Part shown: piece after piece, positions 1 through 64,000 of the stretch
Layout of the letters: each line of letters begins with the position of its first letter
How positions within the stretch are numbered: position 1 is the first letter of the stretch
Assembly: GCF_033568475.1 (NCBI RefSeq)
Contig: NC_133122.1
Location: forward strand, 8,949,201 to 9,013,200
Length of the DNA stretch: 64,000 nt
Direction: 5' to 3'
Source: Henckelia pumila
Lineage: Eukaryota; Streptophyta; Magnoliopsida; Lamiales; Gesneriaceae
The notes under the pieces: model-generated
Databases searched by the model: none
What the model saw: only the letters and a program-made list of their open reading frames with translations
Told to the model about the DNA's origin: nothing
Translations under genes and position numbers: made by a program

Positions 1-640
1 TTGCAAGATATGAGATTCATCAGGTTGATACTTTCGAAGAATTGAAACATGAAAGACATCATGAATTCCAGACAAAGATATAGGAAGAGCGAGTCGATAA
101 GCAAGATTTCCTATCTTCTCGAGTATCTCATACGGCCCAATAAATCGTGGAGATAAGTTTCCTCATTTTCCAAATCTGACTGTGCCCTTGCAATGTTTGA
201 AATCCTTCAAGCACACTCTATCCCCTTTTTCACAAGCGATAACGCCCGACCGTCGACCACGTAACATTCGCATATCTGATTGTCTGATGCTGATGCTGTT
301 CTCATTTCCTGATGTATCACCTTTACCTTCTCAGTCATCTGTCTGATCATATCTGGTCCCAATTCAGGCACCCTAGACACATCGTCCCAATACATATGAT
401 GCGATCGACACTTTTTCCCATCTAATGCTTCCAATGGAGCCATCTCTCTACTCGTCTGATAACTGTTATAGTAAGAGATAATTCCACAAGTGGTATAGAA
501 TTTCTTAGCCATGTAATACCAAACTCAAGTATCACAGCTCTAAGCATATCCTCGAGAGTCTTGAATGGTACGTTCGAGATTGTCTGTCAGTTTGAGGATG
601 ATAACGGTACTCAAAATGTAAAGCGCATACCTAGAGCTTC
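1..640 (-). pseudogene. gypsy integrase C-terminal remnant (family G element, cut by window edge)
   Basis: Reading the minus strand gives the end of a Ty3/gypsy integrase in several frames: a DGQSER-like region near 600, a [12 protein letters not shown] stretch, then MAPLEALDGKKCRS (normally [11 protein letters not shown]) and a GPDMI segment in the 207-512 frame. [20 protein letters not shown] module lies at about 60-150 and is followed by HDVFHVSILRKY. Integrase inserts the cDNA copy into host DNA; the GPF/Y module and the expected chromodomain-like tail belong to plant chromoviruses. Frameshifts and stops make this copy inactive, and the far end lies outside the window. It is the downstream part of the gag at 4052-4865. 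Confidence 0.8.
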
Positions 641-3600
641 TTGTAGGCTATACTCCAAAAGTGCGAAGTAAATCTAGGATCTCAATCAGAATACAATCGA
701 CTCTTTGGCATAACCGTGCAGTCTTACCACTTCTCGAATATAGAGAATTGCCATGTAGTCGTGTCGATAAGTCATTCGATGGGGAAATAAAACACGCAGA
801 TTTCGTACATCTGTCAATGATCACGCCCACTAGCGATCGCAAACTCGGGATGATCGCAGGTAACTTCGTCACAATTCCATTGGGAGATAATGTGATCCCC
901 ACTTCCATTCAAGGAATTAGATAGACCTCTGTAATTCAGCCTATATGGTTTCTTTCTGCTGCCTTCACCTGTTGGAGAATTCAGACATTTTGATACACAT
1001 TCTGTCACATCAGACTTCATTTGTTTCCACCAGTACTGATTTTTCACAATCGTTGTACATTTTTCTCGCTACCAGAGTTCGTGCTGTGAACACTGAATCG
1101 ACTACATTGAGCTTCTGTCAAAATATTATGTCTCAAATCTGAAAGACCGGGAACAACAATTCAGTTATTACACATACTAGAATATCATCATAAATAAACG
1201 TTGTACTCAGGACTCATGGTCTTCATCTGTATCATTTCAATCGATTTCTGAACATTCAAATCAGATTTCTCATGCTTCTTTGACACTGATGATCAACCAA
1301 ATTCAGGCTAAAAACTGATAGCACACTTAATTCTCATCGGTCTTCTATCCTGATCTCAACACTATATATCCAGAAATAGAGCAATCTTAAAATCATAATT
1401 AGAATACACCTTATAGCTAATTAAGCCAAGCGAATAAGACACATACCTTGCCTACTCTAGTGGGCATCAGCTTGCTGGCATTTGACTTCGTCCTGGATTA
1501 ATATTATTGATTTTCACAGTCGAAATCCTTCAATTTAAATCGTGGCCCATCCTTCGTTGTCTCATGGTTTCAGTTCAGATTGTGAAAAAAAAACAGAGTA
1601 CTTCAGACTTTTGTGAATCAGAAAAGCATTTCGGAATTTTTCTCACCATATACTAATAATGTCGCCAAAAACTTCAATGCCAAAAAACAATAGCTGCTCA
1701 ATGCTCAAGATCATGAATTGGATATCTGACTTCTTGTGCGTTTCCAGTTGTCGATGAAGCCATAAGCGACATAACATGTCCTTTCTATACATCAAAATTT
1801 ACATCCCAAACCTCGGTGAGAAGGCATCACAAATAAACAACATAATCACCAGTACCTTTGGAATGGAAAGTGTCAAGATCTGGTGCTATAGTCAACCTCT
1901 TCTCTCAGCCTCAAGAAAACTGGCTTTTTCACACGCTTCAGACCAACACAAAACGTGTTTCCGGGATGAATATTCTTTTCTGGGTGTAAGCTGGTTTGGT
2001 AAATAGGCTTCTGAGCAATGAGGACGGGGATTAAGCAGGTTCTTAGGGGATTAAATTGACGAAAAAAATCCTGACCCAAACCCATAAAACTTCTTGATTT
2101 CTGGCATCAGACGTCGAGGTCTCTGCCAACTGATCACAGCTTCCAAACTTTACTTAGGATCAATGGAATTCCATCTCTTGATATAATATGACCCATAAAT
2201 ATCCACCTGTTTCAACTCAAAACTCACATTTGGGATAGCTTAAAGCAAACAGTTTCTCCTCTCTCATACGACTTCCAAATCTGCTTCTCAAGTGGTCGCG
2301 AGGCATGGTCACATAATATTCTTTGGAGTAAAATTCAAAATGTCCATCGATAAATCTGATCACGAAATCATCTAGATACGCTTTGAAATACTCTATTCAC
2401 TTAATCCTCATATAATTACTATTGGTGCAGGTTCGTTGGACAATAAATTTTGTAATTGGCCATACCTGGTTTTTTCTAAACTGCAGGTCTTGGGGATTAT
2501 CTTCAATCTCTTTTTTTTACCCCCCTCAGGTTGATGATAGCCGCAGATCGTAAATTCAATCTTCGATATATACTGACGAGCCCTGAAATTGAATTCAAAT
2601 AAATGCATCGATGCGGAGGTAAAAGGATAGTCGATTCTTTACCGTTGCCTTTGCTTCAAATTGCGGATTGGTATGTCAGCGTTGTCATACCATAGGCCCT
2701 CATGGATCCGTCTTTCTAGTTCTCTTAACCAAACAAATCCACTATCAGCAAGCGCCCCAAGGAACGAAACACTCGCGTCTGAATTTAAAACCTTTGGCTA
2801 ACAAATCTTCAAGCTGCTTCTTTTCAATTCTTTCAATTCAATTGGTGGCCCATACGGTAAGGTGCTTTCTGATATCGGTTGTGCTACCCTGCATCATCAT
2901 ATTCCAATACTGAAGTCTACCTCTCGAAATGGGAGGCAAATCCTGCGAATCTACTTTTTACAGGGAAAACATTTTTCCAGCGAAACTCAACTTAAACCAC
3001 CACCAAAAATGGAAAAGTCAGCCAATTTCGGGCTAGTCATATTTAGTACAAACTATTCCAAAAAACTGCGCTTTAAAAAATTAAATTTGAAAAAGAAAAT
3101 ACAAAATTTCCCTCTGCCGCTTTTCTGTAATTAAATCAGTCATAGAAAGAACAAAATATCAAAGGAATTCTGGCTCGTGATACCTTACCATAGAATTTCC
3201 ATTCGGCAGCCATATCAGGTCTGAATTCTTACAATTTTTTATCTGGAAAACAAGTCAACTGCTAGGTCTGTAACTTGGTTAACATATCAATTCCGATTAC
3301 TACCAATCAAAATCAGACAACACGCGTACAAAAACACAATTCAACCTCAATCTCATGACCACTCAAACTGTAATATAAAATTTCGTTACAGACTTCACTG
3401 ATAATGATACCTCTTCCCAAAGGTAATGAAATAGGACACTACAGTAGCCTAACTGGGTTTCAACAAGCAAATCATGTAATTGCCAAAACAAATTGCTCAA
3501 AATATAAAATTGTGTGTGATGCACTAGTAAGCAAATAAACCCCACATTAGGCAGGAGTAACCATAAATGGAACACGTTACCTGCAATCACATCATCAGAT
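641..3600 (-). pseudogene. decayed gypsy pol interior (expected RNase H-RT-protease zone)
   Basis: This sits between an integrase remnant and a gag remnant of the same minus-strand element, so by order it should hold protease, reverse transcriptase and RNase H. I could not follow a conserved RT block (the FIDD box or the FVKKKDGS stretch) in any frame, and the open frames here are short and unlike pol. It is either very decayed or partly replaced by other repeat DNA. The assignment rests on position only. Confidence 0.45.
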
Positions 3601-4051
3601 GGATGCAGCTTGTGCTTGCTCCATCTAGTCAGTCTGTCTAAAAACACTCGTGCGCTTGTTGTCCCTCTTCTGCACTGAACTCCCAGGTTGATTACCTCCA
3701 GTAAACGGCTCTGTGACGGTGAGCCCTGAGGTTGGAATGGGAATGCACGTGGAGGATGGGGCTTTGACCTCTTCTGGCTGTGTCACTTGCTTCGAGAATT
3801 CCAACTTGCATAACCCTGTGCACCTCCCAGAACTCTCTGCTAGCTGTCCATAAGTGGGAATACTCTCGCAAAATGACCAGGTTGTTGGCAAATGTGGACA
3901 ATTAGCCAAACACTACTTTGCATTGCTCATTGGTATGACCATCCCCTCATTTGGCGAAAAACAATAAACATCAGGAAGTATAAGGGATTTATTGTCCACC
4001 TCTAAAAACTGTATGGATCCACTGGAACTAGAAGCGGTAACCACCTGGGCG
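3601..4051 (-). pseudogene. gag zinc-knuckle and gag-protease junction remnant
   Basis: On the minus strand around 3905-3840 a shifted frame reads a CQQPGHFARV-like string, the middle of a CCHC knuckle (CxxCxxxGHxxxxC), with the last cysteine lost and a one-base frame change inside it. It follows directly on the Gly/Ser/Lys-rich tail of the gag at 4052-4528. The knuckle binds retroelement RNA in the virus-like particle. Downstream the reading is broken into short frames. Confidence 0.5.
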
Positions 4052-4865
4052 TTAAAACTGTTTGCCTTTGCCTTTGAAGAAATTTTTCTTACCACTACTA
4101 CTACCTCCAGTATAAAATCGAGGTGGTGGTGGAATTTGTGGCTGCACTTGCGGTTGTCTCATTGGCTGTGGCACAAACTGTGCTCCTCTTTGCCTCAGTA
4201 TCCCTGCTTCAGCTCCCTTTGCACGATTAAGAGCATCGGCAAAGTTATTCGGTTTTCCCGAATTGACAAGGGTGAACACATTTGGATTTAAGCCATATAT
4301 AAACTGATCAGCTTGAGCTTCATCACTTTCAGCAACATGTGGAGCAAACTTGATTAGGCTGGTAAACTTTGCAACATATTCTTCAATATTCATTTGACCC
4401 TGTTGCAAACTACCAAACTCCGCTCCCTTGTCCTTCCGATAAGAAACAGGAAAGAATCGTTGATAGAAAGCAGTTTTAAAAACAGCCCATGTAATAACTG
4501 TACCTCGATGTTCAACTGCTCTCTTCATTTGCTATTTACCACCTTTTCGCAAGGCCATGTAGTTGATGAATTATTAATCTCACAAAACGATCACCTTTAT
4601 AGTCGAGGGACTCAAATAACTGCTCGATATCATCTAACCAATTCTCACAGTCAACATAATTTTCAGTTCCTTGCAAATTTGGTGGTTTGAATGACTGTAA
4701 TCGTTTCAAAAGTTTCTCCATCGGATTAGCATCACCAAACACATCAGCAGAAGTACTACTCTGTCCATGGTCAGGTGCTGTCACTGGTATCTGTGCAACA
4801 TTAGTATGCTCTGGCTGATTCATTGCCAAAGTTTGTCTAGTAGTCGGTGCTGGTCGGGGAGGCAT
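4052..4865 (-). pseudogene. gypsy gag (capsid) with one frameshift
   Basis: Two minus-strand frames form one gag. 4536-4865 starts MPPRPAPTTRQ and contains FKPPNLQGTEN and CENWLDDIEQLFESL, the start of a retrotrans_gag domain. 4052-4528 continues with WAVFKTAFYQRFFP and QGQMNIEEYVAKFTSL, then a Pro/Gln-rich and Gly/Ser/Lys-rich basic tail. The capsid protein packages element RNA. The frame breaks near 4530, where WW-type residues should join the halves. Its ATG lies about 300 bp inside the primer site at 5161-5174, a normal leader length. The identification as Ty3/gypsy gag is firm; the element is dead. Confidence 0.85.
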
Positions 4866-5160
4866 ATCTGATAATCAAACATATTAGTGTACAATTCATC
4901 ATAACATCATAACACAATTCTGTTTCAGTTCCTCCTCTGATAAAACACACAATGCCTTCTCAAGAGATCGAGTTCTGATTCAATTTGCCAGTCTAACATG
5001 CTTCCAATGATATCAGATAACAGATAACATGCAAGTCTTAAAGCTGTAAATCAGTTCAGATAATAACCATGCTTCAAGCATAAAGACATAATTAAATTAA
5101 AATAGAAGACTCGATCTAGCCCCGCTACATCTATCTCTCAGTCCGTAGAAAATTTAATGC

Positions 5161-5174
5161 CCTTCTAGATACCA
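5161..5174 (-). other. primer-binding site of family G element (altered)
   Basis: On the minus strand this reads TGGTATCTAGAAGG, a mutated form of the tRNA-iMet-complementary TGGTATCAGAGC. It lies three bases from the LTR edge at 5178. The homologous LTR at 46661 has the unaltered form at 46649-46658. Confidence 0.75.
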
Positions 5175-5177
5175 CCT

Positions 5178-7560
5178 TGTTTGTGGGGAACCTTCGGGGG
5201 AGTTTTGCCTAAATCCTCAATTCCTATGGCCAATTAAAACGATTAATAAACAATTAATCATGTATATTAACAAAATACTCCAAAACCAATTGGTATTTTT
5301 TTTTTAAACTTGGACCTCGCTCGATCGGTTAAATCCTACCGATCGAGCGGAGCTAGAAATCTCATTCTCTTCGGGTCTGAGTCATAATTTTCGCTTCGCT
5401 CGATCAGTCAAATCCTATACCGATCGATTAGCCGAGCAAGAATAATTTAAGTTTCCTGCTAAATAAAAACGGGCCTCGCTCGATTCGGCTTAAATTAAAC
5501 CGATCGGAGCGGACACCTCTCCTGTCACAGAAAAACAGCAGAAGTTATTTTCTGTCAAAAACATGAAATCAAAAAGCATGAATCCTTCAACAAACATGCG
5601 ATTCGAAACATGTCATACAATCCTAGAAATATGGCATATCATACTAGTTGGTAAACTTCCTAGCATCCAACCGTAACGGATTATTACATCAAACGAATCA
5701 TCTAGAAAAAAAAAAGGTGTTAATTACGAACAAACCTGTTAAAACCAAATTTTCATAAGGAATTTCAATGTCCTAAACCTTCGTCCATCACAAACAATTT
5801 GATGTATTTCTACAACACAAAACTTCAGCTAAAACCCGAGTCCGTCACTTGTTAAACTCTCTCCCAAGCCTGTTCAATGTCCGTCTTTGACCATCTCCGG
5901 CCCCCTCTATTGCCATGCAGCACAAATACAAAACAAAGCAACAACCGGATAAACTCCTGGCTGAGAAATCATTTCCCAGTATTTAAATCTACATAAATAT
6001 AGTGCGTTTACAGAAATCATATCAAACTCTATGTTATAATCCGACTCAATAATTAGAGTAAATAAAACGGGCCATATATCGATCAAGCATTGATTCATAA
6101 TTCGTCGTTTCCACCAAGATCCATAACCGCATCTTGAAATGGATATTTCCATCTATCGTAGTCGTCTCAGGGGGGGGGGGGAAACTACTTTAAATTAAGT
6201 AAAAATATTAAGAGGATTCGGCCTCAGGGAAATCTTGGCCATAGAATTTCAATTCAACTTAATATCATAATTCCCCCCCCCCGTAATTCTTATCGACTCA
6301 ACTCAAAAGATTCCACACTACCTCGGGGGATGGAATCGACAACATTCATAAAAAAAATCAAAACGATTATAAAACAAAATGTATGTGGATTTAGGTCCGA
6401 CGGGACAACTCAAAGAAAGGCATCATTCACAGAAGCTTTTCAAATCACCTGACTCGCAATGTCGTCTTGTACACCTTCGTATTTATCGGTTCTGAATACT
6501 TCCAAATCGAGAAATATAACAATCATAACATTATATAATCAAACCTTCATTTCAAGGATGATCAATCCAACTAAAATCTGCATCAAAACTCATCAATATA
6601 ACTTCAATACAATCACTTCAAAACCTCAAAGGCAAACTTAATTTGCACCGAGTTCACAGTCGGCGACTTATTATTGAGTTGATCTAGCTTGGGAAACTAA
6701 TATGAAATGTAACGATTAATGGTCAAAAAGAAACATCGGTATACATATCACAAGATCCTCACAGCTCTCAATCATAGGCTATCAAAGCGACTTCAAAACC
6801 ATAAACCGGCGGACTGTAGAGATTTGAAAATTCTGGTAAACCGACGGAACAATATCGAAATCATTTCATCAACTCATATCAACAATATTAAACTTATAAA
6901 AAAACCAGAAACATATCAATATAATTTCCACAATATTCAGCAGATATGTAGCCTCGAATCAATTAAGCTAGAAAAATAAATGAAGAAACACAATCGATAG
7001 CCGTTTCGTGTCGATTATGCTTGAAAATAAACAGTACAACACCTCAAAGGAACCATGCTCATATGCAAATCGCTAACTGATCTCTGCCATATCTTGATTT
7101 CTTCAAAAACATGATGAAATACATAAAGGAAAACTTACGTAAAATCGAAGGCCTCATCACAAAGGGATTCCAGAACTATCTTCGCGAATCGAAATCGGAT
7201 AACCGAAGCAAAAAGTTACAAAGATTTGAAGATCGGACTTTCAAATAAAAACGAAGATCTCGGACTTCTCTGTTCTGAAAATCTGAAGGAAAATATGGAA
7301 GTTTTTCTAACACGTGCACATGCATGATAAATCAACAATTAATAATCTGATAACCTTCAATTTAAAATTGCCCAATTTAGCCCCTCAATTTCCTAAATAT
7401 TTGCAATTTGCGTCCTCGACCCTCTTTTTAATTCAATTTCAATTCTAAATAATTTAAGAATAATAGAATTTAAATCAAAACTCTAAATATTCCCAAATTA
7501 AATATACTTCGATTAAAATTAAATAAGTTCAAATTAAATCATATAATCCCGGGTCTTACA
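5178..7560 (-). repeat. 5' LTR of the family G gypsy element
   Basis: On the minus strand the repeat starts TGTAAGACCCGGG at 7560 and ends next to the primer site at 5178 (about 2.38 kb). It aligns by eye along its length with 46661-49101 and more distantly with 29525-31584. It holds three inverted repeats at 5318-5511. Homopolymer runs G12 (6170-6181) and C10 (6273-6282) are odd and absent from the other copy. It was inserted into the palindrome-bearing LTR that resumes at 7561. The minus-oriented ORFs inside are chance. Confidence 0.85.
5318..5511. repeat. three inverted repeats with GCTCGATCGG arms
   Basis: Unit 1 is a perfect 11-bp inverted repeat, CGCTCGATCGG at 5318-5328 and its complement at 5339-5349, with a 10-base centre. 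Unit 2 (about 5396-5437) and unit 3 (5477-5511) keep the CGCTCGAT and CCGATC halves with small changes. They are spaced about 78-80 bp, inside the last 350 bp of the LTR. The homologous LTR has the same three-unit layout at 46796-46974. Confidence 0.8.
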
Positions 7561-8711
7561 TATGTGATCGGAACTTTCCGAAGTAGGGATCCGAGCTTCC
7601 GATCGTGATAAATCGAATTTGTGTCATGCACGAGGAGATCGGAACGTCCGATATTCATCTATAAATAGGGAGTTCGAAATTCAGATTTGTGCAGCAATTT
7701 CACCTCTTACCTCGCGTTTCTTTAGTGGTTTTTAAGGGTTTTAATATTCTTTGGCGAGAAGACGGGCCTTGACGAGGAGTTTCCGAATTCATAGCAGAGT
7801 TTTGCCCATGTTTTTGGGCCATTGACTTCAAAGGGCTGAAGATGGACGCATGTATAATTCTAGACTCTTAGTAGCTATTTGAAGTAGCTAGTACTCTAGT
7901 TAAGACTTTGAAATCGGTATTAGTGATACTAGATTATCATGAATTGTAGTGCTGGACTGTAGATGCTAGGGATATCTAGACAACGGATTAGGTTATGTTC
8001 GAGATACCCTGACTGAGTATACATTTCCTATGTGTAGCATGATATATATGACATTATTTTCTCTCCATATTTTATGTCACGATATTATGCTTCATTCATT
8101 ATAATATTGAGCTATTATCCTTGAGATATCCTGTAGTAGGGTGCTCACCCTAAGTATTAGTGGAGGGTTGGACACGTGGACTCGGGATTAGGTCACCTAT
8201 ATCCACTGTTGGGTATGTGAGCCATAGCCTGGTGCAACGACGCAAAGTGCTACATACCTTGGGCTCGAGTTTTTTGAGCAGTATTCTTGACCTTGAGTCT
8301 TGGTAACCCGTACTCTTGCATTCATGCTCATATAGTATTTGTATACTCATACTCTTGTGCTGAGCTTAGTTCGCTCACGTCAATGTTTTTGTTTTTCTTG
8401 GACACCCCATTCGACTGGACAGACCTCAGGTTGGACGGAACAGGAGGTTCAGGGAGGACTTAGTTGCAGGTTTTGGCAACTAAAGAGAGTTAGTTCAGCA
8501 GGACGTTTTGTCTTTATTTTGCTGTTTGGTTGGATACTGAGTAATTTTATTCGATATGGTTGTACTAAATTCAGAATTTATAGATTTAGTACCTTGGGTT
8601 GTATTATTTGTTTTAGTTTTCGATGTGTTTTTATCTGGTTATGTTTTACTTAAGATTATTGCATGCTTAAGCTTATGGATTAGTTGGTGAATCACAGTGT
8701 GGGTCACTACA
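7561..8711 (+). repeat. 5'-truncated LTR of palindrome-bearing gypsy family P
   Basis: The plus strand is a diverged match to the minus strand of 53837-55136. Shared blocks include a GAGATACCCTGACTGAGTAT-like stretch near 8000, the CTACATACC stretch near 8255 and a GGGTCACTACA end at 8701-8711. The left end was lost to the family G insertion at 7560, so the TGTAGTAG start is missing. A TATA box lies at 7660-7667 with three palindromes upstream. The 104-residue frame at 8339-8653 is LTR sequence, not a gene. Confidence 0.75.
7566..7667 (+). promoter_or_regulatory. LTR promoter: three GATCGGA/TCCGATC palindromes and a TATA box
   Basis: GATCGGAACTTTCCGAAG starts at 7566, a CCGAGCTTCCGATC half-matching unit lies near 7591, and GATCGGAACGTCCGATA at 7637-7653. 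TATAAATA follows at 7660-7667. The same arrangement occurs in four other LTRs of this window. Assignment as a U3 core promoter is by the TATA box and homology. Confidence 0.7.
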
Positions 8712-8717
8712 TTTTTA

Positions 8718-8730
8718 TGGTACAAGAGCA
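8718..8730 (+). other. degenerate primer-binding site (family P)
   Basis: TGGTACAAGAGCA differs at two positions from TGGTATCAGAGCA and follows the LTR end at 8711 by six bases. It marks the start of the interior of this plus-strand element. Confidence 0.7.
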
Positions 8731-11063
8731 TTCATTAGGAATCTTTGGGACATAGTACTGTTATATTTTGGATTGACTTAGTTTAATCTTGTAGATTACT
8801 GAATGAATTCGGAGATGATATCAACGACAGAGTCAGGATAGGAAGGATCATGCATTTCTCCGAGATCGCTATCTATAGGACCATCGACAAAGAATTGACT
8901 CATATGGATTCTGGCAAGATTGGACCGCAAGAGATGATCAATAATGAGACTCCAGGCATATCAAAGGATTGGTTGGAGTTCGTGAGATGCTGCTGTCCAT
9001 CCAGCCTTGATCTGGGAAGATATCCCTGAAGATTATCCATAAGTAGTTGGAAAGATTTTCATAAAGATCTTGTCTGGTCTACCAGATAAGGAAGCCAACA
9101 ATATTTGCAAGGATATAGTAGATTAATAAGATCTTTTAGATCTTGTAAGGAAGAGGGTTCGACAACAGTCTACATGGACTTTTGACTGAAGACGGACAAA
9201 AACCTAACGTTCAAGATTACTAGACAGAATGCAAGATTTCCGCTATTAGACAGATGGTTGATGATACACAAGATGATTTTGATGGATGAGTCTAATTGGG
9301 TATATCTAGTTGAATTTTGGTTGTAAACATTTGAATCATTTGTATTAATTATTCAAGATATTTGATGTTTCAGTTTATTGTACATCTTTTGGGTGTAATT
9401 TGATTTGGGTTTAAACTAATTGTTTTTATTACTTGGCATTGTAATAAGAATTGTACAAAATTTGGATTAGTGGTTCAAGTATTGTGATCTTTGGAGATTT
9501 TCTTGATTCGATTTCAGTATTTTGTTGATAAGATATTCAACTACAGTGATTTGGGATATATCTGTATAATCGATTTTGAGTTATACATGTTTCATATGTT
9601 TAGTTCTAGGTGTTTTCTCTAGAATATTCTAGTAAGTCATTGACTTTGAGATTTGTGCCATGGATGTGTTTTCATCATGGGCTTGATTCATACTAGTTTA
9701 TTGTATGATTTTGTTCTATGCAGATTTCCCTAAACCAGTTGAGTTGAATTGACCTTGTTAGGTTGATTGTCGTGTGATGATGAACCTCATCAGGGGCACA
9801 GTGATGGTTGATACCAAGCACCCTGGACTGTGATGACTTACGACTAGACAAAGAGGAGGCGCGGACCTATGCCAGCATTACTCTAAAAGCCTTTCATGCT
9901 TCAGGAGGAGAGGTGTACAGGGGAGGCTACCTCAGTTTGGTAGTTTTGCAACAGTCACGGAAGGGGATATAACTATTAGACATTTGGATTATCTCGTATG
10001 AGATATAGTTTGATACCAGATTTAGTATCTAATGAAATTATTTATCGTATGACTTCGTCAGAGATACGGACTAAGAATTTCTTTATTCAGAATAGTCTTG
10101 GAAATGGATATTCCTCAACGAGTGATCGTTTTCAACAAATAGGATTATGAATTTGTTATTGGGATTTAATTAAATGGATAATCTAGTATGTGGATAGATT
10201 AAATACCAATGATTATTTAGATTATCGTCCAATTTTGTCAGAGATATGGAATGAGGTATTCTTGTGATAAATTATCCAAGACAGTGGATGATTCTTTAAA
10301 TGGATTTAGTCCAGGGCTTATTTCTTGAGTTAGTGTCCATTTTGATTCGACATGAAAAACTTTGATAGTAGATACAGATTGATGCAGGATCAGTGACAAT
10401 AATTACTATTGGTTATTGTCTAAAAACATCAGAGATAGGTGGAACAAACTCAGTATTTGGGAATCTTGCGATTCCTAGTGTTTTGGAATTAGATGACTTC
10501 TTGAGAAGTTATAACTTAGAGATCAGAGTTTGTTGATCAACAGTAAAATTTCTAGTGATCAAGAACTGGTAAGTGGTTACCTTAATTGATTGATCTTTTC
10601 AGGTTAAGTGTGAGCCACAGTGAACCATTACAAGTAGATAATACTGATTAGTATGATGAGTATCGATTTGTAATTCAGTGATGGATATTGTGGATTTTGA
10701 GGTAATTGTGAAAGTTTCTATAAGCCTGGCATGCTTAGGGACTTAACCAGATAGTGATAACTCAAAAATATGTTTAGATCCACATGGATTGTTGACATAG
10801 TAATGTTAACCCTAGTTTGCTATAGTGTTGGCATCAGTCAGAAACAAGATGAACGAATCAGTATGGTCAAACAGTTTGATTTTAATTAACTATGAATTTG
10901 ATTCAGTCACAAATGTGTTTCTATGTAAATCTATTGCAAGACACAGATAGTGAAACCAGTAACAGATAAAGTAAGTATTCCTTATTAGATTAATGTTGAC
11001 TTGATTTTGTACTTAGCTTGGTACTAGAGTTTGTTTACCCAGTAATCTGAGACTAGACTGGAT
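8731..11063 (+). other. non-coding interior of the family P element
   Basis: These 2.3 kb lie between the primer site and the gypsy K insertion at 11064. I see no open frame of 60 codons and no gag, protease or RT motif. Composition is AT-rich and the sequence is unique in the window. It may be a heavily decayed gag region or the interior of a non-autonomous derivative. No hairpin array or other ordered structure stood out. Confidence 0.4.
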
Positions 11064-13272
11064 TGTAAAGTCCAAAAAATCCATTAAACTTGCTCACGAT
11101 TATTTAAACATAAATTTTTAATGATTTTATGCCTTAAATTGTTTAAGTTATGATTTAATGATTATGATTTCATGATTATGTTTATCTTACATTTAACAAT
11201 TTTGATTAAGTAAATGATTCCAGGTAGAGTTCGATTCTAGACTCGCGGGACGAGGCTAACCTATGAACGAGATAATAGAGTACATTTTTACGAGTATTTT
11301 AAGTATGATATTGATACATTTTTTTATAAATGAGTCAAAAGATAGCATTTTTATCAGACGAGTCGAGATGTGTTTCTTTGACTGCATTTTAAGCAATCAA
11401 TACACCATGTGCATTAATTATGAAAACTACACTTAACAACCTTATACCCTACATGTTAGTGATTCCCTTGACATATTCTATCAGACTTCTTCATTATCCT
11501 CCTCTCCCTTACAACGTTTTTCTCCTCCCCCTCACTATTCATCATCTCCTTCATCAAATCCTTCAAGATTCAAGTGAGTTTTTGGTACCAGTTTTTAGTT
11601 CGTCAAAGGTTTAGCTCGTCTCCGAAGTTTTGGATCAACTCCTCCTCCATTCAAGGCAAGTTTTTAAAGAATTTTAAACCACTATTCAAGATATATCTAT
11701 TTTGATAAGAAATGATGTGTGTTGATGAGTTTTATGCATGATTTTAAAGATTTGAGAAGCATAAAAGTATGAGGTTTATGATATCGTGATATGTAAGTTG
11801 TTCTTGTGAAATTCTTGATAAATAATGTGTGATGATAGATTCTTATGGTTTAGAGTTGGGAAAGGACTGATTTTGAAGGTGTGTGTTGAATTTTGAAGTG
11901 TTGAGTTAGTTTTAGTTAAAGCTTTGAAGCGTTGCATGTGTTGGGTTGTCTCGGATTAGCAACACTTGTTGCAATTTTGTGGATTAAGTCTATTGCAGTA
12001 ATCCAAATGAGATGAGGCTAATTGTATTTGAAAGATAACTCATATATCTACAACTTTAATGTTTTGAGTTTTGTCAAAATCATTCTATAAGATTGGCCAA
12101 AATCGCCCCGAAGTGTGTCAAGTGGTTTGAATTTTCGGCAGTGACACATCTCGGGAGAATAAGCATAACGTTTTACTGAAATATCCAATTAAGGTGCGGG
12201 TTTTGGAATTTGAAAGCTTAGATCAAGGACTAAAACTTTTATGCTTACCATGTTTTGAAATTCTGGGTGCAAGAACTCTAAATATCAGTATGAAGGCATA
12301 GCCACTACAGTGCAGCAGAGCTGACAATGCGCAAGTATAGCGCCCCAGCGCCTCTCTTCTAGCTCTGGAGCGCTGTAGCTTCGAATTAATTTTCTTAAGT
12401 TTTGATTTTTGAGACCTTAATTCATGGTTATGATATTTTAAGACTTCTAAAATATATTTAAGAGTTTCTATGCAAAAAGTTTCAAGTTTTAAGTCAAGAA
12501 CGAAAAGAACGACTTACGTGGACCGATTACGTTATGTGATGCATGTACATGTCTAAGTTTCTTTCATGAAACCTATGTTCAATATGAAAGTATGATTTTT
12601 ATCATTTATTACAAGCATGAAGTTATCGAGTAAAGTTTTATGTTCATGAAACAAAAGTTAAGATGGAAATTATGATGTTTCAATGATGCTTCATGATAAA
12701 TGAAATGATATGTTGATGAAATGAATAATGATGAAGCATGAATGAATAATGTTATGTTGAATTATGAAGATATAATATGTTGATGCATGAAAATATTTTG
12801 ATGTCTTATGTGTCTTTGTGGTGGCAATACGGGAACGGTACTCCGGTTTGGGCTCCGGAGGGGCCCTCCCAAATACGGCTCAATGTACGGGTTAGGTCCT
12901 CCGGGATGAGCTCCGGAGGGGCCTCCGAAAATGAAAGAACGAATGCTACGAGGCGTAATGCCATATGATTGTTGATCAACAAGAAAATATGAATGTGCCA
13001 TTATGACGGTTGCCACAATTTCGCATAATTCATCACCAAATGATAAGCTTATGTTATGTTATGTTAAGTTTAAATGATTATTGAAATCTCATGATTTTTA
13101 CTGCATACTCTTGCTGAGTCTTTAGACTCACTATACTTGAATGGTGTAGGTAATGAGGATGACATTTATGCATATGTCGATGAGTTCAATGCCGGGCATG
13201 AAGAAGAGCAAGGAGTCGGACCGGCGGGCGATGCATGAGTGTGTTATGTGTTGAGAGTGTTTGTGTCAAGTT
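11064..13272 (+). repeat. 5' LTR of gypsy K, first part
   Basis: Starts TGTAAAGTCC and matches 28123 onward with few substitutions to about 12250, where the 3' copy is cut. Interrupted at 13272 by copia A, which duplicated AAGTT (13268-13272). The rest is at 23193-23390, giving an intact LTR of about 2.4 kb. The zone 12834-12925 has GGGCTCCGGAGGGGCC-like repeats that form short GC stems. Confidence 0.9.
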
Positions 13273-14635
13273 TGTAAGAGTGGGTGCCCAGTGAGCCAAC
13301 TGTGTGGCTATGGGCTTTGTTGACTCTTTGTATAAACAATCTTTTGTTTAATATTATTTACACTTTTATGGCAATGACTTTATATTACTTCATATTGTTA
13401 TATTGTGATATACTATTGTTGTTTTGATAAAGACCTTGAATATACTATAGTGTATGTAAGATGTGGTAGAACATGGAGATGTCTATCATGAATACATCTT
13501 ATAGTCACTGTATATTCTAAAACCGTTCCTAGTCGATTGAGCCGTCCGATAATAAGGATAAGGATCGCTCGAGTTTGAGACTAGCATTTGCGATGCGGAG
13601 TACCACGTTTCATTGGTAGGGAACATGGAGATGTTCGAAGCATGCAAATGGATATTCATAGGATGAATAGTCGAACTACCCTATCCGGACTTTCCAAGTG
13701 GTTATCACTTATCGAGTGGATAAAGTCCGCGGTTTTGGTTGTACACCATTAGTCCTTACGACTTGAAACATCATGGAGACTCTATATGCTAGTACTGTGC
13801 TTTGACTCGTTTACCGACTCTGAGGGGGTCATCAGGTGTCGAGATTGGGTACAGTTACGACACATATAGGAGTCAATGCATTGTTGTCAAGGATTCACCA
13901 CATACTTGCGAGTGTGGATATCCTATGCGATCTGAGGAGATATTAGTGTGACAAATCTCTGGCCAGAGTACTTGATGTGATTTAAGAAATGGTTTCTTAG
14001 TAGCACATGCGATGTCACTAATTTGATCTTCAAGATGTATTGCATAGTTATCGAATCTTGAGCGACTCTCGATATACCAATGGTTGATGATTCGATCGGG
14101 ATATATGGATGAAGGGACCGTACTGTACGTTAACCAAAATCTACTGGTTCTTGTAGGCACTATCAGTGATACCTAGGGAATCATGGGGCGATGTTGCTAG
14201 GCGCTTTACCATGATTCGTTGGGCAAGTCGGAAAGTGTTGTTCCGAGTCACAAGGAGTTGTGAGCCCACGGCTAGCTGTATCCCTGAACCATTGAGGGTC
14301 ACACAGTGTAATGGAGTTTTAATCCCCGTTGAGATAGTTAAATTTAAAGAGTTAAATTTAATGAAACTAAGGAGTTGGAGCTTCTTAAATAAGAGTAAGG
14401 GAGTAGGATTTCCTAAAATGACATAGGGATGGACATTTTTGGAAACCACTGAATTCGGATTCAGGAAAATTTATTTTGACTTTAAAATGTGCAGAAATGG
14501 TTTCTGTGCACATTGGTGAAATCAGTTCATCAATCGGAGTCACGATGAATTTTATATTAATTTCTGAACGAGCGGGCTTTGCTTGTCGGGCCCCAGCTTA
14601 TGACTAATGGGCCCTAAGGTGTTAGTGGCCTGCAT

Positions 14636-14643
14636 TATAAATA
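14636..14643 (+). promoter_or_regulatory. TATA box of the copia A LTR promoter
   Basis: TATAAATA is kept at the same LTR position in all copies (36565-36572, 33588-33595, 44217-44224). It drives the element transcript, so everything downstream in the LTR is expected in the RNA. Confidence 0.7.
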
Positions 14644-15034
14644 AGTTAATTCAGTACAGAAATTACACACAACAGGTCATAATTTTTGAGACAGAGCAAA
14701 AATCGAACCCTAGTCTCTCTCTCAACAAATCGGCCGAACCCTCCCCCTCTGCCCGAGAAAATTCCGGTCTGTGATTTTGAATCGCAGTAAGGAATAACGA
14801 ATCAAATTCGTGTATTCTCTTCGCAGAAAACTTCTGATAGATTTTCTAGTGCAATCTATCAGAGGGATTAAACCTCTGTTCGTGGACCTGATTGAAGGCG
14901 TTCATCGGTTCCAGGGAGAGACAACAAGAGCAGAATTGTTCTGTTGGTGTCCATTAATCTCGTTGCGAGATTTGAGGTAAAATTTATTTAATTGTTATTT
15001 AAATTTTACACACACACGTAATTCAATCGATGAA

Positions 15035-15106
15035 CGGTTGATACCCATACCATGGAAACGTTCCATGAAAAAATTTTTAAACTTCCGCTGCACCGGGTAT
15101 CAATCG
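15035..15106 (+). other. U5 nested stem-loop just before the primer site
   Basis: An outer stem pairs CGGTTGATACCC (15035-15046) with GGGTATCAATCG (15095-15106), with one G-U pair. Inside it CATGGAA pairs with TTCCATG around an ACG loop (15051-15067). In copia B and solo LTR C the inner arms read TATGGAA and TTCCATA, a paired change. Confidence 0.7.
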
Positions 15107-15140
15107 TAATTGGTCTGGGAACTCGCAAGTTTTCCAACAG

Positions 15141-15153
15141 TGGTATCAGAGCC
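15141..15153 (+). other. primer-binding site of copia A
   Basis: TGGTATCAGAGCC, complementary to the 3' end of initiator Met-tRNA, starts two bases after the LTR end. Identical in copia B at 37064. Confidence 0.9.
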
Positions 15154-15268
15154 AGGTTGCTCAGATCAATCGATTGAATTAATCAATTGTACAAAATTTT
15201 TGAGTCTCGGTTTTTGAAACAAAATAAATATTTTTAATAAAAAAATTTTTTTTTTCCGGGGGCGAAAC

Positions 15269-15587
15269 CCGGGCAGCGATTGGATCGCTGCCCGGAAGGG
15301 GCAGCGATGGTCGCTGCCCCCAGGGGCGGCGCACGGCGCCGCCCAAAGGGGGCGCACGGCGCCGCCCAGGGCGGCGACCGTCGCCGCCCAGGGCAGCGCA
15401 CGGCGCTGCCCAGGGCAGCGCTGTGCGCTGCCCAGCGCAGCGCTGGGCGCTGCGCAGGGCAGCGCTCGGCGCCGCCCAGCGGCGGCGCCAGGCGCCGCCA
15501 GGGCAGCAAGCGTTGCTGCCCTAAGGGGGCAGCCGTGCTGCCCCGGCCCGCGCCCCGGGTGCGGGCCAACCCGGGAGTGTCCCGGGT
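15269..15587 (+). repeat. GC-rich tandem stem-loop array in copia A leader
   Basis: About a dozen consecutive inverted repeats with arms of 8-12 bp, mostly 3-base loops and about 2-base linkers. Unit 1: 15269-15280/15284-15295. Unit 2: 15298-15307/15311-15320. Then 15324-15344, an imperfect unit 15348-15367, 15369-15389, 15391-15411, 15413-15433, 15435-15455, 15457-15477 (one mismatch), 15481-15499, 15501-15521, 15526-15544, and two larger ones at 15545-15567 and 15569-15587. Arms differ between units but stay complementary. It lies in the untranslated leader, about 130 bases after the primer site. Confidence 0.85.
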
Positions 15588-15814
15588 GGCCCGCGGGAAA
15601 AATTAATATTTTATTAAAAATTAATTTTAATATGTTAAAATTTTATTTTTGGACGGTCAAAAATTGTTTTTGATTGGTTCAAGAGATTTCGGATCGAATT
15701 GTTTCGAGTCCGTAAATTTTAAAATTGATTTTGGATAAATTTGAATTTTTGGAAAATTTTAATATTTTATCCGTAAATTGAATTTTGAAATCAATTATTT
15801 TGGTACAATTGATG

Positions 15815-15961
15815 ATAAGATATGATCTTATGATATATTGAGTAAAATATGATTTTATTTGTAAAATTGGATTTTATAGATAAAATATGATTTTATTTGA
15901 TATGGAGATAAAATATGATTTTATATGTGAAATGTGATTTTATATATAAATATGATTTTAT
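15815..15961 (+). repeat. AT-rich tandem stem-loop array in copia A leader
   Basis: Seven units of the form ATAAAAT-ATG-ATTTTAT start at 15815, 15842, 15861, 15880, 15908, 15927 and about 15946. The first reads ATAAGAT-ATG-ATCTTAT, so a G-C pair replaces an A-T pair. Others differ by G-U-type pairs. Copia B has the same array at 37618-37765. Confidence 0.75.
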
Positions 15962-16650
15962 CTTGTTTAAATTTGAATTGCCACAGCATGTTATCCAATA
16001 AATTAATTTTGAATTAAATGTTATTGGATAAGGATGATCGATTGCCATGACCAATTTTGTAGGTGTATGTTAGGAATTTACATTTTGTCTTTATTGTTGT
16101 TGGTTTTATTAATGGGCCTGGTTTATGGCCCGATATGAATGTCATATGTAATAAAAGTGGGCTTGGTTTATAGCCCGTTCCCACCCCCTAAAAATGTATC
16201 CCCTACTTGTCATTGTTATTTATTGTAAATACATTAGATTTAGTGGGAGATCAAGATTTGAAGATGGTGGGCCCAGCAGACAATGAAGACTGAAGAAATG
16301 TAAATTGGAAGCATATGTAATAGGATTGCATTTGCATACTGCATATTACCTAGGATTGGACTAAGACCCGTGAATTGGCAACCACGGGTCAATTAGAAAT
16401 GGAATCGATCATCCTATATAATATGTGATATTATGATTGTATGCATGTTTAGACATAAATTGCGTGAATCCGGCAATGCATGCAATAAATTAAATATGAT
16501 GAGACAAATATTTTTATAAATAAAATCCCTCATTTTAAATATGATTTAAAATTTATATCAAGATAAATAAAGGAAATTTACAATATTGTTTAAATGTTCC
16601 TACCTTCCATCAACGGTCAATGTATGTGATGCTACCCGCGGATACGGTCC

Positions 16651-16937
16651 GGCTCATATTATTGGGGGGGCCCGTCCGTCGGAAAGCTGTACATTGGATC
16701 AGACAAATGTTGTAAGTTGGGTGGAACTCCCATGGGATCGGCTCATATTATTGGGGGATCCACATTGGCGACCGTCTATCACAACTTAATATTGATGGGT
16801 CATCTTGACATGTCACTTTAAACGGCGTCATATTATTGGGCCCTTATTGGACATGAGAGTAAACACATGGGGGTTGCTTTCGGAAGCAATTGGGCTCTAC
16901 CTTTTGAGAATTATGGTTGGCTGATATTATTCGGGAC
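16651..16937 (+). repeat. four dispersed copies of a GGCTCATATTATTGGG motif in the leader
   Basis: Copies begin at 16651, 16740, 16824 (GGCGTCATATTATTGGG) and 16919 (GGCTGATATTATTCGGG), spaced 84-95 bases. Copia B has them at 38454, 38542, 38625 and 38718. They lie in non-coding leader between the AT array and the ORF. No function is known to me. Confidence 0.7.
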
Positions 16938-17125
16938 CATAAGTTTGTCAATTGGACTCCATGTTCTCACTAAGGAAAAAGTTTCCCGTTTTCACTAGAG
17001 GGTGGTGAAATCGTTAAAATAGTGGGAGTGAGATTCATAAAATTAAATTCGCCTATTTTATGTCTTAGTAAATTGTTTAAACAATCATTGATATATGTCT
17101 GTTTTCCTTTTCAGTATTTCATACA

Positions 17126-20100
17126 ATGAATTCGCGAAATCCTTTATTCTCGATCCTCGAAACAAAACAAGCTGACTGGCGCCAACTATACGGAATGGTT
17201 CCGGAAGTTGAAGATTGTCTTAACTTCGGAGAAAATCTCTACGTGTTAGAGAAAGCACCTCCGAAGGAAGCACCAGCTGACATAAGTCCGGAGGAATTGG
17301 CCAAACTTGATGCATGGTGTGACCATGACATCAAGACCAAATGCTATATGCAAGCCTCGATGTCTGATGAACTCCAGAGGCGATTTGAGGACACGGTGAA
17401 TGCTGCTGACATTCACGCGCAACTCAAGGAACTTTTTGGGGCTCATCGAGGGCTGAAAGGTTCTCTACGTTAAGGAGTTGATGACGTGCCGCATGCGTGA
17501 AGGGACTTCGGTCCGTGTGATCATGGGGTACGATGATTTGGCTCATACAGAAGTTAGCGACCCATGATTTGGTGTTGGAGCATGAACTCAATGTGGACTT
17601 GCTGCTTCTATCTATTCCTTCTTCATTTGATGGATTCGTGATAAATTTTAATATGAACAAGATAGAGGGCACCCTTGAAGAGATGGTCAATATGCTCGTT
17701 ACATATGAATCCACACTTAAGAAGGGATAAGCCAGCTTTCTTGGTGGGCTCCTCATCTTCTGCTAAGAAGGGGCCAAGTATGAAGGGCAAGAAACGTTCT
17801 GCCCAACCCAAGAAAGTGGAACCCGAGAAGAAGCAAAAGACAAAGGCTTCAAACAATGGAAAATCCAAGGATGTTTGCCATTACTACTTGCAAGAAGCCG
17901 GGTCATTGGAAGCGCAACTGCAAGTAGTATCTTGAGCAGTTAGGAACTGCAAAGGGTATGTTCTATATCGAAATAAACATGTCACTTAATACAACTTCTT
18001 GGGTATTGGATACCAGATGTGGATCTCACATTTGCAATGATTTGCAGGTGATGACAATAATCGCAGGCTTAGAATGGGTGAGACCCAGCTGAGGCTCGGG
18101 AATGGTATCCAGAGTTGGAAAGCCCCCCCCCCTTTTAACGCGGCCCCCCCCCCCCCCCCCATTTTTGGAGATGTTTTGGGTTACGATTTTGGCCAGACTG
18201 GTATTAAATTATTGTTGAGAGATGTTTTATTTGTGCCAGAGTTAATTAAAAACATTTATTTCCTATTTCTATGCTGTGATAGTAATGGTTATTCTTGTAA
18301 TTTTGTGAATGGGATTTGCACATAATTATACAAGAATGAATGTTTAATTGGAAAATGGACCATTGAAAACGAATCTATACAAGTTTAAAACTAAAAGACG
18401 TCCCAGTGAGAAGTGATATTGACAAACCGGCGCGACAACAAACAAAAGGAAACACGATAAGTCAAAACCCGGCAAACCTTTGGCACGCTACGACTATGGT
18501 CATATTTCCTCAAAGGAGGATGAACAAGTTAGTGGGAGAGGTGCATGTTGATATGTCTGATATTAACTCTCTACCTACTTTGTGTAGCCTGCCTAAAAGG
18601 GAAAATGACTAAATTCTCCTTTTAAGGGAAAGCCTGAACCGTAAGTCAAAATCCTGTTGGCTATTGATCCATACAGATGTTTGTGGTCCCAGTTAGAGTA
18701 GGGACTCAAACATGGCCACACCTACTTCATTACCTTTACTGATGATTATTCAAGGTATGGGTATTAAATTTATATTTAATGAAATGATAAGTCTGAAGCA
18801 TTTGAAAAGTTCAAAGAATTCAAGGCTGAAGTTGAAAACAAGCTAGGTAAAAAGTATTAAAGCACTTCGTATGCGGATCGAGAGTTGGGAGTAAAAAAAA
18901 ACTTAGAGTACCGAGTTTTTGGACTATCACTAAAAGAGAATGGGCATTCACCTCTCAGTGGACGTCCTCCTATGACACCACAGCTTAATGGTGTATCGGT
19001 AGGGTCGTAATCATGAACTTTGTTGGACATGGTTCGATCATATTGATTGAGCCTTCACTGAGCTTCCACCTTCGTATTTAGGGAGCTATGCGCTTGAAAC
19101 GGCGGTATTGAGTTGTTGAACAACGTCCACACTAAAGCAGTGGACAAAACACCAGTACGAGGTTTATGGAATGGCCCAAAGGCCCTAAGTATTCGTACTT
19201 GAGGATTGGGGATGTCCTGGCCTTACGTGAAGCGGACAGTGGGAGATTAAGTTGGATAGGTCCGAATCCTGCTTATGTTATTTTGTAGAAAAAAAAGGTA
19301 TCCGAAGAATTCAATCAGGATATTATTGTCTATTATCCTGCTGAAACAAAGGTGTTTGTTTCAAGGAATGCCACCTTCTTAGAGAAGGAGTTTCTTATTG
19401 GATTAGAAAGGCGAGATGATGGAACTCGAAGAAGTTGCTGAGAAGAACCCGAAATACAAAAATAAGCGATCACCACACCTCGGCAACCATTGCTTGGACA
19501 CGCCTATGCACCTAGAAGAAATCCGAGAGGACTTCGTAGACCTCCAGTTCGATATGGTCCTTCATCTGTGAAGAGGGTTCAAGATGAACCCGACATTGGA
19601 TGTGATCCAAGAAGCTTCAAGGAAGCAATTTCTGATGCGGATTCCGAATTTATTGTCTTGAAGCTATGCAGGTCTGAATGGGATTCCGATGCATACTAAC
19701 CAAGTCTGGTTCTTTAGTGGAGCCTCACCGATGGATATTGTGGCCAATAGGGTGTAACTGGCATCTGACAAAAGAAAGGCTTGGCTACTGATGGTAAGAT
19801 ATTGACTTACAAGGCGCGATGGTGGCGAAAGGTTATACTCAAAGGCAAGGAGTGTTGACTTATGATGCGAAACGCTTTTCAACCAGGTTCGCAATGTTCG
19901 AAGTGCCATAAGAACCATAATTGCCATAGCTGACATGGTATAGCGTAATGAGATATGATGCAGATGGATGTGAAGACTGTTGTTAGTGTGTGTATGTGTG
20001 GGAAGCGTTTCTTAATGGAGACATTAAGAATAAGAAATATATATAGAAGTCAAGCCTAGAGGGCGTACACATCCATGGGGAAGCGATCATAAGGTATGCA

Positions 20101-21249
20101 AGCTTCAGAGATCAATTTATGGTCTAAAACAAGCATCAAGAAGTTGGAACCAGAAATTTGAGGAAACAATTAAAGACTTTGGTTTCATCAAGAACCCGGA
20201 GGAACTTTGCGTGTACAAGAAAATAGTTAAGGATGCGGTGACATTCCTTAGTACTTTATGTTGATGACATCCTACTCATTGGGAATGATGTAGGGATGTT
20301 GCAGTCAACAAAGATATGGTTATCAGGTAGATTTTCGATGAAGGATTTGGGTGAGGCATCCTACATTCTTGTGATTCAGATCTATAGGGATAGATCTAAG
20401 AGACTGATAGGACTCACTCAATCAACCTACATCGATTACCATATTGAAACGGTTTTCAATGGATGGGTCCAAGAGAGGACATCTACCATGTGTCATGGAG
20501 TTTCTCTATCCAAGTCTATGTGTCCCAAGACTGATGCAGAGATAGAGAATATGACACATGTACCATATGCGTCAGCTATAGGTAGTATCATTTATGGGAT
20601 GATATCTACCAGACCGGTGGTAGCATTTGCTCTGAGTGTCTCGAGCAGATATCAGTCTAATCCTGGTCAGATGCATTGGAAAGCCATGAAGGACATTCTT
20701 AAGTACTTGCGAAGGACTAAGAATATGTTCATGGTTTCTTGGAGGACGAGAACTCAAACTGGAAGGCTATACCGACTCTAGCTTCCAAAGTGATGTGGAT
20801 GACTCGAAGTCAACCTCTGGATTTGTGTTCATGCTCAATGGCGGTGCTGTCTCTTGGAAGAGAATTCCAAGCAGGACACCACAGCGGGATTCCACCACTG
20901 AGGCTGAATACATTGCATCATCCGCTGCTGCTAAAGAGGCCGTTTGGATGAGGAATTTCGTCCAAGAGTTGGGCGTCATTCCTGAATTTGTTGGTCCAGT
21001 CCCGGTGTACTGCGACAACACGGGTGCCGTTTGCTCAAGCAAAGGAACCAAGGTCTCATCAAAGATCCAAACACGTACTGAGGAAATACCACATAATCCG
21101 GGAGATTGTGGAAAGAGGAGACATCAGTGTCGAACGAAGTGGCCTCTGCAGACAATATCTGTGATCCACTTACTAAGCCTTTGCCAGGACCTTTGTTTGA
21201 CAAACATCGCGAAGCAATGGGTCTACGTAGTATGACTAGTTGGCTATAG
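17126..21249 (+). pseudogene. copia A gag-pol, multiply frameshifted
   Basis: Starts MNSRNPLFSIL at 17126 as in copia B and ends at the same TAG (21247-21249). In broken frames it shows the gag N-terminus, a shifted CCHC region near 17880, the protease (DTR in place of DTG near 18010), integrase pieces at 18406-19200, RT pieces including a split YVDD near 20255, and RNase H at 20795-21100. Compared with copia B there are dozens of one-base insertions and two C-runs at 18123-18132 and 18144-18160. Damage is densest from 18.0 to 20.1 kb. It cannot encode a polyprotein as written; part of the damage may be sequencing error. Confidence 0.9.
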
Positions 21250-21262
21250 GGCAAGTGGGAGA

Positions 21263-23187
21263 TGTAAGAGTGGGTGCCCAGTGAGCCAACTGTGTGGCTA
21301 TGGGCTTTGTTGACTCTTTGTATAAACAATCTTTTGTTTAATATTCTTTACACTTTTATGGCAATGACTTTATATTACTTCATATTGTTATATTGTGATA
21401 TACTATTGTTGTTTTGATAAAGACCTTGAATATACTATAGTGTATGTAAGATGTAGTAGAACATGGAGATGTCTATCATGAAATACATCTTATAGTCACT
21501 GTATATTCTAAAACCGTTCCTAGTCGATTGAGCCGTCCGATAATAAGGATAAGGATCGATCGAGTTTGAGACTAGCATTTGCGATGCGGAGTACCACGTT
21601 TCATTGGTAGGGAACATGGAGATGTTCGAAGCATGCAAATGGATATTAATAGGATGAATAGTCGAACTACCCTATCCGGACTTTCCAAGTGGTTATCACT
21701 TATCGAGTGGATAAAGTCCGCGGTTTTGGTTGTACACCATTAGTCCTTACGACTTGAAACATCATGGAGACTCTATATGCTAGTACTGTGCTTTGACTCG
21801 TTTACCGACTCTGAGGGGTTCATCAGGTGTCGAGATTGGGTACAGTTACGACACATATAGGAGTCAATGCATTGTTGTCAAGGATTCACCACATACTTGC
21901 GAGTGTGGATATCCTATGCGATCTGAGGAGATATTAGTGTGACAAATCTCTGGCCAGAGTACTTGATGTGATTTAAGAAATGGTTTCTTAGTAGCACATG
22001 CGATGTCACTAATTTGATCTTCAAGATGTATTGCATAGTTATCGGAATCTTGAGCGACTCTCGATATACCCAATGGTTGTTGATTCGATCGGGATAGTAT
22101 GGGGGATGGGTATAATAAAGGGGCGACCGTAACTGATATCGTCTAACCAAAATCTACTGGTTCTTGTAGGCACTATCAGTGATACCTAGGGAACTTCAAT
22201 GGGGCGATGTTGCTAGGAACGCTCTTTAACCATGATTCGTTCTGGGCACGTCGGAAAAAGTGTTATGTTCCGGTAGTCACAAGGAGGTCGAGTTGTGAGC
22301 CCACGGCTAGCTGTATCCCTGAACCATATGAGGGTTCACACAGTGTAATGGAGTTTTAATCCCCGTTGAAGATAGTTTAAAATTTAAAGATGGTAAATTT
22401 AATGAACTAAGGAGTTGGACTTCTTAAATAAGAGTTAAAGACGAAGTAGGATTTTCCTAAAATTGACATTAGCGGATGGACAATTTTGGAAAACCACTGA
22501 ATTCGGATTCAGTAAAATTTATTTTGACTTTAAAATGTGCAGAAATGGTTTCTGTGCACATTGGTGAAATCAGTTAATCAATCGGAGTCACGATGAATTT
22601 TATATTAATTTCTGAACGAGCGGGCTTTGCTTGTCGGGCCCCAGCTTATGACTAATGGGCCCTAAGGTGTTAGTGGCCTGCATTATAAATAAGTTAATTA
22701 AGTACAGAAATTACACACAACAGGTCATAATTGTGCGACAGAGCAAAAATCGAACCCTAGTCTCGCTCTCAACAAATCGGCCGAACCCTCCCCCTCTGCC
22801 TGAGAAAATTCCGGTCTGTGATTTTGAATCGCAGTAAGGAATAACGAATCAAATTCGTGTATTCTCTTCGCAGAAAACTTCTGATAGATTTTCTAGTGCA
22901 ATCTATCAGAGGGATTAAACCTCTGTTCGAGTACCTGATTGAAGGCGATCATCGGTTCCAGGGAGAGACAACAAGAGCAGAATTGTTCTGTTGGTGTCCA
23001 TTAATCTCGTTGCGAGATTTGAGGTAAAATTTATTTAATTGTTATTTAAATTTTACACACACACGTAATTCAATCGATGAACGGTTGATACCCATACCAT
23101 GAAAACGTTCCATGAAAAAATTTTTAAACTTCCGCTGCACCGGGTATCAATCGTAATTGGTCTGGGAACTCGCAAAGTTTTCCAACA
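21263..23187 (+). repeat. 3' LTR of copia A
   Basis: 1925 bp. Nearly identical to the 5' LTR except in 22030-22480, which carries many small insertions, for example around the diverged block 22096-22145. The flanks return to near identity, so the indel cluster is local. Confidence 0.95.
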
Positions 23188-23192
23188 AAGTT

Positions 23193-23390
23193 AATGAACT
23201 AAATGTTGTTATGTTGATTGAAGAAAATACGCTTTATGTTTCAAATTGTTATGATTTGGTTTGTAAACTATTCTGAAATGTTTTAAGTAAGGTTTGATGC
23301 ATGCATACATCTTTCAAAAATTTTCTTTTCCGAACTAGTTTTAACGTCATGTTAGTTTGTAACATCTTCATCGGTTGAGGGTGTAGGACA
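23193..23390 (+). repeat. 5' LTR of gypsy K, second part
   Basis: Continues the LTR interrupted at 13272; ends GTAGGACA at 23390, followed by GTT and the primer site TGGTATCAGAGCAG from 23394. Confidence 0.85.
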
Positions 23391-23606
23391 GTTTGGTATC
23401 AGAGCAGTTCGCTCTGGGTTTTCTTGAAACACTCATGCATACTCGCCACGACTCCAACGCTCCGTCTTCATGTCTGTAAGTTATGTGTCTTATGTGATTA
23501 TGTGTATGATAATGCGATGAGATATATGTATGCATGTTATATGTTAAAGTATATTCACGTTTTGAATCGTGACTGAGCGGTGTGGATAATATTGGACTTT
23601 AGGACT

Positions 23607-24650
23607 ATGACATCACGTAGGGAAACAACACCAACACCATCACCAATTCCGCAAACAACAACCATAGTAATTGCGGGCCAGATAGTGAGAACAATCAAAA
23701 CAACCAGTTTTTGGCGGGATTAACTGCTCTTCTTCAAGAGCAAAGCCGTGCTCAGGGAGCTCAAATCCAACAGTTGCTTCAAGCCCAGACAACTAATGCT
23801 GGAAATAACCATCCTACAGCTAATCAGAACCCTATCTACAAAAGGTTCTTAGAGTTGGGACCACCTGAGTTCAAAGGAGAGACTGATCCTTTGATAGCAG
23901 AACAATGGTTCCAAGCTATGGAGACTGATTTTGAATTCATGCAGATCACGGATGCGGATAGATTGAGATGTGCTACATATATGTTCTGCGATGACGCTCA
24001 TGTTTGGTGGAATGGAGCCAAAGCAAGCGTTGAACCTAACTACCCTTACCTGGAATGGATTCAAGGATGTGTTCTACGGCAAATATTTCACAGTGAGCAC
24101 CCGAACCCGGTTGGCCAGAGATTTTTTGGAAATCCGTCAAGGAAACATGTCGATTGCGGAGTATGTTAAGAAGTTTTAAAGGGGAAGATACTTTGTACAG
24201 ATGATTTCTGGTGATCCTGCTAAAGAGTTGAAACATTTTACAGAAGGATTGAATGCCTTCATCAGAAAGGATGTTAGACTAAGTGGAGCGAAAAATTACA
24301 AAGATGCGGTGGATCAGGCCATGCTATCCAAAAAGGACAGAAACGACATTATCCGAGAGTCACAGGCAAAAAGATCTAGTTATCAGAATCGGGACAAACA
24401 AGGAAATTCTAGCGGAAAGAGACCGTACCAAGCCCCACCCCAACACCGACCATACCAACAGCAGCAGCCTCGACCTCAGGGGCAGAAACAATTGGCTCTA
24501 CCAGCACCAAACCGGCAATTGCACCAACAGCTTGTCAAAAATGTGGAAAACTTCACTCAGGTCAATGCATGGCAGGGACTGGAGTATGTTTCCTTTGCAA
24601 AAAGCCAGGGCACTATCGAAAAGATTGCCCTCAATCCAAAGAACCGGTAA
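23607..24650 (+). pseudogene. gypsy K gag
   Basis: A likely start ATG at 23607 opens a Thr/Pro-rich N-terminus that shifts frame near 23710, where the main frame begins MAGLTALLQEQ. Capsid motifs follow: FKGETDPLIAEQWFQAMET, DADRLRCATYM and DAHVWW. The frame shifts again at about 24050. QGNMSIAEYVKKF is followed by a stop (TAA) in place of an acidic codon. The C-terminal part (DPAKELKHFTEGL, KDVRLSG) is in the 24201 frame and has a basic, Gln/Pro-rich tail. Two zinc-binding motifs lie at about 24530-24640 (CGKLHSGQC and CFLCKKPGHYRKDC). At least two frameshifts and one stop. Confidence 0.85.
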
Positions 24651-27600
24651 GAGGACGAGTTTTTGCAATGGCACATGATCAAGTGGATCCAAATACAACT
24701 ATAGTTATAGGTATTATTAATGTTTCCAGTAATCCCGCTCATGTCTTAATTGATACTGGAGCTACACATTCATTCATATCTGTTGAATTTGTTAATAAAT
24801 CGGGTTTAGTACCGGATAAGTCAATATCAAGATTTAGTATATCCTTGCCTTCAGGGGAAGAATTGAGTAGTGATTTGATTATCAGAGGATGCAGTGTACA
24901 AATGCAGAGTCACGAGTTACTTGCTAATCTTATTATCCTGAATATGTCTGATTTTGACGTGATATTCGGGATGGATTGGTTGTCTCGGTACGAGGCTACT
25001 ATAGACTGTAAACGAAGAACGGTTTCCTTGAAAACTAAGGATGGAGAACCGTTTCTATTCCATGCCACACCAAAACATAATTCATCTCTTTTAATTTCAG
25101 TGGGTAAGGCATGGCAACTGTTGAATAAAGGATGTGCAGGTTTCCTTGCAAGTGTCACTTGCGACCAAGAATTACCTCGGCCGAAACTTGAAGACGTCGA
25201 AGTAGTGAGAGATTTCCCAGAAGTATTTCCTGATGATATTGCAGGATTACCTCCAGCTTGGGAGGTAGAATTTGGAATTGAATTAATGCCTGGAACCCAA
25301 CCAGTTTCCAAAGCACCATACAGGTTAGCACCGACTGAAATGAAGGAATTGAAGGAGCAACTATAAGAGCTACTCAATAAAGGCTTTATTAGACCGAGTG
25401 TATCGCCTTGGGGTGCACCGGTATTGTTTGTCAAGAAGAAAGATGGGTCTATGAGACTGTGCATCGATTATAGAGAGCTGAATCGAGTAATAGTGAAGAA
25501 CAAATACCCACTTCCAAGGATAGATGATTTGTTTGATCAGTTACAAGGGGCAGTAGTGTTCTACAAGATCGATTTGAGATCAGGTTATCACCAATTGAAG
25601 GTGAAAGACGAAGATATTCTTAAAATGGCTTTCAGGACTCGTTATGGCCACTACGAGTTCTTAGTCATGCCGTTTGGAGTTACCAATGCACCGGCAGTGT
25701 TTATGGATCTTATGAAAAGAGTGTTCCAGCCTTTTTTGGATCAGTTTGTCATAGTATTCATAGATGACATACTGATTTACTCTCGTAATTTCGATGAGCA
25801 TCGTCAGCATCTAACTACAGTCTTGCAGGTTCTGAAAGAAAAACAATTGTTTGCTAAGTTCAGTAAGTGTGAATTTTGGCTGGAACAGATTGAATTTTTG
25901 GGTCACCTAGTTTCGGCTAAGGGAATAGAGGTTGATCCAGCAAAGATAGAAGCAATTAAAAATTGGGTTACCCCAAAGAATGCTACAGAGGTACAAAGTT
26001 TCTTGGGATTAGCGGGTTACTATACGAGATTCATTCAGGATTTCTCCAAGATAGCGCTGCCACTAACGTCATTAACTCGCAAAAGTGTGAAGTTTGAATG
26101 GTCTAATCAGTGTGAGAAAAGCTTTTTAGTGTTGAAGAAAAATTTGATGACATCACCAGTACTAGCCATACCAGAAGGCATAGGTCGATTCATAATTTAT
26201 ACAGATTCTTCCAAGAGTGGATTAGGGGCTGTCCTGATGCAAGATGGAAGTAATAGCATATTCTTCACGACAGTTGAAGATTCATGAAAAGAATTACCCT
26301 ACCCATGACCTCGAATTGGCAGCAGTTGTCTTCGCACTGAAACTGTGGAGACATTACCTTTATGGTGAGAAGTGTCAGATTTTTACCGATCATAAAAGTC
26401 TGAAGTACTTCTTCACACAGAAGGAGTTGAACATGAGGCAGAGAAGATGGCTCGAATTGGTGAAAGATTATGACTGTGACATTAGCTACCATCTGGGTAA
26501 AACTAATGTAGTAGCAGATGCTTTGAGTCGTAAATCTGCAACTTTGAATAGAATGACAACTCAACAAGAGTTGATTGTAGATTTTGAACGACTCAGATTG
26601 GAAGTAGTTGAGCCAATGGAAGTTTGTGACTTATCAACCTTAACAATGGTTCCAAGTTTGCTCGACAAGATTCGAACAGGGCAGGCTTCAGACCAGCAAT
26701 TATTAACTTGGAAACTTAAAGATGAAGCAAAAGGGGGTGCATTGTATACGGTGAAGGATGGGGTCGTGCATCACAAAGGGCGAATGTGGGTACCGACAGT
26801 AAATTCACTGAGGGAAGATGTGATGACTGAGGCTCACATGGTACCATATTCTATTCATCCAGGGAGTACAAAGATGTTCAAGGATTTACAGATGCTATAC
26901 TGGTGGCCAGGTATGAAGAAAGACATCGTTAAGTTTGTTAGCGAATGTTTGACATGTCAACAGGTGAAAGTTGAACATCAAAGGCCAGCAAGATTTCTGA
27001 AACCATTACATATTCCCACTTGGAAATGGGAAGATGTCACAATGGATTTTGTGATTGGACTACCAATTACACAACGAAGAATGAATTCAATATGGATAAT
27101 AGTTGACAGGTTGACAAAGTCAGCTCACTTCTTACCAGTTAGAAACAACTTCTCGATGAATCAATATGCAGAGTTATATATTCGAGAGGTAGTTAGATTG
27201 CATGGAGTTCCAGCAAGGATAGTCTCTGATAGGGATCCTAGGTTTACTTCAAACTTTTGGAAGAGTTTACATCATGGATTGGGAACAAAGCTAGCTTTTA
27301 GTACAGCTTTTCACCCACAAACAGATGGACAATCTGAACGAGTAATTCAAATACTGGAGGATTTACTCAGGGCTTGCATGATTGACTTTGGAGAAAATTG
27401 GGAATCGAAGTTGCCTTTAGTGGAGTTCACCTACAACAATAGTTATCAAGCTACTATTGGAATGGCTCCTTATGAGGCTTTGTATGGAAGAAAGTGTAGG
27501 ACTCCTCTACAATTGGATGAGATTGGAGAGAGAGCTGTGTTGGGACCAAAAATAGTGCAACAGACAGTTCATATGATAGCAAAAATTAGAGACAAGATGT

Positions 27601-28070
27601 TGACAGCACAGAGCCATCAGAAAAGCTTTGCCGATCGGAGACGTAGGGAATTGGAGTTCCAGGTAGGTGATCACGTATTTTTGAAGGTTTCACCTTGGAA
27701 AGGAGTCTTAAGATTTGGGAAGAAAGGAAAGTTGAGCCCAAGATATATAGGACCTTTCGAGATCCTAGACAAGGTTGGAACAAGAGCTTACCGAGTAGCA
27801 TTGCCTCCAAACTTGGAAGGTGTACACAACGTATTCCATATCTCGATGTTGAGAAAGTATATCTCAAATCCTTCCCATGTCATTCGCCACGAGCCAATTC
27901 TATGGACACCAGACTTGTCTTATGAAGAAATACCTATCCAAATTTTGGATACACAAGTCCAAAAGCTGAGAAACAAAGAGATCAAGATGGTAAAGGTCTT
28001 ATGGCGCAATCAATTAGTGGAAGAGGCTACTTGGGATACCGAACAAGATATGCGTAGCCGATACCCATAA
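24569..28070 (+). pseudogene. gypsy K pol: protease, RT, RNase H, integrase, chromodomain-like tail
   Basis: 24569-25366 begins with CFLCKKPGHYRKDC and has the protease DTG at residues 62-64 (IDTGATHSF). An in-frame TAA at 25364-25366 stands where relatives have Gln/Glu (KEQ*ELL). From 25424 RT runs through [18 protein letters not shown] and [10 protein letters not shown]. One missing base near 26255 shifts frame in RNase H (YTDSS before, [10 protein letters not shown] after). Integrase follows: CLTCQQVK zinc site, [15 protein letters not shown] and DGQSER catalytic blocks, [19 protein letters not shown] and the tail [14 protein letters not shown]. One stop and one frameshift disable an otherwise full pol. 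Confidence 0.92.
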
Positions 28071-28122
28071 ATATTTGGTAAGTCGAATTTCGAGGACAAA
28101 ATTCTTTCAAGGAGGGTAGAAT

Positions 28123-29317
28123 TGTAAAGTCCAAAAAATCCATTAAACTTGCTCACGATTATTTAAACATAAATTTTTAATGATTTTATGCCTTAAATTG
28201 TTTAAGTTATGATTTAATGATTATGATTTCATGATTATGTTTATCTTACATTTAACAATTTTGATTAAGTAAATGATTCCAGGTAGAGTTCGATTCTGGA
28301 CTCGCGGGACGAGGCTAACCTAGGAATGAGATAATAGAGTACATTTTTACGAGTATTTTAAGTATGATATTGTTACATTTTTTTATAAACGAGTCAAAAG
28401 ATAGCATTTTTATCAGACGAGTCGAGATGTGTTTCTTTGACTGCATTTTAAGCAATCAATACACGATGTGCATTAATTATGAAAACTACACTTAACAACC
28501 TTATACCCTACATGTTAGTGATTCCCTTGACATATTCTATCAGACTTCTTCATTATCCTCCTCTCCTATACACGTTTTTCTCCTCCCCCTCACTATTCAT
28601 CATCTCCTTCATCAAATCCTTCAAGATTCAAGTGAGTTTTTGGTACTAGTTTTTAGTTCGTCCAAGGTTTAGCTCGTCTCCGAAGTTCCGGATCAACTCA
28701 TCCTCCATTCAAGGCAAGTTTTTAAAGAATTTTACACCACCATTCAAGATATATCTATTTTGATAAGAAATGATGTGTTTTGATGAGTTTTATGCATGAT
28801 TTTAAAGATTTGAGAAGCATAAAAGCATGAGGTTTATGATATCGTGATATGTAAGTCGTTCTTGGGAAATTCTTGATAAATAATGTGTGATGATAGATTC
28901 TTATGGTTTGGAGTTGGGAAAGGACTGATTTTGAAGGTGTGTGTTGAATTTTGAAGTGTTGAGTTAGTTTTAGTTAATGCTTTGAAGCGTTTCATGTGTT
29001 GGGTTGTCTCGGATTAGCAACACTTGTTGCAATTTTGTAGATTAAGTCTATTGTAGTAATCCACATGAGATGAGGCCAATTGTATTTGAAAGATAACTCA
29101 TATAGATACAACTTTCATGCTTTGAGTTTTGTCAAAATCATTCTATAAGATTGGCCAAAATCGCCCCGAAGTGTGTCAAGTGGTTTGAATTTTTGGCAGT
29201 GACACATCTCGGGAGAATAAGCATAACGTTTTACTGAAATATCCTATTAAGGTGAGGGTTTCCGAATTTGAAAGCTTAGATCAAGGGCTAAAACTTTTAT
29301 GTTTACCATGCTTTAAA
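28123..29317 (+). repeat. 3' LTR of gypsy K, truncated
   Basis: Matches 11064-12260 at high identity (few substitutions), then stops at about 29317 within the motif ACTTTTATGTTTACCATGCT. About 1.2 kb of the LTR is missing. Confidence 0.9.
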
Positions 29318-29524
29318 ATTTACCGAGTAGAAAATTGGCCTAAGTTTTGTCAAAACCCTCAACGCATGATTTTGACATGCAATCTTATATCTAAGTTTTG
29401 GCCAATCTTATAGAATGATTTTGACATGCAATCTTAGATCAATGATTTTGACATGCAATCTTATATCTAAGTTTTGTCAAAATCATTCTATAAGATTGGC
29501 CAAAACTTTTATGTTTACCATGCT
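29313..29524. other. scrambled LTR patchwork with 33-bp inverted repeat
   Basis: Short pieces of the gypsy K LTR recur in both orientations. 29393-29425 is the exact reverse complement of 29476-29508, and both copy a stretch around 29130-29160. GATTTTGACATGCAATCTTA occurs three times (from about 29369, 29417 and 29443). The run ending the LTR at about 29290-29312 reappears at 29502-29524. This is the junction between the cut 3' LTR and the next element. Confidence 0.8.
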
Positions 29525-31584
29525 CACTCGCGCGCGGGCCATCTTGGCAGAAAAATTCCAGAAATTATGGCATGCTTCCAATCTCAATTCAAAATCCATC
29601 CAACATCAATCTAGCATGCTCAAATCCTAATCCAATAACATGCAATCTTTCATATTCATACGATCAACATGATACAAAATTGATTCGAATATTCAATACT
29701 ACAAATCAAATACAACTCTTCAAATTCTAATATGTTCACGACCAAATTCAACATGCATCTCAATCTTCATGCATTAATTTGAAAGATTTGAACTAATCAA
29801 TATCATCAAACAAACTTCTATATTCGATATTCTATACATCCAAGTTCTAAACGTGCTTTCAAAATATAAACTAGATTGGCATGAACTTTCCATTTCTAAC
29901 TCGACGTCTCACTTCTAATCTTCATTCTCGTTCTATCCCCGTCGTCTCTTACTTGATCATGTCCCACCTGTTGCCAAGTACATATACAAACAAAGACAAC
30001 AGTCGGATAATCCGGTGAGAATACAATTCCTAGTAAACTAGACTATCATGCATATACAATAAACATATCAATCATGATATGCATCAATCCAAGTCATATA
30101 TCAACTTCAGATATAAATAAAGTAATTCATTCAAGTACTGAATAAAAATGATATGCATGACTTTAAAATCTCTTGATTATCAGACTCAGATAATCAAATG
30201 GAATTCTTCTTTCTTTCTTTCTTCGGTTTGAGATCCCGAGGTTAAAACATCCAACGATCACACCGACTCCCCTCTCGAGATGGACGTGGTATGTTTTAAT
30301 CCTCTAGACTCCAGAGCATTATAGTGAGCTACTCGACAAGGTAGCAAATCGCCTACCAGCCACTCAACTACAATCCCTAGATCGTCTAATTCAAATTGAA
30401 ATGAATCGAGGCTCAATATGAATGCATATGTCATCTCATGCATTCTAATATCATTTCAATCATCAATTCATAATAGCATTCAATCATGCTTTCATTCATC
30501 AATACAAATAACCATTCAATCATGATTTCATCAATATAAATGCATATGTAATCTCATGCATTCAATTATCATTTCATCCATCAATACAAATAATCATTCA
30601 ATCATGCAAGTATGTGAATTTCTTCGGAACACTTGAATAAAGTCTAATTCGAGTTAATCATTCCATTCAAGTCTGAGTCGTCTTTTACCTTATTTGCTTC
30701 GAAGGTACTTCAATCTGAAATCAATAATAAGGATAATCATCAATATCCTATCGAACTCATTCAAAACTCAAACAACTTCTTCAATCGATAAATAAGAAAC
30801 TCGATACTGTACCGACTTCAATCTTCCAAACTGTCCAAAGCTGCTACCTCGCAACTCTGCTGACTTCAATTCAATCTATCAGAAAAGTCAAATAGGATCA
30901 ATATCGACATCAAAAACTCAATCAAACTCGATACGATCAAAACATCGAAACGATTCCAAAACTCAAACTGACGGCATAACGGCAATAAACTGATCAAATC
31001 GGAAACGCAGACAGCAATTCAACAACTCAATCTACTCATTTCAATCCTCAAACATCAATTCCAACACAATCCCAACACATCACAAAAACATGATTTTCGA
31101 AAATAACAAGAAAAATCATATCAAATCCATTCGTCGCTAGATCTTCGAACCGTCTTAGATATACTATCACAGCTATCTCATAATCATCCTCTCCGAATAT
31201 AAATCAATTCTAAAGACATCCAAAAATTCAAACTTCTCAGAATTAGGATAAACTTACTTCCAAACGGAGCACTCGTCGCTGTGATCGTAGATATCAAGTC
31301 AGAAATCAATTCTATCGGACGGATTGAGCTAGAACTGAAATCACAAAAGCTTGAGAAGCTTTTCTCACGCCAAAGATGGAGGATGGCGGTTTGGTGGAGG
31401 TGATGAAGTGAAAAATTCAAGTCAAATCCTTTTAAATATCTAATAAATCCCAAATTTGCATTTTAGTCCCTGAAAATTCTAAAAATTGCATTCTAGTCCT
31501 TGATCAAAATTAAATCGGCCCTCAACTTCTAAAATCTCTGATTTTCTCAAATAAAGTCTATTAAGATAATTTTGGGTCGTTACA
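29525..31584 (-). repeat. divergent family G LTR, 3'-truncated
   Basis: Minus strand starts TGTAACGACCC at 31584. Segments near 29965-30025 (AACAAAGACAACAGTCGGAT) match the G LTRs near 47345 in order. The part carrying the inverted repeats and the primer-proximal end is missing at the left. No coding frame; the ORFs at 30258 and 31184 lie in LTR sequence. Confidence 0.65.
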
Positions 31585-32032
31585 AAAATATCTCGATCTT
31601 TATGTTCTTTTTCACATTATCTCCTCTCGTCCTTTTAACCTCCCTCGCTTTGTTATGCAAGTTATGCATAATACTACTAAATCATCGAAGCGAGTGAGCC
31701 TTCCTTTTGCTCGTTTCATTAATCGTATTTTGATCATTTCGATATTATATTTGATGGCGTGGCGAGCATGCCTATTCCCAATTCTCATATCTTTAACCAC
31801 GCCACTATCACTAAAATGGATTTATCTTGGAATCATGTCTTCTCTCGTTGGGTTGACGACCCAACTCGTGCTTTTACAAAATTTCATCCAGTGACTAACT
31901 TTTTTATTCCTTTTTCTGGTCTTCCTCCCTCCGTTCAGTTGAAGGGATTTCCTTCTCGTCCTCCTACTAAAGATATTCCCTCTTCTTCTTCTGGTGCTCC
32001 TTCTTCTCCGCCTATTCTAAACATGGCTGATA

Positions 32033-34073
32033 TGAAAGAGTGGGTGCCCGGTGAGCCAACTTGTGGCTAAGGGCTTTGATGACTCTTTGTATAAACAATC
32101 TTTTGTTTAATATAATTTACACTTTTATTAATGGCAATGACTTTGTCTTTCTTCATATTGTGATATAGTGATATACTATTGTTGTTTTGATAAAGACCTT
32201 GAATATACTATAGTGTATGTAAGATGTGGTAGAACATGGAGATGTCTATCATGAAACACATCTTATAGTCACTGTATATTCTAAACTGTTCCTAGTCGAT
32301 TGAGCCGTCCGATAATGAGGATAAGGATCGCTCGAGTTTGAGACTAGCATTTGCGATGTAGAGTACCACGTTTCATTGGTAAGGAACATAGAGATGTTCG
32401 AAGCATGCAAATGGATATTCATATGATGAATGATCGAACTACCCTATCCGGACTTTCCAAGTGGTTATCACTTATCGAGTGGATATAGTCCGCGGTTTTG
32501 GTTGTACACCATTAGTCCTTACTACTTGAGACATCATTGAGACTCTATATGCTAGTACTGTGCTTTGACTCGTTTACCGACTCTATTGGGGTCATCAGGT
32601 GTCGGGATTGGGTACAGTTACAACACATATAGGAGTCGATGCTTTGTTGTCAAGGATTCACCACATACTTGCGATATAGTCCGCGGTTTTGGTTGTACAC
32701 CATTAGTCCTTACTACTTGAGACATCATTGAGACTCTATATGATAGTACTGTGCTTTGACTCGTTTACCGACTCTATTGGGGTCATCAGGTGTCGGGATT
32801 GGGTACAGTTACAACACATATAGGAGTCGATGCTTTGTTGTCAAGGATTCACCACATACTTGCGAGTGTGGATATCCTATGCGATCTGAGGAGATATTAG
32901 TGTGACGAATCTCTGGCCAGAGTACATGATGTGATTTAAGAAATGGTTTCTTAGTAGCACATGCGATGTCACTATTTGATCTTCAAGATGTATTGCATAG
33001 TTATCGAATCTCGAGTGACTCTCGATATACCAATGGTTGTTGATTCGATCGGGATATATGGATGAAGGGACCGTACTGTACGCTAACCAAAATCTACTGG
33101 TTCTTGTAGGCACTATCAGTGATACCTAGGGAATCATGGGGCGATGTTGCTAGGCGCTCATACCATGATTCGATGGGCAAGTCGGAAATTGTTGTTCCGA
33201 GTCACAAGGAGTTGTGAGCCCACGGCTAGCTGTATCCCTGAACCATTGAGGGTCACACAGTGTAATGGATTTTTAATCCCCGTTGAGATAGTTAAATTTA
33301 AAGTGTTAAATTTAATGAACGAAGAAGTTGGACTTCTTATTTAAGAGTAGAGGAGTAAGATTTCCTAAAATGACATAGGGATGGCCATTTTTGGAAATCA
33401 CTGAATTCGGATTCAGAAAAATTTATCTTGACTTTAAAAGGTGCAGAAATGGTTTCTGTGCACATTGGTGAAATCGGTTTATCAATCGGAGTCACGATGA
33501 ATTTTATATTAATTTCTGAACATGCGGGCTTTGCTTGTCGGGCTTGAACTTATGACTAATGGGCCCTAAGCTGTTAGTGGCCTGCATTATAAATAAGTTA
33601 TTGCAGTACAGAAATTACACACAACAGGTCACAAGGATTTTTCGAAAACCCTAGTCTATTTTTTAAAGGTGGCCGTCCCCCCTCTCTCCCTCTACTCGAG
33701 AAAAATCCAGCCTGTGATTTTGAATTACAGTCTGGTTTAACGGATCAAATTCGTTAATCTCTTCGTAGAAAACTTCTGATAGATTTTTTAGTGCAATCTA
33801 TCAGAGGGATTAAATCTCTGTTCGTGGACCTGATTGAAGAACAGTTCGTCCATCAGTTCCAGGGATATACAACAAGAGCAGAGAAATCTGTTGGTGTCCA
33901 AAATCTCGATTCGAGATTAAAGGTAAAAATTTTATAATTGTTATTTGATTTTTACACACACAATTTAATCGTAAGGTTGATACCCATTATGGAATCGTTC
34001 CATACAAAAATTTTAAACTTCCGCTGCACCGGGTATCAATCATAATTGATCTGAACGCCGCGTTTTTCCAACA
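32033..34073 (+). mobile_element. solo LTR C of the copia A/B family
   Basis: Begins TGAAAGAGTGGGTGCCC, ends TTCCAACA, and is flanked by TGATA at 32028-32032 and 34074-34078. No interior is present, so it arose by LTR-LTR recombination. It shares subtype traits with the 3' LTR of copia B. It carries an internal tandem duplication of 191 bp. TATA box at 33588-33595. Confidence 0.95.
32482..32863 (+). repeat. 191-bp tandem duplication inside solo LTR C
   Basis: The segment starting GATATAGTCCGCGG at 32482 repeats from 32673 with almost no differences and both end in CACATACTTGCGA. None of the other LTR copies have it. Confidence 0.92.
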
Positions 34074-34583
34074 TGATATTCCTATTTTTTTTCCCAATGT
34101 TCCTCCTACTCCTCTTAATCACTTTTCTTTTGATCGTTTTTCCGAGTACTTCAACCGCCTCGAAAACACCATTGCAAGCAACCATGCCCAGTCAACTGCT
34201 ACTTTGACCAAGATGAGTTCTCGGGTCACTACCTCTTTAGACGAGTTGACCTCTCGTGTTTCTTCCTTGGAGACGCGTTTTGATCACTACTTATCTCATG
34301 CACCGTCACGGAATGAAGATGACTCTTAGATTTTATTTTTATTTGCATTTAAGTTGTAATTTTAAATTTAAATGTAATATTTAGGTTGTTTAATAAAATT
34401 AGTTTGTTCAAAGTTTTATTATCTCTTTTTCATTTATTGATCTTTTTTGATTATCTCAAAAAAGGGAGAATAAGATTGGTTAAATTAATTATGTTGTTTA
34501 ATTGAGAGGGAGTTATTTATTTAAATGTTTATGCTATTTTAATGCATATTTATTTATCATATTTAACCAAGTTTTGTGATCAT

Positions 34584-34598
34584 AAAAAAGGGGGAGAT
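34584..34598 (+). other. polypurine tract before the Sirevirus-like 3' LTR
   Basis: AAAAAAGGGGGAGAT directly precedes the LTR start TGTTATGCC at 34599. A second tract, AAAAAAGGGAGA, lies at 34458-34469. It primes plus-strand DNA synthesis. Confidence 0.75.
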
Positions 34599-35203
34599 TG
34601 TTATGCCTTAAACACATACAAATCTAGTATTGTGAGATTAATGTTTTTAATACATTAACAAGTCTCAAAAATTATGTTTTGATGATTACAAAACTAGGTT
34701 AAGTGTTACTAATGATTTAAATTGAGAAAATGCAGATATTAATTTTTCGTGTTAGAAAAATACCAAAGAATCAAAGATCAAAATTGATGGATTAAAATTG
34801 AAGAACAAATCAAGAGTAACAATTTTTGAATTACAGAGTTCGGATGGTCCGAAGTATTTCCAGACTATTTTATTGTTTTGGAACCAGTTCGGATGCTACA
34901 AAGAAGCAGTTCGGACGATCCGAAGACCCGATCAGACGTTTCAATCTCTTTACGACGATTGACAAGATTTGTCAAGAGACTTTGCTCGACAAGGGATTTA
35001 ATGCAGCCAATCGGATGGTCCGATCTTAAGTTCGGATGATCCAAACAGTTCCACAGCCGTAAAAATTTGAATTTGAATCAGTACAGTTCGGAAGCTCCAA
35101 AGACAGGATCGGATGATCCGATCTGGCCCGTTTCAACACTATAAATAGAGGCATTCCGAGGCCAATTGAAGACACAACTCAAGCATTCATCCTCTCATCC
35201 TCT
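34599..35203 (+). repeat. 3' LTR of the Sirevirus-like element, truncated by copia B
   Basis: Starts TGTTATGCCTTAAAC. A TATA box is at 35140-35147, preceded by seven GTTCGGA-NNN-TCC-type palindromes from 34838 to 35123. About 55 bp downstream of the TATA box the LTR is cut by copia B. Confidence 0.8.
34838..35147 (+). promoter_or_regulatory. palindrome cluster and TATA box in the Sirevirus-like LTR
   Basis: Seven units, from GTTCGGATGGTCCGAAG (34838) to GATCGGATGATCCGATC (35107-35123); three have one decayed arm. TATAAATA follows at 35140-35147. The motif is the one seen in gypsy family P LTRs, although this element is a copia. Confidence 0.75.
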
Positions 35204-37062
35204 TGTAAGAGTGGGTGCCCAGTGAGCCAACTGTGTGGCTATGGGCTTTGATGACTCTTTGTATAAACAATCTTTTGTTTAATATTATTTACACTTTTAT
35301 GGCAATGACTTTATATTACTTCATATTGTTATATTGTGATATACTATTGTTGTTTTGATAAAGACCTTGAATATACTATAGTGTATGTAAGATGTGGTAG
35401 AACATGGAGATGTCTATCATGAAATACATCTTATAGTCACTGTATGTTCTAAAACCGTTCCTAGTCGATTGAGCCGTCCGATAATAAGGATAAGGATCGC
35501 TCGAGTTTGAGACTAGCATTTGCGATGCGGAGTACCACGTTTCATTGGTAGGGAACATAGAGATGTTCGAAGCATGCAAATGGATATTCATAGGATGAAT
35601 AATCGAACTACCCTATCCGGACTTTCCAAGTGGTTATCACTTATCGAGTGGATAAAGTCCGCGGTTTTGGTTGTACACCATTAGTCCTTACAACTTGAAA
35701 CATCATGGAGACTCTATATGCTAGTGCTGTGTTTTGACTCGTTTACCGACTCTATGGGGTCATCAGGTGTCGAGATTGGGTACAGTTACGACACATATAG
35801 GAGTCAATGCATTGTTGTCAAGGATTCACCACATACTTGCGAGTGTGGATATCCTATGCGATCTGAGGAGATATTAGTGTGACGAATCTCTGGCCAGAGT
35901 ACTTGATGTGATTTAAGAAATGGTTTCTTAGTAGCACATGCGATGTCACTAATTTGATCTTCAAGATGTATTGCATAGTTATCGAATCTTGAGCGACTCT
36001 CGATATACCAATGGTTGTTGATTCGATCGGGATATATGGATGAAGGGACCGTACTGTACGCTAACCAAAATCTACTGGTTCTTGTAGGCACTATCAGTGA
36101 TACCTAGGGAATCATGAGGCGATGTTGCTAGGCGCTTTACCATGATTCGTTGGGCAAGTCGGAAAGTGTTGTTCCGAGTCACAAGGAGTTGTGAGCCCAC
36201 GGCTAGCTGTATCCCTGAACCATTGAGGGTCACACAGTGTAATGGAGTTTTAATCCCCGTTGAGATAGTTAAATTTAAAGAGTTAAATTTAATGAACTAA
36301 GGAGTTGGACTTCTTAAATAAGAGTAAGGGAGTAGGATTTCCTAAAATGACATAGGGATGGACATTTTTGGAAACCACTGAATTCGGATTCAGGAAAATT
36401 TATTTTGACTTTAAAATGTGCAGAAATGGTTTCTGTGCACATTGGTGAAATCAGTTCATCAATCGGAGTCACGATGAATTTTATATTAATTTCTGAACGA
36501 GCGGGCTTTGCTTGTCGGGCCCCAGCTTATGATTAATGGGCCCTAAGGTGTTAGTGGCCTGCATTATAAATAAGTTATTTCAGTACAGAAATTACACACA
36601 ACAGGTCATAATTTTTGAGAGCAAAAATCGAAAACCCTAGTCTCTCTAAAAGAAATTTCGGTCGACCCCTCCCCCTCTGCCCGAGAAAATTCCGGTCTGT
36701 GATTTTGAATCGCGGTCAGGAATAACGAATCAGATTCGTTTAATCTCTTCGCAGAAAACTTCTGATAGATTTTCTAGTGCAATCTATCAGAGGGATTTAA
36801 ACCTCTGTTCGTGGACCTGATTGAAGGAGTTCATCGGTTCCAGGGAGAGACAACAAGAGCAGATCAAATCTGTTGGTGTCCATTAATCTCGTTGCGAGAT
36901 TGGAGGTAAAATTTAATAACTGTTATTTAAATTTTACACACACAATAATTTAATCGTTGAACGGTTGATACCCACACTATGGAATTGTTCCATAACAAAA
37001 TTTTTAAACTTCCGCTGCACCGGGTATCAATCGTGATTGATCTGACCGCCAGTTTTCCAACA
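35204..37062 (+). repeat. 5' LTR of copia B (subtype of copia A)
   Basis: 1859 bp. Shares with copia A the start TGTAAGAG, CAACTGTGTGGC, AAAACCGTTCC and GAACGAGCGGGC. TATA box 36565-36572; 11-bp inverted repeat 36761-36771/36781-36791; donor-like site at 36904-36907; U5 stem-loop 36962-37033 with inner arms TATGGAA/TTCCATA. Confidence 0.95.
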
Positions 37063-37063
37063 G

Positions 37064-37076
37064 TGGTATCAGAGCC
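37064..37076 (+). other. primer-binding site of copia B
   Basis: TGGTATCAGAGCC two bases after the LTR end; complementary to initiator Met-tRNA. Confidence 0.9.
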
Positions 37077-37192
37077 AGGTTGCTCAGATCAAACGATTAA
37101 ATTAATCAATTGTACAAAATTTTTGAGTCTCGGTTTTTGAAACAAAATAAATATTTTTAAATAAAAAAAAAAAAAAATTTTCGGGGCAAAAC

Positions 37193-37408
37193 CCGGGCAG
37201 CGATTGGATCGCTGCCCGGTGGGGCAGCAATTGTTGCTGCCCCGGGCGGCACACGGCGCCGCCCAAAGGGGGCGACCGTCGCCGCCCAGGGCGGCGCACG
37301 GCGCCGCCCAGGGCAGCGCACGGCACTGCCCTAAGGGGGCAGCCGGGCTGCCCCCGGCCCGCGCCCCGGGTGCGGGCCGGCCCGGGAGTGTCCCGGGCAG
37401 CCCGCGGG
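37193..37408 (+). repeat. GC-rich tandem stem-loop array in copia B leader
   Basis: Same start and end as in copia A, but about seven units instead of twelve. Unit 1 at 37193-37219 is identical. Unit 2 (37221-37243) has GGGGCAGCAA/TTGCTGCCCC where copia A has GGGGCAGCGA/TCGCTGCCCC. The last stem has GCCCGGG/CCCGGGC where copia A has ACCCGGG/CCCGGGT. Two units carry single mismatches. Confidence 0.85.
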
Positions 37409-37617
37409 AAAAATTATATTTTTATTAATTTTAATATTTAAAATTTTATTTTTGGTCCGGTCAAAAATTGTTTTTGATTGGTTCACGAGATTTCGGATCG
37501 AATTGTTCGAGTCCGTAAATTTTAAAATTGATTTTGGATAAATTTGAATTTTTGGAAAATTTTAATATTTTATCCGTAAATTGAATTTTGAAATCAATTA
37601 TTTTGGTACAATTGATG

Positions 37618-37765
37618 ATAAGATATGATCTTATGATATATTAAGTAAAATATGATTTTATTTGTAAAATTGGATTTTATAGATAAAATATGATTTTATT
37701 TGATATAGAGATAAAATATGATTTTATATGTGAAATGAGATTTTATATATAAAATATGATTTTAT
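37618..37765 (+). repeat. AT-rich tandem stem-loop array in copia B leader
   Basis: Seven ATAAAAT-ATG-ATTTTAT-type units in the same order as in copia A, beginning with the ATAAGAT/ATCTTAT unit at 37618. Confidence 0.75.
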
Positions 37766-38453
37766 CTTGTTTAAATTTGAATTGCCACAGCATGTTATCC
37801 AATAAATTAATTTTGAATTAAATGTTATTGGATAAGGATGATCGATTGCCATGACCAATTTTGTGGGTGTATGTTAGGAATTTACATTTTGTCTTTATTA
37901 TTGTTGGTTTTATTAATGGGCCTGGTTTATGGCCCGATATGAATGTCATATGTAATAAAAGTGGGCTTGGTTTATAGCCCGTTCCCACCCCCTAAAAATG
38001 TATCCCCTACTTGTCATTGTTATTTATTGTAAATACATTAGATTTAGTGGGAGATCAAGATTTGAAGATGGTGGGCCCAGCAGACAATGAAGACTGAAGA
38101 AATGTAAATTGGAAGCATATGTAATAGGATTGCATTTGCATACTGCATATTACCTAGGATTGGACTAAGACCCGTGATTGGCAACCACGGGTCAATTAGA
38201 AATGGAATCGATCATCCTATATAATATGTGATATTATGATTGTATGCATGTTTAGACATAAATTGCGTGAATCCGGCAATGCATGCAATAAATTAAATAT
38301 GATGAGACAAATATTTTTATAATTAAAAATCCCTCATTTTAAATATGATTTAAAATTTATATCAAGATAAATAAAGGAAATTTAAATATTGTTTAAATGT
38401 TCCTACCTTCCATCAACGGTCAATGTATGTGATGATACCCGCGGATACGGTCC

Positions 38454-38737
38454 GGCTCATATTATTGGGGGGGCCCGTCCGTCGGAAAGCTGTACATTGG
38501 ATCGACAAATGTTGTAAGTTGGGTGGAACTCCCATGGGATCGGCTCATATTATTGGGGGATCCACATGGCGACCGTCCATCACAACTTAATATTGATGGG
38601 TCATCTTGACATGTCACTTTAAACGGCGTCATATTATTGGGCCCTTATTGGACATGAGGTAAACACATGGGGGTTGCTTTGGAAGCAATTGGGCTCTACC
38701 TTTTGAGAATTATGGTTGGCTGATATTATTCGGGACC
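38454..38737 (+). repeat. four copies of a CATATTATTGGG motif in copia B leader
   Basis: Copies at 38454, 38542, 38625 and 38718 match those of copia A in sequence and spacing. They lie between the AT array and the ORF. Confidence 0.7.
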
Positions 38738-38923
38738 ATAAGTTTGTCAATTGGACTCCATGTTCTCACTAAGGAAAAAGTTTCCCGTTTTCACTAGAGG
38801 GTGGTGAAATCGTTAAAATAGTGGGAGTGAGATTCATAAAATTAAATTCGCCTATTTTATGTCTTAGTAAATTGTTAAACAATCATTGATATATGTCTGT
38901 TTTCCTTTTCAGTATTTCATACA

Positions 38924-41900
38924 ATGAATTCGCGAAATCCTTTATTCTCGATCCTCGAACAAAACAAGCTGACTGGCGCCAACTATACGGAATGGTTCCG
39001 GAAGTTGAAGATTGTCTTAACTTCGGAGAAAATGCTCTACGTGTTAGAGAAAGCACCTCCGAAGGAAGCACCAGCTGACATAAGTCCGGAGGAATTGGCC
39101 AAACTTGATGCATGGTGTGACCATGACATCAAGACCAAATGCTATATGCAAGCCTCGATGTCTGATGAACTCCAGAGGCGATTTGAGGACACGGTGAATG
39201 CTGCTGACATTCACGCGCAACTCAAGGAACTTTTTGGGGCTCAGTCGAGGGCTGAAAGGTTCTCTACTGTTAAGGAGTTGATGACGTGCCGCATGCGTGA
39301 AGGGACTTCGGTCCGTGATCATGGGGTACGAGTGATTTGGCTCATACAGAAGTTAGCGACCCTTGATTTGGTGTTGGAGCATGAACTCAATGTGGACTTG
39401 CTGCTTCTATCTCTTCCTTCTTCATTTGATGGATTCGTGATAAATTTTAATATGAACAAGATAGAGGCCACCCTTGAAGAGATGGTCAATATGCTCGTTA
39501 CATATGAATCCACACTTAAGAAGGATAAGCCAGCTTTCTTGGTGGGCTCCTCATCTTCTGCTAAGACGGGGCCAAGTATGAAGGGCAAGAAACGTTCTGC
39601 CCCACCCAAGAAAGTGGAACCCGAGAAGAAGCAAAAGACAAAGGCTTCAAACAATGGAAAATCCAAGGATGTTTGCCATTACTGCAAGAAGCCGGGTCAT
39701 TGGAAGCGCAACTGCAAGGAGTATCTTGAGCAGTTAGGAACTGCAAAGGGTATGTTCTATATCGAAATAAACATGTCACTTAATACAACTTCTTGGGTAT
39801 TGGATACCGGATGTGGATCTCACATTTGCAATGATTTGCAGGTGATGACAAGAAGTCGCAGGCTTAGAATGGGTAAGACCCAGCTGAGGCTCGGGAATGG
39901 TTCCAGAGTTGAAGCTACGGCCATTGGAGATGTTTGTTTGATTTTGCAGAATGGTTTTAAATTATTGTTGAGAGATGTTTTATTTGTGCCAGATTTAATT
40001 AAAAACATTATTTCTATTTCTATGCTTGATAGAGATGGTTATTCTTGTAATTTTGTGAATGGGATTTGCAATATTTACAAGAATGAATGTTTAATTGGAA
40101 ATGGACAACTTGAAAACGATCTATACAATTTAAAACTAAAAGACGTTCCAGTGAATTGTATTGACAAACCGGCGACAACAAACAAAAGGAAAATCGATAG
40201 TCAAAACCCGGCAAACCTTTGGCACGCTAGACTAGGTCATATTTCCTCAAGGAGGATGAACAAGCTAGTGGGAGAGGGCATGTTTGATATGTCTGATATT
40301 AACTCTCTACCTACTTGTGAATCCTGCCTAAAAGGAAAAATGACTAAATCTCCTTTTAAGGGGAAACCTGAGCGTAGTCAAAATCTGTTGGATTTGATCC
40401 ATACAGATGTTTGTGGTCCATTTAGAGTAGGGACTCAACATGGCCACACCTACTTCATTACCTTTACTGATGATTATTCAAGGTATGGGTATTTATATTT
40501 AATGAAATATAAGTCTGAAGCATTTGAAAAGTTCAAAGAATTCAGGGCTGAAGTAGAAAACAAGCTAGGTAAAAGTATTAAAGCACTTCGATCGGATCGA
40601 GGTGGAGAATACTTGAGTACCGAGTTTTTGGACTATCTGAAAGAGAATGGGATTCTCTCTCAGTGGACTCCTCCTATGACACCACAGCTTAATGGTGTAT
40701 CGGAGCGTCGTAATCAAACTTTGTTGGACATGGTTCGATCTATGATGAGCTTCACTGAGCTTCCACCTTCGTTTTGGGGCTATGCGCTTAAAACGGCGGT
40801 ATTGTTGTTGAACAACGTCCACACTAAAGCAGTGGACAAAACACCATACGAGTTATGGAATGGCAAAGCTCCTAAGTATTCGTACTTGAGGATTTGGGGA
40901 TGTCCTGCTTACGTGAAGCGGACAGTGGGAGATAAGTTGGATAGTCGATCCAGCTTATGTTATTTTGTAGGGTATCCGAAAAATTCAATCGGATATTATT
41001 TCTATTATCCTGCTGAAACAAAGGTGTTTGTTTCTAGGAATGCCACCTTCTTGGAGAAGGAGTTCTTATTGGATAAGAAAGGCGAGATGATGGAACTCGA
41101 AGAAGTTCGAGAAGAACCCAAAATACAAAATAACGATCCTACACCTCAGGAACCATTGCTGGACACGCCTGCACCTAGAAGATCCGAAAGGACTTCTAGA
41201 CCTCCAGTTCGATATGGTCTTCTTCTTGAAGGGGATCAAGATGAACCCGACATTGGATGTGATCCAAGAAACTTCAAGGAAGCAATTTCTGATGCGGATT
41301 CGAATTTATGGCTTGAAGCTATGCAGTCAGAATTGGATTCGATGCATACAAACCAAGTTTGGTCTTTAGTAGATCCTCCCGATGGAATTGTTCCGATAGG
41401 GTGTAAATGGATCTACAAAAGAAAGCTTGGGCCTGATGGTAAGGTATTGACCTACAAGGCGCGATTGGTGGCTAAAGGTTATACTCAAAGGCAAGGAGTT
41501 GACTATGATGAAACCTTTTCACCAGTTGCAATTTTCAAGTCCATAAGAATCCTGATTGCCATAGCTGCATGGTATGACTATGAGATATGGCAAATGGATG
41601 TGAAGACTGCTTTTCTTAATGGAGACATTAAGGAAGAAATCTATATGAAGCAGCCTGAGGGGTTCACATCCATGGGAAGCGAGCATAAGGTATGCAAGCT
41701 TCAGAGATCAATTTATGGTCTAAAACAAGCATCAAGAAGTTGGAACCAGAAATTTGATGAAACAATAAAAGATTTTGGTTTCATCAAGAACCCGGAGGAA
41801 CCGTGCGTGTACAAGAAAGTAGTTAAGGATGCGGTGACATTCTTAGTACTTTATGTTGATGACATCCTACTCATTGGGAATGATGTAGGGATGTTGCAGT

Positions 41901-42838
41901 CAACAAAGATATGGTTATCAGGTAGATTTTCGATGAAGGATTTGGGAGAGGCATCCTACATTCTTGGGATACAGATCTATAGAGATAGGTCTAAGAGAAT
42001 GATAGGACTCACTCAATCAACCTACATCGATACCATATTGAAACGGTTTTCAATCGATGGGTCCAAAAGAGGACATCTACCCATGTGTCATGGAGTTTCT
42101 CTATCCAAGTCTATGTGTCCCAAGACTGATGAAGAGATAGAGAATATGACACATGTACCATATGCGTCAGCTATAGGTAGTATCATGTATGGGATGATAT
42201 CTACCAGACCGGATGTAGCATTTGCTCTGAGTGTCACGAGCAGATATTAGGCTAATTCTGGTCAAATGCATTGGAAAGCCGTGAAGGACATTCTTAAGTA
42301 CTTACGAAGGACTAAGAATATGTTCATGGTATATGGAGGACGAGATCTGAAATTGGAAGGCTATACCGACTCTAGCTTCCAAAGTGACGTGGATGACTCG
42401 AAGTCAACCTCTGGATTTGTGTTCATGCTCAATGGCGGTGCTGTCTCTTGGAAGAGTTCCAAGCAGGACACCACAGCGGATTCCACCACTGAGGCTGAAT
42501 ACATTGCAGCATCAGCTGCTGCTAAAGAGGCCGTTTGGATGAGGAAGTTCGTCCAAGAGTTGGGCGTCATTCCTGAATTTGTTGGTCCAGTCCCGGTGTA
42601 CTGTGACAACACGGGTGCCGTTGCTCAAGCAAAGGAACCAAGGTCTCATCAAAGATCCAAACACGTACTGAGGAAATACCACATCATCCGGGAGATTGTG
42701 GAAAGAGGAGACATCACTGTCGAACGAGTGGCCTCTGCAGACAATATCGCTGATCCGCTTACTAAGCCCTTGCCAGGATCATTGTTTGACAAACATCGCG
42801 AAGCAATGGGTCTACGTAGTATGACTAGTTGGCTATAG
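38924..42838 (+). CDS. copia B gag-pol polyprotein, one nonsense codon
   Basis: One frame of 1304 codons, broken only by TAG at 42248-42250 (copia A has CAG there). Gag covers residues 1-250 with a UBN2-like capsid region; zinc knuckle C251-C254-H259-C264. Protease DTG at 294-296. GAG-pre-integrase around NLWHARLGHIS with H434/H439/C465/C468. Integrase D495, D558 and E594 (SERRN). RT runs from about 806 with MDVKTAFLNGDI and YVDD at 977-980. RNase H is downstream of the stop: YTDSS, TEAEYIA, YCDNTG and ADPLTK. The ATG lies 11 bases after a splice-acceptor-like site. The single ORF order protease-integrase-RT-RNase H is Ty1/copia. It would make all but RNase H unless the stop is read through. 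Confidence 0.95.
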
Positions 42839-42852
42839 GGCAAGTGGGAGAT

Positions 42853-44716
42853 TGAAAGAGTGGGTGCCCAGTGAGCCAACTTGTGGCTATGGGCTTTGAT
42901 GACTCTTTGTACAAACGATCTTTTGTTTAATGTAATTTACACTTTTATTAATGGCAATGACTTTATCTTTCTTCATATTGTTATATTATGATATACTATT
43001 GTTGTTTTGATAAAGACCTTGAATATACTATAGTGTATGTAAGATGTGGTAGAACATGGGGATGTCTATCATGAAATACATCTTATAGTCACTGTATATT
43101 CTAAACTGTTCCTAGTCGATTGAGCCGTCCGATAATAAGGATAAGGATCGCTCGAGTTTGAGACTAGCATTTGCGATGCGGAGTACCACGTTTCATTGGT
43201 AGGGAACATGGAGATGTTCGAAGCATGCAAATGGATATTCATAGGATGAATAATCGAACTACCCTATCCGGACATTCCAAGTGGTTATCACTTATCGAGT
43301 GGATAAAGTCCGCGGTTTTGGTTGTACACCATTAGTCCTTACTACTTGAAACATCATGGAGACTCTATATGCTAGTACTGTGCTTTGACTCGTTTACCGA
43401 CTCTATGGGGGTCATCAGGTGTCGGGATTGGGTACAGTTACAACACATATAGGAGTAGATGCATTGTTGTCAAGGATTCACCACATACTTGCGAGTGTGG
43501 ATATCCTATGCGATCTGAGGAGATATTAGTGTGACGAATCTCTGGCCAGAGTACTTGATGTGATTTAAGAAATGGTTTCTTAGTAGCACATGCGATGTCA
43601 CTAATTTGATCTTCAAGATGTATTGCATAGTTATCGAATCTTGAGCGACTCTCGATATACCAATGGTTGTTGATTCGATCGGGATATATGGATGAAGGGA
43701 CCGTACTGTACGCTAACCAAAATCTACTGGTTCTTGTAGGCACTATCAGTGATACCTAGGGAATCATGGGGCGATGTTGCTAGGCGCTTTACCATGATTC
43801 GTTGGGCAAGTCGGAAATCGTTGTTCCGAGTCACAAGGAGTTGTGAGCCCACGGCTAGCTGTATCCCTGAACCATTGAGGGTCACACAGTGTAATGGAGT
43901 TTTAATCCCCGTTGAGATAGTTAAATTTAAAGAGTTAAATTTATTGAATAAAGAAGTTGGACTTCTTAAATAAGAGTAAGGGAGTAGGATTTCCTAAAAT
44001 GACATAGGGATGTACATTTTTGGAAACCACTGAATTCGGATTCAGAAAAATTTATCTTGACTTTAAAATGTGCAGAAATGGTTTCTGTGCACATTGGTAA
44101 AATCGGTTTATCAATCGGAGTCACGATGAATTTTATATTAATTTCTGAACATGCGGGCTTTGCTTGTCGGGCCTCAACTTATGACTAATGGGCCCTAAGG
44201 TGTTAGTGGTCTGCATTATAAATAAGTTATTGCAGTACAGAAATTACACACAGTTGGTCATAATTTTGAGAGACAGTTTTCGAAAAAAAACCCTAGCTCT
44301 CTCTAGAAATTCGGCCGCCCCTCCCTCTCTCTGTCAGAGATTTTCCGGTCTGTGATTTTGAATTGCAGACAGGATTAGCGAATCAAATTCGTTATTCTCT
44401 TCGCAGAAAACTTCTGATAGATTTTCTAGTGCAATCTATCAGAGGGATTAAACCTCCATTCGTGGACCTGATTGAAGGAAAGATTGTTCATCAGTTCCAG
44501 GGAGATACAAGAAGCGCAGAGAAATCTGTGTGGTGTCCAATAATCTCGCTTCGAGATTGAAGGTAAAATTTAATAATAGTTATTTAATTTTACACACACA
44601 AATAATTTAATCGTATGGTTGATACCCACACTATGGAATTGTTCCATACTAAAAATTTTAAACTTCCGCTGCACCGGGTATCAATCGTGATTGATCTGAA
44701 CGCCAGTTTTCCAACA
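42853..44716 (+). repeat. 3' LTR of copia B (subtype of solo LTR C)
   Basis: 1864 bp. Starts TGAAAGAG and has CAACTTGTGGC, a TTAATGGCAATGAC insertion, AAACTGTTCC and GAACATGCGGGC, all shared with solo LTR C and not with its own 5' LTR. TATA box 44217-44224. Confidence 0.95.
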
Positions 44717-45635
44717 CATATAAGCACATATATCATGCCGGATATCTCGGTCAGTACTTACGTACCTTTCTAAGGCAGATCCTAGAAGTTCCACTCTAGA
44801 TTCCAAGCCTAGCATCCCTTGCTACCAGTATACAATGCAAATACTCATGCATCACTATTTAAGTTCTAAAAGCCTTAACTAAGCTAGCAGATACTCCTAA
44901 ATAATTTAAGGAGACCAAAGCTATACTTGCGTCCGTCGTCAGCCCACTGATGGCGACTATCCCACAACTTTGGCACAACTCCTACTGCAGCTCCGCAGCT
45001 TCAAGTAAAGCTCCACTACTTGGACACCGCTCCGCTACTATGTTAGACACTGTCTGACTATACTAAAATATAATCCCTACTCCAAATCTAAAATAAGAGT
45101 ACCCAAAGCCCTAAAATAGAGCCACGTGGGCGAAGGAGAGGAATCAGGTGCAAATAACAAATGATCTCCTCGACCCATATTTATAGGCGCGGGTTCGGAC
45201 CGTCCGAACTGGAATTCGGACCGTCCGATCCTTGCATGCGTGACAAGTGTCACAGCCAACACTTCGGACCGTCCGTTCAGGACTTCGGATTGTCCGATCC
45301 CGATATTACGTCATCCATGACATCATCCTCTCGGACACCTGGCTGGGTACTGATCGGATCGTCCGATCATTGACTTCGGAGCGTCCGATCTTGATGATCC
45401 TCCGAACTCAATCGTGGCATCCGAACCCATCCAAGTTCGGATGGTCCGATCCTAGATCGGATCCTCCGATCTTGCTCGAGTTCGAAACCAACCGACCCAT
45501 TTCCGAGCGTCCTAGATCCATTTCCGGACTCCGTTAATCCATATAAAATTTCCTTAATCATGTTTTACTTAATCTAAAAATGATCTCTTGATTAATTACC
45601 CATTAATCACTAATTCTGGATACGGGTTACTACAT
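44717..45635 (-). repeat. family P gypsy LTR fragment
   Basis: Minus strand starts TGTAGTAACCCG at 45635 and follows the order of element E's LTR: ATTAATTAC-type start, palindrome cluster, TATA box, then GGATATCTCGGTCAGTA near 44740. The 3' part is cut by copia B at 44716. No coding frame of note. Confidence 0.8.
45178..45471 (-). promoter_or_regulatory. eight palindromes and TATA box of the family P LTR fragment
   Basis: Units run from GTTCGGACCGTCCGAAC (45193) to GATCGGATCCTCCGATC (45455-45471). On the minus strand they precede TATAAATA at 45178-45185. Central triplets vary (CCG, ATT, ATC, AGC, ATG) while arms are kept. Confidence 0.8.
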
Positions 45636-46660
45636 AAAGAACTATTTTCAGATCGTTCATCTCATATCTGCTCTGGAATATAAATTGTAGCTGAATTTGT
45701 GATTATCTCACACACTGTGGCATATTTACAATTCCATTCCTTCTGCTTCATCATTTAGCTTCCATTCTCTTAGCTTCAGCTCTTCTAACCCTATCTATGT
45801 ATTTCATAAAATGTTTCAGTCGTCAACATTTACTCATACATAGTCTCTGAATTCAAACCATGAATAACCAATTCAATATTGAACTTCTTAATCATCTACA
45901 ATTTAACGAATCATAGTAGGCTTTGCAAATCTAGAAATGCATTCTTCAGTAGTCAAATTGCTCTGCTTCTGATTGATATAATCTATTTTCTGGATATTCT
46001 TCTTTCTTGGCATAATATTCTTTTTCTCATCATTTCTATCTGCTGTGGCAAAGAACCATTAATCAAACTCTGTTCTAAGCACTTACCAACAAATCAACAT
46101 ATCTCTTTTCTTTTATAATTTCTTCATCATAATCTATCAGCTGATTGCTAGGTCTTGAATTGGATATACAATAAATCTGATACGACATTCATCTGTATCT
46201 TTCAAGAAATTTGAACAATTGATCAAGTTATTCAAACCAACTTCTACCTGCAATAACATCTATTAATTCGCTGATATACTATTCGGTTCAATCAAAGATA
46301 CTTCTTTCAGCTGAGCCATACAGTTCTGTTCAGTCTGACCATACAATTCTGTTCAGTCTGGGGTGCTTACGTCACCCAAAGAACACTGTTATTCAATTGG
46401 GGTGCTTACATCACCCGGAGAATCTTATAATAAAAGCAGTAAGAAATTCAAAAATTTACTTACAAATCGGTAAAAAATTCAAAAATTTACAAATCAGTAA
46501 ATCAGGTAGTTTCATTTCAAAAGTAGATCATGCTCACATACAATTCATCAAATCGTGAAATCAAGTAATTCATAATCATGCAATACTATAAATGCATGCA
46601 ACTCAATCTACCCCGCTCAGCTTCTGTCTCAGTCCAAGAAACTTACGCTCTGATACCACC
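45636..46660 (-). other. leader and non-coding interior of a family G element
   Basis: Minus strand: primer site TGGTATCAGAGC at 46648-46658 beside the LTR, then about 1 kb without gag or pol signatures. Two short repeats are visible: CAGTTCTGTTCAGTCTG-like (46320-46360) and GGGGTGCTTAC[AG]TCACCC (46360-46420). Cut at 45635 by the family P LTR. The lack of gag suggests deletion or a non-autonomous form. Confidence 0.55.
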
Positions 46661-49101
46661 TGTTGTGGGGACCTCGGGTTGCTAATCTCGTCTTAGGAAA
46701 ACTAATGATTAATAAAATAATTAATCAAACAATTAAAAAGAATATTAAAACCAAGAGCTAATTTTTTTTTATTTTTTTTAAAAATATAAGAACCTCGCTC
46801 GATCGGATGAACTCATCCGATCGAGCAAGCCCAATTCCTCAATTCTCTGGTTTCAGGATTTTCAGGCCGCGCTCGATCCCACATACTCACACGATCGAGC
46901 AAGCTCCAAATTCCAATTCTTTGTTTTTGAAATTTACAGGTCGCGCTCGATCGCATGTACTCACCAGATCGGGCGGGCTACTTTTCCAGAAAATGACAGA
47001 ACACATTTTTCTGCTGTCAACTGGAAACATTCAATCCAAATCATCTAAAACCAACATGAATCATAGTTTATAAAAACTCAAACATGCATATCAACATGTA
47101 TGAAGTTTCAAGCATCAAATCATGCGTTTATTAAATCAAACAAATAGCATAAAAAGCACAAAACACTAAGCTACACTAAGTCTCAATGGTGAGCTTCTAA
47201 AACACAAGTTTCATGTCAAGTTCAATGCTACCTAACGATCATTCTTCAGCTTAAAACCCGAGTCCACACTTGCTAAGTCTCGCTCCCAAGCTAATAACGT
47301 CATCTCAGACTAGCTCCTTCCCCATCTGTTGCAATGAACACATACAAAACAAAGCAACAATCGGATAAACTCCGGTGAGAAATCATTCCCAGTATAAGCG
47401 ACATATAAAGCGTTAAATAAATCATAACGACTCTATTCAAAATCGACTCAACAAATAGAGTAATTAGCGCATCTATCAATCGATCGAGAATTGATTCATA
47501 TATCATCATTGCCATCAAGATTCGTAACCGATCTTGATATGGATATCCATCTATCAAAGTCATCTCAGACTTGAAAATAAGATCACCTCAGATCTTGGCA
47601 TAGAATCAATTCATATCATCATAATATCATAATCATATCGACTCAAAATAAAAGATACACTACCTGAGATGGATCAACAACATCAAAATCAAATTGAAAC
47701 ATAAACAAGTATGTGGTTTTTGCGGGACAACTCAAGAATAGTCGTTCTTGAGTTTCAAATCCCTGACTCGCGATGTCGTCATTATACCTTCGTAGTTCTT
47801 CGGTTTTGAACGCTTCAAATCTAAAACATAGCATCAAAACATTCATATCAAACTTCATTCTATTCAATCATTTTAGAATCGAGTCAAAATCATCAATATA
47901 TCTTCAATCAACATCATTCCAAAGCTCACTTCTTCTTCTTCGGTTCGAATTCGGATTCTTGAGTCGTAATCCTTCAAAACTAGTCTGTAGTCTGAACCTG
48001 AGGAATAAAATTTCTATATCATCAATAAAATATCAAAGAAGATTTTATCTCAGTTATAGGCTATCAAAACGGCTCAAAAACATTGATCGGTAGCGTAGCG
48101 ACTGAAAATCGGTAACCGAAAAAATATCGAAATCAATTCCAACATTAATACCAATTCATACGTATCTTCAAATCAATTCATCTCAATCATAAGCCATCAA
48201 AACCATCATAATCATAATCTATATCAATCGAAACATCTGCTGGAAATCATAACAAGTTCATTCAATAATCAATCTTCGATTCGGTTTCGATATCGGAATG
48301 TATAAACGTTGAAGAACGCATACATAACATCTATTTCTGATATCTACCAACTTTCAATATTCAAAACATGCTGAAGTAGATAAATACTTACATCAATTTG
48401 AAGCCTTCGTCACAAGGATACCAGAACTATTTTCGGAATCAAAATCGGACGATCGGATCAAAAATTACGGCAATTTGAAAATCAAAATTTCAAAAGAAAT
48501 GGATAGGGTTTCGGCTTCCTGTTCCGTTTCTTCAATTTTCTGAATTCTGATATGAAATAACACGTATCAATCTGATTAAATCGGATATGTATATCCAAAA
48601 TTGCACTTTAGTCCCTGAAACTTCAAAAATTACAATTCAGTCCTCGGCCCTCTTTTTAATTCAATTTCAATCCTAAATAATTTAAGAATAATATAATTTA
48701 AATAAAAACTCTAAATATTTCCAAATAAAATATACTCGGATCAAAATTAAATAAATTCGGATTAATTAAATAATCCCGGCCTTTTGCACTTTAGTCTTTC
48801 AAACTTCGATATTTCCAAATCAGTCCCTGATCGGGTTGCATCTTTGAATTAAATATTATTTAATTCCCGAAACTTGGAATTTAATCTTAAATTCCATAAA
48901 TATTCAAATCGAATATTTAATCTTTTAATTTAAGAATTCTTGAAATTTAATTTTCAAAATCCGTAAATTCTCAAATTAAATATTTTCGGCTCGGAAATTA
49001 AATCTTTAATTTCCATAAATTCTCAAATCAATATTTTCCCAAAATATGGAATTTAATTCTCAAATTCCATAATTATTAATCTAATATTTCTGGGCCTTAC
49101 A
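46661..49101 (-). repeat. family G LTR, complete
   Basis: 2441 bp; minus strand TGTAAGGCCCAG...CCCCACAACA. Inverted repeats at 46796-46974. The first 320 bp (48780-49101) consist of degenerate repeats of a GAATTTAATTCTCAAATTCCATA-like unit written here only in part. Inserted in Sirevirus-like gag sequence that resumes at 49102. Confidence 0.85.
46796..46974. repeat. three inverted repeats in the family G LTR, one a perfect 14-bp stem
   Basis: 46797-46810 (GCTCGATCGGATGA) is exactly complementary to 46813-46826 with a 2-base centre. Units 2 (46871-46878/46893-46900) and 3 (46945-46952/46967-46974) keep 8-bp GCTCGATC arms, unit 3 with one mismatch. The layout matches 5318-5511. Confidence 0.8.
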
Positions 49102-49570
49102 ATCTCATTAAGTGCTTGAATGAGTTCTTATTGTGCGAAATCAGACGAGTTAAAGTCAAATACCTCAGTGTCGTCTTCTTCATGTAGAGAGTTAGCCATA
49201 AGACACTGAACTTGCTCTTCCTCGCTTTCTTCGGATGAGCTATCTGTATCGGATGAGTCAGATTCTGTTTCTGCCCATTTGCTTTTACCTTCTTCTCCAA
49301 CTAGAACTCTTTGTTCTTTCTTCTTTCGGAATGTGATCTTCTTCCTTTTTTTCCTTTCTTTTTCTCATAATGCTGCTTTCTTTCTTCGTTCTTAGGCTTA
49401 GTACAATATGCAATGAAGTGGCCTTGCTTGCCAAAGTTAAAAAACGCAGGACCATCCTCTGTATGGTCTTGTTTGTAATAAGGTTTAAATTTTGTTTTAT
49501 TATTACGCATGAATTTTCCAAACCTTTTCATGAAGAGGGACATTGCTTCTCCACTCATCTTGAAACGCCT
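49102..49570 (-). pseudogene. Sirevirus-like copia gag fragment
   Basis: Minus strand reads MSLFMKRFGKFMRNNKTKF, a zinc-knuckle remnant FFNFGKQGHFIAYC (two cysteines replaced by Phe), a Lys/Glu/Arg-rich basic stretch, then after a frame change an acidic Ser-rich segment and CLMAN. That order is typical of Sirevirus gag C-termini. The fragment is cut by the family G LTR at 49101 and by the gypsy F LTR side at about 49570. Confidence 0.6.
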
Positions 49571-49667
49571 AAACGACCTCTCTGATACCAATTGAAACGC
49601 CTAGCGTGGATTTTTGAGCTCGCATAGCAGTGATGACCCCACCAAGAACGACCTCTCTGATACCAAT
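49571..49667 (-). repeat. duplicated primer-site and LTR-edge segment
   Basis: AACGACCTCTCTGATACCAA occurs at 49572-49591 and 49647-49666; each is followed by TTGAAACGCCTA. On the minus strand each is an LTR end, then TGGTATCAGAG. Another TGAAACGCCTA lies at 49561. Confidence 0.7.
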
Positions 49668-52215
49668 TGAAACGCCTAAAACTAATAATAAATGCGGAAA
49701 TATTTTTTTTTTTTAAAATAATACTACGTAAAATATATGTACACACATGCCCATACATATATGCACGGAGTAAATGAATTTAAAAATAAATAACTTAAAT
49801 AAAAATAATGCAATCTTTAGTAAATTAAATATCTGAGTCATGCATTAAATAAAAAACATTGTACTAAACAAATATGTAAAAGTTTTCATGCACTGAAAAT
49901 ATTTAAATAAAAATAACAACATGTTTAATATCCCAAAATCATAATCATAAGACTCAGACGACGGCCGCGGGGGAATCACTGCATGTCCACTCATACGTCC
50001 TCGCCTCCAGTGGGTACTACATCCTCAACGTACTCACCTGCACCATATAAGTGTAGTGAGCCTAGAGGCCCAACATGCTAACATAACAAGGGTTTAAAAT
50101 AATTTAAAACACTCGAATACTAATACATAACATATACATGAATGAGCATGCTAAAAATCATGAATTATAATATCTGGCTTAAAAACTGATCTTAACTATA
50201 ATCATATAATACATACTGAAACATTGTTGAGCATACATTTTTCTAACATAGCATGGTTGTATCCATAGTGTAACCTGATAAAGTTCGACTGATCAGTCTC
50301 TTAAACCAACGTACGTGGCGGTGACGAATCACCCTGAAAATTTGGTAGTAAACTACCCTGATAATGACAGTAAACTGCCCTGATAAATGGGGACTGGTCC
50401 CCCTGATAATTGTCACACTACTTCAACTTCCAACATAAAATTTTTATTTGCTCAACCTTAAACATTAAATCATGCCACAAAATTATTTTATGAATGCATG
50501 TACTTAAATAAAATGTGTGTCCTTCATATATATTTAATTTAATTTTACATACTAACATATAAATACTAAAATAACTTTCATGCATAAAATAATTAAATAT
50601 ATAATCAGGACACATGCAAATTTCTCATGGTTTGTACTGAACTGCTGGCCCTAACACTCAAGCCCATTTTCTTAAAATCTGGCCCATTAACATACTTAAG
50701 CCCAATAACTTAAATTTTTAGCCCAAATAATTAAATGTAAGCCCAATTAATTATTCTAAGCCCAATTAATTTTCTTAAGCCCAAAATAAATAAAGTTGAC
50801 TCAAAATAAATAAATGGAACCCATTTAAATTTTTGGATTTAATTAGGCCCATTTAACACTTAATTAAACTTAAAACTTAAAAATAAAAATACCCGAGCCC
50901 GACTAACTTTACCTGGACCCGGACCCAACTAACATAACCCATGACCCACTGACTTGACCCGGTCCACCAACCCGACCCGGACCCATCACTGCAAACCCTA
51001 ACCCGAACTCACCCTATTCCCGATTCTGCTGCGGCCGTGAGCAGCAGCCACTCCTTGGCTGCTGCTGGCCTGCTCCGGCCACCCCTGGCCGGAGCGCCAC
51101 CGCCCAGACGTAGCCCACGTCTGGGCGGTTCGAACCTAGCCAATAACCCAGCCCCATGCACCCTAGAGCCCTTAGCCGAATCCTTCTTCCCGTGAACCCT
51201 AGTCTGCGCGCTACAGGAGGCCGATCGAACCCTCTGGGTTTCCTGGGCTCGTTTGGCTCAAACCACTCGAGCCATTCGAGTCTAGGCTACCCCCACAACC
51301 CTCTGAACCTCTGACCAGCAGCTAGGTGCAACCATGGCTAAGAAAAACGTGAGATTGATCAAGCAAACAACCGAATCCGTGCGCATACAACCACAATCAA
51401 TTAGTTTTCTGAAATTTTTTTAAAAGAAGATTGATGCTCACGCACACACACGTATAATAACAGATATGGCACGAAACAAAGGAGAAAGAATCATTCCTTG
51501 CACCGTAGTTTGAAGAGAAAGGAGTGCGTAGAACAATTCCGGGACGACGGGGCGATGACAACCGACTTGGAAGCTTCAAAAACGAGCTATGGAGAGTGAA
51601 GAACTTGAAGAACACGATGGAGATGGGGGTGAGAAACTGATGGAGGCGGCTGAGTGAGAGTGATCGGGTGAGGGGTTTGGGTAGAATAGGTTTAGGTTTT
51701 TAATTTAATTAAAAGTAAGTTTTAGGATAATTAAAATATTAATAAGGGTTTTTAAATTTAAAATATATAACTTAAAAACTCTAATTAAGAAGTAAAATCT
51801 GATAACTAAAATTAAAATCCCGAAATATATAATTAAGGGAATTTTAAAAATAATTAAAAGTCACTATTTTGGCTAAATTTGAATAAAAACGGACTCCTAA
51901 AATTATATAAAATTAAATACTAAAATTTTTGAGGAAATAAAACTCAAAATAATATTTTTGGGCTTTAAAAAGGCTCATGAAATAAATTGGATAGAAAGTT
52001 GTCATCTCGTCCGTCCACGATCCCGTCAACGCGATAAAATAATTCAAATACCAATAATTCATGAAAATCACTAATTATGGGTTAAATACTTAAAATAACT
52101 TAAATCATGCACAAATAATTTCACATAATTATTTAACCCATAATCTAAAATTCTAAATAAATAAAATCCCTAATTATGCATGCGAATTTACGTATTAAAA
52201 GTATCGGGTGTTACA
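49668..52215 (-). repeat. 3' LTR of gypsy F
   Basis: Minus strand TGTAACACCCGATAC...TTTCA, about 2.55 kb. It abuts the F polypurine tract on the right, but on the left it meets a primer-site-like sequence, as a 5' LTR would. It holds a GC-rich patch with three perfect stem-loops at 51041-51128. The frame at 51397-51615 is LTR sequence. Confidence 0.75.
51041..51128. repeat. three consecutive perfect stem-loops in the gypsy F LTR
   Basis: Stem 1: GCAGCAGCCA 51041-51050 with 51056-51065. Stem 2: GCTCCGGCCA 51072-51081 with 51086-51095. Stem 3: CCGCCCAGACGT 51100-51111 with 51117-51128. Loops are 4-5 bases. The arm sequences differ between the three stems. Confidence 0.9.
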
Positions 52216-52233
52216 ATTCTCCCCCCCCCCCCC
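52216..52233 (-). other. polypurine tract of gypsy F
   Basis: On the minus strand a run of 13 G then AGAAT meets the LTR start. It is longer than the tract of element E. Confidence 0.8.
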
Positions 52234-52265
52234 TAAATTGAATTTCGTCCTCGAAATTAAAGTAC

Positions 52266-53836
52266 TTACCTGAACAACTCCGGATAGCGAGTCTTCATGT
52301 CTGCCTCGGTCTCCCAAGTAGCTTCCTCCTCTGAGTGATTCAGCCATTTGACTCTGACCATCGGTATGACCCGCGTCCTCAACCTGCGCTCCTCCCTAGC
52401 CAAGATCCGTATAGGTCTCTCCTCAAATGCTAACTCCGGTGTCAACTGAAGAGGCTCAAAATCCAACACATGCGACGGGTTAGAGACATATCTCCGAAGC
52501 ATGGATACATGGAAAACGTTGTGCACTGCTGCAAGCCCTGGCGGTAGAGCTAAACGGTAGGCCAACGTGCCAACTCTCTCCAAAATCTCGAATGGCCCTA
52601 TAAATCTCGGATTAAGCTTACCTCTCCGGCCAAAACGTACCACTCCCTTCATAGGTGACACTCTCAGAAACACGTGATCACCTACTGCGAACTCCAAATC
52701 TCGTCGTTGAGTATCTTCATAACGCTTCTGACGACTCTGAGCAGTCCTCATGCGATCCTGAATCTGAGTCACAATGTCAGCTTTCTGCTGCACAATCTCT
52801 GGACCCTGTAAAATCCTCTCACCAACCTCATCCCAATGCACAGGAGATCTGCATCTCCTCCCATACAACGCTGCATAAGGAGCCATACCTATAGACGACT
52901 GAAAACTGTTGTTATAGGTAAACTCCACTAACGGCAATCTAGTCTCCCAAGAGCCCTGAAAATCGATGACGCAAGCTCTCAATAGATCCTCGAGAACCTG
53001 AATCACTCTCTCAGACTGACTGTCTGTCTGGGGATGAAAAGCTGTGCTAAACAGAAGTCTAGTCCCCAAAGCTGTATGCAAACTCTTCCAAAACGCGGAT
53101 GTGAATCTCGGATCTCTATCGGATACAATGGACACAGGTATGCCATGCAATCTAACAATCTCCTTGATGTACAGCTCTGCATACTGTGTCAAGGAGTAGG
53201 TAGTCCTCACCGGCAAGAAATGAGCTGACTTGGTGAGTCTATCCACGATCACCCATATAGCTGTACATCCTCTAACACTCCTCGGAAGGCCAACTACAAA
53301 GTCCATCGTAATGTTCTCCCATTTACATTCCGGAATAGGAAGAGGTCTAAGAAGTCCTGCTGGACGCTGATGCTCTGCCTTGACTTGCTGACAAGTCAAG
53401 CACTCTGACACAACTCTCCCGATGTCTCTCTTCATCCCGGGCCACCAATACAATAGCTGCAAATCTCTGTACATCTTCGTACTTCCGGGGTGAATGGAGT
53501 ACGGAGATGTGTGAGTCTCTGCTAGAATCTCAGCTCTCAACTGATCGACGTTCGGTACCCACATCCTACCACGGTACTGAACAATGCCATCCACAACTGT
53601 ATAAAGACGACCACCCTTGGCCTCATCTCTCTGCCTCCAACGTTGTAACTCCTCATCAGTAGTCTGTCCAACTCTGATCCGATCTCGCAGAATCGGCTGC
53701 ACCGTCAACACTTACAAGCTCGGTGTATGACCACTCGATTACAACTCCAAATCAAACCTCTGAATCTCGCTCTGCAGTGGTAGCTGCACTGTCAAACACG
53801 ATACCACTGATGACTTCCGACTCAAAGCATCGGCCA
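52266..53836 (-). pseudogene. gypsy F integrase and chromodomain-like tail
   Basis: The 52266-53711 frame holds the zinc site ([22 protein letters not shown]), the catalytic core [20 protein letters not shown] and TDSQSERV (usually DGQSER, so Gly to Ser), [19 protein letters not shown] and the tail RVKWLNHSEEEATWETE. Upstream, 53712-53836 continues the RNase H-integrase linker (ADALSRKSS) with two TAA stops. Element E interrupts the frame after the codon pair at the GGCCA target site. The integrase part itself is open over 481 codons. Confidence 0.9.
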
Positions 53837-55136
53837 TGTAGTGACCCTTACCCGGATCACCTACTAAACAGAACTTAGGCATGCAATTAACTTAATAAAA
53901 CAGATATCAGAATAAAACTACGGAAACCAATAACATTATACAATCCCAAGAAAAGGAATCTGTAATTATCCAATAATATACAACAAAATCGAATAGCTGT
54001 ATAAACCCAAACGACAGTAATAAAGCCTAGACGAAGCTCCAGCTGGCCAACCACTGACTAGCCCCTCCTGGATCCACCCTCCTCGTCCAATCGCAAACCT
54101 GCCCCATGGAATAGGGTGTCCAGAAAATACAGAGTACGAGACGTGAGCATACAACGCTCAGTGCGAGAGTATGAGTATACATGCATGCAAAGTGAACTCC
54201 CTATAGACTCGAGGTCAAGGATCAGATAACAGAGACAGACCGGGCCCTGGTATGTAGCACGCTGTGCCGTCGCTTCAGGAGGTGGCTCCCATACCGAGAT
54301 AACTGTGGATACGCCGGACCCAAATCGATGGAAGTCCATCCACTAACAGGATAGGGTACAACCCTATTACAGACATCTCGAAGGAGATACAGCAAGATGC
54401 AAATGAATGCAGCATAATATCATGGCATATAAATCATGCAGTCATATAATACATGCATACTCAGTCAGGATATCTCGAACAGTACTTTCGTACCTCAGAA
54501 CAGTGCAAGCTCTACCAACTCTAGGTCCACGCCTATAGTCTGCTCTACACTGCCAAATGATACCACTATCATCAAAGTGCTCTAAATGCCTTAACTAAGC
54601 TATTGCATACTCCTAAATATTTATAGGAAGCAAAAGCTATACCTTCGTCCGTCGTTAGCCCTTTGATGTCGATGCCTCCAGAACTTGGGCACAACTCCGC
54701 TACGACTATCGAACGCCTCTCCGACCTCCGGACCAAGCCTAAGAAGACTAGAACAGCTCGAATATGACTAGAAATAGAGAGGAAATCCGGAATTGGCAAG
54801 GAGAAATGAAGTCTCGGCCTTCTATTTATAGACAACGATCGGAGCCTCCGATCCTTGATCGGAACGTCCGAACCTCGATCGGAACGTCCGATCCTGCCAT
54901 CGGAGCTTCCGAAGATCCTGATCTGCCACGTGTCAAAATATCACTTGATGACTGCGGATAGGGGTGATCGGAGCCTCCGGTCCTGATCGGAGCTTCCGAT
55001 CCAGCCACACGTCATGGATGACGTAATATCATCGGTGCCTCCGATCGTCCCTTCGGAGCTTCCGATCCGTCCGATGCCTAATTGAATTAATTAGCATTAA
55101 TCCTTTAATTACTCAATTAGGGCACGGGCTACTACA
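53837..55136 (-). repeat. 3' LTR of element E
   Basis: Minus strand TGTAGTAGCCCGTGCCC...GGGTCACTACA. Eight palindromes (54837-55067) upstream of TATAAATA (54823-54830). Open frames at 54058-54339 and 54572-54835 repeat exactly in the other LTR and are not genes. Confidence 0.96.
54823..55067 (-). promoter_or_regulatory. palindrome array and TATA box, 3' LTR of E
   Basis: Units such as GATCGGAGCCTCCGATC, GATCGGAACGTCCGATC and GATCGGAGCTTCCGATC: 7-base arms around a variable 3-base centre. The nearest unit is six bases from the TATA box on the minus strand. Confidence 0.85.
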
Positions 55137-55145
55137 TTCTCCCCC
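55137..55145 (-). other. polypurine tract of element E
   Basis: Minus strand GGGGGAGAA directly before the LTR start TGTAGTAG. Confidence 0.85.
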
Positions 55146-55271
55146 ACTTAAGATATTTCGTCCTCGAAATCAGATCTTAAGTACCGAATGCAAATACAAA
55201 AATCAGAAACATTCTTTATTCAAATCAAACGTTTACAGAGTTTGCAACTGAATACAACTTAAAGAATGAAA

Positions 55272-58200
55272 TCAAAACAACTCAGGATGGTCTTTACGCA
55301 TCCTGTCCTCAAGCTCCCAAGTAGCTTCCTCAGTGCCTCTGCGCTGCCACTGAACTAAAACCAAAGGAATGACTTTGTTCCGTAAAACCTTATCCTTATA
55401 ATCAAGGATACGAAGAGGTTTCTCAACATAAGTCAAATCCTTGTCTACCTGAACCTCAGATCGCTGCAGAATATGAGATTCATCCGCCACATATCGTCGC
55501 AACAGAGATACGTGGAACACGTCGTGAATACTGGATAGATGCGGTGGCAAAGCTAGTCGATAAGCCAAATCGCCAATACTTTCCAAGATCTCAAACGGAC
55601 CGATAAATCTGGGAGACAACTTGCCCTTAAGGCCAAATCTGAGAATCTTGCGGAAAGGTGACACTCTCAGAAACACTTTCTCCCCGACCTCGAACTGCAA
55701 AGGCCTACGCTTGATATTAGCATAGCTGGCCTGACGATCCTGTGCAGTCTTAATCCGTTTCTTGATTTGATCAACAATGTCTATCGCCTGCTGGATAAAC
55801 TCCGGTCCCTCAGCCTGTCTCTCCCCCACTTCTTCCCAGAAGAGTGGAGTACGACAACGTCGCCCATACAACGCCTCAAAAGGTGCCATCCCAATACTAG
55901 TGTGATAGCTGTTGTTGTAAGCGAACTCGATCAACGGCAAATGATCCTGCCAGGCTGAACCAAAATCCAAGACGCACGCTCTAAGCATATCCTCTAACGT
56001 ACGGATAGTGCGCTCTGACTGACCATCAGTCTCTGGATGATAGTCTGTACTCAAACTGAGAGTAGTACCCATCGCACGCTGAACACTCCCCCAGAATCTA
56101 GAAGTAAACCTGGGGTCCCGATCGCTGACAATGCTCACAGGCACTCCATGAAGTCGAACGATCTCCTGAATGTACAACCGAGCCATACGATCCACATTGT
56201 ACTCCCGGCTATAGGCAATGAAATGCGCTGACTTGGTGAGTCGGTCCACCACAACCCAGATAGCATCACAGTTCCTCGGGGATACCGGCAAATGGGTCAC
56301 AAAGTCCATAGTGATAAACTCCCATTTCCATTCAGGAATAGGCAGACTGTGAAGCAATCCTCCAGGTCGTCGGTGCTCTGCCTTGACCTGTTGACACACC
56401 AAACATCTCGAAACAAACTGATAAACACTGCGTTTCATTCCCTTCCACCAGAAACGAGTACGTAGATCCTTGTACATCTTGTTGCTCCCAGGATGAATAC
56501 TCAACTTAGTGCGATGTGCCTGAGATAAAATCTCCTCTCGCAACTCTTCATCCTGTGGAATCACAAGCCTACCAGACAAACACAGAAATCCATCTGACTG
56601 ATAATGAAATCCAGACGAGCTACCTTCGTTAGCTAGACGAGCTAAACGCTGGGTCTTTGAATCAGACATCTGAGCATCTCGGATCCGCGAGTACAAGGCT
56701 GGCTCAGATAATATCGCAAACATCTGGATACTCTGCATACCTTTCTTATGCTTGAAGGTATAACCTGAAGTACAACAGTCACTGATCGCACTAGACATCG
56801 AACAAGTCTGAAGTGCGGATAGTCGCACCTTGCGACTCAAGGCATCAGCGGTGAGATTAGCAGCTCCCGGATGGTACTTAATCTCGCAATCATAGTCCTT
56901 AAGCAAGTCCATCCAACGTCTCTGCCTCATGTTCAATTCTGCCTGAGTGAACAAATACTTGAGACTCTTATGGTCGGTGAAGATCTCAAATTTCTCGCCA
57001 TACAGATAATGACGCCAGATCTTCAAAGCGAACACAATGGCTGCTAACTCCAAATCATGGACTGGGTAGTTGTCCTCGTGAAGCTTCAGCTGTCTAGAAG
57101 CGTATGCGATCACATGCCCATTCTGAGTCAGGACACAACCTAACCCCTGAAGAGAAGCATCCGTGTAAACTACATACCCTCCAGATCCTGACGGTAATGC
57201 TAACACCGGCGCAGAAGTCAACCGCCGTCGAAGCTCACGGAAATTCTCCTCACACTCGGAGGACCACTCATAATCCACACCCTTGCGGGTAAGCTGCGTC
57301 AACGGTCGAGCTAACTGAGAGAAGTTCAGAATGAAGCGACGATAATACCCTGCTAGACCCAGAAAACTACGGATCTCAGCAACTGTCGTCGGACGCGACC
57401 AATTAAGTACCGCTTCAATCTTGCTTGGATCAACAGAAATCCCCTCCCTGGATATGATATGGCCAAGAAAAACCACTCTATCCATCCAGAACTCACACTT
57501 GCTCAGCTTGGCGTACAATTGCTCATCTCGAAGAGTCTGTAGTACCAACCGCAAGTGAGAAACATGCTCTTCCGTATTACGCGAATACACCAAGATGTCG
57601 TCAATGAAGACCACGACAAACTTGTCCAAATACTCCCTGAAGACACGGTTCATCAAATCCATGAATATAGCCGGCGCATTAGTCAAACCAAATGGCATCA
57701 CTAGGAACTCGTAATGCCCATAGCGAGTACGGAATGCAGTCTTGGCTACGTCCTGATCACGGACTCTCAACTGATGATACCCAGATCTCAAGTCAATCTT
57801 GGAGTAAACTGACGTGCCCTGCAGCTGGTCAAACAAGTCATCAATGCGAGGCAACGGATACTTGTTCTTCACATTGACTCGATTCAGCTGCCGATAGTCA
57901 ATGCACAGCCGCATCGACCCATCCTTCTTCTTCACGAAGAGAACAGGAGCTCCCCAAGGAGATACACTAGGACGAATGTACCCCTTGTCCAAAAGATCCT
58001 GTAGCTGATTCTTCAACTCACGCATCTCTGACGGAGCCAGACGATACGGTGCTCTAGAAATAGGCGAAGTACCCGGCATCAACTCTATGCCAAACTCGAC
58101 TTCCCTAGCAGGAGGAAAACCCGGAATCTCATCAGGAAACACATCTGGAAATTCATCCACAACAGGAATGCTCTCTATCCCAATACTCTCAGCGGACAAA

Positions 58201-59687
58201 TCAACTGCATAGATAAGGTAGCCTTTCCCGCCAGACTCTAGACCTCGACAGGCTCTCAAAGCTGATACCAAAGGCATCGGGGATCGCGCTCCCTCACCAT
58301 AGAAAAACCAACTCTCACTCCCTTCCGGATGAAAGCGCACTAATCTCTGATAGCAGTCCACTGAAGCTCGATAGGTAGTCAGCACATCTATTCCCAGAAT
58401 GCAATCAAAGTCGTCCATCGCCAGGACCATGAGATTCGCTAACAGAACGTTCCCTTCAAACTCTAAAGGGCAACCCATCACTAGACGCTTAGCCAAAGCA
58501 GATTGGCCCGTCGGAGTAGAAACAGACATCACTACGTCTAGTGCAATGCATGGTAATTTATGCCTCTTAACAAAACGTGCAGAAATGAAGGAATGAGATG
58601 CACCAGTGTCAATAAGTACAAGAGCAGGTATACCATAAAGCATAAATGTACCTGCGATGACTTTCTCATTCTCCTCCACAGCCTGATCATGTCTCAGGGC
58701 AAACACCTGGCCAGAAGCTCGTGGCCTCAAATGAGAACTCCCAGCAGACTGTCCCTGCGGCCTCTGCTGAACGGTGGCCTGAGAACCCGATCCTGTACCA
58801 GAACCAGAACCACCTCCCCCAGACAGTGGACAATCCCTCCGGATATGACCAGTCTCTCCACAACGGAAACAAGCTCCAGAAGCTCTGTGGCACTTGTCGG
58901 ATGGATGGTTCTTCCCACAGTGATCACACTTGTCCTTCTTACCAAAACGGACAACACCTCCAGAACCAGAGGAAGAAGAAGATCCAGACTTCTTGAAAGT
59001 TTGGGCATGGGGACCCAAAGAACTAGCAGGTCTCGACTGAGAGAAAGACCTGTTCCGCCGAATGCTGTCCTCCGCCTGGTGACAACGGCTCACCAAACCC
59101 TCATAGGACATGTCGTCACCAACTGCCACACGGTCATGGATCTCAGGGTTAAGGCCCTGAAGGAATAGATTATACTTCATCTCTGAGCTATCAGCAATCT
59201 CAGGGCAATAGGATAACAGATCAAAGAACCTCTGCTGATACTCACCGATAGACATGGCTCCCTGTCGCAGACTCAGTAGCTCGCCTGCCTTCGACTGACG
59301 GAGTGCAGGAGGAAAATACCGCTTTTGGAAAGCTGTGCGGAACTCGGCCCAGGTGGCCACTCCTCTCGCCGCAACAAAAGGTGCAGAAGTAAACCTCCAC
59401 CACCTGCGCGCACGCCCATCCAGAAGATAGCCAAGGGTCTCCACCTTCTGCTCATCGGTGCATTGGAAAGTCTGAAAAGTTGTCTCCATGCGGTCTAACC
59501 AGTTCTCCGCATCCTCCGGAGACTCACCTCCAACTAAGGGCTTAGGACCCATAGCTAAGAATCGACGCACAGTGAAACGCTCGTCGTCATGGTGACGATG
59601 ACGCCGTTCTCGACGAGGCTCCCGGTCGGCATCACCCCAACGCCCACCAACACTGCCATGAGAACTCTGGTCGTCACGATTTGACAT
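55272..59687 (-). CDS. element E gag-pol polyprotein, intact (1471 aa)
   Basis: One uninterrupted frame from ATG at 59687, 46 bases inside the primer site. Capsid domain at about residues 55-165 ([31 protein letters not shown]). Zinc motifs at C254/C257/H261/C266 and C273/C276/H281/C286. Protease DTG 360-362. RT about 550-710 with FVKKKDGS and FIDD at 694-697. RNase H D843, E880, D905. Integrase zinc site H1058/H1065/C1095/C1098, catalytic D1128, D1189 or D1191, E1225. [19 protein letters not shown] and a chromodomain-like C-terminus ([19 protein letters not shown]) at about 1410-1471. The tail is thought to guide insertion to heterochromatin in chromoviruses. Length and order are normal for a plant chromovirus, and no key residue is missing. 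Confidence 0.97.
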
Positions 59688-59733
59688 CTACAAAAATACC
59701 TCAAGATGAGACTAAATCCCAAGAAATCTTTTG

Positions 59734-59748
59734 CATGCTCTGATACCA
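59734..59748 (-). other. primer-binding site of element E
   Basis: Minus strand TGGTATCAGAGCATG, four bases from the 5' LTR edge at 59753. Confidence 0.9.
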
Positions 59749-59752
59749 TAAA

Positions 59753-61090
59753 TGTAGTGACCCTTACCCGGATCACCTACTAAACAGAACTTAGGCATGC
59801 AATTAACTTAATAAAACAGATATCAGAATAAAACTGCGGAAACCAATAACATTATACAATCCCAAGAAAAGGAATCTATAATTATCCAATAATATACAAC
59901 CAAATCGAATAGCTGTATAAACCCAAACGACAGTAATAAAGCCTAGACGAAGCTCCAGCTGGCCAACCACTGACTAGCCCCTCCTGGATCCACCCTCCTC
60001 GTCCAATCGCAAACCTGCCCCATGGAATAGGGTGTCCAGAAAATACAGAGTACGAGACGTGAGCATACAACGCTCAGTACGAGAGTATGAGTATACATGC
60101 ATGCAAAGTGAACTCCCTATAGACTCGAGGTCAAGGATCAGATAACAGAGACAGACCGGGCCCTGGTATGTAGCACGCTGTGCCGTCGCTTCAGGAGGTG
60201 GCTCCCATACCGAGATAACTGTGGATACACCGGACCCAAATCGATGGAAGTCCATCCACTAACAGGATAGGGTACAACCCTACTACAGACATCTCGAAGG
60301 AGATACAACAAGATGCAAATGAATTCAGCATAATATCATGGCATATAAATCATGCAGTCATATAATACATGCATACTCAGTCAGGATATCTCGAACAGTA
60401 CTTTCGTACCTCAGAACAGTGCAAGCTCTACCAACTCTAGGTCCACGCCTATAGTCTGCTCTATACTGCCAAATGATACCACTATCATCAAAGTGCTCTA
60501 AAAGCCTTAACTAAGCTATTGCATACTCCTAAATATTTATAGGAAGCAAAAGCTATACCTTCGTCCGTCGTTAGCCCTTTGATGTCGATGCCTCCAGAAC
60601 TTGGGCACAACTCCGCTACGACTATCGAACGCCTCTCCGACCTCCGGACCAAGCCTAAGAAGACTAGAACAGCTCGAATATGACTAGAAATAGAGAGGAA
60701 ATCCGGAATTGGCAAGGAGAAATGAAGTCTCGGCCTTCTATTTATAGACAACGATCGGAGCCTCCGATCCTCGATCGGAACGTCCGAACCTCGATCGGAA
60801 CGTCCGATCCTGCCATCGGAGCTTCCAAAGATCCTGATCTGCCACGTGTCAAAATATCACTTGATGACTCCGGATAGGGGTGATCGGAGCCTCCGGTCCT
60901 GATCGGAGCTTCCGATCTAGCCACACGTCATGGATGACGTAATATCATCGGTGCCTCCGATCCTCATCGGAGCTTCCGATCCCGATCGGAGCTTCCGATC
61001 GTCCCTTCGGAGCTTTCGATCCGTTCGATGCCTAATTGAATTAATTAGCATTAATCCTTTAATTACTCAATTAGGGCACGGGCTACTACA
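59753..61090 (-). repeat. 5' LTR of element E
   Basis: 1338 bp, identical in plan to the 3' LTR with 38 extra bases in the palindrome zone (about 60962-60999). TATA box 60739-60746. Confidence 0.96.
60739..61020 (-). promoter_or_regulatory. palindrome array and TATA box, 5' LTR of E
   Basis: About ten units from 60753 to 61020, two more than the 3' LTR. The extra pair is two GATCGGAGCTTCCGATC-type units in tandem. This LTR would drive transcription of the element. Confidence 0.85.
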
Positions 61091-61095
61091 GGCCA

Positions 61096-62898
61096 CTACA
61101 TTAGCTTTACCTGGATGGTAGCTAATGTCACAGTCATAATCCTTCACTAACTCCAACCATCAGCGCTGTCTCATGTTCAATTCCTTCTGAGTAAAGAAAT
61201 ACTTGAGACTCTTGTGGTCTGTGAAAATCTTGCACTTCTCACCATACAGATAGTGCCTCCAGATTTTCAAAGCGAAGACCACTGCTGCTAACTCCAAGTC
61301 ATGTGTCGGGTAGTTCTGCTCGTGAATGTTCAACTGCCTCGACGCATATGCAATAACCTTACCACACTGCATAAGTACTGCGCCTAAACCTAGCTTAGAT
61401 GCGTCGGTGTACACCACTAACTCCTCGTGTGGTACTATCATTGCCAAAACTGGTGCGGTAGTGAGTGCTTCCTTCAGCTGATCGAAGCTCCTCTGACAGT
61501 CTGGACTCCAAATAAACTTCGCATTCTTCTTGGTTAAGGAAGTCAAGGGTACTGCAATAGAGGAAAAAGCCTTGATGAACTTTCTATAATATCCTGCCAA
61601 ACCCAAGAAACTGCGAATCTCCGAAGCATTCTTTGGAATCCCCCAATTCTGAACCGCCTCAACCTTCGACTGATCCACTGCAATCCCATCTCTCGAAATA
61701 ATGTGGCCAAGAAATGCCACCTGCTCAAGCCAAAACTCACACTTGCTGAACTTGGCATACAAACGATGCTCCCTCAAAGTTCGCAAGGCTGTCTGTAGAT
61801 GCTGCCTCTGCTCCTCAATGCTCCTAGAATAGATCAAGATATCATCAATGAAGACTATGATGAACTGATCGAGATACGGCTGAAAAACTCGGTTCATGGG
61901 ATCCATGAAAACCGCTGGAGCATTGGTCATCCCAAAAGGCATCACTAAGAATTCGTAATGCCCATAACGTGTCCGGAAAGCAGTCTTGGACACATCTACA
62001 TCTCTAACTCGCAACTGATGATAACCAGATCGCAGATCGATCTTGGAGAACACTGAAGCTCCCTGCAACTGGTCAAATAAGTCCTCTATCCTCGGCAGTG
62101 GGTACTTATTCTTCACTGTGACTCTGTTGAGCTCTCGATAATCGATGCACAGTCTCATACTGCCATCCTTCTTCTTCACAAACAACACTGGAGCTCCCCA
62201 TGGAGATAAGCTAGGACGAACAAAGCCTTTCTCTAATAACTCCTGTATCTGCTCCTTCAACTCTTTCATCTCGGTAGGAGCAAGTCTGTACGGTGCCTTA
62301 GAGATAGGCACGGTGTCTGACACTAAGTCGATACCGAACTCCACATCTCTCACTGGTGGAATTCCTGCAACATCCTCCGGAAATACATCCGGAAAATCAC
62401 GAACCACCTCTATCTCTACTAATGATCTGCTAGATGGTTCTGAGGCCGTGACAATACTCGCTAGGAAACCTCGGCAACCCCGTCTCAATAACTTCCTCGC
62501 CTGAATAAGAGATACCACCTGAGGAGTACTACTGCTCTGAGATGCATGAAAAGTAAACGGGTCGCCTCCTGTTGGTTTCACTGACACTGTCCTCCGACGG
62601 AAATCAATCAAAGCTCCATTGACTGTCAACCAGTCCATACCCAGAATCAAATAAAACCCGCTCAACGGTAAAACCACTACATCTGCGTGGATGTTGTGTC
62701 CCTGTAGCTCTAACTCCAGCTCTCGGATGACACTAGAGGTAGTAATAATATGTCCTGACGGCATAGTGACATCATAACCACTGTTGGCAATCTCCGGTGT
62801 GATGCCTATCCGTCTGATGAACTCTAGGGAGATAAACGAATGCGTAGCCCTTGAATCTAGCAACGCAAACGTGGAGTTACCTCCAACTAGAATTCTCC
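61096..62898 (-). pseudogene. gypsy F protease-RT-RNase H
   Basis: The 61160-62863 frame, preceded in the same frame by codons from 62898, contains the protease with LDSRATHSF (the third catalytic-triad residue Gly is Arg), RT with [18 protein letters not shown] and [10 protein letters not shown], and RNase H with [10 protein letters not shown] and [11 protein letters not shown]. At 61157-61159 a TGA stands where relatives have Arg (a CGA-to-TGA change fits); the frame then reads [11 protein letters not shown] to the E insertion. The intron-like insert lies directly upstream. Not functional because of the protease change and the stop. Confidence 0.9.
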
Positions 62899-63108
62899 CT
62901 GCACGCAGAAGAATCCCAACAATTCATACTATTACTAAACTTTTCCCCCAAAGATGAATCACTAACAACCCTTAATTCTAATCACAAGTAAAACATGCTT
63001 CCTATTCTAACATGCAGACAGGAAATCCCAAATAACAAATTATTCCACAAGAAAAATCGACATTCTTAACCAAAGGAAGAAATTATAAAATACTAGGGTA
63101 AGATATAC
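62899..63108 (-). other. GT-AG intron-like insert between gag and protease of gypsy F
   Basis: On the minus strand the gag frame reads SLITG and then GTATATCT begins; 210 bases later TTCTGCGTGCAG ends the insert and the frame resumes as RILVGG before the protease. The insert is T-rich, has in-frame stops and matches no coding part. Removal leaves a Gly codon split by the junction and the usual ITG-RIL-type spacing of related polyproteins. Gypsy K and element E have no insert at this position. Confidence 0.7.
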
Positions 63109-64000
63109 CGGTGATCAAGGAGGTATCTGGGTCTGCCTCCTCAGCCTGCATCACGAACACTCTCCCTGTAGTGTTCCTCCTCCTTGGGCAATTGGCCATC
63201 TGATGCCCTAGCTCCTTACAATGAAAACAAACGCCCGCTCCTAGAAGACATGGTCCTGGATGCTTCTTCTGGCACTTCGGGCAAGTAGGAAATTCTGCAG
63301 TATTAGGGGCCCCGCCCCTTGGCTGCTGTGGCCTCTGCTGCTGTGGCCTCTGCTGCTGATTCGGGCCCTTAGACGGCCCAGTATGCTGCTTCTTCGCAGA
63401 AGGCTGCGAAGATGGTTGCTGCAAACCAGAATGCATCTGTCTCTTCCCCTGCTGCTCTCGCTGTATCTCCCTCCTACCCTCCTCTGACCTCAGTGCTCTA
63501 CTAACTGCCGCCTCATAATTAGCGAAATCCATCATACGTACGTCGTGCTTGATATCCACCTTCAGCCCCTCCACAAACTGCCTCAGCTTCTCCGGTGGAC
63601 TGTCTGAAATCAGAGGCACAAAATGACAGCCCCTCTCGAACTGTCTCACATACTCAACCACTGATATGTCCCCCTGTCGGAGACTCATAAACTCCCGGAT
63701 CATGCGACTGCGCACATCCTCCGTCAAATACTTGGCGTAGAAGATACGCCTAAACTCTGTCCAAGTCAAGGTAGGAAGATGGACTCCAAAGAGCGAATCC
63801 ACCCCTCAGCCACCAATGAATCGGTGGTACCAGTAAACTCCTTCGGTCCCTTCTTCTGGAACCGCTCAGCCACATCCTCCTCATGAGAAAGCCTAGGACG
63901 CGCCGTCTGCTACTCCAACAGAGCAGTAATCCCAGCCATCATGTTTGCATTGGCCTGCTCCAATGCTGATAGAGGGTTCTGCGGAGGTGGAGGTGGAGGT
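63109..64000 (-). pseudogene. gypsy F gag, N-terminal part, with internal deletion
   Basis: Minus strand from 64000: a Gly/Pro-rich start, MMAGITALLE followed by a TAG stop, FTGTTDSLVAEGWIRSLESIF, then a frame change straight to LPTLTWTEFRRIFYAKYL. About 45-50 residues of capsid (the RCATYM...WW block) are missing compared with gypsy K. QGDISVVEYVRQFERGCHFV, EEGRREIQREQQGKRQ, a Gln/Pro-rich linker and CPKCQKKHPGPC and CFHCKELGHQMANC zinc motifs follow, ending at the intron-like insert. The start is outside the window or near its edge. Confidence 0.85.

Follow-up and report, generated by a model that had tools for sequence, protein, structure and literature searches.

Within the 64-kb window analysed here (the whole stretch of DNA, C3:8949201-9013200 of the genome), the same palindromic units lie upstream of the TATA box in LTRs of two retrotransposon superfamilies, Ty1/copia and Ty3/gypsy, which raises the question of how both came to carry them and what the units might do there. 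An earlier note on this DNA had placed clusters of GATCGGA-NNN-TCCGATC before TATAAATA in five LTRs, and these clusters are present: the window holds 28 copies of the exact core CGGANNNTCCG (CGGA-N3-TCCG), compared with a mean of 0.42 and a maximum of 3 in 100 dinucleotide-preserving shuffles, and 27 of the 28 sites fall within the five named clusters, with a single outlier at 30004. Arm spacings of N0, N1, N2, N4, N5, N6 and N7 gave 1, 2, 0, 1, 5, 2 and 0 sites in the window, respectively, versus 28 for N3. Among CGG-CCG pairs spaced N0 to N12, N5 occurred 37 times versus 2.7 in first-order simulations, with the next highest spacing reaching 13.

While the arms are kept and the centre is variable, as the note had described, its full GATCGGA arms proved too narrow a definition, the complete 17-mer GATCGGA-N3-TCCGATC being exact at 10 window sites. 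The more general form is W-TCGGA-N3-TCCGA-W, in which GATC is merely the commonest outer context. In 52 half-sites from 26 units (gyC excluded as the sister of gyD; units chosen at ≤1 mismatch in CGGA/TCCG), successive positions read G in 38, A in 34 or T in 18, T in 50, C in 49, and then G, G and A in 51 each. Since the CGGA letters were selection criteria, their constancy is by construction and the three outer positions alone are informative, the first being usually G or C, the second A or T and the third T. The heat-shock element (GAAnnTTC), which the note had likened to some units, was rejected because the constant part is TCGGA..TCCGA, as judged from the tabulated units.

The clusters are also rich in CpG, with observed/expected ratios of 1.30-2.01 versus 0.31-0.76 elsewhere in the same LTRs, and CpG islands are reported for Sireviruses in the accessible passages of PMC2829016. 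The units might therefore act as a CpG-rich, nucleosome-free patch rather than via one specific factor. However, CpG content alone requires neither CGGA-N3-TCCG nor the helical phase described below, and we consider this the least probable of the explanations weighed here.

Gypsy and copia LTRs carrying the units

The four gypsy LTRs, which the note had grouped as one family P, are related, but two of them (gyC and gyD) are the LTRs of a single element, while gyA and gyB are distinct LTRs. The chromovirus-type gyA (plus strand, approximate ends 7558-8716), which is related to the other three outside the units, is followed by a PBS-like stretch (by eye); its units at 7591-7650, one at 7591 with 1 mismatch and one at 7640 that is exact, precede a TATA box at 7660-7667. 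At the far end of this cluster lies a further palindrome, GATCGGA..TTCCGA at 7566-7582, whose centre measures four bases (by eye); it is perhaps a decayed unit. The truncated chromovirus-type gyB (minus strand, approximate ends 44717-45637) carries eight exact units at 45196-45468, arranged as four pairs 20-22 bp apart, with its minus-strand TATA box at 45178-45185.

The 3' LTR gyC (53837-55136) and the 5' LTR gyD (59753-61090) bound a minus-strand chromovirus-type element, and the target-site duplication GGCCA is found on both sides of the pair. A piecewise domain search of the gag-pol frame between them (55275-59687, minus strand) identified Retrotrans_gag, RVP_2, RVT_1, RNase H, Integrase_H2C2, SH3_Tf2-1 and a weak Chromo match, so that the gypsy domain order PR-RT-RH-INT is present; the Chromo match (E 2.2e-4, 21.5 bits versus a Pfam cut-off of 25.1) occupies the expected position after SH3_Tf2-1. 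Among the matches listed for the protease/RT piece (120 of 8000), identity over most of the query was led by Primulina eburnea (83% over 83%) and Dorcoceras hygrometricum (65-69%), and the top scores belonged to Tanacetum proteins. The plant itself is an angiosperm, perhaps a gesneriad. Eight units, one with a mismatch, lie in gyC at 54840-55064 (minus strand; TATA box at 54823-54830 on the same strand), and ten, three with a mismatch, lie in gyD at 60756-61018 (minus strand). The two LTRs differ by 16 mismatches over 1300 bases and one 38-bp indel, which corresponds to two palindromic units extra in gyD. Since sister LTRs are expected to be identical at insertion, this indel points to recent turnover of units.

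The copia LTR had been called Sirevirus-like, and its features bear this identity out. It begins after the Sirevirus polypurine tract AGGGGGAG followed by AT before the LTR's TG (tract and AT, 34589-34598, plus strand; junction 34589-34600), as defined in the accessible passages of PMC2829016; GGGGGAGATTG occurs once in the window. An inverted repeat flanks this junction (left arm 34552-34588, plus strand; right arm 34677-34713), with arms of 37 nt that are 78% complementary; their best local alignment spans 26 columns, with 22 identities. Together with the CGG-CCG motif before the TATA box, these features identify the LTR as the 5' part of a Sirevirus LTR (34599-35203, plus strand), truncated by another copia element that starts at ~35204. 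Its cluster (34841-35120, plus strand) comprises units at 34841, 34912, 35012, 35033 (1 mismatch), 35089 (1 mismatch) and 35110, with the TATA box at 35140-35147 and the nearest unit start at -30.

Two further Sirevirus characters bear on a fragment of this kind. Sirevirus elements carry at least eight copies of the repeated motif (RM) each, and the LTR fragment has six units at ≤1 mismatch, our counts covering this fragment and 760-base stretches of 30 fetched loci. The Sirevirus primer-binding site TATCAGAGC is placed after the 5' LTR, and the LTR here is a truncated fragment. As for gag, short frames between related LTRs at two loci match zf-CCHC (L175, E 3.6e-6; L174, E 0.0026, below the cut-off). 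Each frame also has a below-cut-off match to a coiled-coil protein; frames combining CCHC with a coiled-coil-like match would be expected of a Sirevirus gag, short of proving one.

The truncating copia element (35204-44716), of which a related copy lies at 13272-23187, is bordered by the Sirevirus LTR to the left and by a truncated gypsy LTR to the right. No target-site duplication was obvious by eye, and the junction is possibly recombinant.

Spacing and helical phase relative to the TATA box

A genome-wide motif scan, which the note had proposed, identified 140,037 sites of TCGGA-N3-TCCGA in the 884.7-Mb genome versus 262 for the reversed pattern, these being counts of copies rather than families in one genome. 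There was a strong excess before TATAAATA relative to reversed-pattern controls. Scans of viral contigs, screened by unit count and base composition, gave no recognisable plant LTR among the matches listed, and two further viral-contig loci held one exact unit each with no plant LTR recognised in ~800-900 bases of each.

In the window, TATAAATA starts 20 (gyA), 21 (gyB), 20 (gyD) and 30 bp (copia) downstream of the nearest unit start on the sense strand, and the unit-to-TATA stretch of gyC is identical to that of gyD. Genome-wide, units starting at -19 to -22 from TATAAATA gave 14,469 matches (both strands summed; reversed-pattern control, 1), while 251 (control, 5) were found at -23 to -28. 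The same alternation continued further upstream, with 2,537 matches (control, 0) at -29 to -32, 52 (control, 1) at -33 to -38 and 12,722 (control, 3) at -39 to -42, many of the last being second units behind a -20 unit. Per offset, in-phase positions were used ~98 times as often as out-of-phase positions, counting copies rather than families. Consistent with this pattern, 9 of 30 possible offsets were used among the 100 matches listed at 16-45 bp before the TATA box (lengths copied by hand). The centre length was equally restricted, with 10 N4 units at -20 to -23 genome-wide versus the 14,469 N3 units just before the TATA box. Pairs of units were found 17,831 times at 19 bp (control, 0) versus 34 times at 24 bp (control, 3).

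Of the 100 matches listed in the -23 to -28 bin, 80 (counted by eye) share the offset -25, which is out of phase by half a helical turn. These are mostly one recurrent sequence (for example, G000 C1:4953167-4953199) and represent a real exception to the phase.

The nearest unit was in phase in all 20 LTR representatives, which we chose ourselves and 12 of which came from rows already requiring a unit 16-45 bp before the TATA box. It lay at 20-22, 31-32 or 41-42 bp in the 15 gypsy or unassigned representatives and at 30-31 or 51 bp in the five copia representatives. Within these 20 LTRs, 56 of the 60 successive gaps shorter than 25 bp measured 19-22 bp, and the 58 gaps of at least 25 bp showed a period of ~10.6 bp that 0 of 3000 uniform draws reached. 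The best period depended on the method, being 10.0-10.25 bp for all distances versus 10.6 bp for successive longer gaps, and the 16 longer gaps of the copia representatives alone had no significant period (43% of draws reached it). Among the 30 copia loci, 28, mostly one close group, have at least one unit upstream of TATAAATA, and 27 of these keep the closest one in phase (-30, -31 or -51). The stretches fetched for L148 and L152 lack TATAAATA; neither these two nor L150 is among the representatives. L150 (G000:C2:126453152-126453389) is a copia LTR with two units at ≤1 mismatch, the nearest out of phase at -111, and is perhaps a decayed cluster.

Tandem slippage of a ~20-bp repeat could produce regular arrays as a mutational by-product, with the spacing reflecting duplication length rather than protein contacts. 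The 38-bp, two-unit indel between gyC and gyD and the range of 2-11 units per copia locus (one mismatch allowed) are what slippage would give, but it leaves unexplained both the ~10-bp steps to the TATA box and the period in the longer gaps. The spacers, moreover, are diverse in sequence while constant in length, 35 of 38 distinct ones being 9 bases long (copied by eye, among the matches listed). Slippage is thus already disfavoured, and we regard it as very improbable. Independence of the observations behind the phase rule may be limited, since chromoviruses share ancestry and the -20 position was possibly inherited in many families.

Ancestry of the copia and gypsy clusters

With the units masked, the alignment scores of the copia LTR with gyA, gyB, gyC and gyD were reached by 35, 18, 7 and 15 of 100 shuffles, respectively, whereas no shuffle of 100 reached the score in any of the six gypsy-gypsy pairs. 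Similarity between the superfamilies outside the units is therefore no better than in shuffles, in agreement with the note's premise that the two do not share LTR ancestry.

A search with the part of the Sirevirus LTR that precedes the cluster gave 1,624 first-look candidates, and all 40 that were scored matched. In the 30 copia loci that we fetched, comprising the window's own copy and 29 relatives, the following LTR always carried units (1-7 exact and 2-11 allowing one mismatch, in 760 bases each), which argues that the copia cluster is no peculiarity of this one locus. At L171 and L172 (G000:C1:1420648-1435805 and C1:805583-821057), unit-bearing LTR pairs lie ~15 kb apart around copia-type frames, most likely copia elements nested in gypsy elements.

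The note had offered capture or convergence on one dimeric host factor. A gain of gypsy DNA by the copia LTR at this locus was rejected, given the masked alignment at shuffle level and the units in 30 of 30 fetched copia loci. Convergence fits best, since a common half-site, a fixed arm spacing and a helical phase to the TATA box occur in otherwise dissimilar LTRs, and our best reading is that the copia and gypsy arrays probably arose independently or date back very far. An ancient capture of one unit keeps some probability. In that case, a single exchange between a chromovirus and a Sirevirus, through recombination or template switching, would have transferred a unit or short array that was later multiplied and retained, making the units homologous. 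The half-site and N3 are indeed common to both superfamilies here, while elsewhere a number of Sirevirus motifs are different (CGGTCTGACCG and AGCGGTASTACCGCT among them). Units also expand easily, two at a time in the indel between the sister LTRs, and the layouts overlap, with copia at -30/-31 and three gypsy representatives at -31/-32. However, similarity is confined to the units, the nearest unit lies at -20 to -22 in 10 of 15 gypsy representatives and in none of five copia representatives, and CGG-CCG motifs are already present in Sireviruses of other hosts, with N5 in 8 of the 12 published motifs. Taken together, these points make an old capture unlikely.

The three gypsy loci with the -31 layout (L158, L159 and L160) adjoin chromovirus-type pol pieces that match the gyC/gyD pol at 47-91%, while their LTRs align with the reference LTRs in short patches only; such a pattern would be expected if units were maintained while the LTRs around them changed fast. 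None of the reference LTRs matched L167 or L169, and the flank of L167 weakly resembles the gypsy protease piece.

Repeated cis-boxes before the TATA box have precedents in plant copia elements, as Tnt1 and Tto1 carry tandem promoter boxes that bind host factors. In being repeated and upstream of the TATA box these resemble the units here, but to our knowledge they are neither CGG-CCG palindromes nor common to both superfamilies.

The closest known counterparts are in Sireviruses. The accessible passages of Bousios et al. 2010 (PMC2829016) describe multicopy CGG-CCG palindromes (the RM) ahead of the TATA box of Sirevirus LTRs, with CpG islands and a suggested regulatory role, and call them Sirevirus-specific and absent from the 'classic' Ty1/copia elements compared. 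These motifs share with our units the palindromic, multicopy, CpG-rich character, the position and, in most published cases, the N5 spacing; the RM of HOPIE, CGGACCGTCCG, is identical to one of our exact sequences. In contrast with the RM as described in those passages, the units here also occur in Ty3/gypsy chromovirus-type LTRs and are helically phased to the TATA box. A maize Sirevirus palindrome, CACCGGACNNNGTCCGGTG, likewise has a CGGA-N3-TCCG core in the LTR cis-region, according to the accessible part of PMC10760457.

The Sirevirus half of the finding is thus already published, to judge from those passages of PMC2829016, a precedent absent from the earlier note, as were the phasing and the genome-wide scale. 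Among the titles, abstract starts and passages of open-access papers that were listed, the motif was nowhere described from gypsy LTRs. The unit in chromovirus-type LTRs, its helical phasing to the TATA box and the genome-scale numbers are apparently new.

A candidate dimeric factor and the hairpin alternative

We propose, with a probability of roughly 0.6, that the clusters are promoter-proximal site arrays for a sequence-specific host protein that would bind as a symmetric dimer and be shared by both superfamilies. Each unit would comprise two inverted half-sites, (G)WTCGGA, with CGG cores five bases apart and both read by one dimer. Dimers would recur every two helical turns (19-22 bp) on one face of the DNA that is fixed relative to the TATA box, with the nearest unit at about -20, -30, -40 or -50. 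The nearest dimer site would then end ~9, 20 or 30 bp upstream of the TATA box (40 bp in one copia group), next to TBP, and a stacked dimer complex beside TBP could drive or license LTR transcription. The chromoviruses (gypsy) and Sireviruses (copia) of this plant would both depend on the same factor, and selection would keep or rebuild units in both.

A fuller version of this proposal, to which we give somewhat short of even odds, is that one dimeric factor reading CGG-N5-CCG licenses both superfamilies, that the arrays were built independently and that Sirevirus motifs in monocots and eudicots rest on the same code.

LBD (LOB-domain) proteins, whose site contains CGGA, were considered as the factor. 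One relative, Ramosa2.1, has been solved (5ly0). The accessible part of PMC9504267 gives predicted sites only, and we put no name to the factor.

Proposed roles of Sirevirus palindromes in the accessible literature include both stress-factor sites and small-RNA-producing structure. Palindromes are described as small-RNA hot spots in maize Sireviruses, with the same palindrome in Helitrons, in the accessible passages of PMC10760457 (citing Bousios 2016) and PMC5311732. If the same applied here, the units would matter as stem-loops in 3' U3 RNA that feed small RNAs. RNA folding was extreme for gyB, gyC and gyD, with 78-92 of 8520 110-nt windows lower on either strand and z from -5.1 to -7.5 versus shuffles; by comparison, the accessible part of PMC10760457 describes maize Ty3 elements as generally lacking an obvious structure peak, so that three of the four gypsy clusters here, as strongly folding ones, differ from them. 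The copia cluster folded unremarkably (694 of 8520 windows lower in sense and 451 in antisense; z -2.4), as did gyA (z -2.0). Pairing between arms was in mild excess at the W position (18 of 26 units versus 13.9 expected for independent arms), as a hairpin would give, while the outermost position paired at chance (14 of 26 versus 13.3). Furthermore, hairpins predict neither the phase to the TATA box nor N3 over N4. We therefore rejected RNA hairpins as the sole reason for the units, on the outermost pairing and the ordinary folding of the copia cluster and gyA, and consider a primary silencing role improbable; hairpins may coexist as a side effect of the proposed binding sites.

Selective upkeep of units, which the dimer proposal would lead one to expect, received a mixed test in copia and is not clear. 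The arms differed more than the remaining sequence in all alignment sets but the widest of the five, where they differed less; we give this little weight, because the sequences compared also served to define the unit columns and the repeats align loosely. Differences in arms versus the rest were 0.042 versus 0.011 in the three closest copies, an excess that methylated-CpG decay would give. The corresponding values were 0.037 versus 0.013, 0.096 versus 0.039 and 0.142 versus 0.126 in three further sets, and 0.167 versus 0.201 (centres, 0.407) in the widest set of nine.

If the fuller version of the proposal is true, much of the genome's LTR load, as represented by the 140,037 sites, would answer to one switch. 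Were both superfamilies licensed by one host factor, it would give such genomes one point at which much of their LTR transcription is controlled, and conflict between host and elements would be likely to target it. The unit in chromovirus-type LTRs and the helical rule point to a protein complex, for whose identification they could provide a precise probe.

ACGT-type boxes (TGACG, CGTCA or CACGTG) lie among the units in 8 of the 20 representatives (gyB, gyD, L154, L161, L163, L164, L165 and L169) and represent a possible second input.
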